From Cordylochernes scorpioides (taxonomy: Eukaryota; Arthropoda; Arachnida; Pseudoscorpiones; Chernetidae), in contig CP092863.1 of assembly GCA_030710605.1 (NCBI GenBank), positions 116,750,680 to 116,814,679 on the forward strand: a stretch of 64,000 nucleotides of DNA, in the 5' to 3' direction. The position numbers were made by a program, and so were the translations under genes. The stretch's first letter is position 1; each line of letters begins with the position of its first letter. Shown piece by piece: positions 1-64,000 of the stretch. Under the pieces are notes generated by a model. That model ran no database searches. It saw nothing but the letters and a program-made list of their open reading frames with translations, and had not been told where the DNA came from.

Positions 1-1
1 G

Positions 2-391
2 GTCAAAAATAAGAGAAATAACATAAAAGGAGGCAAACAACAGAATAATAAAACTGAAGATATTGAGAAGAATTCTTCAGAAATATTGAAACCCGTGGAA
101 AAAGATGGTATCGGCGAAATTAAGAAGAAACAAGCCAAAGTTGAAAAAGTTGATAAGCAAAAAAACAAGATTGTCGGCTGGTTTCAATGCGCCTGCATTT
201 GGTTAATAACGAAAATGATGGATATTATCCTAATTATTGATTCTAACCTCAAGTTTGGTTTGAAAACTATCAAGAATATCTTAAACCCCAAACCCAAGAG
301 GAATTACTCCAAAGCATTCAAGAGAGCGCTGATTTCAAAGAAAGGCTGGGATGGTAGAATTGAAAATAATTTTTTCAAAAAGCAAGGATAA
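2..391 (+). CDS. C-terminal fragment of an unidentified protein
   Basis: The frame is open from the window edge to a TAA at about 389-391, giving some 130 residues; the true start lies upstream. The first 60 residues are very rich in Lys, Asn and Glu. A hydrophobic stretch (VGWFQCACIWLITKMMDIIL) could be a membrane segment or buried helix. The tail is basic, with KPKRNYSKAFKRAL and ends FFKKQG. AATAAA overlaps the stop, so this may be a last exon with a very short 3' UTR. I do not recognise the family. It could also be a chance open frame in AT-rich sequence, but the length and mixed composition favour a real terminal exon. Confidence 0.35.
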   Translation, partial: VKNKRNNIKGGKQQNNKTEDIEKNSSEILKPVEKDGIGEIKKKQAKVEKVDKQKNKIVGWFQCACIWLITKMMDIILIIDSNLKFGLKTIKNILNPKPKRNYSKAFKRALISKKGWDGRIENNFFKKQG

Positions 392-750
392 TAAATATAG
401 ATGCTTTACATAAATATATTTTTCTAAATTTAAATAAAACTTGATCATCCACACACATTTTTGAAAATTTAGTTTGTATCCTGAATTTTCTTTTTTAATA
501 TATAAAGTAGTTGAAATGGTTTGTATGTTTTAAAACTAACTTGTTTTTCTTATATTGAATATATTTTAAACTAAGAAACACTTATATCTATACCCTATTT
601 GTGGCATATATTGTAGTTGTACCATATAAATAATACATCCAGACTTCTGGCGTATATCCTTAGATCGTCAACTACCCGGTTTTATTAAAGTTTTCAAAGC
701 TCTCATTGATTCAAAATTAAAAGAGGTAATTTGTATAAGAATCATTATAT
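392..750. other. AT-rich intergenic sequence
   Basis: No gene, RNA or recognisable repeat is seen here. It ends in ATAT at 747-750, the left target-site duplication of the Gypsy element. Confidence 0.5.
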
Positions 751-979
751 TGTCAAGCGGCTCCAACCACGAGAGGCCCCATGGGACGCCTGTCAATCAT
801 CCCTGGACACCGGGTGTGAGGGGTTTCTCGGAATCTGGTCGGCGGGGGGAGCTGACGTCGTTCATTGAGGATTAGCTTTAACTGGGGGTAAGTTGTACTT
901 TCTCGCTCCCCCTATAAATACCCCTTATAATAAATTAATTATCCCCAAACTTGCCTTTGCTTTATTTATCTCCGCGACA
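751..979 (+). repeat. Left LTR of the Gypsy element
   Basis: 229 bp, TG to CA termini, matching 5979-6215. It contains a TATA box (TATAAATA, 913-920) and an AATAAA signal (929-934), so it has its own promoter and polyadenylation signals. Confidence 0.92.
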
Positions 980-986
980 TATTTTG

Positions 987-2234
987 ATGGAGACGCTGGG
1001 TAGCGTGACGGAACTTCGAAGAAGTCGACGTCTACAGGGACGTGAACCAATTCTTCAACCTTTGCCACAACGAATAGAAATGGAAGACGACCACAGACCT
1101 ACTGTTAGCGGATCCTACCTCCCTTGTCAGCGCCAACGAGATCCTTCTACCTTTTCTGGAGATGGAAATATAAACCCTGAACAGTGGTTGAAAGAGTACG
1201 AGAGAGTGTCGAAGTACAACAGATGGGACGAGACCATGAAGCTTGTCAACGTCGTATTTTACTTGAACGGAACTGCTGGAAGGTGGTTTAATAATAACGA
1301 AGAATCACTCAACTCGTGGAGAAGCTTTGAAGACGCATTCCGCGGTGTGTTCGGACTGCAGGAGGATTCTGCTCGACGCGCCGAGGAAGTTCTGAAGTCA
1401 AGAGCACAGAAGGCCGAGGAATCCAGCGAGTCATACATCCAGGAGATTCTTAGTCTCTGCCACCAGGTGAACCCTCGCATGGAAGAAGGTGAGATAGTTG
1501 CACACATTATAAAGGGAATTTCGGAGGACACATACCAGGTATTGGTGGCGAAAGACATACAGACAGTAGATGAGATCCTGAAGTTTTGCCGTCATCTGAC
1601 AACCGTCAAGCAGCGCAGGATCGGCCGTACGAAATTCGCCAGGTTGTCAAACGTAATGCCCATTTCGTGTGTTGACGACTCAGACGACTTGGCCGGCTTA
1701 ATTCGCCGCATCGTTAGAGGAGAGATACAAAAGGTTTTCTCAGCACCTGAAGTGATCAATCCGCTCCGAGAGGTGAACGCCCTGGAACAGACTGTGAGGG
1801 AAGATGTCAGCCGTGCTCTACAACCTACCACACCACAAGTCAACGTGGTACAACAACAACCACGAACGCCCTATTATAATATCGACCGGCCAACCCAACC
1901 CAGGAAGACGGAACATTGGAGAACCTACGACGACAATCCTATCTGCTTCCACTGCGGACGACCCGGACATGTCGTCCGTTATTGTAGGGAACGACGGCAG
2001 GTCTTCGCTGAAGCCAGGTCAAGGAATGGCGGAGAAGGAAGAAATGTTGGATTTTCGAGTCGACCCCCGAGATATGACGCCGACGACGACTATGTAACGC
2101 CCCAAACCTCGACGTACTTCTACCGGAGCTCTTCCCCACATCCAAGCCGCGCAAGGTCGCTAGCCCGAAGACAATCCCAGTCGCCAGCCCGTCGTTTCAG
2201 CCGTTCTCCCAAGCCTCAGAATGTGAAAAACTAA
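987..2234 (+). CDS. gag: Gag polyprotein of the Gypsy element
   Basis: The first ATG after the left LTR, at 987, opens a 415-residue frame. Residues about 45-230 match the retrotransposon gag fold: a PSTFSGDG-type start, then the helical capsid-like region with W-L and FEDAFRGVFG signatures. A single CCHC zinc knuckle (CFHCGRPGHVVRYC, residues about 320-333) would bind the RNA genome. The C-terminus is Arg/Ser-rich (SRSPKPQ), also typical of nucleic-acid binding. The frame is intact, unlike pol. Pol begins in another frame that overlaps the last codons of gag, so expression of pol would have needed a ribosomal frameshift. The longer open frame begins inside the LTR at a non-ATG codon and is not the likely start. 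Confidence 0.85.
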   Translation: METLGSVTELRRSRRLQGREPILQPLPQRIEMEDDHRPTVSGSYLPCQRQRDPSTFSGDGNINPEQWLKEYERVSKYNRWDETMKLVNVVFYLNGTAGRWFNNNEESLNSWRSFEDAFRGVFGLQEDSARRAEEVLKSRAQKAEESSESYIQEILSLCHQVNPRMEEGEIVAHIIKGISEDTYQVLVAKDIQTVDEILKFCRHLTTVKQRRIGRTKFARLSNVMPISCVDDSDDLAGLIRRIVRGEIQKVFSAPEVINPLREVNALEQTVREDVSRALQPTTPQVNVVQQQPRTPYYNIDRPTQPRKTEHWRTYDDNPICFHCGRPGHVVRYCRERRQVFAEARSRNGGEGRNVGFSSRPPRYDADDDYVTPQTSTYFYRSSSPHPSRARSLARRQSQSPARRFSRSPKPQNVKN

Positions 2235-2950
2235 GTGGAGCGGCTTCTAACGGGGGTGAGGTCGCCATTGAGGAAAATCCTCCAGGGTATATCGCCGCTA
2301 AATTAAAAGAAAATTTTGTTATGGTCGAAATAAATGGACGCAAAATTAAACCATTGGTGGATTCAGGAGCCGACTTTTCTGTTATCTCAGACAAATTTAG
2401 ACGCGAACTAAAGACACCTCTTTTCAAAGAACCAGGTCCCATTCTTAAAGCCGCAAACAAAAATTTAATAGAGACCCTAGGAAAATGTGTCCTGAACATA
2501 GAAGTTAATGGTCTGAATATCTCATTTGAATTGGTTGTTATGGTGGAATGCAGCCATGACATCATATTTGGATGGGACTTCTTCAAGGCCACCGAGGCCG
2601 TCATTGATTGTGGCAGAAATGAACTCCATCTCGGGGAAACCTCCGTCCTGGAATCTCGAGAGGAGGAAAACCAGAGGTTGTTTGCTTCCGACGACTTTGT
2701 CATCCCGCCTAAATCAATAAAGAAGATAAGTGTGATAAACGAAGAAATATGTGGTGTTAGAGATGTTTTAGTCTCAACTTCTAAGGACTTATTATTAAGA
2801 AAGGAAGTTCTTATACCAAACTCATTGGTTACATTTCGACACGGCCGAGGTAGCATTTGGGTGGCGAATGGAGCGTCTTGGCCGCAACTGATTCCATCAG
2901 GAATGAATATGTGCAAATCTATAAAACGAAGAGAAAAATTATTTTATTAA
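2219..2950 (+). pseudogene. pol: Gypsy pol, aspartic protease segment
   Basis: This frame overlaps the 3' end of gag in a different phase and stays open until a stop at about 2948-2950. It carries the retropepsin active site as LVDSGADFSVIS (around 2355-2390) followed by the flap region and a hydrophobic-hydrophobic-GWD motif (IIFGWDFF, about 2563-2585). The protease would cleave the Gag-Pol polyprotein in the particle. The stop falls inside an inserted palindrome (2916-3112). Taking that insertion out puts this frame in phase with the reverse transcriptase frame that resumes at 3114, so the break is secondary. Confidence 0.8.
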
Positions 2951-3112
2951 AATGCATAGGCTACTAGCTTTCGGGCTCCAAGCCCTTCCACAGGTACCTG
3001 TGGAAGGGCTTGGAGCCCGAAAGCTAGTAGCCTATGCATTTTAATAAAATAATTTTTCTCTTCGTTTTATAGATTTTTACAATTCATTAAGAGAAATTTC
3101 GTCAATCTCATT
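2916..3112. mobile_element. Palindromic retroelement insertion inside Gypsy pol (Penelope-like?)
   Basis: Positions 2915-3076 form a perfect, spacerless 162-bp palindrome (two 81-bp arms, axis between 2995 and 2996), followed by 36 further bases. The whole is flanked by a 14-bp direct repeat, AATGAATATGTGCA (2902-2915 and 3113-3126), a target-site duplication. Each arm holds GAAGGGCTTGGAGCCCGAAA followed by TTTTAATAAAAT. The insertion closes the protease frame, and without it the flanking pol frames are in phase. The same design and core recur at 56653-56837. A target duplication of this size fits target-primed retrotransposition. The hairpin followed by GAAA recalls the ribozyme-bearing terminal repeats of Penelope-like elements, but that assignment is inference. 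Confidence 0.6.
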
Positions 3113-3113
3113 A

Positions 3114-4675
3114 ATGAATATGTGCACCATGGAAAGTTATGAGAATGGGAATATCTGCAGTCTTATTGAATTCAGCGATAAGTTACAAGAAACGCAGCTA
3201 AAGTCACGTGAATGGTCACAGAAGATAAACCTTACTCTAGATCCAGGGCTGTCTGAAATTCAAGGGTTACAGCTTGTTTCATGCCTTGACGAGTTTATTG
3301 ACATATTTGACTTTGGGAGTACTCCTATTAAGCCCACCAGTACTGTGAAGCACAAGATAAACATAGGAGACCACTCTCCTATCAAACAGCGGCCCTATAG
3401 AGTAGCACCAAGTAAACGACGACTAATTCAAGATGAAGTGAACAAGATGATTGAAAATCACATCGTGAAGCCCTCTGAAAGTCCTTGGTCATCTCCAGTT
3501 ATTCTAGTTCGAAAGAAAGACGGGACCTGGAGATTCTGCGTAGATTACCGTCGATTAAATAAGATAACAAAAAAAGATGTTTACCCGCTGCCACGCATTG
3601 ACGATGCCTTGGACAGTTTAGCCGGCTCTAGTTACTTCTCCACGATGGATCTTCGGTCCGGGTATTGGCAGATTGAAGTGGACGAAAAAGAAAGGGAGAA
3701 AACTGCTTTCATCACTCCAGATGGGCTGTATGAATTCCAAGTAATGCCTTTCGGTCTTTGCAACGCTCCAGCAACGTTTGAAAGGATGATAGATAGTGTT
3801 CTGGGCAGTCTTAAATGGAACATGTGCCTTTGCTACCTGGACGACATCGTAGTTTACGCACCTACCTTTGAGGAACATCTACGTCGTCTACAACTTGTAT
3901 TAAGCTGCATCCAGAAAGCTGGACTAAGCTTGAACCACAAAAAGTGTCTTTTTGGATCAAGGAGGATAAAGATTTTGGGACACCTTGTTGACGCCAATGG
4001 AATTCATCCAGATATAGTTGAAGCCGTCTCTAAATTTCCGAGGCCAAGGAATATCTCTGAACTGAGGAGCTTTCTTGGATTATGTTCCTATTACCGAAGA
4101 TTTATTGAGAACTTTGCCGACAAAGCTAGATCTTTGCATGACCTACTGAAGACTGAAAAACAATTCTATTGGGATGCAGCTCAAGAGAAAGCGTTTGAAG
4201 TCCTTAAAACAGCTCTAATTTCAGCGCCTGCCTTGGGACACTTTGATGAATCCGCTGATACCCATCTACACACGGATGCAAGCGGACATGGTATTGGAGC
4301 TGTTCTTCTACAAATACAAGGAGGAAAGGAGCGGCCTATAGCTTATGCATCTAGAAGCTTGACAAAGGCTGAAATAACTATTCTACAACGGAAAAAGAAC
4401 GCCTTGCTGTAGTCTGGTCTATTAGCAAATTCCGCCCATATTTGTTTGGTCGATTATTCACGGTTGTCACTGACCATCATTCTCTATGTTGGTTGGTATG
4501 GCAGAAAGATCCTTCTGACCGTTTGGCAAGATGGGCGCTGAAGTTGCAAGAATTTGACGTGACCGTTATCTACAAGAGCGGACGCAAACATAAGGATGCC
4601 GATTGTCTGTCAAGGAGCCCGCTTGAGAACGATCAACCAAGTGCTGTGATGTCACTAACCAACGGATTTAGCTAA
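3114..4675 (+). pseudogene. pol: Gypsy pol, reverse transcriptase and RNase H segment
   Basis: The reverse transcriptase motifs stand in order: SPWSSPVILVRKKDGTWRFC, then VDYRRLNKIT (about 3540), FSTMDLRSGYWQIEV (about 3640-3680), VMPFGLCNAPATFERM (about 3745-3785) and the catalytic YLDD (3834-3845). It continues through the thumb and connection into an RNase H domain of the Gypsy type (LHTDASGHGIGAVL, about 4268-4310). A one-base frameshift near 4371-4376 ends the first frame at 4412; RNase H resumes in the next frame with [10 protein letters not shown] and [10 protein letters not shown], ending at a stop at 4675. A second shift just before that stop separates it from integrase. Confidence 0.88.
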
Positions 4676-5943
4676 AATAATCGATGATTTAAACTCGGGC
4701 TACACCAGAAAGGAATTCAGCATTATCGAAGGCATCTTATACAAGAAAAACTATAGCACAACTGGAAGACCCTGGCTTATGATGATCCCTAAGCACTTAA
4801 GATCGGAAGTTAGGGCAGATTTACATGATGATCCTACAGCTGGGCATTTGGGGTTCGCCCGGACGTATGACAAAGTCAAGAAAATTTTCTATTGGCCTGG
4901 CCTTTATAGAGCTGTTCGCCAATATGTAAGCCATTGTTGGGAGTGTCAACGAAGGAAGAAATTACCTCGACGTCCGGCTGAACAACTTGTATCCATAACA
5001 CCTGTAGAAAAGCCATTCTATAAAGTCGGGGTTGATCTCCTTGGAAGATTTCCAGTTTCTAAAGATGGAAACCGTTGGATCATTGTGTGCACCGATTATA
5101 TGACAAGGTATGCCATAACGAAAGCGATCCCAGACGGAGGAGCAATCGAAACAGCTAAGTTCCTGGTTGAAAACGTCATCTTGAAGCATGGAGCTCCTAG
5201 AGAAATGATAACAGATCGGGGCAGAAATTTCATTTCTCAAGTAATAAAAGAGATCAATGCTCTGTGCGGAATTGTGCACAGATTTACAACGGCCTACCAT
5301 CCCCAGACCAACGGCCTGACTGAAAGGTTCAACAAAACTCTGGGAGACATGTTGTCCATGTACAGAGGTGTTGAGCAGAAGGACTGGGACCAAATTTTGC
5401 CCTATGTAACTTTTGCTTACAACACTACTAAACAGGAGGCGACCGGCTACACCCCGTTCTTTCTTGTCCACGCCCGCGAGGCCGAGACCTACATCGATGC
5501 CGTACTACCCTACCTACCAGATGAGATCTCTGACGACTACGTTGGAGAACTTGTGACCAGAGCTGAGGAAGCGCGTCAACTCTCCCGATCACGCCTTCTA
5601 CAATCACAGGCGAAAGACAGTAGACTATACGACCAGAAACATACTCCAGTCTATTACCAGAAGGATGATCTTGTGTGGGTTTTTACTCCCATCCGAAAAG
5701 TAGGACTATCAGAAAAGCTACTGAAGAGATACTTCGGTCACCTACAAGGTGACCAAGAAGCTTTCAAAAGTTACGTATGAAGTAGAGCCCGTGGACCCCT
5801 CTCCCCGATCACGGAAAGCCAAGGATATCGTCCATGTCATTCGGATGAAGCCCTACCTGGACCCTGAAGAACAACATTCTATTCTGCTAGGGAACACCAG
5901 CCGTGATAGATTTCCTTCCAGAACAAGGGCTGAGACAAGCTAA
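4676..5943 (+). pseudogene. pol: Gypsy pol, integrase segment
   Basis: The open frame up to 5780 carries the HHCC zinc-binding domain (AGHLG through CWECQRRK, about 4838-4960) and a DDE core with VGVDLLGRF (about 5030), ITDRGRNF (about 5208) and NGLTERFNKTL (about 5312). YNTTKQEATGYTPFFLV is the usual conserved end of the core. A frameshift near 5735-5745 cuts the C-terminal domain; it continues in another frame to 5943, with a KVTYEVEPV stretch like the chromatin-contacting SH3-like domain of Gypsy integrases. Integrase would join the cDNA to the target; the flanking ATAT is its footprint. In this copy it is broken. Confidence 0.87.
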
Positions 5944-5978
5944 TCAGCGGGTCGCTGTTTTCTCTAAGGAGGGGGTAA

Positions 5979-6215
5979 TGTCAAGCGGCTCAACGGCTCC
6001 AACCACGAGAGGCCCCATAGGACGCCTGTCAATCATCCCTGGACACCGGGTGTGAGGGGTTTCTCGGAATCTGGTCGGCGGGGGGAGCTGACGTCGTTCA
6101 TTGAGGATTAGCTTTAACTGGGGGTAAGTTGTACTTTCTCTCTCTCCCTATAAATACCCCTTATAATAAATTAATTATCCCCAAACTTGCCTTTGATTTA
6201 TTTATCTCCGCGACA
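5979..6215 (+). repeat. Right LTR of the Gypsy element
   Basis: 237 bp, starting TGTCAAGCGGCTC and ending CCGCGACA, next to the purine tract at about 5966-5976. It differs from the left LTR by an 8-bp duplication near its start and a few substitutions, so the insertion is not very recent. ATAT follows at 6216-6219. Confidence 0.92.
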
Positions 6216-6224
6216 ATATATATG

Positions 6225-6290
6225 TATAAGTCAATGTATGTATGTATGTATGTATATATGTTTGTTGGCTATGCATGCCCTCAATACGTA
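6225..6290 (+). mobile_element. Remnant of a Helitron 5' end with a TATG microsatellite
   Basis: An (ATGT)n tract is followed by TGTTTGTTGGCTATGCATGC and CCTCAATA. Nearly the same words, in reverse complement, close the Helitron at 58368-59010. I read it as a truncated 5' end of that family. Confidence 0.4.
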
Positions 6291-6330
6291 ACTAATTTTA
6301 GTATATATAGGTGAATATGGAAAGACTTAC

Positions 6331-6457
6331 GGTTGAATTTTAAGGTTTCTATCTCGAATATCCTTGGAGGTATTCATAAATTTGACAATTTCACTCGCAA
6401 CCAGCGCTCCACTGCGGTTACTGAGATAAGTTTCGGTTTTGACAAAGCCTGCTGCAC
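6331..6457 (-). CDS. Probable orphan internal exon of an unidentified host gene
   Basis: Read on the minus strand, this piece is open in one frame with a protein-like composition: GFVKTETYLSNRSGALVASE, then IVKFMNTSKDIRDRNLKIQ. It ends exactly at a consensus donor, CAACC followed by GTAAGT (intron start at 6330). Upstream, CTTCGTCTTGAAG ends in AG and could be the acceptor. I cannot name the protein. No other exon is visible, so it may belong to a gene with long introns in which the Gypsy and Tigger elements sit, or it may be an isolated relic. Confidence 0.4.
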
Positions 6458-7129
6458 CTTCAAGACGAAGATTTAATAATATAATTTTCAAATATTGTTG
6501 TAAAAACTTTACTTTTTAATATTTTGAGGCAACATTATAAAGTTTTTACTAAAATTATTTTTATGGGTTAAAAGTTTACTATACACCCATCCCCCGATTT
6601 ACACGGTAGATACGTTCCTGAGAAAAACGTGTAAATCGAAAATTAAAAATTTTCAAGTCAAAACCGTGTAAATCGAAAAGCTTGCAGAAAATGCATAATT
6701 TTGCTATTTAACAGTTGTGATTTTTTTCAATATTTTTAGGTGTACACAGAAATAAAAATAAAATGCATTGACAGGTTAAAATATGTATATTATGGAAACA
6801 CTGTTTTTTTTATATAAATACAATACATACATAAACAGAAGAACAAAAAATAAAACCAAAGGTGTTTTATTTTCCTTCATCACTGTCAGAAATTACTCTC
6901 ATTCTTTTTTTTCGGAATCGAAGGTTCGAATTCACTTTCATCACTTGAGGTTATTTATGCCGATTCGATGTTTGAAGCAGAAATATTAACATTATGAGAG
7001 ATGGTAATAAAATCGGTTATTAACAATTGCTTCGAATTTTTTGTAAGATCTTTGTAAACTTCTTCATATTGAGCCAAGCAGCGATTTATGTCACGTTGGA
7101 ATCGTAAAGCCCTTTCAACGTTTGTGTCA

Positions 7130-7964
7130 TCTATAATATATTTGCCTTATTCTGTCTGTTTGTCTGTCTGAAGCTCACGGATGGGAATTTTCATAACCAT
7201 CGGTGGTTCAGTGGTAGAATGCTCGCCTGCCACGCGGGCGGCCCGGATTCGATTCCCGGCCGATGCATTTTTTTTTTTTTTACAATTTTTAAAACTCATT
7301 TCTATATTATACAAGAATGACATCCACGGCGCCAATTTATAATTGTAACGAATAGTATTTGAATAAAAGCATTTAATCGGGTAAAACCCGGGCGTTGCCC
7401 GGGTCATTCGTATATAATAATTGTATAAACGAATGCAAGACAAAATCACCGCGAATGTTTCTTTTTTTAAGGCAATTTCTTTTTAAGGCAATTATCGTTA
7501 TTTATCGTTAATTTTTGTTTCGATTTTATTAAAAAAAAAACGATATGGTGCCTTTAAAAAATGATCTTTATTACTATGCAGTTTTCTATTTAGTCAATAT
7601 ACCTAAGTTCATGTTGCAAATGTAATTATCTCTATCGATTTAGTAGGTGAAATGCAAAAAAAAAAAATCGACATGATGAAATCTTTATGAAAATTCACAT
7701 TTTTATTTTTATATTTTCAAGACACACACAGTTTGGGGCGGGACGTTTCACAAGAGAGACATCCACGGCGCCAATTTATAATTGTAACGAATAGTATTTT
7801 AATTAAAACATTTTTAAAACACACAGTTTGGAACGGGACGTTTCACAAGAGTGACATCCATGGCGCCAATTTATAATTGTAACGAATAGTATTTGAATTG
7901 AAACGTTTTTAAAATATATACGCACTCGGGTAAAACCCGGGCGTTGCCCGGGCCATTCGTCTAG
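7130..7964 (+). mobile_element. Non-autonomous Helitron, 835 bp, carrying a tRNA-Gly-like sequence
   Basis: The 5' end is TCTATAATATATTTGCC followed by TCTGTCTGTTTGTCTGTCTG; the 3' end has a 7-bp stem hairpin (CCCGGGCGTTGCCCGGG) 11 nt ahead of CTAG (7961-7964). It lies between A7129 and T7965, the AT target of Helitrons. Removing it rejoins the Tigger transposase frame without loss or gain, so the boundaries are secure. Inside are a tRNA-Gly-like sequence (7197-7267) and repeated copies of GGCGCCAATTTATAATTG, with an inner hairpin copy at about 7388-7404 that lacks CTAG. No Rep/helicase is encoded. Confidence 0.85.
7197..7267 (+). pseudogene. tRNA-Gly(GCC)-like sequence within a Helitron
   Basis: It keeps the A box (GGTTCAGTGGTAGAA), an anticodon arm with GCC (TCGCCTGCCACGCGGG) and most of the B box, and is followed by a T run that would stop RNA polymerase III. 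The acceptor starts with C instead of G, giving a mismatch at the first pair, and the T stem has an A where G is expected. It is therefore probably non-functional. A second copy sits in the Helitron at 9465-10222 with the same downstream sequence. Confidence 0.75.
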
Positions 7965-9464
7965 TTTTGCATAAAAGGATTACCCAGCTTTCTTCCCAAT
8001 GCGAGTCCTTCGCGGATGAATTTAGCAGTGAATGTTACTGGTACTAATTCCTCTTCGTCAGATTTGTCAGACTCACTTTCGCAAACTAAGGTAACTAAAT
8101 CATCCTCACTTAGTTCTTTATCAGCCATTAACTCTGCGATATCACCATCAGTAAAATCATCAAAACCTTCTCCGCCCAATGAATGCGCCATCTGTACTAT
8201 CTGCGAATATTCATTTAACGTTGAAATGGAATGTTACTTTTTGACTACATTTGGCCACAATTTTTTCCAACAGCTATTGAGCGTTGTTTGCTTAATCGCA
8301 GTGTATGATAAGGCGATATGCTTCACACAGTCTAACATCGTGAAATTTTTCCAAGCACTAATAACTGTTAAAGATTCATTGTTCTCCATTTATTCCAAAA
8401 TATATGTAAAGGCTCGTTTTATGTACAAAGCTTTAAAAGTAGAAATTATGCCTTGGTCCAATGGTTGTAATAATGAAGTTGTATTTTTTGGTAAAAATTT
8501 TACTTTAACGTTCTCATATTCTAGATCTTGTGGGTGACCCGGCGTATTGTCAATTAACAAAAGCACTTTAAAAGGCAATCCCTTTGAACTTAAATATTTT
8601 TTGGCATCTGGGATAAAAACATTCATGAAACCATTCAGTAAACATTGCAGCAGTAACCCACGCTTTCTTATTAGCCCTCCAATAAACGGGAAGATTATTG
8701 ATGTTTACTCCTTTAAAGACACGGGGCATTTTTGATTTGTTAATCACTAATGGTTTCATAATATAATCTCCTGAAGCATTGCTACACAAAAGAATTGTTA
8801 TGCGATCTTTTGCTGCTTTATGACCACTAGCCGATTTAAAAAATTTTGAGATATAAGTCCTTTCAGAATTTTTTTTCCAGAATAACCCTGACTCATCAGC
8901 ATTGAAAACCTGATCAGGGGTGTATGAATTGTAGTTTTAATTTCTACAAAATTTGCTGGATATTCTTGGGCTGCATCTACGTCGCCAGAAGCCAGTTCAC
9001 CTTTTAATTTTAAGCTCTGTGTAAAGAATGTCTTATTTTAAATCTTTCAAACCAGCCATGACTTGCCAAAAAATTTGGCTTCTTTTCAGTTGAAGAAGAA
9101 GATGGCAATTGCTCTACAATTTTTTTCGTAAATTCGTAATGCTTCATTTGTTATAGCGCCCGTATCAATGGGTACTCTTTTTTGTGTTTGATCTTCTATC
9201 CAAAGCATTAACGCTTGCTCCATTTTTTCCATTGCGATATTTCTGGTGTATGATGTTGTGCTCATACTCGTTGTATTGCCAGCTGCAACACTCTTTCTAA
9301 TTGTGTTTTAATTTGTTCTAATGGTTCTTATTGTAGCTTCGTTCATGCTATATGATTTTGGAACATCTACTACTCTATCTCCCTTTCGTAAGCGATCCAA
9401 AATTTCGATTTTAGTTTCTAAAGAAATAACTTTTCTTTTAACTTCTTTCTTCATTATAAGCCTA

Positions 9465-10222
9465 CTAGCCGAATGACCCGGGCAACGCCCGGGTTTTACC
9501 CGATTAAATGCTTTTATTCAATTACTATTCGTTACAATTATAAATTGGCGCCGTGGATGTCATTCTTGTGAAACGTCCCGCTCCAAACTTTGTGTCTGAG
9601 AAGCGATATTTTTATAAAGAGATGATCGGGTTTGTGTCTTCTGCTCGAATGAATGTTTTTCTGTTAGAATTTTGTTCCTGCACACTAAAAATGAACTGGC
9701 TTCACCCGTGGTCTCTGCTTTTTGGAATTTTTCCGGGTATAATTTTGTATCTGATAATCAAATATGATACAGCAATATTGTCATCATCATTTTCTGAATA
9801 AAAAACAACTACTTTTTCCCAGAACCTGTCAATTTATTTTTCTTGACTAAAAATGCGAAAAATATCTTTTCCAGGTTTTTCTCTATGTCCTGTTAAAACA
9901 CGTTTTACATGTCCATTAGGTCAGCTGATATTACCTCCCATCTTCACCGCTATAGGCGCTGCTTGCGAGCGAAAGGGCAAATTTGCAACGCAATTTGCAA
10001 ATAACTTGTATACATACTTGTATACTTGTGTACATAGACCATAAATCTGTACATAGACAGGAAAAGCACATATATTTTAATAATAAAAATGAGTTTTAAA
10101 AATTGCAAAAAAAAAAAAAAAAATGCATCGGCCAGGAATCGAACCCGGGGCGCCCGCGTGGCAGGCGAGCATTCTACCACTCAACCAAAAGCAAACGGTA
10201 ACAGAATTGTGCATGACTCTGA
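9465..10222 (-). mobile_element. Non-autonomous Helitron on the minus strand, tRNA-Gly bearing
   Basis: On the minus strand the 3' end reads CCCGGGCGTTGCCCGGG, TCATTCGG, CTAG (ending at 9465) with T next to it. The element inserted about 10 bp upstream of the Tigger transposase start. Its 3' third matches 7318-7964, and it also has an interior segment shared with the Helitron at 58368. The 5' end is less certain: TCAGAGTCATGC at 10222 is a fair candidate because AGGCTTATAAT is found on both sides. Confidence 0.7.
10124..10192 (-). pseudogene. tRNA-Gly(GCC)-like sequence, second copy
   Basis: On the minus strand: GAGTGGTAGAATGCTCGCC, the GCC anticodon arm, an intact GGGTTCGATTCC B box, GATGCA and a T run of about 17. 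The 5' acceptor half has diverged (GCTTTTG) and cannot pair with CCGATGC. The sequence after the T run (GCAATTTTTAAAACTCATTT) is shared with the copy at 7197, so the two spread as part of the Helitron. Confidence 0.7.
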
Positions 10223-10570
10223 TACTTGTATTATAAGCCTATAATTTTTTAAAAATATATGTTAATTTGGCTGTGATTAAAGTAAAATTCAGATGGAAAA
10301 AATGCGGGAAATTTTGGAGGGAAGATTAAAAACTTTTTTTTTTAAATATTTTATATTATAATTTTTATTTAAATTAAAATGTTTTAATTTTTTATTTTAA
10401 TTAAACCTATTTGGTAAATTGCCATCATTTCCCTCCAAAATTTCCCGCATTTTTTCCCGCAATAAAAATTGCGATAAAAACAAAAACAAAAAAAAAAAAC
10501 TTATTTGGAAAACCGTGTTAAAAGCGAAAACGTGTAAAACAAGTACCGTGTAAATCGGGGGATAGGTGTA

Positions 10571-10810
10571 TTGTATTTATATAAAAACAGTGTTTCCGTA
10601 ATATATTACATATTTTAACCTGTCAATGCATTATATTTTTATTTCTGTGTACACCTAAAAATATTGAAAAAAATCACAACTGTTAAATAGCAAAATTGTG
10701 CATTTTCCGCAAGCTTTTCGATTTACACGGTTTTGACTTGAAAAATTTTAATTTTCGATTTACACGTTTTTCTCAGGAACATATCTACCGTGTAAATCGG
10801 GGGATAGATG
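10571..10810 (-). mobile_element. Inverted end fragment of a second Tigger element
   Basis: This is the reverse complement of 6584-6830, ending in the same terminal inverted repeat (GTAAATCGGGGGATAGATG) next to TA. It abuts the complete element head to tail at a shared TA. Confidence 0.75.
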
Positions 10811-11321
10811 TATTTGATAATTTTAGATTCAATATGGTCTGTGAGAAGGGGGATATTTTCTAAAATATGGACATAGTTGGATGAAGTAGTTTTATATGCT
10901 CTATTCGCCCAAAAATAAACTTAGGGTAAAAATTAATTATGTGATATGGTACAATTTGTGTTTTATGTTATAAATTCAGTGAAAAATGCCTAAAACAAGT
11001 TTGACCATTGACCAGTTCTGTGTTATAATCATCATCATCACATGTAAATATGATAATTTGTTCGTTCCAGAAGGAGACAAGATTTATGACAGAGTCCTTT
11101 ATTTCGGAATGCAGTAGCAAGACAGAAGATAAACAGTTGCATTCTTAGGTAATTCGTCTGTTTTAGGTAAGCCTCTTACTTATCTCTCTTTGATACACTT
11201 TAGTTGACTCGGATAGTCACGTTGATAGAAACAAGCAAACCTCAATACTATTAGAATTTAATTTTACCACAACTTCCAATTACATAGGAGAAGATAGCCT
11301 GGAGTGATCCCACTCTATATA
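10811..11321. other. Intergenic, nothing recognised
   Basis: AT-rich sequence with an (ATC)4 run near 11030. No gene, RNA or repeat could be supported. Confidence 0.4.
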
Positions 11322-11595
11322 CACTCATGGACAAAACTTAATAAAGTGGAAGGTCTTTAATCGTCACCGGTTGTCTTTTTTTTTTTTTTTTAAAGGAGAC
11401 AGAGACTATTTTGTTCACATTTGGTTATCTTTCACTTTTTATCATGTATATCGGGATTGAGACAATAACTCTGAAAGATATTACAGTGACCATTATTGAA
11501 AATACACGAGATAACCAAGTGTGAACAGCCTCTTTCTACTTAAAACAAATTGACGACAGCAAAATCTGAAACTTTTAAAGTTTTGTTCATGAGTG
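11322..11595. mobile_element. Complete MITE with CACTCATGGACAAAACTT termini
   Basis: The left end CACTCATGGACAAAACTTAA and the right end (AGTTTTGTTCATGAGTG) are inverted repeats, with TA on the left. The interior is itself partly palindromic: TTCACATTTGGTTATCT is answered by AGATAACCAAGTGTGAA. This element supplies the unit of the 118-bp satellites elsewhere in the window. It codes for nothing. Confidence 0.75.
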
Positions 11596-11602
11596 CATAT
11601 TT

Positions 11603-11909
11603 ATAAAATGAAAGGATTTAAAAGCACGAATGTTTATTTTATACATAATACAAACTTATACTGTCCTTACTGCGATGAAAAAAATATTGGGAGGGCTTGG
11701 CTCATCAGTGGTGAACCCTCCCAGCGGTTTCGCCAATTTAATCCACCAGACCGCTTCTCAGAGCTCTAATACTGTATTGGACGATTCTGCTTATATACGC
11801 AGCACTGAGCCAAGCCCTCCCAATATATTCTTTCATCGCAGTAAGGGCAGTAGAAGTTTGTATTATGTATAAAAGAAACATTCGTGCTTTTAAATCCTTT
11901 CATTTTATA
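11603..11909. mobile_element. Foldback element with arms of about 100 bp
   Basis: The left arm (AAAGGATTTAAAAGCACGAA through GGGAGGGCTTGGCTCA) is answered by its reverse complement from about 11806 to 11909. The loop of about 100 nt (TCAGTGGTGAACCCTCCCAG and onward) matches single-copy relatives at 12003, 18282 and 40252. Confidence 0.75.
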
Positions 11910-12002
11910 TGTATAGATGGCGCGTTATTGCTTTGTGTTAATTTATGCCTGACTGGCCTTGTCTTTATTGTTTGCGGAAGAGCATTGCTCGATGCAAATA
12001 TT

Positions 12003-12287
12003 TGAATGTAATTATACTGTCCTGTCAGCTTATGTCCATAGTTTTCTTGAAAACCATTTCTGAGATTCCATCCTTCAGTGCTGCGTATATAAGCAGAATC
12101 GTCCAATACAGTATTAGAGCTCTGAGAAGCGGTCTGGTGGATTAAATTGGCGAAACCGCTGGGAGGGTTCACCACTGATGAGCCAAGCCCTCCCAATATA
12201 TTTTTTCATCGCAGTAAGGGCAGTAGAAGTTTGTATTATGTATAAAAGAAACATTCGTGCTTTTAAATCCTTTAATTTTATATGCAT
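12003..12287. mobile_element. Foldback-family element
   Basis: Same family as 11603-11909, here in one orientation: it runs from AATGTAATTATACTGTCC to CATTCGTGCTTTTAAATCC. Close copies are at 18282-18560 (opposite strand) and 40252-40530. Its flank, ATGGCGCGTTATTGCTTT, is split from it by the Helitron that follows. Confidence 0.65.
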
Positions 12288-12288
12288 A

Positions 12289-13108
12289 CTAGCGAACCCG
12301 GCCACGCGTTGCTGTGGCTAAGTTGTAATATGTTAAATTAATATTATACTAAACTATTCAGTACAGTAAAGTTAATATTCACTTATAAAGATATATTCTC
12401 GCAACGTATCCCAAAGTTTCATGGCAAACATCTAAAATAAAATAATACTTTTAATACTTTGCTACAATATTAAAAAGAGGGGTGCTTAGGTGTTTAAAAT
12501 GTAAAATGTGCTCTAAATAGTATTACATAGAGCCTTCATAACAAACATATTTAAAATAAACCAATTAAAATATAATAATGCTGTAAAAAAAGACTTTGCT
12601 ACAATAATATAAAAGAAATGAAAATAAAAAAAAGACACCCACGCTGAGCCTCGAACCTAGGTTTGTTATAAATATTATTTAAAAATTGTTTATGTTAATT
12701 TTTATTTTAAAAAGCCTACATTTTAAATAAAATAATATTTTTAAAAATTTGCTACAATAATATAAAAGAAATGAAAAAAAAAAAACACCCACGCTGAGCC
12801 TCGAACCTAGGTTGTGGGGGTACGAAGCTGTGTACCTAACCTATAGGCTAAGCTTGACGTTACAAATACGCTCATGCGAGGCTATTTCAGGCCATACGCC
12901 TGCCGCGAGGGGGCGCTGATTGCGAGTGAATTTACGTTTTATTGTAAATAAAAATGCAACGAAAGGTTATTTCTAAAGAGTAATTAGCCAGAAACCATCC
13001 CGGTAGTATACTAAACAACTTCCCAAAGTTTCATCACGATGGGTTGAGCGATGTAGAAGATTATCACTTACGAACGGACCAACAAACATTCATTTATATA
13101 TATATAGA
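12289..13108 (-). mobile_element. Non-autonomous Helitron, 820 bp
   Basis: On the minus strand the 5' end is TCTATATATATATAAATGAA followed by TGTTTGTTGGTCC, and the 3' end has a GCCAC/GTGGC hairpin, then CGGGTTCG and CTAG. A stands before it and T after it. The empty site, reconstructed as TTTTATATGCAT joined to ATGGCGCGTTATTGC, matches an unoccupied paralogue at about 11905-11935. The interior contains a tRNA-like segment (12786-12858), a shortened copy of its 3' part at 12640-12662, and an ATCGTGATGAAACTTTGGGA motif common in such elements. No protein is encoded. Confidence 0.83.
12786..12858 (-). pseudogene. tRNA-like sequence within a Helitron
   Basis: On the minus strand there is an A-box-like TAGCCTATAGGTTAGG and a B-box-like CCTAGGTTCGAGGCTC at the right spacing. 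The acceptor ends do not pair, so it is a relic or SINE-head rather than a working tRNA. Confidence 0.5.
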
Positions 13109-13285
13109 TATGGCGCGTTATTGCTTTGAGTGCATATTTACTGTATTTATATGGACAAAATCAGGTTCCTGGAAAAAATATACACAGTGCAGTCAACTAT
13201 CTGGGTTGTTCTTCAGACTTGAGTCGTTTTTAAGGTTTTATTTACACAAGGCAATCGATATTCCACAATTCCCACACATAATAAC

Positions 13286-13530
13286 ATTCGAAACTATTAT
13301 AGGCGCGTATGATTCTTTTTAAAATAAACAATTTATACTGTTCTTACTGCAATGGAAAAACTAATGCTTTCGCCAGTTTAATCTACATCTGGGAGGGTTC
13401 ACCACTGATGAGCCAGGCCCCCTCATTAATTTTTCTATTGCAATAAGGACAGTAGAAATTGTTTATTTTAAAAAGAATCATACGCGTCTATAATAGTTTC
13501 GAATTTTGATAAAAGATGGCGCGCTAATGC
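13286..13530. mobile_element. Foldback element ending in a GATGGCGCGCTAATGC motif
   Basis: Arms of about 75 bp (CGAAACTATTATAGGCGCGT through TTACTGCAATGGAAAAA and its complement to 13505) enclose a GGGAGGGTTCACCACTGATG loop like that of the 11603 family. Relatives at 36310-36705 and 48455-48545 carry the same GATGGCGCGCTA end. Confidence 0.65.
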
Positions 13531-14123
13531 ATCATAACATAATAACATGGCGCCAAAAAAAAAAAATATATATATGTATATATTTCTTGGAAAAGTTTTC
13601 AGAATGCTGGGTTTATTGGTGAACTCTGGGAGGAAAGCTGTCTGGGATCTTTTGGAAAGCTTGGTAAGTAAAGATGAGGTAGTCTATAATTTGTTCTTCA
13701 CTTTAGCAATGTTGGGTGTTCTATCAATACCTTCATATAGACCGCCTGGATGTACCCATGCCCAGTCAGAATTGTTGCTGAGGTGGATCCATGCTTGGTA
13801 GCTTGGAGAACAGTAATCTTACAGTTATTGTCTGGTTGAATGATCTTTAAAAGGTCTGTTTACTTTTTCTCTGTACGAACTGTCTTTCTTTATTGCTGGC
13901 GAGATTTGTAGGGAGTATTTTATACTGAAATAGAATTATATTCTATATACAGTTACGAGCGTCATGCGTTCTTCATCTCTGTCACCGTTTGCTTTTTTTT
14001 TTTGGAATGTCGCTCTCCTATTGGTTCGCTACGATGGCGCCGCCACTGCGCGAGACACTTTGCCCCCCCCCCCCCCACTCGCTTTTTGGTTTTTGCAACT
14101 ATTGTGTTGGAGCGGGTCGCTCC
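13531..14123. other. Intergenic, with a poly-C run
   Basis: No gene is supported; the small frame at 13547-13801 lacks any family signature. A run of about 14 C lies at 14063-14076. The words ACCGTTTGCTTTTTT and TACATAGACAGATAAAGCAC (14210) recall the interior and flank of the Helitron at 9465-10222. Confidence 0.4.
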
Positions 14124-14267
14124 TTAAATAAATGCATATATTAGTTAATAACAAAATGGAATCCTCTCTTTCTTTTTCCCAGTAAGAGACGCCTACGGAT
14201 GCCAACAGTACATAGACAGATAAAGCACATAGGCTATAGTTATTAACTAATATATGCATTTATTTAA
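14124..14267. repeat. Inverted repeat, 29-bp arms
   Basis: TTAAATAAATGCATATATTA through 14152 is answered exactly by its complement at 14239-14267, with an 86-nt spacer. Confidence 0.8.
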
Positions 14268-14399
14268 GGCGCCGATTTATAATTGTAACAAATAGTATTT
14301 GAATAAAAACATTCAATCGGGTAAAACACGGGCGTTATTGATCCAACAGGTCCACGTGTCTAAATTAAAACACGGGCGTTGCCCGGGTCATTCGGCTAG
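14268..14399 (+). mobile_element. Truncated Helitron 3' end
   Basis: GGCGCCGATTTATAATTGTA starts the piece, and a broken then intact hairpin segment (GGGCGTTGCCCGGG) leads to TCATTCGGCTAG at 14399, followed by T. An insert near 14336-14375 duplicates the ACACGGGCG word. The 5' part is missing. Confidence 0.7.
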
Positions 14400-14544
14400 T
14401 AGTTATATATGTATAATGCAAAGCGTAAAAATAATTCATTTAATATTTGTGTATTATAATATTAGTATAGAGAGCCTTTATATACGGAGTTTGTGTTTTT
14501 TCCGGTCTCTCCTGGATATTGTCTTTTATTGGAGTTTGGATTAT

Positions 14545-15757
14545 ACAGTAGAGTCTCCCATGAGAGACAACGACCAAACTCGATCTCTCCTGTAGTTGGT
14601 CTCTTATTGGAGGTTGGGTTATACAGTAGTATCCCATGAGAGACCATAGTCTAAATCTGGTCTCTTATTGGAGGTTGGGTTATACAGTAGTATCCCATGA
14701 GAGACCATAGTCTAAATCTGGTCTCTTATTGGAGGTTGGGTTATACAGTAGTATCCCATGAGAGACCATAGTCTAAATCTGGTCTCTTATTGGAGGTTGG
14801 GTTATACAGTAGTATCCCATGAGAGACCATAGTCTAAATCTGGTCTCTTATTGGAGGTTGGGTTATACAGTAGTATCCCATGAGAGACCATAGTCTAAAT
14901 CTGGTCTCTTATTGGAGGTTGGGTTATACAGTAGTATCCCATGAGAGACCATAGTCTAAATCTGGTCTCTTATTGGAGGTTGGGTTATACAGTAGTATCC
15001 CATGAGAGACCATAGTCTAAATCTGGTCTCTTATTGGAGGTTGGGTTATACAGTAGTATCCCATGAGAGACCATAGTCTAAATCTGGTCTCTTATTGGAG
15101 GTTGGGTTATACAGTAGTATCCCATGAGAGACCATAGTCTAAATCTGGTCTCTTATTGGAGGTTGGGTTATACAGTAGTATCCCATGAGAGACCATAGTC
15201 TAAATCTGGTCTCTTATTGGAGGTTGGGTTATACAGTAGTATCCCATGAGAGACCATAGTCTAAATCTGGTCTCTTATTGGAGGTTGGGTTATACAGTAG
15301 TATCCCATGAGAGACCATAGTCTAAATCTGGTCTCTTATTGGAGGTTGGGTTATACAGTAGTATCCCATGAGAGACCATAGTCTAAATCTGGTCTCTTAT
15401 TGGAGGTTGGGTTATACAGTAGTATCCCATGAGAGACCATAGTCTAAATCTGGTCTCTTATTGGAGGTTGGGTTATACAGTAGTATCCCATGAGAGACCA
15501 TAGTCTAAATCTGGTCTCTTATTGGAGGTTGGGTTATACAGTAGTATCCCATGAGAGACCATAGTCTAAATCTGGTCTCTTATTGGAGGTTGGGTTATAC
15601 AGTAGTATCCCATGAGAGACCATAGCCTAAATCTGGTCTCTTATTGGAGGTTGGGTTATACAGTAGTATCCCTTGAGAGACCATAGTCTAAATCTGGTCT
15701 CTTATTGGAGGTTGGGTTATACAGTAGTATCCCATGAGAGACCATAGTCTATAAACA
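14545..15757. repeat. 61-bp tandem satellite, about 19 copies
   Basis: The unit holds GGTCTCTTATTGGAGGTTGG, GTTATACAGTAGTATCCCAT and GAGAGACCATAGTCTAAATC. Copies are almost identical through the middle and decay at both edges. The unit begins GGTCTCT and has AGAGACC 40 nt later, so it can form a hairpin. The left edge (TATACAGTAGAGTCTCCCAT) resembles the end of a cut-and-paste transposon, which may be the source. Confidence 0.92.
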
Positions 15758-16285
15758 TGTCTAAACCCAGTTTCCCCTGGGGGTGGTCTCTTATTGGAGG
15801 TTAAACTGGAAAAACCGGTTATAAGCCATATTAATGTGCCTTAACAAAGCTATGTATGAAAGTATGTCTTTCTAGGGTTCCGGGTATTATCTCGACAGCC
15901 AATTCCAGTAATGCCCGACAGCTTGAGATTGCAATGAAAATAAACTCCTCTCCAGAAAGCTGTTGCATTATTTAATAGGGAACATTTATTCATTATCGCA
16001 GGTTTGCAGATTTCAACAAATTACAAGAAGGTATAAGAATCTATTTTTAAAACTCTTTTTTATTTTATAGATTTGCAGCGTCTTATACCTTTTTGTAAAA
16101 AGAACATTTATATCAAATCATTAGCTATCAATATGTTAAATTGAAACTATACATTGACAACTAAAACATATCGAAAATATATTGTATTTATTAGAAAATT
16201 AAAAATTACATTAAGAAATTGAGCAAGGATTGAAGATGAGTATGTGATAGTATAGACCATGTGTCCTCTTCTATTGAAAAAGTTC
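15758..16285. other. Intergenic / 3' flank of the PABPN1-like gene
   Basis: No gene seen. A diverged satellite unit with GGTCTCTTATTGGAGGTTAA lies at 15786-15806. AATAAA for the minus-strand gene occurs at about 16185-16190. Confidence 0.4.
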
Positions 16286-16912
16286 TCAGTAGGGCTTGTA
16301 CCGAAGAGCAAACCGTTTTACTGGCTTACTTAAACTGGTATTTTTCAGTCCGGGGATGTTGTTCCTCTTGAAGTCCACACGTAGATTTCGGCCGAACATC
16401 ACCTGACCGTTCATTGTAGCCACAGCCTTCTTTGCTGCTTCCTCAGAACCAAACTGAATGTAGGCGTAGGCCTTGTGGCCAGTATTGGTCTCTCCAGGAA
16501 AAGTTATTCTCTTTATGGGGCCACATCCATTAAATGCTAGATAGAGGTCCAAATTTTTTACATTGTAGTTAACGTTGCCTACATAAATAGATGAGGAGTC
16601 AAATATAGACGGTTGTACTTGGGCTGTTTCTATCGTCTGTGATTCCTTCACTTCATTCTTTTCTTCCCTTACTCCAAGTAGAGCATCCTCTTCCTTCACT
16701 CCAAGTAGAGCATCCTTTTCCTTTACTTCGAGTAGAGCATCTTCTTCCTTCTTCACTCCGAGTAGAGAATCTTCTTCTTCCTCTCCAAGTAGAGCATCTT
16801 CTTCTTTCACTTCAAGTAGAGCATCTTCTTCTTCCTTCTCCAGTTCGGTAACGTCATCGTAGTCTAGAAGAGAGTCGTGGTAGAGTTCATCTACAAGTTG
16901 GAGTTTTGACAT
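16286..16912 (-). CDS. PABPN1-like nuclear poly(A)-binding protein, intronless
   Basis: 208 residues from the ATG at 16912. Residues about 106-184 form one RRM: RNP2 is IYVGNV (109-114) and RNP1 is KAYAYIQF (147-154). The segment after it (KRNNIPGLKNT) and the basic aromatic end (RFALRYKPY) correspond to the KRTNRPG and arginine-rich tail of PABPN1. That family binds growing poly(A) tails in the nucleus and stimulates poly(A) polymerase. The N-terminal third is an unusual run of six or seven acidic units of 9-11 residues (KEEDALLEV, KEEDALLGV). The coiled-coil region and full Arg-rich tail of canonical PABPN1 are reduced. Lack of introns suggests a retrogene, though the frame is intact. Related Sex-lethal-like or other single-RRM proteins are less likely. 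Confidence 0.7.
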   Translation of the reverse strand: MSKLQLVDELYHDSLLDYDDVTELEKEEEDALLEVKEEDALLGEEEEDSLLGVKKEEDALLEVKEKDALLGVKEEDALLGVREEKNEVKESQTIETAQVQPSIFDSSSIYVGNVNYNVKNLDLYLAFNGCGPIKRITFPGETNTGHKAYAYIQFGSEEAAKKAVATMNGQVMFGRNLRVDFKRNNIPGLKNTSLSKPVKRFALRYKPY

Positions 16913-17206
16913 GTTGGTCCGTTATATGGAATTGGATGTTAACTTCAAATAAAACACTTATTTCTATATTTAGATTTTATAAAAATGGATTTAGAATAGA
17001 GAGGTAAAAATATTTGAGAGTATATAAAAGTATTAAAAATATTTTTTTTAAAGATATAAATTAGCTCTATTAAGGCAACGATAATCTCGCTATTCGATAT
17101 AAAAAAAGGAACACAGGTCGGGGAGAAGAGCTTTTACACGAGGATGATCGTTCAAGTTTTCGGGAAAGACGCCTTTCTATGGGTACAAAATGACAATGGT
17201 TTATAT

Positions 17207-17374
17207 TGTGACGTGGTTAATTTATTTACATAATTTTGATTGTATTGTTTTACATAGTTTTGAATTATGACATAGCTATATAAATGCGTGTAAATACAAT
17301 TTTAATGTAAACCGTTAAAGAGAATAAAGTCCGTTCGTGTTTACTTCTCCTCGCATCTATATTTCAACGCGACA
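17207..17374 (+). mobile_element. Solo LTR, 168 bp
   Basis: It starts TGTGACGTGG and ends CAACGCGACA, with ATAT on both sides (17203-17206, 17375-17378). A TATA box (TATATAAATGCG, about 17278) and AATAAAG (about 17322) sit at LTR-like positions. The end resembles that of the Gypsy LTR at 751, so it probably belongs to a related family that recombined out. Confidence 0.75.
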
Positions 17375-17450
17375 ATATGTATATATATACACTTTGATTA
17401 AATATTTTACATAATTATAACATTTTCTAAGCTATATTGATAAAACTATT

Positions 17451-18027
17451 ATATACAAAGTGTGAAAAGATTGATAAAATATATAGTACAAATATATGAA
17501 AATCCAATCATATACTTTGGAAGTGAGGAAACAAGTACAAATAGACAAGAAATTCAAAATGGTTGGCCGGGATTAGTACAAAAATTGGTTATAGATATAT
17601 CTGGTATCTTTCTATTAATGCTGTGAAGTTTGTTGGATACTATTGCTTGCAACACCAAGAACACTGCAGAAATGTTGAAAACAGAGATTCCCGGTCATTG
17701 GTATTTCAGCATACTTCTACAACTGGACACTTTTTCAATTTTAGCAATCCTAAAACCCACTATGATCATATACCAATCCTGCACCAAAGATTGGTTTTGG
17801 AAGCAATAGTATTCAACAAACTTTACAGCATTAATAGAAAGATACCAGATATATCTATAACCAATTTTTATACTATATATACCATGGTATATAATCCCGA
17901 CCAACCATTTTGAATTTCTCGTCTATTTGTACTTGTTTCCTTCCTTCCATAGTATATAATTTGATTTGCATATATTTATATATTTGTTATTACATATTTT
18001 GTCAATCTTTTCTTACTTTGTATAATA
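17451..18027. mobile_element. Foldback element with arms of about 200 bp
   Basis: The left arm (17451-17651; ACAAAGTGTGAAAAGATTGA through GTTTGTTGGATACTATTGCTT) returns as its complement from 17801 to 18027. Part of each arm can be read as a protein frame, but the two frames mirror each other and I see no coding signal. Confidence 0.75.
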
Positions 18028-18281
18028 GGTTTATCTGTTGGATCGTTTTTAAAGACAACTCTGTTTTATAAAATTAATTTATTAAACTTTAAACATTTTT
18101 AGATATAGCGAGAGAAACGAGTTAATTACCTCGTATTTAAGGCAACAAAAGAATCCTCTAGATACATAGTTCTAACCAAATTCAACTTATGCAAACCAGA
18201 CCACAAAGAAAAAAAAAATAATGGTAGAGGGTAAGTTCCTATTTTTAACAAGCTTTTACACTCAAAGAATAATCATTTTAA

Positions 18282-18560
18282 AATAAAAGGATTTAAAAGC
18301 GCGAATGTTTCTTTTATACATAAAACGAACTTCTACTGTCCTTACTGCGATGAAAAATATATTGGGAGGGCTTGGCTCATCAGTGGTGAACCCTCCCAGC
18401 GGTTTCGCCAATTTAATCCACCAGACCGCTTCTCAGAGCTCTAATACTTTATTGGATCATTCTGCTTTTATATGCTACACTGAAGGATGGAATCTTAGAA
18501 ATGGTTTTCAAGTAAACTATGGACATAAGCTTATAGGACAGTAGAATTACATTCAAATAA
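18282..18560. mobile_element. Foldback-family element, opposite strand to 12003
   Basis: AAAGGATTTAAAAGCGCGAA through GGGAGGGCTTGGCTCATCAG and on to GACAGTAGAATTACATTC; the reverse complement of 12003-12287 with scattered changes. AATAATAAACATTT and diverged AT-rich sequence follow. Confidence 0.65.
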
Positions 18561-19103
18561 TAAACATTTTCTTGCTTCATTATCAATATAGCTAAGAATT
18601 CAGAAATAATCATTCCTCTGAGGAGAGTACTGAAACGTTTGGAAGAAAATAAAATGTTTGGTGGTATGATGTAGCTGTATATTTTTCAAACAAACTTACA
18701 CAACCATCAAATGATATTCAAAACTATTATACTAGAGTAATAGCCCGTTCTAAACCAATTGGTATAGAACAACAACCACTTCTAATAAAGTGCACGCAGA
18801 GCGAAACAATATAGAGTTATCAAATTTACAATACAAATTAGCAAATGGCTTCTTACTCATGTCTGCTAAATTTGGTCTTCCTTTATTGATAGATATTTCA
18901 TATGACTGGTCACTATTATAATTTATATAATCACCGGTCAATATAATTATTCTTTTTATCATCATTTTCCTATATCTTTGTTTCTGGCTTCAGTAAATAA
19001 TGACCGCGTCGTTAGTTAGACTTTATAATTAAATTTGTTACTATTAACTACTATTAAAAAACGAAAGAAAAAATAAAAGATAAAAAGATCAGGTGTTGAA
19101 ATC

Positions 19104-19565
19104 AATATTAAAAATGGCATATCCTGACCAGGAGCACATGTGCTTTACAGAAGGCAGAGCGCCATCTGGTGGAACAGAAATCAACTAAACATTGATTTAG
19201 CCTGTTCCCTGATATTTGGCCAACCCAATTTCTTGATAAATCAAGAAAAGCCATCCACGAACGCGTTTCGCGCTTTTGGCGCTCGTCAGCGGGGAGTAGG
19301 CTGAACCCCTGCGACTAAAAAATAATTTTTGGTCCCAGTGGCTTCCTGAAAAACCAAGAAATGGGTATTTAAGGCCAAACTGACGAGCGCCAAAAGCGCG
19401 AAACGCGTTCGTGAATGGCTTTTCTTGATTTATCAAGAAATTGGGTTGGCCAAATATCAGGGAACAGGCTAAATCAATGTTTAGTTGATTTCTGTTCCAC
19501 CAGATGGCGCTCTGCCTTCTGTAAAGCACATGTGCTCCTGGTCAGGATATGCCATTTTTAATATT
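19104..19565. mobile_element. Snapback element, 186-bp arms with a 90-nt loop
   Basis: AATATTAAAAATGGCATATC through GCTCGTCAG (19104-19289) is answered by the complement at 19380-19565, with only a few mismatches. The arms contain CACATGTG and GCGCCATCTGGTGGAACAG. One arm plus the loop is the 351-bp unit of the giant palindrome at 59040-62829; a minimal hairpin version lies at 47222-47352. Confidence 0.85.
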
Positions 19566-22400
19566 AACTATATATACTATATTAAATATAATACTATAAT
19601 AAATACTATATATTAAATACTATTAAATTTGTTTAAATAAATACATATAAAAATGGATTAATACGAGTTACAATAATTTGTTAACAACTACGAGGTAACC
19701 CTAAATACACAACATTTATAGATTTCAATAAACTCTTTTGCTACCTTTAATTGATTTTTAATATTTATATATCAATATTTTTTTTAAAGATTATAACAAC
19801 TTCTTTTTGTGTGTTCACTCTATATAGATTTAAAGAAATACATTCGTTTTTTCTTTTAAAATATTTTGGGCACCTTTATAGATATTAATAAAAAATGAAG
19901 TTTTTTAAATATATTTTCAAATGGAGAAATCAATTCCAATTTAAAATGTTCGCATTTAAAATACTTTTTACATTTGAATTTTAATTGGCTTTATTTTGTT
20001 TAATATTATTTTTTAAATGTCAATATTTCGACGATATTGGTAAGTCACCTTCTGTGACTCAAAATTAATAAAACCTTTTAAAAATTATTTGATATGAGAG
20101 ATAAACGATAAAATATTTCGCGCATATTGAATTTTATTTTGTTAAAATTATAATGCGTTAGCCGGATGAATATAATAATAATATTTGGAATTAAAATAAA
20201 ATAATCAACCAAACATCATTGAATTATAAAATTTCAATAAAAATGATTAGCGCTCTACCCAAAGTAATCTGGCACTTCTGATTGTTTAAAGCTATAACTA
20301 TGGTTTGTTTATATAATTTCAATTATTGAAGAAACAATTTATAAAAACTGGGACAAGTAATCTTAAGCGTCTTGTTTATTCAACAAGGTAAGAAACCTAT
20401 GTAGCTAGAAATGGACTGTAATATCAGACAAATATTTGTTGCTTTTTAATATTTAAAAATATCACATTATATAGCTTTGATTTTTAAATTTTAGAAATAT
20501 ATGCTCTCTATTATTTTAAAAATATTTAATTGGATTTAAAATGATAAATAGAACTTTTAAATTGACTAAATTTTGGTATTTTATATACATATATATATTT
20601 ATTTTTCATTTATTAAATAACACACACACCAATCTTTAACAGACGAATAGTTAATTTTTTAAAGAAGGCATCTTAAAGCATTCAGTCAAAATCATAATAT
20701 ATTTTAATTTTTCTTTCTTTTTTAATACACACACAATATATATATTTTAAAGTAATAATCTAAACCATTTTAAAAACTATTTTCAAAAATATATGTAAGT
20801 AACTGGCAATAAAATTATTTAGGGTTTACATCTAAATTATTTAAAAAGACAATCAATGCATACATATATATTTTTAAAATATTGCCCTAAAAATATTAAA
20901 TATAAAATATTGGACGCAAAATATCGTTTTACAATAATAAATTTATATTAATATAGATTTAAAAATTGAAATATATATAATTTAGACATTTTATTTTTGT
21001 GTAAATCCATGTTTTGTATAAATAAAAAATATATATTAACACGTATATATATATGCATTTTATTCATGTATAAAGTTTATTTTAAAATTATATACTCGAA
21101 AATCTCGCTGAACAAAATATCTATAGCAATACATTTATTAAAAAAATATGACAGCTTCAAATGACTATAAATCCATTACTATTAACTAAAAATAAAGCAA
21201 TATATATTTATTTATTTAACGTACTTTTTTCTGTAAAAATTCCAAATCTATATATGTACCTTTAAAAAAAAACTTGAACTAAAAAAGGAGTTTTTCATCG
21301 CGTTGCACACACACATTTTTGATTATTATTAATATTATTTGAATTTTTAAATATTTCTCCTTTTAATTATTTTATCGGCTTTTCAAGAATGAAATTTTGC
21401 GGTTCAAAATGTTTTATAAATTCCAATCTGAAAAGAAAAATCTCTTTTTTTTTTTTTGGGTGTCCAGACGAAAGCTCTTAGATTTGAAAATATTTTGCTG
21501 CTCGATTTAATAATTTCAGACGAATAAATTTTTAGTTTTTCTCGATTAACAAATATTAGTCACCATTAGAGATTATATTTTTGAGGTTGCATCAAATTGT
21601 TTTGATTTTATTTTCTAAATCAGGATGCTCTAAAAGTTCTAAACATTTTGAAAAACCTTTAACCTATTTTATTTTATTTTTTTGCACCAAATCGCACCAG
21701 ATTTGGAAACAATCATCAAATTGTATTAAACATAATGATTTTTTTTTAAATATATAAAAAAATAAACTGCAATAATTTGTTGAAATTGTTAGCCGTTTAA
21801 TTAATTTATGAATCTCATGAATACTGATATTAGAGACACAACAGGTTAATCTATATAGAGTCTGAATATACGTGAATATATATATTTGTACCTCTTTTTA
21901 TCATTTTTTAAAATGTTAATTTTATGTGAATATCATGCTAATATACTATTTAAAAAAAATGTTTAATATTTAGCACCAAATTTTTGGCAATGAAATTCCT
22001 TGTGGTTTTATTAACCTTTTTTCTTTCTTTGTGTTGACCTTAACGATTTTAGAACACACGCTATTTAAATTAACATCATTTTAAATGTCATTCAAAATTA
22101 TTATCATTAGTTATAATCTGACCGATACGCACTTTTTAATTAAAAAAATAAGCACTGCAAATTAGCAGGTTAACATATATTAAAAAATATATATATATAA
22201 AAGAAACATATATATACAAAAAGAACAAGACAAGAGGTACAATCAAAATTTTTGCAAAGAGGCTTCGAATTGTGATTCTCCAAACATCAATTTTTGATAT
22301 TTTTTATCCTGAAGTGTTAAGAGAGATATTTGTGGGAAATGTGGTTAGCTAGCCATTGATCTATCTTTTCAAACCAGGCAGCGTTTGGCCTCGGTGCAGG
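19566..22400. other. Very AT-rich 5' flank of the NELF-A homologue
   Basis: Almost 3 kb with long A/T stretches, several TA runs and no supportable gene, RNA or known repeat. It may be an intron or promoter region: TCTTTTCAAACCAG at 22365-22378 could serve as a splice acceptor just before the coding frame. Confidence 0.4.
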
Positions 22401-23930
22401 ATGACTCTGCCCAGAGAAGTGCCTCCAGACCTGAGCGTGAAGCTCTCCAAGAAGAACGAGTTCTGGGCGGGAAGCTCCATCTACCAGAAGCTGACTCCCG
22501 ACATCCTCCAGGCGATAAAGAAGAGTTTCCTGGAATTGGTGCCCGGCGTGAAGCTGAAGCTGCTTCTGTCTTTCCTCTACCTGCCCGAACGGACGTTGCA
22601 GCTGTGGCTGGAGGACCTCGAGGAGATCCTGGAAGTGGCCGTGGCGGACGGCGACCAATGGGTGGCACTCACGGCGGAATTCCTGCAGCCCTTCCCGCGC
22701 AAGGGCACCGTCAACCTGGAGCCGGAGGAGAACGGCTTGGTGCTGCGGGAGACGGCCGCGCAGCTGGCGGCGGTAGAGATCCGCCAGCCTAGCCTGCCGG
22801 TCATGGAGGCGGATTACCTCGGCCCCGCGGCGCTCGAGGCTCACACGGGGCAGCCCCCCGCCTGTCCGAGCCAGCAGCATTTCGCGCTACGCAAAGCCAC
22901 CAAGGCAGAGACCCTCCGTAAAAGTCTTCTAGAAAGGGCGCGCGAGGTGGCAAACCAGGTGGAGAAGAGAACGGCCTGCGGCACGCCCAAGTCGCACAGA
23001 ATGAGTGGGGGTGGGCCATCGACGAAAATCTCCTCGGAGCTCTCGGCCCGCGAGATCTTCTCCACCTCATCTTCGTCGTCGTCTTCCCGAAACGGGTCCT
23101 CCTCCTCCAGTGGACCGCCTCACGTCGTCAAGGAAGGGAAGATAAAGTTCCTAGACATCTCTGAGCTGCCCGCCACCAACGACAAGGAGTCAAAGCGGAG
23201 ACGTTCGCAAAAGGCGGAGGAGAAGGCCGACAACCAGCATCTTCCGAACAACGCCTTTTATCCCTCCACCTTCGCCGGCTTCGAGGACCCCAGCAACCCG
23301 ACAACCTACGGCCAGTACACGAACGGGGCGACGCCAACCTACCCGGCCTACCATCACCACCAGCTCGGGATGTTCCAGAACTACGGGCAGGTGTTCCCAC
23401 CGCCACCCAGACCTAACCAGGAACACGGCGGCTATAGCTACCCGGGTTGCCAGCCAGCCTTCTACGGCGGTCCAGAACCCAGGATGTTTTTCCCACTGCC
23501 GGGAGAACCCCAGGGCGCCTATCTTCAAGCACCGGCGATGCCCCAGCCACGACAACCCACCGCCGCACGTCGGAACGCCAAGAGGAAGTTCACGTACGAC
23601 CCGCAGGAGAAGATGATCGAGGTGCTGCAGCTTTTCAGGTACGCCAATAGCGCGTCGTATAAGGAGAAGGCGTTTATCCTGAGCTTCATCGCCGGGTTCA
23701 GGGACAACCCCTGCCCCGAGCTGGGCCCGGTGTGCTCCATCAAGGTGCACGAGGAGCGGGAAGTCTTCAGCCAGCAGGACGGTAGCCTTCTGCCCTTGCT
23801 CGGGGAAACTCTGATGCAACTCAACTACGACACGGGCGAGGTGAAGACCGTCAAGGTCTACCGCTCAGCCGTTCCCCAACCGTCCGCCGAGTACCATCTT
23901 CAGCCGCCTCAACCCTCGACCCTCATCTGA
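22401..23930 (+). CDS. Nelf-A: NELF-A homologue (negative elongation factor subunit A), single exon
   Basis: 509 residues from the ATG at 22401. NELF-A is the NELF subunit that contacts RNA polymerase II and helps hold it in promoter-proximal pause. The N-terminal domain is clear: KLSKKNEFWAGSSI (residues about 14-27), VKLKLLLSFLYLPERTL, GDQWVALTAEFLQPFP and an HFALRKATKAETLRKSLLER stretch. The linker has poly-Ser (about 215-240) and then KIKFLDISEL followed by ESKRRR, a very typical NELF-A signature. A Pro/Tyr/Gly-rich region precedes the C-terminal domain from residue 404: QLFRYANSASYKEKAFILSF, AGFRDNPCPELG, MQLNYDTGEVKTVK. The very N-terminus is shorter than and unlike the usual MRESD-type start, so an upstream exon or a changed start is possible. 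GC content is far above the flanks, and no introns interrupt it, suggesting a retrogene or intron loss. Confidence 0.88.
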   Translation: MTLPREVPPDLSVKLSKKNEFWAGSSIYQKLTPDILQAIKKSFLELVPGVKLKLLLSFLYLPERTLQLWLEDLEEILEVAVADGDQWVALTAEFLQPFPRKGTVNLEPEENGLVLRETAAQLAAVEIRQPSLPVMEADYLGPAALEAHTGQPPACPSQQHFALRKATKAETLRKSLLERAREVANQVEKRTACGTPKSHRMSGGGPSTKISSELSAREIFSTSSSSSSSRNGSSSSSGPPHVVKEGKIKFLDISELPATNDKESKRRRSQKAEEKADNQHLPNNAFYPSTFAGFEDPSNPTTYGQYTNGATPTYPAYHHHQLGMFQNYGQVFPPPPRPNQEHGGYSYPGCQPAFYGGPEPRMFFPLPGEPQGAYLQAPAMPQPRQPTAARRNAKRKFTYDPQEKMIEVLQLFRYANSASYKEKAFILSFIAGFRDNPCPELGPVCSIKVHEEREVFSQQDGSLLPLLGETLMQLNYDTGEVKTVKVYRSAVPQPSAEYHLQPPQPSTLI

Positions 23931-24500
23931 TCCCTCCCTCCTTCTCCTTAATATTTTTTAAATCTGGGATCTTCTTATCATCATCACTCCATCGCGACAG
24001 TCTTTCGACTCCAAGAAAAAGAAAAAAAGGGAACGACAAGATCCTTTGCTTAGTGTAAAAATTGACAAGAAAGTATTTTTTTAACGTTTATTTTTTTCCC
24101 GAAAGCTTTTCTCTAAGCTCTTATCTCTATATTTTTTTATATAAAAAGAATATATTATTATATTTACTGTAGATATATATATGTAGATTTGTTTTTCATC
24201 TATGCAACTTCTCTCTCTCTCTCGATCTACAAAACTGAGAGAGAGCGGTTATTACAGTTGTTGAAGTTTTAGATAAATGAGTATTTCTCTAAATTTTACT
24301 GATTTTCTCTCTTTATTTTTACACAAATGTAAACAACGCTATTATCTCTCTCTAGATTCAGAAAAAACAGTCACATGAACCAATGAGGTTTTTTAACTCC
24401 TGACGTTTCAGTGACTAAGAATGACAATTTTCAGTAAGATGTGTGTTTGAGGCCCTAATATAGTAATGGTGTTTGAAAATTATACCTCTCATCAGCACCA
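23931..24500 (+). other. 3' flank of the NELF-A homologue
   Basis: GC content falls at once after the stop. CT-rich and TA-rich stretches follow, with no clear AATAAA close to the stop. Nothing else is recognised. Confidence 0.4.
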
Positions 24501-24504
24501 TATA

Positions 24505-24780
24505 CATCCTATCCCCCGATTTACACGGTAGATACGTTCCTGAGAAAAACGTGTAAATCGGGGTTTAGGTGTACACAGAAATAAAAATAAAATGCATTGA
24601 CAGGTAAAAATATGTAGTCAGCACATAAGCTCGGGATTCCTCGTGAGATGTGTACACAGCGCATGTGTTCAATCACAGTAGCATTTAGTATAGTGCTATA
24701 AAACCAAAAAATAAAAATTGGAAAACCGTGTAAAAGCGAAAACGTGTAAAAAAAGTACCGTGAAAATCGGGGGATAGGTG
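24505..24780. mobile_element. Short non-autonomous Tigger derivative (MITE)
   Basis: About 276 bp with the same termini as 6584-10568 (ATCCCCCGATTTACACGGTA and AAAATCGGGGGATAGGTG) next to TA on each side. It keeps subterminal CGTGTAAA words but has lost the transposase. Confidence 0.82.
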
Positions 24781-24798
24781 TATTTGTAACTCAGTTTC

Positions 24799-24898
24799 NN
24801 NNNNNNNNNNNNNNNNNNNNNNNNNNNNNNNNNNNNNNNNNNNNNNNNNNNNNNNNNNNNNNNNNNNNNNNNNNNNNNNNNNNNNNNNNNNNNNNNNN
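24799..24898. other. Assembly gap, 100 N
   Basis: Exactly 100 N, the usual placeholder for a gap of unknown size. The Tigger-derived MITE lies just before it. Confidence 0.98.
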
Positions 24899-27800
24899 TA
24901 AATATCCCACATAACTACACTCCTTCCTTTTACATGCATAGTTAATCAGCGACAAATCTCTCTCAACAAAATAAACAACTCCCTCTCTCATCACTTTCTT
25001 CAATTGGCAACAAATTTTTAGTGCGCGACTTCACACCCAAATCTAATTTCGAGCCACACAAGCTTTTATTACGTCGCCCTACTAAACACACACACAAAAA
25101 ATTATTTTTTTCACATTAAACGTGTCATATCCACTAACAATATTAAAATTATCGATATGTTCGTACAACCAGCACCCATGACTTTAGTAAATTTGTTATT
25201 CTTAGTAAAACAGATTAGATTTTGTACAAAACAAAGACTTCACGTGACACCTTTTCATTTACAATTTTTTCGCTTCGTGTCACAGAGCTACACCACAAAA
25301 CTCTTTCACTCTTCAGGCCAAAGACGCCTTCATCACGCCTGTGACACATTTAACCACACATTGTTCACGTCGATAGTCGCAATTTCACTCAATTCTAACC
25401 TGATATCATTGAATAACATTTTTACTAAGTCCGCCAAAAACCATTCGATTTAATATCAACAGATACAATATCCGAATTTTCGAAATACAAACACAAATCG
25501 AACAAATGCTTGAACACACAGGATAATTACAACCTCTGTATCTCCCTATGTCAATCCCATAACGCTTGTCACCAAACGTGACAAATCAAAACGCTTTTGC
25601 GTTTACAATTATAGAAATAATATCTCCGAACGTAGTTCGAATTAACAAATCCAATAAGTTGGAAGAAGCAAGCAGCCTCGCAAAGGGCCCCTGACCTAAA
25701 TCCGGAAGCACATTAAAAATAGGTTCGCTCCCCATCGCCCCCCCCCCCCCCCCCGAGCAAACAAACAGCCGACATCTTGTTACATCCGTCGCCACCCCGA
25801 TGTCACTCTAATGGATTTTCGCTACCTATTAAATCAAACATTAGTGCGTGTCTTTTACTATATATCGTTCTAATCCCTAACCAATTTCTACGCCGATATC
25901 CCGTTTAGCTACTAATAACTTGCTTAACACGTTATTTTACATTTACTAACAAATCTGTTCACTAACATTCTCTCGCCCTCGATTAACTTGTCAACTTAAC
26001 ATCGACACTTAGATCCAAGGACAAAATTTTACCTAAAAATCACACACACCCACGCATGTTTTTAAAAAAAAAAAAAAACAACAACAACAACAACCCTTTA
26101 TCGGTTAGAATAGATCGCCGTGTTTCTCCTGCACACACAGAATAAATGCCGCTTTAGGAAGAATCACGTTTTCACCTAAACGTGGCGCAGGGAACAAAAA
26201 ATCGACAACATTAGGACTCAGTGAGTTTCACAGTTAGAAACAATATGATCCACGAGTCACGTCAAACATAAAACAAATTCGATAAGTTAGAAAAACTTAG
26301 ACCAACAAGACCAAAGATATCAATCGAGGACAATTTAAAGCTCTCTCTACCCATCCTAAAAAACAGGAACACATTTGGCCTACAACTTTCCATTCTTTCA
26401 CGATATATAATTTCTATGTATAATCTTACTTGCTCTTCTTTCTCGATGAACATTTTTTTTTAATTTTCATTTTAATATCTTGTATATAATCATTATATAG
26501 CTCTTATAATTGTTTTTTTACGTCAACCAATCAGTTTAGATTATTGTCATTTTATTTTATTTTTCTTTACCAAAACTTATTTACTTTTACTTTATGACTC
26601 TATTCTATAATCAAATTTATATTTTATCTTTCATATCTAATAATCTCAAGTTTATATTTTTTGTTTATATATCACTAATTTGCATTTTGTCATTTTATAT
26701 TTTCTCTCACTTTATAAATTAGATGTTTTATTTACATTGTTTCATCTTCCGCTACCATGTTCAATGCTATCGAGTACATTATTGCTTTTTTTTTCATTTA
26801 AAATTTTCACTTTCTATTACCCCTTATATACTGCTATAGTGTGTAATTTTTGTATTATGTCATCACTATTTTTACTTTTTTTTTTAAGATTACTCTGCAT
26901 TTAACTTCGCAATTCTATTTTCGATTTTTTAAATCCTTTAACGCTATATGCAAAGCCTTCGCAATTTCATATCTCAATGATATATTATTTTATCATCAAA
27001 CTAAAAATCATGATCTAAAAACAGGGCAATCTTCAATAACCGCTTAAACAACCACTTTAAAGGTTACTTCTTAATAAATACTAACCCTTTTCCGCAGGAA
27101 CTTTTAACTCCTTCGCAGGCTAGACTTGACCTACTTTGATTTCGTAATTAACAATCTTGACACACCGTCCCCCAGATTTACCTATCCCAACTTCTGGCTT
27201 GGATACGTGCAAATTGTATTTTTTTTATATATTCCAGGGCACTCTCATGCCACACGCTGGCACATCTTTTTTTTTATTTTACTCTTTTTTTCGCTAAGCC
27301 CCTGACGACTCCAATTAAAACTTTGATTTCTGGTCACTGATCTTCGCCCTCATTTATCCTGCATGCGTACGTCTTAACGACTAATTACTAAAACCCATAA
27401 CAATCACCCTTATCTTACTATTCGATTGTGGTACTGTAACTTTATTAGGTCCTTAAATTTACATGTGAAACATGGCCTAGGTTTTCCGCGCCGTGCACAT
27501 TAAATGGTTTGGGACTTGAGTCAAAGTGACATTGCCTCAACCAAGTAATAACTAACCCCTCAACCATTTCTAATGCCCATCACGAAGAGATCATGATTTT
27601 CCCATCCAATCGTTTTTATTTTTACCTATCATCATTATATGCTCTCTATTAATTCTTTTATTCCTATTTTTGTTTTACTTGTATGTTTAATATTAGTTGT
27701 TTATGCTTTATTATCTCTTATGGATATACAGAAATCAACCCCATGTTATATACCAACTCATTTCAATTAATTTTTAAAAATTACTTCCTTAATAACAGTC

Positions 27801-28238
27801 TTCCTATTCCGCTCTCTTAAATCCCTCCATATGAACCCTCTCACATCCGGGGCCATCTGTGATGATTTAAGACCATGGAATTGTTGTAAATAGTCTAGAT
27901 ATCTACTACCACATGTTCCACCCCATGACTGTATATAACTTCTTATGTACTGCAAATAGAAAGCCTCAACTAACATCAATCTGTACCGCGTAAGAATCTA
28001 ATAAAGTATAGCAACTGTACAGATAGAAGGAATGGAGACTAACAGGAGAAAGTTAAGGTTAAAACAAATCAGGCTTAGGTGATAGTAGAAGTAAGGCCTA
28101 GCAAAGAAGCTTAAAGTTAGAACCACTATTAATAAATTTACAGCTAATTTTACGATCGCGGAAATCATAAAAGTCGAGTTACGCCCAGTATTTCCGGAGC
28201 AAGGCCGGACGTATCTTCCACCAAAGAAAGCCGCAAGG
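24899..28238. other. Long stretch without a recognised gene
   Basis: AT-rich and, on the plus strand, pyrimidine-rich, with no open frame of convincing length. A run of about 16 C lies at 25739-25754 and an (ACA/CAA)n run near 26085-26100. I see no repeat family shared with the rest of the window here. Confidence 0.4.
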
Positions 28239-28384
28239 CCCAATTAGAAGACAAATACCTAAGTAGGTCAACCAATAGCCAACGGCCATGTGACATATTC
28301 CTACCAATTAGGAAAGAATCACCTAAATAGGTCAACCAATAGAAAACGGCCATGTGACAGCTTCCTACCAATTAGAAAGAAGAA
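28239..28384 (+). repeat. 64-bp tandem duplication with CCAAT boxes
   Basis: ACCTAAGTAGGTCAACCAAT starts a unit at 28257 and again, slightly changed, at 28321; a partial third unit (CCAATTAGAAGAC) precedes them. Each unit has ACCAATAG and CGGCCATGTGAC. The following 250 bp are less AT-rich, so this could be the promoter half of an LTR or of an unseen gene. Confidence 0.5.
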
Positions 28385-28644
28385 AGGTCTTGGTGTTAAA
28401 TCGAGAACCTAGAACAGGCAGTCTTCGCTTGGATCTCACCGAGGTAACACTTGCTCTAAAGATCTCTCTCTCCTCGTCCCATTCCTTCTTGACGTTCAGA
28501 CGCTTCTTAGTGGAATCTCTGTTTGTTTATTTCACCTTTGGCCCAGCTGTGTCGCCTTCCACCACGACTGCACGGTAGAGTTGACATCGAGGTTCGTCTA
28601 GCATCAGGTAACACTGGTCCCAGAGGTCCCAAGATATCACATAT

Positions 28645-29942
28645 ATTGGTTATCTCGTGTGTCTTCAATAAAGGTCACTGTAATATCTTTCAGAGTTATT
28701 GTCTCAATCCCGATATACATGGTAAAAAGTACAACTTCCTTAAGTTTTGTCCATGAGTGTATATTGTTTATCTCGTGTGTCTTCAATAAAGGTCACTGTA
28801 ATATCTTTCCGAGTTATTGTCTCAATCCCGATATACATGCTAAAAGGTACAACTTCCTTAAGTTTTGTCCATGAGTGTATATTGGTTATCTCGTGTGTCT
28901 TCAATAAAGGTCACTGTAATATCTTTCCGAGTTATTGTCTCAATCCCGATATACATGGTAAAAAGTACAACTTCCTTAAGTTTTGTCCATGAGTGTATAT
29001 TGGTTATCTCGTGTGTCTTCAATAAAGGTCACTGTAATATCTTTCAGAGTTATTGTCTCAATCCCGATATACATGGTAAAAAGTACAACTTCCTTAAGTT
29101 TTGTCCATGAGTGTATATTGGTTATCTCGTGTGTCTTCAATAAAGGTCACTGTGATATCTTTCAGAGTTATTGTCTCAATCCCGATATACATGGTAAAAA
29201 GTACAACTTCCTTAAGTTTTGTCCATGAGTGTATATTGTTTATCTCGTGTGTCTTCAATAAAGGTCACTGTAATATCTTTCCGAGTTATTGTCTCAATCC
29301 CGATATACATGGTAAAAAGTACAACTTCCTTAAGTTTTGTCCATGAGTGTATATTGGTTATCTCGTGTGTCTTCAATAAAGGTCACTGTAATATCTTTCA
29401 GAGTTATTGTCTCAATCCCGATATACATGGTAAAAAGTACAACTTCCTTAAGTTTTGTCCATGAGTGTATATTGGTTATCTCGTGTGTCTTCAATAAAGG
29501 TCACTGTAATATCTTTCAGAGTTATTGTATCAATCCCGATATACATGGTAAAAAGTACAACTTCCTTAAGTTTTGTCCATGAGTGTATATTGGTTATCTC
29601 GTGTGTCTTCAATAAAGGTCACTGTGATATCTTTCAGAGTTATTGTCTCAATCCCGATATACATGGTAAAAAGTACAACTTCCTTAAGTTTTGTCCATGA
29701 GTGTATATTGTTTATCTCGTGTGTCTTCAATAAAGGTCACTGTAATATCTTTCAGAGTTATTGTCTCAATCCCGATATACATGGTAAAAAGTACAACTTC
29801 CTTAAGTTTTGTCCATGAGTGTATATTGTTTATCTCGTGTGTCTTCAATAAAGGTCACTGTAATATCTTTCAGAGTTATTGTCTCAATCCCGATATACAT
29901 GGTGAAAAGTAAAACTTCCTTAAGTTTTGTCTCCATGAGTGT
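28645..29942 (-). repeat. 118-bp satellite, 11 units, MITE-derived
   Basis: The length is exactly 11 x 118 bp. Each unit holds TTATCTCGTGTGTCTTCAAT, AAAGGTCACTGTAATATCTT and AAGTTTTGTCCATGAGTGTA, the last being the terminal repeat of the MITE at 11322. Units differ at a few sites (TTTCCGAG or TTTCAGAG; TGGTTATC or TGTTTATC). The array ends in the MITE terminus at 29942. The many small open frames that repeat every 118 bp are a product of the array. Confidence 0.93.
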
Positions 29943-30570
29943 AAACTTCTCGTCTACTTTCTTGTATTATTTTATACTTCTTGTCTATTTCTCGTTTACT
30001 ATTAATCTCTCTTTCGTTTCTACTTGTTGTTAAAATTTACGACGTTGGTTTTAGGGTTTTAAGATAACGCCTTTTGATGAAAAAACGACATATCTAGGAC
30101 CATAAAGCATGTACCATGCTAAAATGAATAAAACACTAGGGTGTGTTATATCATATCCTTGAGTTGTACATTTTTAATGAAGTTTACTTTATAGGGGTTT
30201 AAAAGTAAATAGGGTTTTCCAAAGAGAAATGGTCATAGTTAGTTATATAATTATATCCTTGCAAGTACAGTTGAATCTTTCTATATATACCCTCTTTTGA
30301 TTTTAGTTCTATTAAAGCATTTATGGATTTTTTAGTGTTTACTTTATAAAAAATATATAATTCGATAATCGTGCGATACTCTCTCGAAAATAGTGAAACA
30401 CTGTTTGTTTTATAAAAATGCCATTGATTTTTTGGAAATCTGAGAAAAAATAATGAATAATTTGCATAAATACGTGTTGACAGTTTTATTTTTTCTTCTC
30501 AAAATGAAGTCTTTAGGTGAAAATTTTGCATAAATATGTTTTGTAAACAAAAATGAAACGGATGATCTAT
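29943..30570. other. Intergenic, upstream of the small gene
   Basis: AT-rich; TTTGCATAA words at 30460 and 30528 resemble the octamer nearer the gene. Nothing else supported. Confidence 0.35.
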
Positions 30571-30608
30571 ATTTGCATATTAGCTGCTGATTAACTTGGA
30601 CTATATAA
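30571..30608 (+). promoter_or_regulatory. Octamer plus TATA box promoter
   Basis: ATTTGCAT (30571-30578), the POU-factor octamer, lies 23 bp ahead of TATATAA (30602-30608). Transcription would start near 30633, only a few bases before the ATG of the next frame. Confidence 0.5.
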
Positions 30609-30638
30609 GGCGGAATTGCGAGTGGATGAGACAGTTAT

Positions 30639-30863
30639 ATGCTCGACATGGCTTCAAAGATTTTTGACTGGATCGTCACTATCCCAACGGCCTCTCTGGT
30701 CATCGGCCTGGATTTGGCTTCTCTATCGGGATTGGTCGCCCATGCTCTCGCTCGCGGTGCTCTCTTCTCAGTCTGGGACCCTGCAAGATCTTTGGGCCTC
30801 CTCAAGAAGACATGGAAGGAAATCGCCAAGGCGCCGACGTTTCTAAGGTCCATGAACGTGTAA
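30639..30863 (+). CDS. Small intronless protein of unknown function
   Basis: 74 residues from the ATG at 30639, or 71 from the better-placed ATG at 30648 (CGACATGGC). The sequence has no cysteine. It opens with FDWIVTIPTASLVIGLDLAS, hydrophobic enough for a membrane-inserting helix, then SGLVAHALARGALFSVWDPA and a basic end (LLKKTWKEIAK, FLRSMNV). An octamer and TATA box lie just upstream and AATAAA at 31093-31098, so a short unspliced transcript is plausible. The codons are markedly more GC-rich than the flanks, which supports coding. I do not recognise a family. Frames on the opposite strand and in the other phases overlap it but have no such signals. Confidence 0.5.
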   Translation: MLDMASKIFDWIVTIPTASLVIGLDLASLSGLVAHALARGALFSVWDPARSLGLLKKTWKEIAKAPTFLRSMNV

Positions 30864-31122
30864 TGTTGCCATTCCGCCGCCAAGAATACCTTCCCCAGAA
30901 GCAACCAACCGTTTTTTTTTTCTACCACTTTTTTTCGTATCCGAAAACTGCTGTAGCACAGTCTTCTAGTCGTATGGAATGTTTTTGCTCATGCAAACTG
31001 TTTTACTCTACTGAGGACCTTTTTTAATTTAGAAAGTTTTTTTTTTGACATTTCCCTTTTCTGTATTAGATTTACAACTTTTTTTTTTCTTGAATAAAAC
31101 TACTCAACAGTTTTTTTTTGTA

Positions 31123-31615
31123 GCCTATTCATACACTCTTGCATCTAGACTAGCTCTTAATTAAGGTGGTTTGGCCTATTCATAAACTCTTGCATCTAGA
31201 CTAGCTCTTAATTAAGGTGGTTTGGCCTATTCATAAACTCTTGCATCTAGACTAGCTCTTAGTTAAGGTGGTTTGGCCTATTCATACACTCTTGCATCTA
31301 GACTAGATCTTAGTTAAGGTGGTTTGGCCTATTCATACACTCTTGCATCTAGACTAGCTCTTAGTTAAGGTGGTTTGGCCTATTCATAAACTCTTGAATC
31401 TAGACTAGCTCATAGTTAAGGTGGTTTGGCCTATTCATAAACTCTTGCATCTAGACTAGCTCTTAGTTAAGGTGGTTTGGCCTATTCATACACTCTTGCA
31501 TCTAGACTAGCTCTTAGTTAAGGTGGTTTGGCCTATTCATACACTCTTGCATCTAGACTAGCTCTTAGTTAAGGTGGTTTGGCCTATTCATAAACTCTTG
31601 CATCTAGACTAGCTC
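31123..31615. repeat. 51-bp tandem repeat, nearly 10 copies
   Basis: Unit: GCCTATTCATAAACTCTTGC, ATCTAGACTAGCTCTTAGTT, AAGGTGGTTTG. It contains the inverted word CTAGACTAG. A degenerate unit continues to about 31700. It lies directly after the polyadenylation signal of the small gene. Confidence 0.9.
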
Positions 31616-33731
31616 TTTGCCATAATGGGTTTCGGATATTTGTAGCTCTGAATCTACTCTAGCTTTTGGCTCGGGGTGTTGGCTTATTCGTATCAAACTC
31701 TTGAATAAGATTCTTTAGCCATATGGAATATCTACAAATTTGAACATGCTAAAATATTTACAGCTTGCCTAGAAAAGTTTTGGCTAATTGAAATTGATTA
31801 GTTTGACTTCTTGAAAAATTTGATTCTATCGTAAACGGTAAAGTCAAAATTTTAAAAGTTGCACTGCATTGGCATGTGAAATTTGGCGAACAAAAATTAA
31901 TTTGGTTACCATGTTCAAGAAACTTGTTTTACAAGCTTTAGAGGAAATTATTGTGACCCGTCACTTTGTCCCGGCGATTTCCTATTGGTAAAAACTTTTT
32001 CACATTTCGCTGCTATTTGTTTTATTTAGCAATAGGGCTACCCATTTGTTTAGAAATGTCTTGTTAGCTAGAAAACCATTACAGAATGTATGGACTTTTT
32101 TTTTTTCAGAATTGTTTCAAATGTTTTTCTTTGTCGTAAACGGCTGTGAAATATTACCTACTTAAAAAAAATAAAAGGTTAAATGTGTATTTCGAGTTGA
32201 AACGTGATCTCGATTTTGATAATGTGCAAATAGGGAATCTACGCAAATCTTTCGAGACTTTGTAGAATTGTTCCAACTTTTTATCATGGCGCAAGTTGGC
32301 TGGGTGATTAGTTTCAAGAACTGGTTGTGTATTACCAAGTATTGGACGGTTGACCTTTTTACCCTTCTTACGGGATCATTAAGGCAGTATAGGATTAACC
32401 AATAGAGTGCAGAAAAGGCGTATGTAAGAATTTAAAAGAATCAAGCCTTAAGGCGAAATCACAAGCATCCGTAGACTTGTTTCTTTTTATACCATTCTCT
32501 GTTGTCAGGACCGAAAGCTCAACAAGATAAAAATGATTATGTACTTAAAAAAAAAAAGACTTCAACTCTTGGATTAAAGGACGTTTTTGAGCAAGCTCTT
32601 CAGCTAACTAAAATGTTTGGTTAACTGGAAGGATTGCCAGAAAGCTTTCTTTAATCAATAGTTGGTCTTATTTGGTAATTTTGTTGGAATCCGCAATCGT
32701 GTGAATGTACTGTACTTTCTGCACATACTGTACTATTCTGCACATACACAGAAAGGCTTTCAGGCCCAAAATTTACACATTTTTATCCTCGAATGCTTTG
32801 ATTTCTCAATTTAAGACAAGGGCCTTAGTTTATTGGACAACTATGGCGGCATATAGTGTGTATTCTTTACATCTTTTAATACTACAAATACTATGTGACC
32901 ACTGATCGAATAATTAGACATATAACTGGTCTCCCTTTAATGACTGGTGTTTATGTATCAATAAAACAAAAAGAAATAAATGGGAAATGTCTTAAAATTG
33001 AACAATTCAAAAATTTGTTCTTGTTGGATCTATACAATGAGGAAAAAATGCATATTTACACAAGATTAAACGTTTGAAAGATTTGCATAATAGCAGCTAT
33101 ATTGAAATGTTTAAATATGGAAGGTAACATTTTTATGCAAATATAATTGATTTAGAAAATGCGAAACTAAATATTTTTTAAAGAGGCGAGTGTGTATTTT
33201 TATGAAATCGTTTTTACCTCCAAAACAAAGCTCATAGGTCAGCGATAAAAAGATGAAACCTCTTTTATAACATTAAATTTGAAAATAATCTTTCAAATAT
33301 TTAATTTGATAGAGATTAAAAACTTCCAAGGCAACCATCCTATGTCAAGATAAAGCGGAAGTTTCCTTGGTAAAAAGGAAAAGTATTTCAATGAAATATA
33401 TCGCTAGTTTGATTGTTTTTAGGGAAGGATTGTTGATCTTTGAAGATTTTGAGAATTTTTACTACATAAACCAAGTATACTACAATACAATACTAGTGTA
33501 TATTGGGTGAAAATATCAGGATTCAAGGGTTATTGAGAAAACTTGTACCTGAAAGCCTGATGCCTAATAGCCTAATATGGATATAAGGGATTCTTTTATT
33601 GACTATATATATATATATACAAACGTGTTATCTGAAGGAATTTAGCAGCATTTTTGTTTTCATTTTTTTCGGGTAAATATGCAAATTAAATGCATACCCA
33701 AGCTATGCAAATTTTGAAGTTTGACGAAATA
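31616..33731. other. Intergenic, no gene recognised
   Basis: AT-rich; scattered short open frames have no family signature. A (TA)n run lies at about 33605. No shared repeat was found. Confidence 0.4.
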
Positions 33732-34703
33732 TTAGAAGCGGAAGAGCAGGCCATACGTGATTATAAAGCAAACTGTAGTGAAGTAGGACTTAGCATTGAG
33801 GTCCAAATAGAAGCCGGCTGTGACGCTAAGTGGCGGCGTCAAGAGCTCCCTCATCATCACCAGCTCATCATTCCGCGATGGCGAGCGTCCGACACGCTGG
33901 AGGAGGTAGATAGCGAAAGTCTTGGAGTTCTCCTTTCGGAACGTTTCGCCCGCTAGGAATATAACCATAGCCAGAAACATCCCGTAAGCCACTTTTGGAA
34001 CGATGGTCAGATCTTGTTTCAAGTACACGTTCAAGGTATAGACCTTCTGTACGAAATGGGACGCGAGGAACAAAATTAGAGGGATCGAATACGTCTCGTT
34101 AACCAATTCTGTCTGAGATTTCAATTCGAGAAATTCCTTCAGGAAAATTTTGTTTCCAGAATTTCCAAGTTGACCATTGACTGTAATTGACTTTGTGGCT
34201 AGACGACCAACGATGAAGACATAGATGAGAACGTGAATGGATAATATGAGATACTGGAGGAGTTTTAAGAATTCTAAAGTAAGATTATAACCGTAAACAA
34301 GATCCTTAGCGAGGCAAAAAGAACAAAAGAAAATAAAGAAACCAGACCAGAATAAGAAAATGTAAGTAAAATGTCTTTCTAAGAAGGATAATTCGGAAAT
34401 TTTGGCAAAAATCGATCTGTTTGTTAGGAAATCGTTTAGATTGCTGATTGAAATGTGGAGTGTCGTGAGTACCGCCATGCGAGAGATGACTAACAAGGCC
34501 TGGTAGAAGATCTTATGAGCTGGCGCGTAGATGCAGGACATCAGAATGTACAGGAGGAAGAGGGCCATCAGGATTCCGAAGTGGAAATGGTGATAGAAGG
34601 ATGGCTTTTGTGTATAAGGACTTCCAGTGATTCTTGCTAGAATCCGAAGGTATCTAGGAAATGTCGGTGGTGGAGTAGATTCTGAATCAACTTTGGTCGA
34701 CAT
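33732..34703 (-). CDS. Gustatory-receptor-like seven-transmembrane protein
   Basis: 323 residues from the ATG at 34703. There are seven hydrophobic segments: FGILMALFLLYILMSCIY (about 43-60), then about 69-89, 114-132, 148-169, 206-225, 238-256 and the terminal FTTVCFIITYGLLFRF. The end matches the arthropod Gr (7tm_7) signature, where a G-F-hydrophobic-D stretch (AGFYLDLNAKSYF) leads into TM7 with a TY motif; the usual final QF is RF here. Such proteins are ligand-gated cation channels for taste and other cues. It is shorter than the usual 370-450 residues; an in-frame extension upstream and a CCGTCCCCAG acceptor-like site near 34731 suggest an upstream exon. The N-terminus is Ser/Thr/Pro-rich. 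No frameshift is seen. Confidence 0.72.
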   Translation of the reverse strand: MSTKVDSESTPPPTFPRYLRILARITGSPYTQKPSFYHHFHFGILMALFLLYILMSCIYAPAHKIFYQALLVISRMAVLTTLHISISNLNDFLTNRSIFAKISELSFLERHFTYIFLFWSGFFIFFCSFCLAKDLVYGYNLTLEFLKLLQYLILSIHVLIYVFIVGRLATKSITVNGQLGNSGNKIFLKEFLELKSQTELVNETYSIPLILFLASHFVQKVYTLNVYLKQDLTIVPKVAYGMFLAMVIFLAGETFRKENSKTFAIYLLQRVGRSPSRNDELVMMRELLTPPLSVTAGFYLDLNAKSYFTTVCFIITYGLLFRF

Positions 34704-35018
34704 TTCGGTTGACAGAGCTGTGGCGTCACTCCTGGGGACGGGAGAGACTGAAACGATGCAGTCAATTAGTCATATTCATACCATTTCTTCCACTTCTTAT
34801 TGAAGTTGTTAGTTTTCTACAATTAGCAAGAACAACCTTTTTTTAATCAAGAAATTTCATCTTACATGGACTCGTTACAGAGTCCAAGAAAGAGGGAAAA
34901 TAAAGTATCAACAAGAAAAATGGCTATCAGTTATATACTGTCTTGGGGGATAGATGTCTCGGCGTGTCTTCTAGTTATATTCTTTTATATTTTCTGCCCA
35001 ACTGTAGAACTGGTAATG
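34704..35018. other. 5' flank of the receptor gene
   Basis: On the minus strand, TCTCTCCCGTCCCCAG near 34728-34745 is a fair splice acceptor. No other gene is seen. Confidence 0.35.
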
Positions 35019-35228
35019 CATTCATGGACAAAACTTTAGGAATACGTACCTTTTAGTATGTATATCGGGATTATAACTATGAAAGATATTACAGTGACCT
35101 TTATTGAAGACACACCAGATAACCAAGTGTGAACAAAATTGACTCTGTCTCAAAAAAAGAAAAAAAAAAAAAAGACGACCGGCGACATCAAAGACCATCT
35201 ACTTCCTTTAATTTTATCCATGAGTGTA
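35019..35228. mobile_element. MITE of the CACTCATGGACAAAA family
   Basis: TTCATGGACAAAACTTTAGG at the left and TTATCCATGAGTGTA at the right are diverged terminal repeats. The interior has GTATATCGGGATTATAAC, GATAACCAAGTGTGAAC and an A-rich run before GACGACCGGCGACATCAAAG. Confidence 0.75.
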
Positions 35229-35534
35229 TATACATACATGTGCGGCATGAGAAGACATCTATATAGACCATATTTGACAAATTTGTTGGTCTTACTATAC
35301 AGAAATGGGTCCGTTGAAGAGAATTTTAACTTGAAAACGTACCTTTTAAATGTAAATTAAGACGTACTCTGGCATTGCAAATTTATTTTATAGATTAAAC
35401 AATAAGGAAATGTAGATAGGCCTAAAGCTATCTCGGCAGACATAAAATGAATATCTCCAAAATTTAATTGAATCAACCTCACCGAAAGGATGGATTAAAA
35501 CATTTTTTTTTCTTCATTATCCTTAGTACACATG

Positions 35535-35830
35535 GTACACAGGCCATGATAATCATGGTGGGTAGTTAGCGACTGCCTTTACTGTATGTACATCACATGT
35601 CTACACAGCAGTTCTACTTTTACATTTAAAAATGTGCCAGAGCCCCGTTTGATTACTTGCACTTACTGATAAGGTTTAAATTTTGCAAGAATCGGGGGTC
35701 ATTCAAGCAATTTTTTTCTTTATAAAAAGTGTCCAATGTGGGATTTGATCCCGGGTCATGGCGATGGAAAATCGATTGTTCATACCACTCTTCTATCAAC
35801 TCTCTAGTATTGTTTTACCTTTTTATATAT
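35535..35830 (-). mobile_element. tRNA-derived SINE-like element with the CATGATAATCATGG motif
   Basis: The minus strand begins with a tRNA-like head: GTTGATAGAAGAGTGGTATG, then GACCCGGGATCAAATCCCAC (B box). Its tail contains GCCATGATAATCATGGTGGG (35552-35571 on the plus strand). A relative lies at 43308-43560. The tail is the unit amplified at 55330-56280. Confidence 0.55.
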
Positions 35831-35854
35831 TATTATTTAACAAACTCAATGAAT

Positions 35855-35930
35855 TGTTGATATTTATTCCGATAGATGGCGCAAGCCATCAGCAACTTTC
35901 GATTGCCCGATAAGGAGATGCCTTTTTTCT
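35855..35930. mobile_element. Short hairpin MITE with CCGATAGATGGCGCAAG
   Basis: TTCCGATAGATGGCGCAAGC, CATCAGCAACTTTCGATTG and CGATAAGGAGATGC. Copies are found at 53286-53350, 54808-54990 and 57795-57880, some with both arms of the hairpin. Confidence 0.55.
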
Positions 35931-36309
35931 TTATTTTTTTACTTTTTTTTTCTAGTGTCGTGCAAAGTCAGTCTGATGGACTTCATGCATTGTGGACTTT
36001 TTACGTAAGAAAGGACTAAGGTAGAAGTTACCTGGACAAGTCGTGCTGAGGTGGGAAATGTGGAATCTTGGATATTGTGTCAGGATATATTGATCTGTAT
36101 TGTGGAGCTGTCATTGGTGGAGTGTGTTTGTGAATATGATTGCTTTCTTGTGTTTGTTTACGCTATACATCTCTTCTTTGTTTGTTTTTAATATTCTAAA
36201 TGTTTTTTTTTGTTGATTATAATACTGTCATCTCTCTTTTTTAATGAAGAATTTAATGAATTAATTTTTAATTAATTGATATTTTTTAATCGGTCGTATA
36301 TATATTTAT

Positions 36310-36705
36310 AATTCGAAACTATTTTAAAGGCGTAAAATTCTTTTTGAAATTAAACAATTTCTACTGCCCTTACTGAAATGGAAAAATTAATGAGAGGGCC
36401 GTAGAAATTGTTTAATTTCAAAAATAATCTTACGTGTTTAAAATAGTTTCGAATTTTGAAAACAGATGGCGCGCTAGTGCATCATAGTATATATATTTAA
36501 TTCAAAACTATTATAGACGTGTATAATTCTTTTTTAAAAATAAACAATTTTTACTGTCCTTACTACATGAACTATGGACATAAAAATAATTTAAAAAGAA
36601 TCATACTATGCAGTAAGGACAGTAGAAATTGTTTATTTTTAAAAATTATTCATACACGTGTATAATTGTTTACAATTTTGATTACAGATGACGCGCTAAT
36701 GCATC
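36310..36705. mobile_element. Two adjacent foldback elements (GATGGCGCGCTA family)
   Basis: Copies at about 36310-36485 and 36497-36705 each fold on AAACAATTTCTACTGYCCTT-type arms and end with GATGGCGCGCTAGTGCATCA or a close variant. A solo LTR sits right at the end of the second. Confidence 0.65.
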
Positions 36706-36709
36706 ATAT

Positions 36710-37011
36710 TGTCGCGGAGATAAATAAAGCAAGGGCAAATTTAGGGATAATTAATTTATTATAAAGGTGGGTATTTACCTTTTAGTTCTCCAATAAAATT
36801 ATTTACAAGAGGTATTTAAGGGAGAGAAAGTCAGATAATAAAAACAACTTATCCCCAGGTAAAGATAATAATAATGAGCGTCGTCAGCCACCGTCCCGTT
36901 TTCCTTATTTGCAGATCAGCTTCCGAGAACCCCTCACACCTGTGGTCCCCCCCCCCCCCGGGGGTCCAGGGATGATTGGCAGGTGTCCCATCTGGATGGA
37001 GCTTCTTGACA
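36710..37011 (-). mobile_element. Solo LTR related to the Gypsy element at 751
   Basis: On the minus strand it starts TGTCAAGAAGCTCC and ends CTCCGCGACA, with ATAT on both sides (36706-36709 and 37012-37015). It shares CCAATCATCCCTGGA and TGTGAGGGGTT with the LTRs at 751 and 5979 and has AATAAA near the end. A run of about 14 C beside GGGGG lies at 36947-36965. Confidence 0.85.
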
Positions 37012-37156
37012 ATATGTTTGATTTAAATCTCCTCGATATACATTAAAATAATGCACAACAGGTTTTTCTGGAGATGCGCTTCTTTTTATTAATGTAATCT
37101 TAAACTTTCGGAAATATCTCTGCCCTTCTACAGGAGTACATAAAACTAATAATAAT

Positions 37157-37364
37157 TGTAGTGTATTTGCATATTGAATTATGGATATGCAAATATCCTG
37201 TTTTGCATAATGGTTTTCATAGAATTTTGTATATAAATAGCGACAGTCTATAGCTACCAGCAGTCAGTCAATTTATGTCAATAAACGAGATTACTGGAGT
37301 CCGTTTTGCCTCAGTGAAGCGACACCTCACTCTTGGTTACCTCCCAACCTTCAAGGATAAAACA
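37157..37364 (+). mobile_element. Solo LTR, 208 bp, with a 5-bp duplication
   Basis: TGTAGTGTATTTGC to GGATAAAACA, flanked by ATAAT (37152-37156 and 37365-37369). It has ATTTGCAT and its inverse ATGCAAAT, TATATAAATAG (about 37230) and AATAAACGAG (about 37280), so promoter and polyadenylation signals are in LTR order. The flanks also carry an outer inverted pair (GGAGTACATAAAA and its complement). Confidence 0.72.
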
Positions 37365-37572
37365 ATAATTAAACAGTATTCGTTTTTATGTACTCCTATA
37401 GAAAAACAGAGATGTCTGAAAGCTTGAAATTAATAAATATGAAAAAACAATAGAAAAAAATACTCCACTAGATGGTGCTTTGTCATCTAAAAAGTACATG
37501 TGCTCGTGGTCAGGAAATGCCTTCTTTATTTTTATATATATATATGAAAAAAACTCATCTACAGAAAACCTC

Positions 37573-39650
37573 CTGTTGTATTGTTGTTGTTGTCGTGTCC
37601 AATGAAGAGTCTCAGATGTCTCCATACATCTCTATCACAGCAATGTTCTCTATCTTGGGTGTGTATACTGTATTGTTGTTGTCATGTCAAAGAAGAGTCT
37701 CAGATGTCTCCATACATCTCTATTACAGCAATGTTCTCTATCTTGGGTGTGTATACTGTATTGTTGTTGTTGTCGTGTCCAATGAAGAGCCTCAGATGTC
37801 TCCATGCAACTCTATCACAGCAATGTTCTCTATCTTGGGTGTGTATACTGTATTGTTGTTGTTGTCGTGTCCAATGAAGAGCCTCAGATGTCTCCATGCA
37901 ACTCTATCGCAGCAATGTTCTCTATCTTGGGTGTGTATACTGTATTGTTGTTGTCGTGTCCAATGAAGAGCCTCAGATGTCTCCATGCAACTCTATCGCA
38001 GCAATGTTCTCTATCTTGGGTGTGTATACTGTATTGTTGTTGTCGTGTCCAATGAAGAGCCTCAGATGTCTCCATGCAACTCTATCACAACAATGTCCTC
38101 TATCTTGGGTGTGTATACTGTATTATTGTTGTTGTCGTGTCCAATGAAGAGCCTCAGATGTCTCCATACATCTCTATCACAGCAATGTTCTCTATCTTGG
38201 GTGTGTATACTGTATTGTTGTTGTCATGTCAAAGAAGAGTCTCAGATGTCTCCATACATCTCTATTACAGCAATGTTCTCTATCTTGGGTGTGTATACTG
38301 TATTGTTGTTGTTGTCGTGTCCAATGAAGAGCCTCAGATGTCTCCATGCAACTCTATCACAGCAATGTTCTCTATCTTGGGTGTGTATACTGTATTGTTG
38401 TTGTTGTCGTGTCCAATGAAGAGCCTCAGATGTCTCCATGCAACTCTATCGCAGCAATGTTCTCTATCTTGGGTGTGTATACTGTATTGTTGTTGTCGTG
38501 TCCAATGAAGAGCCTCAGATGTCTCCATGCAACTCTATCACAACAATGTCCTCTATCTTGGGTGTGTATACTGTATTATTGCTGTTGTCGTGTCCAATGA
38601 AGAGCCTCAGATGTCTCCATACATCTCTATCACAGCAATGTTCTCTATCTTGGGTGTGTATACTGTATTGTTGTTGTTGTCGTGTCCAATGAAGAGCCTC
38701 AGATGTCTCCATACATCTCTATTACAGCAATGTTCTCTATCTTGGGTGTGTATACTGTATTGTTGTTGTTGTCGTGTCCAATGAAGAGCCTCAGATGTCT
38801 CCATGCAACTCTATCGCAGCAATGTTCTCTATCTTGGGTGTGTATACTGTATTGTTGTTGTTGTCGTGTCCAATGAAGAGCCTCAGATGTCTCCATGCAA
38901 CTCTATCACAGCAATGTTCTCTATCTTGGGTGTGTATACTGTATTGTTGTTGTTGTCGTGTCCAATGAAGAGCCTCAGATGTCTCCATGCAACTCTATCA
39001 CAGCAATGTTCTCTATCTTGTGTGTATACTGTATTGTTGTTGTTGTCGTGTCCAAAGAAGAGTCTCAGATGTCTCCATACATCTTTATCACAGCAATGTT
39101 CTCTATCTTGTGTGTATACTGTATTGTTGTTGTTGTCGTGTCCAAAGAAGAGTCTCAGATGTCTCCATACATCTCTATCACAGCAATGTTCTCTATCTTG
39201 TGTGTATACTGTATTGTTGTTGTTGTCGTGTCCAAAGAAGAGTCTCAGATGTCTCCATACATCTTTATCACAGCAATGTTCTCTATCTTGTGTGTATACT
39301 GTATTGTTGTTGTTGTCGTGTCCAAAGAAGAGTCTCAGATGTCTCCATACATCTCTATCACAGCAATGTTCTCTATCTTGTGTGTATACTGTATTGTTGT
39401 TGTTGTCGTGTCCAAAGAAGAGTCTCAGATGTCTCCATACATCTTTATCACAGCAATGTTCTCTATCTTGTGTGTATACTGTATTGTTGTTGTTGTCGTG
39501 TCCAAAGAAGAGTCTCAGATGTCTCCGTATATCTCTATCACAGCAATGTCCTCTATCATGAGTGTGTATACTGTATTGTTGTTGTTGTCGTGTCCAATGA
39601 AGAGTCTCAGATGTCTCCATGCAACTCTATCACAGCAGCAGCAATATCCA
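37573..39650 (-). repeat. 92/90-bp minisatellite derived from a LINE 3' end, about 22 copies
   Basis: Plus-strand unit: TTGTTGTTGTCGTGTCCAAT, GAAGAGCCTCAGATGTCTCC, ATGCAACTCTATCACAGCAA, TGTTCTCTATCTTGGGTGTG, TATACTGTA. On the minus strand each unit encodes VYTPKIENIAVIELHGDI and a stop, which mirrors the LINE C-terminus at 63442 (LYTPKIVDIAAAVMEMHGCI), then the LINE tail. From about 39010 the units lose 2 bp, become 90 bp and alternate CTTTATC and CTCTATC, a 180-bp higher-order repeat. The left part has a block of about 542 bp present twice (AAAGAAGAGTCTCAG near 37690 and 38232). Long open frames on both strands result from the 90-bp period. Confidence 0.9.
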
Positions 39651-40251
39651 CTATCTTGGGCTGTTCTTCATTGGAAAATGGGTGCCGTTGCCACGTTAGT
39701 CACCTTGGAAACGAAACCGATCCTGTTGTGTATTTAAAGATATACAATTATTGTGTGTGTAGATTTTTGTATCTGAATAATTAATTCAGCTTTAAAAGTT
39801 CAAATGTTGGAACTTTGTCACCAATAGTTTGAAAACCTTTTTTTGGAGCTAAAATATATGACTCTATGTTAAAGAAGCTGTTAATAAAAAAAAGTGATAC
39901 AATCATCACGAATTTGACTTATATTTCAACATGTTATGGGGATTCAAACGTCACATATATAAATTATTTTTTAAAACAATTTTATGGATAGACGTCAATG
40001 GTAAAAAAAAAAACTCGCTAATCTTGACTAGAGAGATAACCCGGGTTCCTAGAGTACAAAACGATTCAGTTCTTTAACAATTAAGTAATAAAAAAGTTTG
40101 TTTGTTAAAAGAGAGAGAAACTCAACACAAAGTTTTCTTTTAAAATATTATATGTAGTTTTTGTGTCTTGCCCTTTTTCAATCTGTAGTTATAATGAGTG
40201 GAAGATGCAATATAACTCTATATTAACACAAAGCAATAACGCAAAGCAATG
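39651..40251. other. Flank of the minisatellite, no gene
   Basis: The last repeat unit at 39600-39660 keeps CACAGCAGCAGCAATATCCA, closer to the LINE than the array units are. Beyond it nothing is recognised. Confidence 0.4.
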
Positions 40252-40530
40252 ACAATGTAATTCTACTGCCCTATAAGCTTATTTCCATAGTTTTCTTGAA
40301 AACCATTTCTGAGATTCTACCCTTCAGTGCTGCGTATATAAGTAGAATCGTCCAATACAGTATTAGAGCTCTGAGAAGCGGTCTGGTGGATTAAATTGGC
40401 GAAACCGCTTTGAGGGTTCACCACTGATGAGCCAAGCCCTCCCAATATATTTTTTCATCGCAGTAAGGGCAGTAGAAGTTTGTATTATGTATAAAATAAA
40501 CATTCGTGCTTTTAAATCCTTTCATTTTAT
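40252..40530. mobile_element. Foldback-family element
   Basis: ATGTAATTCTACTGCCCTAT to ATTCGTGCTTTTAAATCC, in the same orientation as 12003-12287. The pair TCTACTGCCCT and AGGGCAGTAGA closes its inner stem. Confidence 0.65.
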
Positions 40531-40565
40531 ATAACTCTATATATAGAATAAATATATAATATGCA

Positions 40566-40731
40566 GTTAAACCTGTCTATAGCGCCCACTCTAAATAGCG
40601 CCTTCCTCTCTATAGCGCCCGATTTTAAACATTCAAATGTAAACCATTAAAAGTGACCTGTCTATAGCACCCGCTCTCTATAGCATCCTATTCTGGTGAG
40701 TCCCAAGAGGGGGCGCTATAGACAGGTTTAG
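40566..40731. mobile_element. MITE with TTAAACCTGTCTATAGCGCC ends
   Basis: About 166 bp; TTAAACCTGTCTATAGCGCC at the left is answered by GGCGCTATAGACAGGTTTA at the right. Internal repeats of CTCTATAGCGCCC and CTGTCTATAGCACCC occur. Ends of this kind are found in Tigger/pogo-type derivatives. Confidence 0.75.
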
Positions 40732-41597
40732 CTATATAATAAAATCTATATTTTTCAAATGCTGTAAATTATTCAAGTTATTTTATGAGCCTACTCTAAA
40801 AAAAAAAGACCCACAAATATATTTAAAATTTTAAAAATACCATATGTGTGTGTGTGAAAAAATAAATAAATTGGCTTTATATGTGTACATAGACATTCGA
40901 AAATTGTTTTAAATAAAAATATATCTTTTTAGTTTGTAAAATTTATGTAAAACCTTTAAAACTATTATACAAATATATATTTTTTTACAATTATATAAAA
41001 TATATATTTCATTTTGTGTGTGTGTATGCACAATAACGATATAGAAAAAAACTTTATATATATATATAGCCTTGGTTATAAATCAAAAATAAAACTACTG
41101 TCAGTGAATAGTTTCGATTTCAGTTCATAGATGGCGTGAGTAGGTCTGTTCTGTGAATATTGTATTTACGAGAGTGATAGGAAAGTAGAAACTTATAAAC
41201 ACGATTTTGTTGCAGTTGGGAGAAAGATAAATTCCATTTTTGTTGTTGTTTTTGTCGTCATTAAGATTTTGTAAAAAACAGGATTACTTCACCAGTAATC
41301 TTAGAAGATTTGAATTTTGTACTAAGGCTTTAATCTCCATGCTACCAAGAATCAAACATGGGTAAACTTCAACAATCATCTTAACTTGCCATGGCTACGT
41401 ACATTAATGCAATGCGAAAGTTTGAAATAAGCCCCATTGGTTCATCTACCCAGCTTTCCAATACTGAATAGTTCAGATAGAAAACCTTCCAAGAAAAAAT
41501 CTGTTTGTCGCCAACATCTTAGACATTGTAAATGAAAACTGAAAATATTTAAGTCTAAAGGACAACCCGGGTAGTTGACGATTTCATTTGTACGCTA
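40732..41597. other. Intergenic, AT-rich
   Basis: TG and TA microsatellites near 40848, 41018 and 41057. AGATGGCGTGAG at 41131 recalls the foldback families. No gene. Confidence 0.35.
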
Positions 41598-42729
41598 TAC
41601 ACTCATGGACAAAAGGAAGTTGTACCTTTTAACATGTATATCGGGGGATTGAGACAATAACTCTGAAAGATATTACAGTGACCTTTATTGAAGACACACG
41701 AGATAACCAATATACACTCATGGACAAAAGGAAGTTGTACCTTTTAACATGTATATCGGGGGATTGAGACAATAACTCTGAAAGATATTACAGTGACCTT
41801 TATTGAAGACACACGAGATAACCAATATACACTCATGGACAAAACTTAAGGAAGTTGTACCTTTTAGCATTTATATCGGGATTGAGACAATAACTCTGAA
41901 AGATATTACAGTGACCTTTATTGAAGACACACGAGATAACCAATATACACTCATGGACAAAACTTAAGGAAGTTGTACCTTTTAGCATGTATATCGGGAT
42001 TCAGACAATAACTCTGAAAGATATTACAGTGACCTTTATTGAAGACACACGAGATAACCAATATACACTCATGGACAAAACTTAAGGAAGTTGTACCTTT
42101 TAGCATGTATATCGGGATTGAGACAATAACTCTGAAAGATATTACAGTGACCTTTATTGAAGACACACGAGATAACCAATATACACTCATGGACAAAACT
42201 TAAGGAAGTTGTACCTTTTAGCATGTATATCGGGATTATAACTCTGAAAGATATTACAATGACCTTTATTGGAGACACACGAGATAACCAATATACACTC
42301 ATGGACAAAACTTAAGGAAGTTGTACCTTTCAGCATATATATCGGGATTGAGACAATAACTCTGAAAGATATTACAGTGACCTTTATTGAAGACACACGA
42401 GATAACCAATATACACTCATGGACAAAACTTAAGGAAGTTGTACCTTTTAGCATATATATCGGGATTATAACTCTGAAAGATATTACAATGACCTTTATT
42501 GGAGACACACGAGATAACCAATATACACTCATGGACAAAACTTAAGGAAGTTGTACCTTTTAACATGTATATCGGGATTATAACTCTGAAAGATATTACA
42601 GTGACCTTTATTGAAGACATACGAGATAACTAAGTGTGAACAGCCTCTGTAACTCAAACAACAGCAACAACAAAAAATAACCAGCGATAGCAAAGACTTT
42701 CCACTTCCTTAAGTTTTGTCCATAAGTGT
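41598..42729 (+). repeat. 108-118-bp satellite array inside a MITE
   Basis: Nine or so units, each starting TACACTCATGGACAAAA and ending GACACACGAGATAACCAATA. Some units lack GAGACA or AACTTA, giving lengths of 108 to 118 bp. The last unit runs on into AAGTGTGAACAGCCTCTGTA and the opposite MITE terminus, TTAAGTTTTGTCCATAAGTG. So the array is a MITE with its left half repeated. Confidence 0.9.
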
Positions 42730-42938
42730 ACCTTAATTTGTATTTTAGGTGAGATTATTTATTCTTTCTCTCTTACTTGGATGCAAATTTATGCAATGTT
42801 TATGTTGCATAATGCTGATAAACGCAATTTTTATCGCCATAAATGCAAAGGGAATGAAAATTGCATACAGAATTTTAAATTAACTCAGAAATGGAAATAT
42901 CTTTATTTACGGGGCTGCTAACTAAAAAAAAAAAAAAA

Positions 42939-43015
42939 TCCCACCCCGGGAATCGAACCCGGGCCTCCTTGGTGAGGACTCAGAAATGTCCTATCACACG
43001 CTGAGCAAGATCCTC
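42939..43015 (-). pseudogene. tRNA-like sequence followed by a T run
   Basis: On the minus strand: GATCTTGCTCAGCGTGTGAT, an AGGAC/GTCCT arm, CACCAAGGAGGCCCGGGTTC and GATTCCCGGGGTGGGA, then about 13 T. The B box is perfect but the 5' acceptor does not pair with the 3' side. It is likely a SINE head or tRNA pseudogene. Confidence 0.5.
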
Positions 43016-43307
43016 TCTCCTCAAGAAGAGAACGTACTATGACATCATATAGAAATAACTTAGAACTTGGCCATGTGATTGTAACATCTTGCAGGAAGAA
43101 TCCAGCACGCGGCGGCCAACAATGGCAGTTCCCACGACAATCTGTATGGATGCAGGCCAAGGTTCCACACGGCTGTTTGTCTTCATATCTCCCAGGATCT
43201 TGATGTCTCCCACAATGATGTTATGATGTCTTGATGTTGTGTCGTCTACACTCTCTCCTTTATTTTTCACTCAAGGACTTTCACCCACAACTCAATGTTG
43301 CTTTACA

Positions 43308-43560
43308 TATCCCAAGTACAGGCCATGCTAATCATGGTGGGTATAGTTAGCGACTGTCTTTGACCATAAATACACTACACAATTATAGGAAGTATTTCGA
43401 CTTTTGCACTTGCAAGTTGATTGAACACCGTTTGTTTACTTGAACTCAGTGGTGGGTTAAGAGAACCTTATGAAAGAATCGGGAACAGTTAAGGCAGAAA
43501 AAAAAAGGATCAATGCGGGATTCGATCCCGGGTCTTAATTCTCTAAATTCACGTCACCTA
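43308..43560 (-). mobile_element. SINE-like element, relative of 35535-35830
   Basis: It contains GGCCATGCTAATCATGGTGG, then GACTTTTGCACTTGCAAG and a GAATCGGGA word, and a tRNA-like B box on the minus strand (GACCCGGGATCGAATCCCGC at about 43519-43538). Confidence 0.55.
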
Positions 43561-43803
43561 CTTTTTTTGTAAAAGAAAGAATGCCCCAGCGCAGGTGGTA
43601 ATATTAAAAAAGGAATCTCCTGATCTTGCAATTGATATTTGTTGATGGCTTGTCAACAAACCATTCGGTCTCTTGACAATATATTCGGTCCTTCGACAAA
43701 CCACTCGGTCTCTAGACATCCGATTGGTCAGTCCACAGACCACTTTGTCACTTGACAATACATTCAGTTCTTCGACAAACCAGTCTCTAGACATCCCATT
43801 GGT

Positions 43804-44868
43804 CAGTCCACAAACCAATCGCCAAAACCAGCCAACTTTTCAGTCCACAAACCAATCGCCAAAACCAGCCAACTGTTCAGTCCACAAACCAATCGCCAAA
43901 ACCAGCCAACTGGTCAGTCCACAAACCAATCGCCAAAACCAGCCAACTGGTCAGTCCACAAACCAATCGCCAAAACCAGCCAACTGGTCAGTCCACAAAC
44001 CAATCGCCAAAACCAGCCAACTGTTCAGTCCAAACCAATCGCCAAAACCAGCCAACTGGTCAGTTCACAAACCAATCGCCAAAACCAGCCAACTAGTCAG
44101 TCCACAAACCAATCGCCAAAACCAGCCAACTGGTCAGTCCACAAACCAATCGCCAAAACCAGCCAACTGTTCAGTCCACAAACCAATCGCCAAAACCAGC
44201 CAACTGGTCAGTCCACAAACCAATCGCCAAAACCAGCCAACTGGTCAGTCCACAAACCAATCGCCAAAACCAGCCAACTGGTCAGTCCAAAAACCAATCG
44301 CCAAAACCAGCCAACTGGTCAGTCCACAAACCAATCGCCAAAACCAGCCAACTGGTCAGTCCACAAACCAATCGCCAAAACCAGCCAACTGGTCAGTCCA
44401 CAAACCAATCGCCAAAACCAGCCAATTGGTCAGTCCACAAACCAATCGCCAAAACCAGCCAACTGGTCAGTCCACAAACCAATCGCCAAAACCAGCCAAC
44501 TGTTCAATCCACAAACCAATCGCCAAAACCAGCCAACTGGTCAGTCCACAAACCAATCGCCAAAACCGGCCAACTGTTCAATCCACAAACCAATCGCCAA
44601 AACCAGCCAACTGGTCAGTCCACAAACCAATCGCCAAAACCGGCCAACTGTTCAATCCACAAACCAATCGCCAAAACCAGCCAACTGGTCAGTCCACAAA
44701 CCAATCGCCAAAACCAGCCAACTGGTCAGTCCACAAACCAATCGCCAAAACCAGCCAACTGGTCAGTCCACAAACCAATCGCCAAAACCAGCCAACTGGT
44801 CAGTCCACAAACCAATCGCCAAAACCAGCCAACTGGTCAATCCACAAACCAATCGCCAAAACCAGCCA
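43804..44868. repeat. 37-bp minisatellite, about 29 copies
   Basis: Unit: CAGTCCACAAACCAATCGCC, AAAACCAGCCAACTGGT. Variation is mainly GGTCAG, GTTCAG or GTTCAA. The unit has no stop in any plus-strand frame, so a 459-residue frame (43673-45052) runs through it with a 37-residue period (NQSPKPANWSVHKPIAKTSQ). Nothing else supports a protein. The left flank has related words (CAGTCCACAGACCACTTTGTC) and is probably decayed repeat. Confidence 0.9.
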
Positions 44869-45424
44869 ACTTGCGACGCCATTGGTTTTTCGGCCGAACC
44901 GCGACAAACCGATCAGTCCAGCCCGACAAAAGAACAAAGGCACCGGACATCCTCTCCGATACTGTCAAACAATGGCGACACTCAAATTGAATTGTGGAAG
45001 GATTAGCCCACGGACTGGCAACAAGGACTTCCCGCGGGATTGCACAGTCTGATGACGGGAAATCTCTTCACTTTCAGCACTCTACGTGCGACGAACAATC
45101 GGCCAAAAAAGTCATGTCGCAAAATTCTTACAAAATTATGTCACGAAAATGTGTTTCGCTAATAAAACCTACCACTAACCCGCAACACGACGCAAATTTT
45201 AACAAGAAGTTAACGAGGGGTAGCCAAGTGTATAATTGTCGTGTTTTGTTTAGGATCAGGTATTTATGTTAATTTTATCGTTTAAAATGCCAATTGAATG
45301 TCTCTCTATTCTCTGGGGACCAACCTAGCCTTCGAGCACAGTTAAAGTTTATCGCCCGCTTTTTCCTTTATAGAGTGAAAACATCGCTTTACTACTGTTC
45401 TGAGAACTTGGTTGAAAGAAAACC
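44869..45424. other. Right flank of the 37-bp array
   Basis: More GC-rich for about 200 bp (CGGCCGAACCGCGACAAACC), then AT-rich. No homologous repeat or gene recognised. Confidence 0.35.
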
Positions 45425-45760
45425 TATAGTTGGAAATTTTGCCTGGAGAATATTGATCTATTAAAATAAAGGTCACATCTCCCGACAAAACTAGAAATCA
45501 TCTATTGACCGTCGCCGCAAACTAGCGACCTCGAGGCGGAGACAAAGCCACAACACCAACTTGGGAAAACTGAGAAGCATCCACCTAGACACCATGATTT
45601 CGGGCTATGACCCTCGTCTATCCAAGACGGACTTCATTCCATGAGATCCATAAGAGATCCAATAGAATCTTCACAATCTGCCAACGAGTTGTTTAGCTGG
45701 CAAAATGGCTAGGCCAAATCTATGGCCAAAATATGGAAGGTCGTTGTTTAAACGTCTATT
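45425..45760 (+). mobile_element. Repeat family with TATTGACCGTCGCCGCAAAC
   Basis: A diverged copy of the element at 48061-48437: it shares CCGTCGCCGCAAACTAGCG, GACAAAGCCACAACACCA, CATGATTTCGGGCTATG and GGCCAAATCTATGGCC. No coding frame. Class unknown. Confidence 0.6.
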
Positions 45761-45896
45761 TTGACGGGAGAAATAACCTTTTAATAACAAAGACCTATAA
45801 TGTTATATATAAACTATTAGGCACAAATGCACTCAAATAATATGGTATAAACTATTGAATTTAAATGGGAAGGAAGCTATACTCTTAGCGCGCAGA

Positions 45897-46056
45897 TATA
45901 CACTCATGGACAAGATTACAGTGACCTTTATTGAAGACACAAGAGATAACCAAATGTGAACAAAATTGTCTCTGACTCCTTAAATAAATAAATAAATAAA
46001 TGACCGGCGACATCGAACACTTTCCACTTTCTTAAGTTTTGTCAATGAGTGGATAT
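45897..46056. mobile_element. Deleted MITE of the CACTCATGGACAAAA family
   Basis: TACACTCATGGACAAGATTA joins directly to CAGTGACCTTTATTGAAGAC, so the 118-bp unit lost its middle; the right end is TTAAGTTTTGTCAATGAGTG. An (AAAT)n run lies between. Confidence 0.7.
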
Positions 46057-46167
46057 AAAGTGGAGATCACCCCAGGCTATCTTCTCCTATGTAATTGGAA
46101 ACTGTTGTAATATAAACTAATGATTAAATTGAACTATTTTGAAGAGTGTTTCAAAATAAATCTTTTT

Positions 46168-46720
46168 ATATACACTCATGGACTTAAGGAAGTTGTACCT
46201 TTTACCATGTATATCGGGATTATAACTATGAAAGATAAACTCATGGACAAAACTTAAGGAAGTTGTACCTTTTAGAATGTATATCGGGATTGAGACAATA
46301 ACTCTGAAAGATACACTCATGGACAAAACTTAAGAATGTTGTACCTTTTAGAATGTATATCGGGATTCAGACAAATACTCTGAAAGATACACTCATGCAC
46401 TTAAGGAAGTTGTACCTTTTAGAATGTATATCGGGATTATAACTATGAAAGATACACTCATGGACAAAACTTAAGGAAGTTGTACCTTTTAGAATGTATA
46501 TCGGGATTCAGACAATAACTCTGAAAGATACACTAATGGACAAAACTTAAGGAAGTTGTACCTTTTAGAATGTATATCGGGATTCAGACAATAACTCTGA
46601 AAGATATTACAGTGACCTTTATTGTAGACACACGAGATAACCAAGTGTGAACAGACTCTGTCTCCGTAAAAAAAAAAAGACGACCGGCGATATTAAAGAC
46701 TTAAGTGTTGTCCATGAGTG
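46168..46720 (+). repeat. Short-unit array (about 60-80 bp) of the same MITE
   Basis: Six or so units of ACACTCATGGACAAAACTTA, AGGAAGTTGTACCTTTTAGA and ATGTATATCGGGATT..., each cut short after GAAAGATA, before the CAGTGACC part. The last unit is full and runs on to the opposite terminus near 46720. A different repeat length arose from the same starting element. Confidence 0.8.
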
Positions 46721-47221
46721 GGTTGTGTAAATTCTCCGGTGTAGAAGGAAGAGACCGTGGAAACCAAGCCGCGGTGACATCCCACAACAGAGATGTCCTC
46801 GTGGGAGAGACCTTCTGAAAGTTTTTGTTCTCCGATACTGGCCTCTAATTTATCTCCTTTTTTATTAAATGTTTTATTTACCTGATTTGGCATCGGTGGT
46901 TACTGGAGGGTAACTTTCAAGGATACACTCCTGGTCTATTGAATTGTTTACTTTTTTTGGTAGGGAGTACATTAAATGGGTTTCACATGGATTCTGTTTA
47001 ATAGGTTTGGGGTTTTTTAGAAGTCGGACAGTGGTTTCACATGAAGGGGTTTTGACCTTTTGTCATTCGATTCTAAGAGTAAACTCTTGTTTCCAGAAAT
47101 TGGCGGATTTTCCTCTCTCTTACTCTGGTTATTTATATTGAATTTTAGTATTTTTCATATATGTAAATATTAAAATTTCTCGTATAGGTATTTATATATG
47201 AAAAATAATAGATAAAAAAAG
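46721..47221. other. Intergenic, no gene
   Basis: Nothing supported. Short frames on both strands lack any family signature. Confidence 0.35.
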
Positions 47222-47352
47222 GTCAGGTGTTGTTATTAAAAATAAAAATGGCATATCCTGACCAGGAGCACATATGCTTTACAGATGGCGTTCTGCCTTC
47301 TGTAAGACACATGTGCTCCTTGTCAGGATATGCTATTTTTATTTTTAATATT
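47222..47352. mobile_element. Minimal hairpin copy of the snapback element
   Basis: AATGGCATATCCTGACCAGG and AGCACATATGCTTTACAGA are answered by TCTGTAAGACACATGTGCTC and CTTGTCAGGATATGCTATTT, with GGCGTTCTGCC at the turn. It is the outer third of the arms at 19104. Confidence 0.8.
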
Positions 47353-47404
47353 TAGACATGTATATAAGTTCTCTTGGAATTATTCTTTAATTATTCTCTA
47401 TCTT

Positions 47405-47565
47405 ATTCTAAGATAGAGATTAATTAATAGAGATTAATTTGGCGAAACCGCTGAGAGGGTTCACTACTGATGAGCCAAACCCTCTCATTCAATTACTCAT
47501 ATCATTGCAGTAAGGCCTGTAGAGATAATATTTGATGATATTTAAAAGAAACGCATTGCCAGTAA
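47405..47565. mobile_element. Foldback-family fragment
   Basis: GGCGAAACCGCTGAGAGGGT, TCACTACTGATGAGCCAAAC and CATTGCAGTAAGGCCTGTAG match the middle and one arm of the 12003/13286 families. Confidence 0.55.
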
Positions 47566-48060
47566 ATTTATTTGTGTAAAATAAAAGCGCGTATATTCAT
47601 AAAAACTTCTTGTAAGAAATAATCCATGTTTTAATTAAGTCTGTTGAGGAACGATTATAACGCTTGAAAAAGCATTTTGAATTAATAAATAAATTAATTG
47701 TGAGAGAAATCTTTGTTGTTTGCTTTTTACACAATTTTACTTTAAATCATGGATAGATGTAAGTGTCGAGTGTTGATATATAAAGAAAGGTATTGAAGTA
47801 AAGGTGTCGATCCATCCATCGCAATTGAGAATTGACAACTACAGATAAATGTAAACCATACGCAACGGATAAGACAAAAAAAAAGACACAAACATAAAAA
47901 GAATAAAAAGGAAAAGTACACTCTGATACGATATCTACAGAATCTAAAATAAGTCTCACATTGAAGTTTAGCTTATTAAAGAGATCATAATTAGAAAGTT
48001 CGCCAATTGTCAATATTTAATTAAGGCAATTTATTGCAAGTAATATTTAATATAATGTAT
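47566..48060. other. Intergenic, no gene
   Basis: AT-rich, a minus-strand frame at 47747-48013 has no family signature. Nothing else seen. Confidence 0.3.
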
Positions 48061-48437
48061 AATAGATGGAAAAATTGCCGGGAGGAAATTGATCCATAGA
48101 AGCATAGGGCGCTTCTCCCGTCAAAATAAACGCCAAAAACTGACGCCATCTATTGACCGTCGCCGCAAACTAGCGGCCTCGGGTCGGTGACAAAGCCACA
48201 ACACCAGCTTTGGCAAATTGAGAAGCGTCCATCTAGAGACCATGGTTTCGGGCTAATGGCCCTCGTCAGTCTAGGGCGGACTTTATTCCATGAGATCCAC
48301 ACGGGATCTAATGGAATCTTCACAATCTACCAAAGAGGTGTTTTGCTGGCAAGGTGGCTGGGCCAAATCTATGGCTAGAATATAGATGGAAAAATTGCCG
48401 GGGGGAAATTGATCCATAGAAGCATAGGGCGCTTCTA
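48061..48437 (+). mobile_element. 377-bp element flanked by 57-bp direct repeats
   Basis: ATAGATGGAAAAATTGCCGG through GCATAGGGCGCTTCT occurs at 48061-48117 and again at 48381-48437, enclosing CCGTCGCCGCAAACTAGCGG, GACAAAGCCACAACACCAGC and GGGCCAAATCTATGGC. The direct repeats recall a tiny LTR element (TRIM-like) or a tandem repeat of one and a bit units. A diverged copy is at 45425-45760. Confidence 0.6.
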
Positions 48438-49116
48438 TAATGTATAATATTTTGATAAATAAATTGATTTATTTTTAAAAGAATATTACGCCTCTAAAAT
48501 AGTTTTGTAATTTGATACCAGATGGCGCGCTAGTGCATCGTAATACATGTGTATCTCGAAATAACACAAGATGATTATTACCTTACCCAATTGGGAGAAT
48601 CTGTATGGGACAAGTCCCTAATAAAGGCTTTTGTGTGTGTGTGTGTATCTCTCTAGTTAATACAAGTATATTTTCTTGCAATACACTTTAACGATTAGAA
48701 ATTTATATTAAAATTATGAATTATTTTAAACGCTACATTTTAAAAATATATACAATTAATTAAAAGCTCTTACTACAAACTTTTACAGCAATGAGTACAA
48801 ATTGCATGAGAGAGGTGGTATGGCTCATCAATGTTTTTTTTTATAAATTATTATTATCCTATATATCATTATACAAGGTCGTGGAGACTATATACGTTGA
48901 TTATATGTGATATATGTTGAGTATAATGGTACAAGTCTTCTTTAATGGCCCCATGTACCAGAGAAGGTGTTCTGGAGCAGCTTCCTACCTCTTGTAGATG
49001 GTACAGGTTAGGAAGATCTTCGTTCATTCCGCTCTCATCCGAAGTGAACCCTACTGTTTTGATCTCCAGACACCCTCCTACTATTAGACTTCTTCTTCTT
49101 TCTTATCTCCACTCAA
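48438..49116. other. Foldback fragment, TG microsatellite and LINE 3' flank
   Basis: 48455-48545 matches the GATGGCGCGCTA foldback family. A (GT)n run is at 48634-48647. From about 48950 the sequence becomes GC-richer and is likely untranslated LINE sequence on the minus strand. Confidence 0.45.
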
Positions 49117-49290
49117 TCACACTAAGGTATCAAGCTTGTAAAGCTTGTTGATGGTGTCTGCCGGGGAAGAGTAGAGCTCATCAATGGATGAGTCAATACA
49201 GTCAATAATATGTCTTGGGGTTGCAGGCTGAGAATTGCACTTAATACATAGTGGGAAAACCTTGCAACCATTCTGGAAAGTCATTGTCCG
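49117..49290 (-). pseudogene. LINE ORF2 C-terminus
   Basis: The minus strand encodes GCKVFPLCIKCNSQPATPRH followed by IIDCIDSSIDELYSS and LYKLDTLV with a stop at 49117-49119. The C-x2-C...H...C pattern is the zinc-like end found in many LINE polymerases. The same end occurs on the plus strand at 54414-54560, which shows a dispersed family. The upstream part of the ORF is absent, as in 5'-truncated copies. Confidence 0.65.
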
Positions 49291-50104
49291 TTGACTATTA
49301 GACTGAAATTCTTATACGAGTGAATGGATGTGTTTAAAGAGAAATATGGATATATGCAACTAGTAATGTAGAAATTTATACTAAAAAAAATAATTTAACA
49401 TGGATATCTAATATTAGATCAAGTGTTCCAGCTATTCCATTGGTCAGGTACTCTCCACTAATCCTGTAAGCCATCAGACCACTATGTAAATAGGGTCAAG
49501 TCCATAATGTTAATCCGCTCAGTTACGGGAATACCTTATTTATGACGGAGCTAAGAAAAGAAGGACTCCCACGCCTCTTGTAAGTTCGTGATCTACATTT
49601 GGTGGTTAACAGAGAGGCGATGGTGGTGGTGCTTATCTCCATGGTTAAACCAATTCCTGAAGTCCACTCCTCTACAATTTTGCGATAGTAGTTATAAGCC
49701 TTGTTTTGAGGCGGTGTTTTGTTAAGGAAGCTTTGTGTTTTTTACACGAGAAAACAACGATCATTGAATGTTTTAAGACGGAATCATATATATATATATA
49801 TATATATATACTTACAACACATTCTGCGCAAATGTAACGAGTCCTTTTTTCTCTGGAATTTAAATTTAAATGTATAATTGTCCCTCTTCAATCTTGATAT
49901 CATAGTTTTTTTTTACCTTCAGAGTATTTCAACGAGTGAATAGCGAAATATAGAAAAGTGAAAAAATTGAGAGACGAGAAGAACTATTGTGCACGTTTGA
50001 AAAAGCGTTGACAAGATATCTTATATTGTACATCGAAATCATAACGGTGAAAGTTTTAAAAGAAAGTATTTTATAAATCCCCTAAAAACTTGTCATACAG
50101 TGCA
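49291..50104. other. Intergenic, no gene
   Basis: A (TA)n run at 49789-49811 and AT-rich sequence. Nothing else supported. Confidence 0.35.
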
Positions 50105-52322
50105 GAGAAGCGTCAGACACAGCTTACGCCCCCTCGGCTAAGTGTTTCCCCGGGAGGAAGTAGTGTATGTCCAAGGTCAGTACAGTGGCTAGGAGGGTCC
50201 CACACAGCTTACGTCCCCTCTGCTAAGTGTTTCCCCGGGAGGAAGTAGTGTATGTCCAAGGTCAGTACAGTGGCTAGGAGGGTCCCACACAGCTTACGTC
50301 CCCTCTGCTAAGTGTTTCCCCGGGAGGAAGTAGTGTATGTCCAAGGTCAGTACAGTGGCTAGGAGGGTCCCACACAGCTTACGTCCCCTCTGCTAAGTGT
50401 TTCCCCGGGAAGAAGTAGTGTATGTCCAAGGTCAGTACAGTGGCTAGGAGGGTCCCACACAGCTTACGTCCCCTCAGCTAAGTGTTTCCCCGGGAGGAAG
50501 TAGTGTATGTCCAAGGTCAGTACAGTGGCTAGGAGGGTCCCCTACAGCTTACGTCCCCTCAGCTAAGTGTTTCCCCGGGAGGAAGTAGGGTATGTCCAAG
50601 GTCAGTACAGTGGCTAGGAGGGTCCCACACAGCTTACGTCCCCTCAGCTAAGTGTTTCCCCGGGAGGAAGTAGTGTATGTCCAAGGTCAGTACAGTGGCT
50701 AGGAGGGTCCCACACAGCTTACGTCCCCTCAGCTAAGTTTTTCCCCGGGAGGAAGTAGTGTATGTCCAAGGTCAGTACAGTGGCTAGGATGGTCCCACAC
50801 AGCTTACGTCACCTCAGCTAAGTGTTTCCCCGGGAGGAAGTAGTGTATGTCCAAGGTCATTACAGTGGCTAGGAGGGTCCCACACAGCTTACGTCCCCTC
50901 AGCTAAGTGTTTCCCCGGGAGGAAGTAGTGTATGTCCAAGGTCAGTACAGTGGCTAGGAGGGTCCCACACAGCTTACGTCCCCTCAGCTAAGTGTTTCCC
51001 CGGGAGGAAGTAGTGTATGTCCAAGGTCAGTACAGTGGCTAGGAGGGTCCCCTACAGCTTACGCCCCCTCAGCTAAGTGTTTCCCCGGGAGGAAGTAGTG
51101 TATGTCCAAGGTCAGTACAGTGGCTAGGAGGGTCCCACACAGCTTACGTCCCCTCAGCTAAGTGTTTCCCCGGGAGGAAGTAGTGTATGTCCAAGGTCAG
51201 TACAGTGGCTAGGAGGGTCCCCTACAGCTTACGTCCCCTCAGCTAAGTGTTTCCCCGGGAGGAAATAGTGTATGTCCAAGGTCAGTACAGTGGCTAGGAG
51301 GGTCCCCTACAGCTTACGTCCCCTCAGCTAAGTGTTTCCCCGGGAGGAAGTAGTGTATGTCCAAGGTCAGTACAGTGGCTAGGAGGGTCCCACACAGCTT
51401 ACGTCCTCCCAGCTAAGTGTTTCCCCGGGAGGAAGTAGTGTATGTCCAAGGTCAGTACAGTGGCTAGGAGGGTCCCCTACAGCTTACGTCCCCTCAGCTA
51501 AGTGTTTCCCCTGGAGGAAGTAGTGTATGTCCAAGGTCAGTACAGTGGCTAGGAGGGTCCCCTACAGCTTACGTCCCTTCAGCTAAGTGTTTCCCCGGGA
51601 GGAAGTAGTGTATGTCCAAGGTCAGTACAGTGGCTAGGAGGGCCCCACACAGCTTACGTCCCCCCAGCTAAGTGTTTCCCCGGGAGGAAGTAGTGTATGT
51701 CCAAGGTCAGTACAGTGGCTAGGAGGGTCCCACACAGCTTACGTCCCCCCAGCTAAGTGTTTCCCCTGGAGGAAGTAGTGTATGTCCATGGTCAGTACAG
51801 TGGCTAGGAGGGTCCCACACAGCTTACGTCCCCTCAGCTAAGTGTTTCCCCGGGAGGAAGTAGTGTATGTCCAAGGTCAGTACAGTGGCTAGGAGGGTCC
51901 CACACAGCTTACGTCCCCTCAGCTAAGTGTTTCCCCGGGAGGAAGTAGTGTATGTCCAAGGTCAGTACAGTGGCTAGGAGGGTCCCACACAGCTTACGTC
52001 CCCTCAGCTAAGTGTTTCCCCGGGAGGAAGTAGTGTATGTCCAAGGTCAGTACAGTGGCTAGGAGGGTCCCACACAGCTTACGCCCCTCAGCTAAGTGTT
52101 TCCCCGGGAGGAAGTAGGGTATGTCCAAGGTCAGTACAGTGGCTAGGAGGGTCCCACACAGCTTACGTTCCCTCAGCTAAGTGTTTCCCCGGGAGGAAGT
52201 AGTGTATGTCCAAGGTCAGTACAGTGGCTAGGAGGGTCCCACACAGCTTACGTCCCCCCAGCTAAGTGTTTCCCCGGGAGGAAGTAGTGTATGTCCAAGG
52301 TCAGTACAGTGGCTAGGAGGGG
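50105..52322. repeat. 85-bp satellite, about 26 copies
   Basis: Unit: CACACAGCTTACGTCCCCTC, AGCTAAGTGTTTCCCCGGGA, GGAAGTAGTGTATGTCCAAG, GTCAGTACAGTGGCTAGGAG, GGTCC. Copies differ by single bases (CACACAG or CTACAG; CTCAGC, CTCTGC or CCCAGC). The array ends abruptly in GGGGGCAGTCCAATTGCCCG. It is much more GC-rich than its surroundings. I found no single-copy relative elsewhere in the window. Confidence 0.95.
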
Positions 52323-52879
52323 GCAGTCCAATTGCCCGCAGGTAACAATGGGCTAATTACTGGCGCCCATTGTTGGCGTCAGAATTGGGTGACATCAATT
52401 GGGGAGGGGAACATCTCGAACATATGTGCTCTATCCACTCCTGGCACACAGAGAAACTTTGCACGTTGCTGACGTAGATTCAACCCCCATCCAGGTTTTT
52501 TGAAGAATGTGACAAATCCTCTACCGTCGGACACTCTACATTATCTTCACTTTGACAATGTTCTGCAAGGTCAACTCGTTGCTCATCGATTCTCTTCATT
52601 GATGTGTCTAGAGATTCATTCTTTAAGTTTAATCTACGATACAAATTCTATCGTAACAGCCACTTGGCTTTTCCAAAAGAAAGAAGAATTCTAGCTTTTT
52701 CAATACAGAATTCCTCAGGGAAATTACCGCTACAATCTTTAACGCACTACACACAAAACCAATAATGAAATCAGAGAATAAAGAATAATTGACAATAGAC
52801 CCAATAACATTTATCATTGGCGCCGACTACAAAAAATATCCAGAATAAAGGTTTATACTTATCGACAAAAATTCAGAAA
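52323..52879. other. Right flank of the 85-bp array
   Basis: A small inverted word pair (CCCATTGTTGGCGTC against GCGCCCATTGTT-type sequence) occurs near 52350-52380. No gene is supported. Confidence 0.35.
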
Positions 52880-53050
52880 GTCTTTGATAGCGCCGGTCAT
52901 CTTTTTTTTTTTCATGGAGGCAGAAGCAATTTTGTTTACGCTTAGCTATCTCGTGTCTCCAATAAAGGTCACTGTAATATCTTTCAGAGTTATAAGTTCG
53001 ATATACTTGTTAAAAGATAAAACTTCCTTAAGTTTTGTCCATGAGTGCTT
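52880..53050. mobile_element. MITE of the CACTCATGGACAAAA family, one end
   Basis: GCGCCGGTCATC with a T run, then TCTCGTGTCTCCAATAAAGG, TCACTGTAATATCTTTCAGA and TTAAGTTTTGTCCATGAGTG. The other terminus is not recognisable. Confidence 0.65.
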
Positions 53051-53485
53051 GTCTCTTTAACACACACGCAACTATGACAACCCACCATTTTGAAGGTTTT
53101 ATCGAGGACGGACAAATATTTTGACAAGAGCTACGGACGAAGGAAGACTCGGGAACACCACCTATGATGAAGACAACAAAGAAATAAACCACTTTTAAAG
53201 AGGTAAGTTATTCATTATTTATTTTAAAAATTATCTGAAAATGGCACAAAAGTGAAAATATACTGATATCAGGTGGATAAAAAGAAAATGCATCAGCTGA
53301 TCATGCAACTAAAAGTTTCCAATGACTTGCGCCATCTATCGGAATAAATCTAATCAATTAAATTAGGGCAATAACAGCTACTGAGATTTCCAATGAGCTT
53401 TCAAGTGCATCTGGAACGACAGTTTCAATACCAAGTCTTTGAAAAAGTGAAATCGTCTCCAATACATATAAATAATAAACAAAAC

Positions 53486-54370
53486 GGCAATTCAAGCGCG
53501 TTCTCCAGTAAGAAAGATACCTTTCATTGGTCGGCTTGCATATAGACCATTCTTCTAAATCCTTGAATAAACACTTTGAAAATCAATATTAAACAAAATG
53601 GCCTCCGAGAATGAGATTCCTTTTTTATATTCTTCTAAAGCTTTAGGTTATCACAAGCACTGCTATATGATCCTCATACTCCTGTACCAGGGTTTGTGAT
53701 ACCAGGAGTATAGGATCCTCATACTCCTGTAGCAGGGTTTGTGATACCAGGAGTATAGGATCCTCATACTCCTGTAGCAGGGTTTGTGATACCAGGAGTA
53801 TAGGATCCTCATACTCCTGTAGCAGGGTTTGTGATACCAGGAGTATAGGATCCTCATACTCCTGTAGCAGGGTTTGTGATACCAGGAGTATATGATCCTC
53901 ATACTCCTGTAGCAGGGTTTGTGATACCAGGAGTATAGGATCCTCATACTCCTGTACCAGGGTTTGTGATACCAGGAGTATAGGATCCTCATACTCCTGT
54001 AGCAGGGTTTGTGATACCAGGAGTATAGGATCCTCATACTCCTGTAGCAGGGTTTGTGATACCAGGAGTATAGGATCCTCATACTCCTGTAGCAGGGTTT
54101 GTGATACCAGGAGTATAGGATCCTCATACTCCTGTAGCAGGGTTTGTGATACCAGGAGTATAGGATCCTCATACTCCTGTAGCAGGGTTTGTGATACCCG
54201 AAAACTTTAGAAGAATATTTAAAATAAAACAAGAAACACTTCCTCGGAAGCTGTTTTGTTTCTTATTGATGTACAAAGTGTTATTTAAGGATTTAGAAGG
54301 ATGGTCTATATGCAAGCCGACCAATGAAAGGTATCTCTTTCTTACTGGAGAACGCGCGTTTGAATTGGTG
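53486..54370. mobile_element. Foldback element with a minisatellite in its loop
   Basis: GGCAATTCAAGCGCGTTCTC and ATTGGTCGGCTTGCATATAG in the left arm are answered by CTATATGCAAGCCGACCAAT and GAACGCGCGTTTGAATTG in the right arm. Arms of about 170 bp enclose the 45-bp array at 53660-54195. Confidence 0.75.
53660..54195 (-). repeat. 45-bp tandem repeat, about 12 copies
   Basis: Unit: CCTCATACTCCTGTAGCAGG, GTTTGTGATACCAGGAGTAT, AGGAT. ATACTCCTG and CAGGAGTAT inside the unit are inverted, so each unit can fold. The 45-bp period keeps a minus-strand frame open (YSWYHKPCYRSMRIL repeated) over 189 codons; I take this as a result of period rather than a gene. Confidence 0.92.
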
Positions 54371-54413
54371 CCGTGAACGTCAGTCATGGACCCTAGATCA
54401 ATGACTTCAAGTA

Positions 54414-54560
54414 CTCTCAAAGGTTTTCCCACTATGTACTAAGTGTGAACCTGCAACCCCAAAACACATTATTGACTGTATTGACTCATCCATTGATGTG
54501 CTCTACTCATCCCCGACAAACACCATCAACAAGCTTCACAAGCTTGACATCCTAATATGA
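54414..54560 (+). pseudogene. LINE ORF2 C-terminus, second copy
   Basis: SKVFPLCTKCEPATPKH and IIDCIDSSIDVLYSSP, then a TGA at 54558-54560 and TTGAGTGGAGATAAGAAAGA, matching the minus-strand copy at 49117-49290 into the 3' UTR. Only the end of the element is present. Confidence 0.65.
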
Positions 54561-54807
54561 TTGAGTGGAGATAAGAAAGAAGAAGTCCTCTCAACTTACC
54601 TTTCCTTTTAATTATATCTTATTTAGAAGGCTTTAAAATCTCTTCATACTTTTTCCTTTACTACACTATCTGTTCATTCGTTTTTTTTTTTTTTTTAGAA
54701 TTCTTCGACACAACTAGAAACACAAAATAATAACGAAAAAATAATACAGAAAATTGAAATTGTACTGGTATCAGTTTGATAAATTAATTTTAAAAAAGCA
54801 TCTCTCG

Positions 54808-54990
54808 ATTGGACAGCTGAAAGTTGCTGATGGCTTGCGCCATCTATCGGAATTTTGTCCCAATAACCCATTCTTAATTAATCAAGTAAAAGCCAACCAC
54901 CTATGCGTTTCAGGCTGTTGGTCCTCGATTAGTTGATATTTATTCCGATAGATGGCGCAATCCCAATCGGCGACTTTCAGTTGAGTGATA
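54808..54990. mobile_element. Snapback MITE with CCATCTATCGGA arms
   Basis: GACAGCTGAAAGTTGCTGAT and GGCTTGCGCCATCTATCGGA are answered by TCCGATAGATGGCGCAATCC and GGCGACTTTCAGTTG, with a spacer of about 90 nt. Same family as 35855 and 57795. Confidence 0.65.
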
Positions 54991-55329
54991 TCGAACGTAT
55001 TGATGTTTTACTTCACCCACTGTATGACAAGCTATTCTCTCAACAACTGGTTCCGTCCACGTCACAGATCCCTCGCTGTAGGTCCCCTCCGACTGTCAGG
55101 TCTGAAGAAGCCACGTGTCGCCCTTGAGACAACAATGAGAAACCTTATTGTTGGATGGATCCTATTGTCACCCTTCCGCTAATTGTCCCCTCTCCACACG
55201 AGATAACGGACACATGTCCGTCCTTTGGATTCTTCTTCTAGTACTCTTCTTGTTGTTTTAACACTTGTTAACTCTTTGTTTTTATCATTATGCTGGGGTT
55301 GTCTGTACTGGGAGTACATCGCAGGTCTA

Positions 55330-56280
55330 CATATGTAGTACCAGGCTATATATATGATAATCATGGTGGGTAGAGTGTTGTGACGGCTTGTACTGTAGGT
55401 ACAACCGCATTGTCTACACATGTAGTACCTGGCCATGATAATCATGGTGGGTGGAGAGTAGTGACTGCTTGTATTGTAAGTACACCGCATGTCTACACAT
55501 GTAGTACCTGGCCATGATAATCATGGTGGGTAGAGTGTTGTGACAGCTTGTACTGTAAGTACACCTTATGTCTAAACATTTAGTACCTGGCCATGATAAT
55601 CATGGTGGGTAGAGTGTTGTGACAGCTTGTACTGTAAGTAGACCTTATGTCTAAACATGTAGTACCAGGCCATGATAATCATGGTGAGTAGAGTGTTGTG
55701 ACAGCTTGTATTGTAGGTACACCCCATGTTTAAACATGTAGTATCAGGCCATATGATAAGCAAATTGGGTAGAGTGTTGTGACAGCTTGTACTGTAAGTA
55801 CACCTTATGTCTAAACATGTAGTACCAGGCCATGATAATCATGGTGGGTAGAGTGTTGTGACAGCTTGTACTGTAAGTACACCTTATGTCTAAACATGTA
55901 GTACCAGGCCATGATAATCATGGTGGGTAGAGTGTTGTGACAGCTTGTACTGTAAGTACACCTTATGTCTAAACATGTAGTACCAGGCCATGATAATCAT
56001 GGTGGGTAGAGTAGTAACAGTTTATACACTGCAAGTACACCACATGTTTACACCTAAGCCATGATAATCATGGTGGGTAGAGTAGTAACAGTTTATACAC
56101 TGCAAGTACACCACATGTTTACACCTATGCCATGATAATCATGGTGGGTAGAGTAGTAACAGTTTGTACTGTAAGTACACCACATGTTTACACCTAAGCC
56201 ATGATAATCATGGTGGGTAGAGTAGTAACAGTTTGTACTGTAAGTACACCACATGTTCAGAACCAGGCCATGAAAATTAT
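55330..56280. repeat. About 79-bp satellite derived from a SINE tail, about 12 copies
   Basis: Unit: GCCATGATAATCATGGTGGG, TAGAGTGTTGTGACAGCTTG, TACTGTAAGTACACCTTATG, TCTAAACATGTAGTACCAG. Units at the right have a shorter form (GTAGTAACAGTTTATACACT). The CATGATAATCATGG core and the TACTGTATGTACATCACATG stretch also occur once each in the SINE-like element at 35535-35830. CCATGATAATCATGG is itself a palindrome. Decayed units continue to about 56480. Confidence 0.88.
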
Positions 56281-56599
56281 GGTGGAAGGAGAATTTTGTG
56301 TTTGCTTATAAAGTGAGTGCAGTACATGCCTACATATGTAGAACCAGGTCATGATAATAATTGTGGCTAGAAAGTAGTGATTTCTCGTACTGTAATTAGA
56401 CCGCATGCCTATATATGTAGTACCAGACTATGATAATCATAGTGGGTATAGGTCTGTGACAGCTTTAAGTACTCCACATGTCGACATATGCAGAAAACAT
56501 TAGACTTACAGGAACCCCCCGTTTGGTTACTCGCATCCTCTGGTGGGATGGACTCTTGTAAGAAACAAAGTCCACTGAAGAGATTGAATATTATTACAC

Positions 56600-57358
56600 G
56601 CATGGAGACAAACTTAAGGAAGTTGTACCTTTCAGCATATATATCGGTATTCATGGTAAACGGATTGCGGATTTCGACAATTTAGAAAGAGGGAATCATA
56701 TATCGCCGCAACTCTTTTTATTAACGCGATTAAGGAAGCTTTCGGGCAAGCCCTTAGCTGAAGAAGGGCTTGCCCGAAAGCTTCCTTAATCGCGTTAATA
56801 AAAAGAGTTGCGGCGATATATGATTCCCTCTTTCTAAATATATATCGGTATTCAGACAATAACTCTGAAAGATATTACAGTGACCTTTATTGAAGATACA
56901 CGAGATAACCAATATACACTCATGGACAAAACTTAAGGAAATGGTACCTTTCAGCATGTATATCAGTATTCAGACAATAACTCTGAAATATATTACAGTG
57001 ACCTTTATTGAAGATACACGAGATAACCAATATACACTCATGGACAAAACTTAAGGAAATGGTACCTTTCAGCATGTATATCGGTATTCAGACAATAACT
57101 CTGAAAGATATTACAGTGACCTTTATTGAAGATACACGAGATAACCAATATACACTCATGGACAAAACTTAAGGAAATGGTACCTTTCAGCATGTATATC
57201 GGTATTCAGACAATAACTCTGAAAGATATTACAGTGACCTTTATTGAAGACACACGAGATAACCAATTGTGAACAACCTCTGTCTCCTTAAAAAATAATA
57301 ATAATAGACAACCGGCGACATCAAAGACTTTTCACTTCCTTATGCTTAGTCTATGAGT
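56600..57358 (+). repeat. 118-bp satellite array of the MITE family, with a nested insertion
   Basis: About five units of ACACTCATGGACAAAACTTA through GATACACGAGATAACCAATA, with the last going on to the opposite end (CTTATGCTTAGTCTATGAGTG). The first unit is interrupted at 56653-56837 by a palindromic element. Confidence 0.88.
56653..56837. mobile_element. Palindromic retroelement insertion in the satellite (Penelope-like?)
   Basis: Two perfect 75-bp arms (56681-56755 and 56764-56838) meet at an 8-nt loop, AGCTGAAG. A further 28 nt extend the left side. The whole is bounded by a 16-bp direct repeat, ATATATATCGGTATTC (56637-56652 and 56838-56853), which occurs once in uninterrupted units and so is a target-site duplication. 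The arms hold AAGGGCTTGCCCGAAAGCTT and TTAATAAAAAG, as in 2916-3112. CTGAAGA, a GGGC stem and GAAA recall a hammerhead-like core, with one extra A before the stem. Confidence 0.65.
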
Positions 57359-58367
57359 GAATATATCGTTGGGGAAATCACCGTTAAACGTATTAAAAAC
57401 AAAATAATAAGAATAATAAACCCTTCTATAACAGTCATGATTAATACAACACAGACTTCTCTCTTAAAAAATCTCTTTGAATATATCTGTGATTTTTTAT
57501 TATTTTTTGACCACTGACTCTGTAATTTTTGTTTGTCTAGTAGAGCAGCCATTAGCATAACTTTCCTTCTTTACATATAAAATGTAAGGTAATTGTTTTT
57601 AAAATATAAACTATGTGTGTTTTTTAAAAAGAAGAAAACTCAGCTTTACTTTAACAAATGAGTTTTGAGTATATTAATCTTGCCTTTATTAAAAAAAAAA
57701 AAAAAAAAAACTCGACTTCTTATTGATTTGAAAAAAATAATACAAATGTGATATTGTTCTAGGATAGGGTGCATAAATTAAGGGAAAAAAGGCCTCTCCT
57801 TATCGCGCAATTGAAAGTTGCTTATTCCGATAAATGGCGCAAGCTATCAGCATCTTTGCGTTGCACGATAAGGAGATGCATTTAAAAAAATATATCCTTA
57901 TAGATTGTTGATCTTTTTTTCGACTTAGAGCGCTATGTCCCCCATAGGGACACTTGCACTTTAAAGATAAACAAAAATTTTAAAAGAAAAGAAAGAAAGA
58001 TATTTTAAATATCTACAGAATTAGTATGCAAGTTAGTTAGATGAAAAGATAAATATATATATGTCATAATATATACTCTTCCAGGAATGATAAAGCAAAC
58101 CTAGAGTCAGCCCAGAGAGAGACAGCAGCTAAAGTCCAGTCATTTGAGACACCAGCGACATTCCAGGGGGCGAGCACAGGGGCGTTACTTGGAACCTCGA
58201 GACTATTAGACAGTTGGGTGATTGTGTGCAATACGAACGGCCGGCCCTTCAGCGGTGGCCTGGCCGTCTCTCTCTCGCTGGTTGCCTGGGTCACTTCTCC
58301 AACTTGTGGTGTGATTATTTCTCTTTCCCCACCTTATTATTATTATATTGCCACATATATATATATA
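57359..58367. other. Hairpin MITE, microsatellites and intergenic sequence
   Basis: 57795-57880 is a hairpin MITE (TCTCCTTATCGCGCAATTGA against GCACGATAAGGAGATGC, with CCGATAAATGGCGCAAGC inside). A run of 20 A lies at 57690-57710. No gene is supported. Confidence 0.5.
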
Positions 58368-59010
58368 CTAGCGGATGTGTACCCGGCTTCTTCCGGGTTT
58401 TATCCGAGTGAAAGTTTGCCTAACGAATATTATTGATAATAATATTCCGGAACAACACACACAGAATATTATGATAATAATGATAATAATATTCGTTGCA
58501 TTATATATTTATATAATATATTAAATATATTTTTCGAGCAAACATATCCACTCTCTCTACTGAATATATTTTAAAAAAGATATATATAAATAAAAAATAT
58601 CTAGAGATAAACTACATTATCTTAGCCAAAAGGCCGAGAAACGATATTTTATATATTGAGATGACCTGGCTTCGTCTGTGTCTTCTGCTCGTGTGAATGT
58701 TTCGCAGGTAGAATTTTGTTCCTGCCTACTGAAAATTATTATCTGGCTTCGCCCGTGGTCTGTTTTAGTGAATATTCCCCTAAAGAATTTTGTTTATGTC
58801 AATCAAGCATGATACAGCAATATTGTCATCATCATTTTTGAGTAAAAAAAATATTTTTGCTCAGTACCTGGTTATTTATAATTTTTCTTGGTTAAAGCGC
58901 GACAAAAAACTCTTCCAGATTTAACTCTCTGTCCTGTTCAAATTTCAGCGAGTTTAGTTACATATTGAGGGCGTGCATAGCCGACAAACATATATATATA
59001 TATATATAAA
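58368..59010 (-). mobile_element. Non-autonomous Helitron on the minus strand
   Basis: The 3' end on the minus strand is GGATAAAACCCGGAAGAAGC, CGGGTACACATCCG, CTAG (ending at 58368) with T beyond. The CCCGG/CCGGG hairpin is at the expected distance. The interior (GTGTCTTCTGCTCG, TTTTGTTCCTGC, GATACAGCAATATTGTCATC on the plus strand) is shared with 9465-10222. The 5' side ends in GTTTGTCGGCTATGCACGCC after a TA run that has replaced the exact terminus. Confidence 0.72.
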
Positions 59011-59039
59011 AACGAAATAAAAAAATAAAAGATAAAAAG

Positions 59040-62000
59040 ATCAGGTGTTGAAATCAATATAAAAAATGGCATATCCTGACCAGGAGCACATGTGCTTTAC
59101 AGAAGGCAGAGCGCCATCTGGTGGAACAGAAATCAACTAAACATTGATTTAGCCTGTTCCCTGATATTTGGCCAACCCAATTTCTTGATAAATCAAGAAA
59201 AGCCATCCACGAACGCGTTTCGCGCTTTTTGGCGCTCGTCAGCGTGGAGTAGGCTGAACCATTGCGACCAAAAAAGGATTTTTGATCCCAATGGCTTCCC
59301 GAAAAACCAAGAAATGGGTATTTAAGGCCAAACTTGCGTAAATACGCTTAGCACATTGAAAAACGAAATAAAAAAATAAAAAGATCAGGTGTTGAAATCA
59401 ATATAAAAAATGGCATATCCTGACCAGGAGCACATGTGCTTTACAGAAGGCAGAGCGCCATCTGGTGGAACAGAAATCAACTAAACATTGATTTAGCCTG
59501 TTCCCTGATATTTGGCCAACCCAATTTCTTGATAAATCAAGAAAAGCCATCCACGAACGCGTTTCGCGCTTTTTGGCGCTCGTCAGCGTGGAGTAGGCTG
59601 AACCATTGCGACCAAAAAAGGATTTTTGATCCCAATGGCTTCCCGAAAAACCAAGAAATGGGTATTTAAGGCCAAACTTGCGTAAATACGCTTAGCACAT
59701 TGAAAAACGAAATAAAAAAATAAAAGATAAAAAGATCAGGTGTTGAAATCAATATAAAAAATGGCATATCCTGACCAGGAGCACATGTGCTTTACAGAAG
59801 GCAGAGCGCCATCTGGTGGAACAGAAATCAACTAAACATTGATTTAGCCTGTTCCCTGATATTTGGCCAACCCAATTTCTTGATAAATCAAGAAAAGCCA
59901 TCCACGAACGCGTTTCGCGCTTTTTGGCGCTCGTCAGCGTGGAGTAGGCTGAACCATTGCGACCAAAAAAGGATTTTTGATCCCAATGGCTTCCCGAAAA
60001 ACCAAGAAATGGGTATTTAAGGCCAAACTTGCGTAAATACGCTTAGCACATTGAAAAACGAAATAAAAAAATAAAAGATAAAAAGATCAGGTGTTGAAAT
60101 CAATATAAAAAATGGCATATCCTGACCAGGAGCACATGTGCTTTACAGAAGGCAGAGCGCCATCTGGTGGAACAGAAATCAACTAAACATTGATTTAGCC
60201 TGTTCCCTGATATTTGGCCAACCCAATTTCTTGATAAATCAAGAAAAGCCATCCACGAACGCGTTTCGCGCTTTTTGGCGCTCGTCAGCGTGGAGTAGGC
60301 TGAACCATTGCGACCAAAAAAGGATTTTTGATCCCAATGGCTTCCCGAAAAACCAAGAAATGGGTATTTAAGGCCAAACTTGCGTAAATACGCTTAGCAC
60401 ATTGAAAAACGAAATAAAAAAATAAAAGATAAAAAGATCAGGTGTTGAAATCAATATAAAAAATGGCATATCCTGACCAGGAGCACATGTGCTTTACAGA
60501 AGGCAGAGCGCCATCTGGTGGAACAGAAATCAACTAAACATTGATTTAGCCTGTTCCCTGATATTTGGCCAACCCAATTTCTTGATAAATCAAGAAAAGC
60601 CATCCACGAACGCGTTTCGCGCTTTTTGGCGCTCGTCAGCGTGGAGTAGGCTGAACCATTGCGACCAAAAAAGGATTTTTGATCCCAATGGCTTCCCGAA
60701 AAACCAAGAAATGGGTATTTAAGGCCAAACTTGCGTAAATACGCTTAGCACATTGAAAAACGAAATAAAAAAATAAAAGATAAAAAGATCAGGTGTTGAA
60801 ATCAATATAAAAAATGGCATATCCTGACCAGGAGCACATGTGCTTTACAGAAGGCAGAGCGCCATCTGGTGGAACAGAAATCAACTAAACATTGATTTAG
60901 CCTGTTCCCTGATATTTGGCCAACCCAATTTCTTGATAAATCAAGAAAAGCCATCCACGAATTGGGTTGGCCAAATATCAGGGAACAGGCTAAATCAATG
61001 TTTAGTTGATTTCTGTTCCACCAGATGGCGCTCTGCCTTCTGTAAAGCACATGTGCTCCTGGTCAGGATATGCCATTTTTATATTGATTTCAACACCTGA
61101 TCTTTTTATCTTTTATTTTTTTATTTCGTTTTTCAATGTGCTAAGCGTATTTACGCAAGTTTGGCCTTAAATACCCATTTCTTGGTTTTTCGGGAAGCCA
61201 TTGGGATCAAAAATCCTTTTTTGGTCGCAATGGTTCAGCCTACTCCACGCTGACGAGCGCCAAAAAGCGCGAAACGCGTTCGTGGATGGCTTTTCTTGAT
61301 TTATCAAGAAATTGGGTTGGCCAAATATCAGGGAACAGGCTAAATCAATGTTTAGTTGATTTCTGTTCCACCAGATGGCGCTCTGCCTTCTGTAAAGCAC
61401 ATGTGCTCCTGGTCAGGATATGCCATTTTTTATATTGATTTCAACACCTGATCTTTTTATCTTTTATTTTTTTATTTCGTTTTTCAATGTGCTAAGCGTA
61501 TTTACGCAAGTTTGGCCTTAAATACCCATTTCTTGGTTTTTCGGGAAGCCATTGGGATCAAAAATCCTTTTTTGGTCGCAATGGTTCAGCCTACTCCACG
61601 CTGACGAGCGCCAAAAAGCGCGAAACGCGTTCGTGGATGGCTTTTCTTGATTTATCAAGAAATTGGGTTGGCCAAATATCAGGGAACAGGCTAAATCAAT
61701 GTTTAGTTGATTTCTGTTCCACCAGATGGCGCTCTGCCTTCTGTAAAGCACATGTGCTCCTGGTCAGGATATGCCATTTTTTATATTGATTTCAACACCT
61801 GATCTTTTTATTTTTTTATTTCGTTTTTCAATGTGCTAAGCGTATTTACGCAAGTTTGGCCTTAAATACCCATTTCTTGGTTTTTCGGGAAGCCATTGGG
61901 ATCAAAAATCCTTTTTTGGTCGCAATGGTTCAGCCTACTCCACGCTGACGAGCGCCAAAAAGCGCGAAACGCGTTCGTGGATGGCTTTTCTTGATTTATC

Positions 62001-62825
62001 AAGAAATTGGGTTGGCCAAATATCAGGGAACAGGCTAAATCAATGTTTAGTTGATTTCTGTTCCACCAGATGGCGCTCTGCCTTCTGTAAAGCACATGTG
62101 CTCCTGGTCAGGATATGCCATTTTTTATATTGATTTCAACACCTGATCTTTTTATCTTTTATTTTTTTATTTCGTTTTTCAATGTGCTAAGCGTATTTAC
62201 GCAAGTTTGGCCTTAAATACCCATTTCTTGGTTTTTCGGGAAGCCATTGGGATCAAAAATCCTTTTTTGGTCGCAATGGTTCAGCCTACTCCACGCTGAC
62301 GAGCGCCAAAAAGCGCGAAACGCGTTCGTGGATGGCTTTTCTTGATTTATCAAGAAATTGGGTTGGCCAAATATCAGGGAACAGGCTAAATCAATGTTTA
62401 GTTGATTTCTGTTCCACCAGATGGCGCTCTGCCTTCTGTAAAGCACATGTGCTCCTGGTCAGGATATGCCATTTTTTATATTGATTTCAACACCTGATCT
62501 TTTTATTTTTTTATTTCGTTTTTCAATGTGCTAAGCGTATTTACGCAAGTTTGGCCTTAAATACCCATTTCTTGGTTTTTCGGGAAGCCATTGGGATCAA
62601 AAATCCTTTTTTGGTCGCAATGGTTCAGCCTACTCCACGCTGACGAGCGCCAAAAAGCGCGAAACGCGTTCGTGGATGGCTTTTCTTGATTTATCAAGAA
62701 ATTGGGTTGGCCAAATATCAGGGAACAGGCTAAATCAATGTTTAGTTGATTTCTGTTCCACCAGATGGCGCTCTGCCTTCTGTAAAGCACATGTGCTCCT
62801 GGTCAGGATATGCCATTTTTTATAT

Positions 62826-62829
<4 letters not shown>
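59040..62829. repeat. Giant palindrome of 351-bp snapback-derived repeats
   Basis: Five full 344/351-bp units and a partial one run forward to 60930; from 60960 the same number run in reverse to 62829. The spacer is 29 nt (60931-60959). The unit contains AATGGCATATCCTGACCAGG, GCGCCATCTGGTGGAACAG, GAACGCGTTTCGCGCTTTTT and GTAAATACGCTTAGCACATT, and is one arm plus loop of the snapback element at 19104. Unit spacing from the outside in is 344, 351, 351, 351, 351 on the left and 344, 351, 344, 351, 350 on the right, so the arms are not exact mirror copies. TA-rich runs border both ends. Confidence 0.93.
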
Positions 62830-62864
<35 letters not shown>

Positions 62865-62867
<3 letters not shown>

Positions 62868-63060
62868 GGTGATCCAAAAGTCCCGCACTATTTTAAAAAT
62901 TAATAACTCCGCAAATATTTGCGCAAGAGCAATGCGGTAAACACCATTGTGTTTAGGATACAATGGGATTTTTTATGGCAAATAATGAAAAATTCGAAAT
63001 TGATTTTAGTTACAATTTTATTCGCCAGATGGCGCTCTACCAGAATCAGAGATTCAGCGG
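62865..63060 (+). mobile_element. Mariner-like terminal sequence
   Basis: CAGGGTGATCCAAAAGTCCC after TA is a typical mariner-type end. GCCAGATGGCGCTCTACCAG at 63023 echoes the snapback family. No transposase or second end is seen. Confidence 0.5.
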
Positions 63061-63410
63061 CCAAATTGTTTGATAAATTGTAAAATATAACTGATCGACA
63101 CGTATTTTTCCTTTTTGAATATCAGGAAAGAACCCTAATAATTTCAAATTAAAAATTAATAAAACACCACTTCGCCAAAAGTATGAAGAATTGGTTAACG
63201 ATTTTCAAATACAATCAGAGATATGTAAAATAGGTAAATGCAAATTAAAACATGTAGCAAAAAAATGATATTTTAGATACGGTTTGTTTCCGAAGATAAT
63301 AAATTTATAATATTTTTAATTCACAACTCTCACTCAGTATCGATTATATTTATTTTAATTCATTTGAAAAATATGTATCTATCTCTGATAATTTATTTTA
63401 CTCTGGAATG
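63061..63410. other. AT-rich sequence, no gene
   Basis: Nothing recognisable; it lies between the mariner-like end and the LINE 3' tail. Confidence 0.35.
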
Positions 63411-63997
63411 CCGTTGTTGTTGTCGTGTCCAATAAAGAGCCTTAGATGCATCCATGCATCTCCATCACAGCAGCAGCAATGTCCACTATCTTGGGTGTGT
63501 AAAGCTGCTGCTCTGGGTCTATGTCAATTTTCTGCAAGGCTGCGGCCATTGCTGGACATGAGAATATGTGGGTAGGTGTAAGTTCCACACCAGGACAATT
63601 GTTGCATGCCCTATAGGTTATTGTGCCATCTGGATGTATTGTCATTCCTTTATAGTGTTTTGTTCTAAGTCTTGTTATAGTTTTTGTCATTTTTCTCTCA
63701 GAGTTTATTTCGCATTTTGATCTTTTCTTATTTTTTTGTTTAATTATCTTGTATTTTGACAAAGAATCAGCGTCAAATAATGACATTTGTTCTTTCCTTT
63801 GGCTCAACTTTCTGGCTTCCTTTGCCAATTTAAATGCCATTTCATCACCCCCGATCCCAGCATGGGCAGGGATCCAATGTAGAATATAGTTATTCTCCAA
63901 TGGTTCCAGTTGGGTAAGTAACGAGTGTATTTTCTGTGTGATTTTAGTATTGCCCTTCTGAATTGCTTCTAGAGCGGATATGGAGTCGCTCTATATT
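63411..63997 (-). pseudogene. LINE ORF2, RNase H and C-terminus
   Basis: The minus strand encodes the end of a LINE polyprotein. An RNase H domain is marked by SDSISALEAIQKGNTKI and HWIPAHAGIGGDEMAFKLAK, which is the usual arthropod LINE form of its C-terminal catalytic segment. A CxxC...H...C stretch follows (ACNNCPGVELTPTHIFSCP), and the protein ends LYTPKIVDIAAAVMEMHGCI at about 63442. The tail after the stop is CTCTTTATTGGACACGACAA and CAACAACGG. An in-frame TAG near 63991 shows decay. RNase H suggests the I/R1/LOA/Jockey assemblage. The reverse transcriptase would lie beyond the window. Its tail is the source motif for the array at 37573. Confidence 0.75.
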
Positions 63998-64000
63998 AAA

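Follow-up and report, generated by a model that had tools for sequence, protein, structure and literature searches.

Spacerless palindromes in a pseudoscorpion genome as probable head-to-head leader cDNA products of a Penelope-like element

A flawless 162-bp palindrome inside an LTR retrotransposon of the pseudoscorpion Cordylochernes scorpioides is, in our reading, probably the shortest ("strong-stop") product that a Penelope-like element (PLE) with a putative endonuclease can leave, formed by two leader cDNAs joined head to head. Sequence comparison identifies the arm of the palindrome as the first ~120 nt (5′ leader) of a ~3-kb Penelope-like element, and the ends of the insertions, their asymmetry, target duplications, junctions and partner element can be read from the genome itself. 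The palindrome lies in a window of 64,000 nucleotides (contig CP092863.1, positions 116,750,680 to 116,814,679 of the forward strand, assembly GCA_030710605.1), to which the coordinates below refer.

The palindrome and its host retrotransposon

Comparison of the window with its own reverse complement returned the palindrome at 2915–3076 with no mismatch and no spacer. No longer palindrome occurs in the window, the next-ranked candidates listed lying within the N run at 24799–24898, where the script matched N to N. On one side the palindrome is extended by 36 additional bases (3077–3112), and palindrome and extension together are bracketed by an exact 14-bp direct repeat, AATGAATATGTGCA, at 2902–2915 and 3113–3126, which confirms the description given in the initial annotation. 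With +1 set at the G of GTACC, the insert resolves into two stretches of Penelope leader cDNA: a tailless arm on the reverse strand (2916–2997, from +1 at 2997 to +82), assigned by palindrome and repeat comparison, and a tailed arm on the forward strand (2994–3112, +1 to +119), assigned by palindrome and source-element comparison. Both arms share GTAC at 2994–2997, a head-to-head junction at the presumed RNA 5′ end, as indicated by the occurrence of this exact centre at 58 places and by the pile-up of inner arm ends.

The 36 extra bases (3077–3112, forward strand), present on one arm only, correspond to the "tail" described for Penelope elements in two earlier studies (PMC3846280, PMC11167929). 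The frame of the source element stays open across the tail, reading NNFSLRFIDFYNSLREISSISLK there, and its first ATG follows at about +163, beyond the tail. A hammerhead-like motif is found near 2998–3024, inside the tailed arm. An Rfam search of the palindrome returned mostly microRNA-type matches, which we rejected because such models score any long hairpin and all matches were under the cut-offs.

The insertion interrupts the pol region of an LTR retrotransposon at 752–6213 (forward strand, ends set by eye), for which we keep the provisional name Gypsy from the initial annotation. The two LTRs agree at 222 of 227 aligned bases (~98%), and an open frame flanks the insert, with no stop in 214 codons before it and none in 429 codons after it. 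Splicing 90 nt of each flank without the insert gave a single continuous frame, in keeping with the earlier observation that the pol frames are in phase. The left flank was matched at 100% over 176 bases in the best 40 of 1178 candidate Gypsy fragments, and in all five other copies read from these 40, which include the window's own, AATGAATATGTGCA runs uninterrupted into CCATGG at the insertion site. As the frames are in phase without the insert and the site is uninterrupted in other copies, the insertion is younger than the Gypsy copy, as had been proposed.

The source element and its copies in the genome

Units of ~3 kb, containing an open frame of 834 codons (798 from the first ATG), were found in regions taken around places in the assembly that carry the arm motif. 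Its product contains an RVT_1 domain above cut-off in two copies (E=1.9e-10 and 1.1e-11), a YIDD motif in the reverse transcriptase and a C-terminal block, GGSVYSVSC..C...YIGETGRS...EH...H..TTGH, which resembles the motif set of Penelope-type GIY-YIG endonucleases (GGSVY...C..C...YIGETGR...EH...H...TGH). The block is unchanged in 11 of 11 aligned copies, which were chosen as relatives and are 90–100% identical. A Pfam search of the product gave no GIY-YIG domain match, the predicted fold of the endonuclease region had a pLDDT of 36, and a PDB sequence search gave three weak reverse transcriptase matches (E about 0.045). Tandem units that create pseudo-LTRs (pLTRs) were seen as four same-strand pairs 2980–3002 bp apart at three loci, and also at L056–L058. 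The arm, tail and duplications of the palindrome recur on longer copies that encode a reverse transcriptase, which supports the suspected Penelope origin; of the reverse transcriptase and GIY-YIG endonuclease proposed for such copies, the former was recovered as a domain, whereas the latter was seen as motifs by eye, with no Pfam match.

In most PLE families, the pLTR carries a hammerhead ribozyme. Rfam gave no hammerhead match in the arm or in the pLTR and its neighbourhood; by eye, a core-like CYGUNGA-stem-GAAA could be traced, its free position differing among subfamilies, with A6 replaced by U and with unconvincing stems I/III. The leader RNA folded no better than its shuffles (z 0.27), and a consensus fold of 65 tailed arms contained two short stems, GGGC/GCCC and UUCUC/GAGAA, that were near-invariant and displayed no covariation. 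The UUCUC/GAGAA stem lies around the first start site. A retrozyme is a hammerhead-bounded tandem unit, and we rejected this identity for the insert, which is a palindromic inverted dimer rather than a tandem and has no Rfam hammerhead. Metazoan retrozymes are described as short non-autonomous elements that may rely on PLEs (PMC8969392).

A search with 2902–3126 in its own assembly (2.62 Gb, 24 contigs) found at least 40 places with 91–100% identity in the better orientation, these being the best 40 of 958 candidates (80 matches, each place being read on both strands). The initial annotation had suggested looking for further inverted dimers with duplications, and 138 places match the self-complementary short head-to-head pattern CCAAGCCCTTC-N(6-36)-GAAGGGCTTGG; 74 distinct loci have a flanking repeat of at least 11 nt. 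The exact GTAC-overlap centre occurs at 58 places, paired complete GTACC starts 0–16 nt apart also occur at 58 places, and several subfamilies each show the same GTAC-overlap centre.

The motif just inside the arm was found at 649 places with up to two mismatches allowed. Among the first 100 of these, with known duplicates left in the counts, neighbours within 7 kb formed 36 head-to-head, no tail-to-tail and 4 tandem pairs, and 24 places were single. The gaps of the head-to-head pairs were exactly 4 bp in 15 cases (at least three of them counted together with a duplicate), 6–37 in 5 and 144–3055 in 16. Some "single" places are whole palindromes with a second arm diverged from the pattern (for example L018). 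Seven of the 24 single places were read: four have a truncated inverted partner (L128, L129, L130 and L132), L133 runs on upstream into the pLTR, and L127 and L131 start exactly at GTACC with neither partner nor upstream sequence.

Outer ends, inner junctions and templates

We fetched 93 short-junction loci (L001–L030, L062–L099 and L102–L126), and a script found the centre in 90. An exact flank repeat of at least 11 nt was present in 83 of the 90 in a wide search, reducing to 74 distinct insertions, and in 71 of these one outer end lies at or before +95 and the other at or beyond +105. The last base of the tailless arm is most often +85, and the first duplicated base behind the tailed arm +121; the tail on the inverted arm of the window insertion measures 36 nt. 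Because the query 2902–3126 was itself asymmetric, we also considered a fair subset of 56 distinct loci not found with it, of which 50 have a repeat of at least 11 nt and 48 of those 50 obey the one-tail rule. Among long pairs, 22 were tried and 21 anchored, and all 21 combine one tailed with one tailless arm, including pairs with internally shortened arms (L153, L165) or tandem-repeat targets (L101, L167/L168).

The three exceptions in the automatic call all have fitting alternatives. At L015, the 21-bp call reflects a longer repeat further out, and a 15-bp duplication fits at 85/121; at L070, a chance repeat was called and a one-mismatch duplication fits; and at L075, where the end falls at 101, the arm aligns in two pieces, as if holding a 17-nt insertion. 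Seven of the 90 loci have no exact repeat of 11 nt: L066 runs into the element body, L089 is truncated, and visual inspection of the other five (L017, L080, L105, L111 and L123) shows a tail on one arm and none on the other. Short arms cut further in were found at L074 (~+50), L122 (+62), L106 (+67) and L165 (~+65–72).

Duplications are 11–18 bp long (cut-off 11) with a mode of 13–14, apart from the 21-bp call at L015, and those of 72 distinct loci are 81% A+T. In a narrower search, the longest exact flank repeat reached at least 11 nt in 81 of 90 loci, compared with at least 10 nt in 10 of 444 shuffled pairings, and flank duplications are therefore more frequent than chance. Duplications with matched flanks are present at 74 distinct places. 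The insert looks target-primed, as first proposed.

Counting loci with an identical duplication once reduced the 90 to 81 distinct loci. In a strict walk, 119 of their 162 inner arm ends lie at +1, a figure inflated by loci picked for an exact centre, with 15 ends 1–4 nt upstream and 28 downstream. In the 44 distinct loci chosen by a 6–36-nt gap alone, 57 of 88 ends lie at +1, 12 lie 1–4 nt upstream and 19 downstream, and the exact GTAC overlap is present in 18 of the 44. Across all 81 loci, 48 have the GTAC overlap, 15 have both arms at or just past +1 with filler, 13 have one arm at +1 and 5 have neither.

A TATATATA box starts at −31, about 31 nt ahead of GTACC, in six strings that were hand-picked to span the subfamilies of one listing other than those with GGGCTTGACAG; the spacing is not fully constant, as a few listed copies are off by 1–4 nt. 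Complete copies carry on upstream of +1 with further sequence. Given the pile-up of inner ends, the single-armed copies starting at the same base and the TATA spacing, we infer that the cap site, and with it the RNA 5′ end, likely lies at or close to +1. Some junctions seem to extend symmetrically upstream of GTACC and have self-complementary centres (AACGTT, AAATTT and AATGAAATTTCATT), suggesting that the 5′ end may be a cluster and not one base; such centres fit an annealing-type joining of two 3′ ends.

The narrower search left 72 distinct loci whose duplication is 11 nt or longer. Their centre is canonical in 44 and non-canonical in 28, and the 28 non-canonical junctions are all different, indicating that the palindrome is re-made at each insertion and not copied as a unit. 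In a wider list of junctions, repeated fillers belong mostly to neighbours resembling duplicates, and two separate subfamilies share the two-base filler AT; one junction, at G000:C12:28204869, has a mixed appearance. In several cases (for example L063, L064 and L022) the filler resembles a brief repeat of the end of the arm itself, which would suit a polymerase-theta-like end joining.

The arms of one locus usually share rare variants (for example L082 and L104), as would likewise be expected if a single RNA had served for both. At +58, however, the two arms carry different alleles in 8 of the 16 distinct loci where the site varies (7 G/T, 1 A/G); the arms agree in 15 of 15 loci of a group fixed for T and in five further loci of small groups. 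An ungapped comparison of 23 loci placed four of nine arm differences at +58, one of 65 sites, and L104 mixes two more variable positions, +6 and +9. We consider it rather likely from these allele differences that the arms were copied from two RNAs drawn separately. The allele test is weakened by mismatches between duplicates, for which a hotspot or conversion is possible: L144 duplicates L092 yet differs from it at +58, and L098 and L093, duplicates of one insertion, differ at +9. A k-mer test on eight long pairs is only suggestive. In L059, 3 of the 10 arm differences have both states represented elsewhere; the figures are 5 of 15 for L058 and 3 of 7 for L101, and zero for L056 (of 6), L057 (of 2), L061 (of 1) and L100 (of 5). 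L060 has no arm differences, and in L058 and L101 the sequence close to the centre may be distorted.

A candidate insertion mechanism and its rivals

In the insertion mechanism that we propose, the PLE enzyme would cut AT-rich DNA with a stagger of ~13–14 nt, leaving two 3′ overhangs, and both 3′ ends would prime reverse transcription within the element RNA, the first near +85 and the second near +120. The start region would be present twice on a read-through RNA, near the 5′ end and again behind the ORF. Starting at the 5′-proximal copy would produce cDNAs of ~80–120 nt that run off at or close to GUACC, and their 3′ ends, ...GGTAC-3′, might anneal through the self-complementary GTAC or be linked, with added filler, by the end-joining machinery of the host. 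The outcome would be a palindrome that has no spacer, carries a single tail and is flanked by a ~14-bp duplication. Starting at the downstream copy would instead yield long inverted copies, variably truncated. Such a choice agrees with the spread of gaps between head-to-head pairs (15, 5 and 16 in the three classes above).

In a 2024 in vitro study, a purified PLE protein cleaved both DNA strands and extended each of them (PMC11167929). It began copying within its own RNA, close to where the ORF starts, at two positions on either side of the "tail"; it favoured AT-rich DNA, and a dimeric form is predicted for it. The same study observed no strand difference in the choice of start site, which leaves the strict one-tail asymmetry unexplained by known biochemistry, and left the later insertion steps unvalidated (PMC11167929). 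We lean, with some reserve, towards a coupled double target-primed integration, in which the two halves of a dimer would prime on both overhangs with obligatorily different RNA starts, before and after the tail, and the host would join the cDNA 3′ ends.

The insertions share many features with the endonuclease-bearing Penelope/Poseidon-type PLEs of Adineta vaga (Pen, PMC3846280) and Anolis (PAc, PMC11167929): a ~3-kb unit with one ORF of about 800–840 aa, tandem and inverted pLTRs, a 30–40-bp "tail" on the inverted pLTR, TATATATA in the pLTR, short duplications, AT-rich targets and head-to-head order. The rotifer study reports inverted pLTRs, 31-bp tails, 8–10-bp duplications, the TATATATA box and palindromes at inverted junctions (PMC3846280). 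Inverted pLTRs, tails and duplications are thus already known for Penelope elements. By contrast, the present insertions consist of just two leader cDNAs with inner ends concentrated at a single base. Nearly every tested insertion carries the tail on one arm and one only, so that it is not "optional"; the duplications are mostly 13–14 bp and not 8–10 bp as in the rotifer cases seen; and copies are numerous enough to count. Here the first ATG follows the tail, but in the rotifer and in Anolis the start sites fall inside the ORF. In the literature searched, with its limited coverage, we found no description of leader-only palindromes as run-off products or of an obligatory one-tail rule. The product is reminiscent, by analogy only, of retroviral strong-stop DNA, a short cDNA ended by the 5′ end of a template with its start region at both RNA ends; here, however, the cDNA would be primed by chromosomal DNA, made twice per event and integrated directly.

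Self-priming on an antisense template was proposed for rotifer Penelope palindromes in 2013 (PMC3846280); antisense RNA or the first cDNA would fold back and prime its own copy, one template thereby supplying both arms. The perfect arms, their head-to-head order, their often shared rare variants and the junctions that seem to extend symmetrically upstream of GTACC would all suit it. However, a loop is expected, and at the 81 distinct junctions (which were chosen short) the scored arms reach at most 4 nt upstream of +1; the 28 non-standard junctions all differ; and the turn at the TATA-spaced base, the single-armed copies starting there, the separate start site for each arm and the arms with different alleles are left unexplained, making self-priming unlikely. 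The initial annotation had considered that so short a palindromic product may be an undescribed family of its own, a view that finds no support here: the arm is a Penelope leader, inverted copies of any length have the same outer ends and the 28 junctions differ. In a related reading, the 198-bp palindrome would be a palindromic SINE or MITE, a non-autonomous unit that the PLE mobilises and that is copied in its entirety, for which dozens of copies with the same centre and uniform ends could speak. Canonical junctions alone could not discriminate here, but all 28 non-standard junctions among the 72 distinct loci are unique, identical outer ends and duplications recur on inverted copies up to full length, and several subfamilies each have the same centre, so that copying as a whole appears quite improbable.

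A DNA transposon or MITE was ruled against by the differing non-standard junctions, the long copies with the same outer ends and the duplications of 11–18 bp, a range at odds with the fixed-length duplications by which the initial annotation would have recognised a DNA-transposon arm. LINE twin priming (5′ inversion) typically leaves inverted cDNAs flanked by duplications of ~14 bp; in it, a second DNA end primes on the RNA to give an inverted segment and a duplication. A host LINE acting in trans on Penelope RNA would match these hallmarks. Twin priming on one RNA would not be expected to give complete overlap, whereas here the arms overlap fully and both reach the RNA 5′ end; the starts are internal and fixed, both outer ends lie at Penelope-specific sites, and visual inspection of a set of copies revealed no poly(A) tail, all of which renders a LINE origin very improbable. 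Whole-genome amplification and missed adapters are known to generate inverted chimaeras, and a chimeric inverted read could imitate the palindrome; against this, the matched-flank duplications at 74 distinct places, clean empty sites and one-sided tails reduce the chance of an assembly or amplification artefact almost to nil.

The palindromes bear on the way in which Penelope elements insert and on the origin of inverted copies with a tail on one side. If coupled double target-primed integration is correct, there would be no element-made second strand, and inverted copies, tails and duplications would be outcomes of one mechanism, with the palindromes as its shortest products. One genome provides dozens of independent footprints, exact almost to the base, that speak for two cDNAs linked at their ends and for two start sites with almost strictly separate roles, and the mode of insertion can now be tested directly with the existing in vitro enzyme.

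A repeated locus and paired insertions

Window positions 1-6725 have a second copy 61.7 kb upstream, at G000:C1:116688900-116695700 (fetched loci for the two copies: L002, L134 and L135), which covers the palindrome and flanks beyond the LTRs, with numerous small indels. Among separately placed short-junction loci, where two Penelope leader arms meet head-to-head with little or no spacer, eight pairs had the same target-site duplication in both members, with distances of 43-166 kb in seven of the eight; the members of the eighth pair, L125/L126, lie 32 Mb apart, and those of L092/L144, an additional pair beyond the eight, 213 kb apart. The pairs with a common target-site duplication, together with the recurring locus of window 1-6725, represent either uncollapsed haplotypes or segmental duplications.

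Arms, junctions and leader stem

At L104, L103, L094 and G000:C12:28204869, the last known from a pattern match alone, the two arms of a single palindrome differ at leader positions +6 and/or +9, which are subfamily-variable, while sharing other rare variants. At G000:C5:103657973, C17:20284836 and C1:29738170, both arms seem to extend a few bases upstream of GTACC, and the junction centres are other self-complementary words (AAATTT, AACGTT). From ~+65 to +105, the Penelope leader has a predicted, almost invariant UUCUC/GAGAA stem, inside which the first reverse-transcription start site sits; no covariation supporting this stem was found.

Window repeats and the host Gypsy element

Tandem arrays are many in the window (14475-15872, 28524-30003, 37577-39660, 43663-44996, 50011-52434 and 53529-54288), with units of 61, 118, 90-92, 37, 85 and 45 bp, the 61-bp-unit array being mostly 100% uniform. 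Arrays of 351-bp period in inverted orientation occupy 59008-62829, with up to 1104 nt per arm at 100% complementarity. An apparent palindrome at 24799-24898 is false, arising when the scan pairs N with N across the 100 N of an assembly gap. Rfam matched tRNAs at 7197-7267 and, barely over the cut-off, at 10124-10192.

When window 2740-2915, within the host Gypsy, was compared with the genome, all 40 scored copies were identical over 176 bases and candidates numbered 1178; the host element therefore looks young and abundant.
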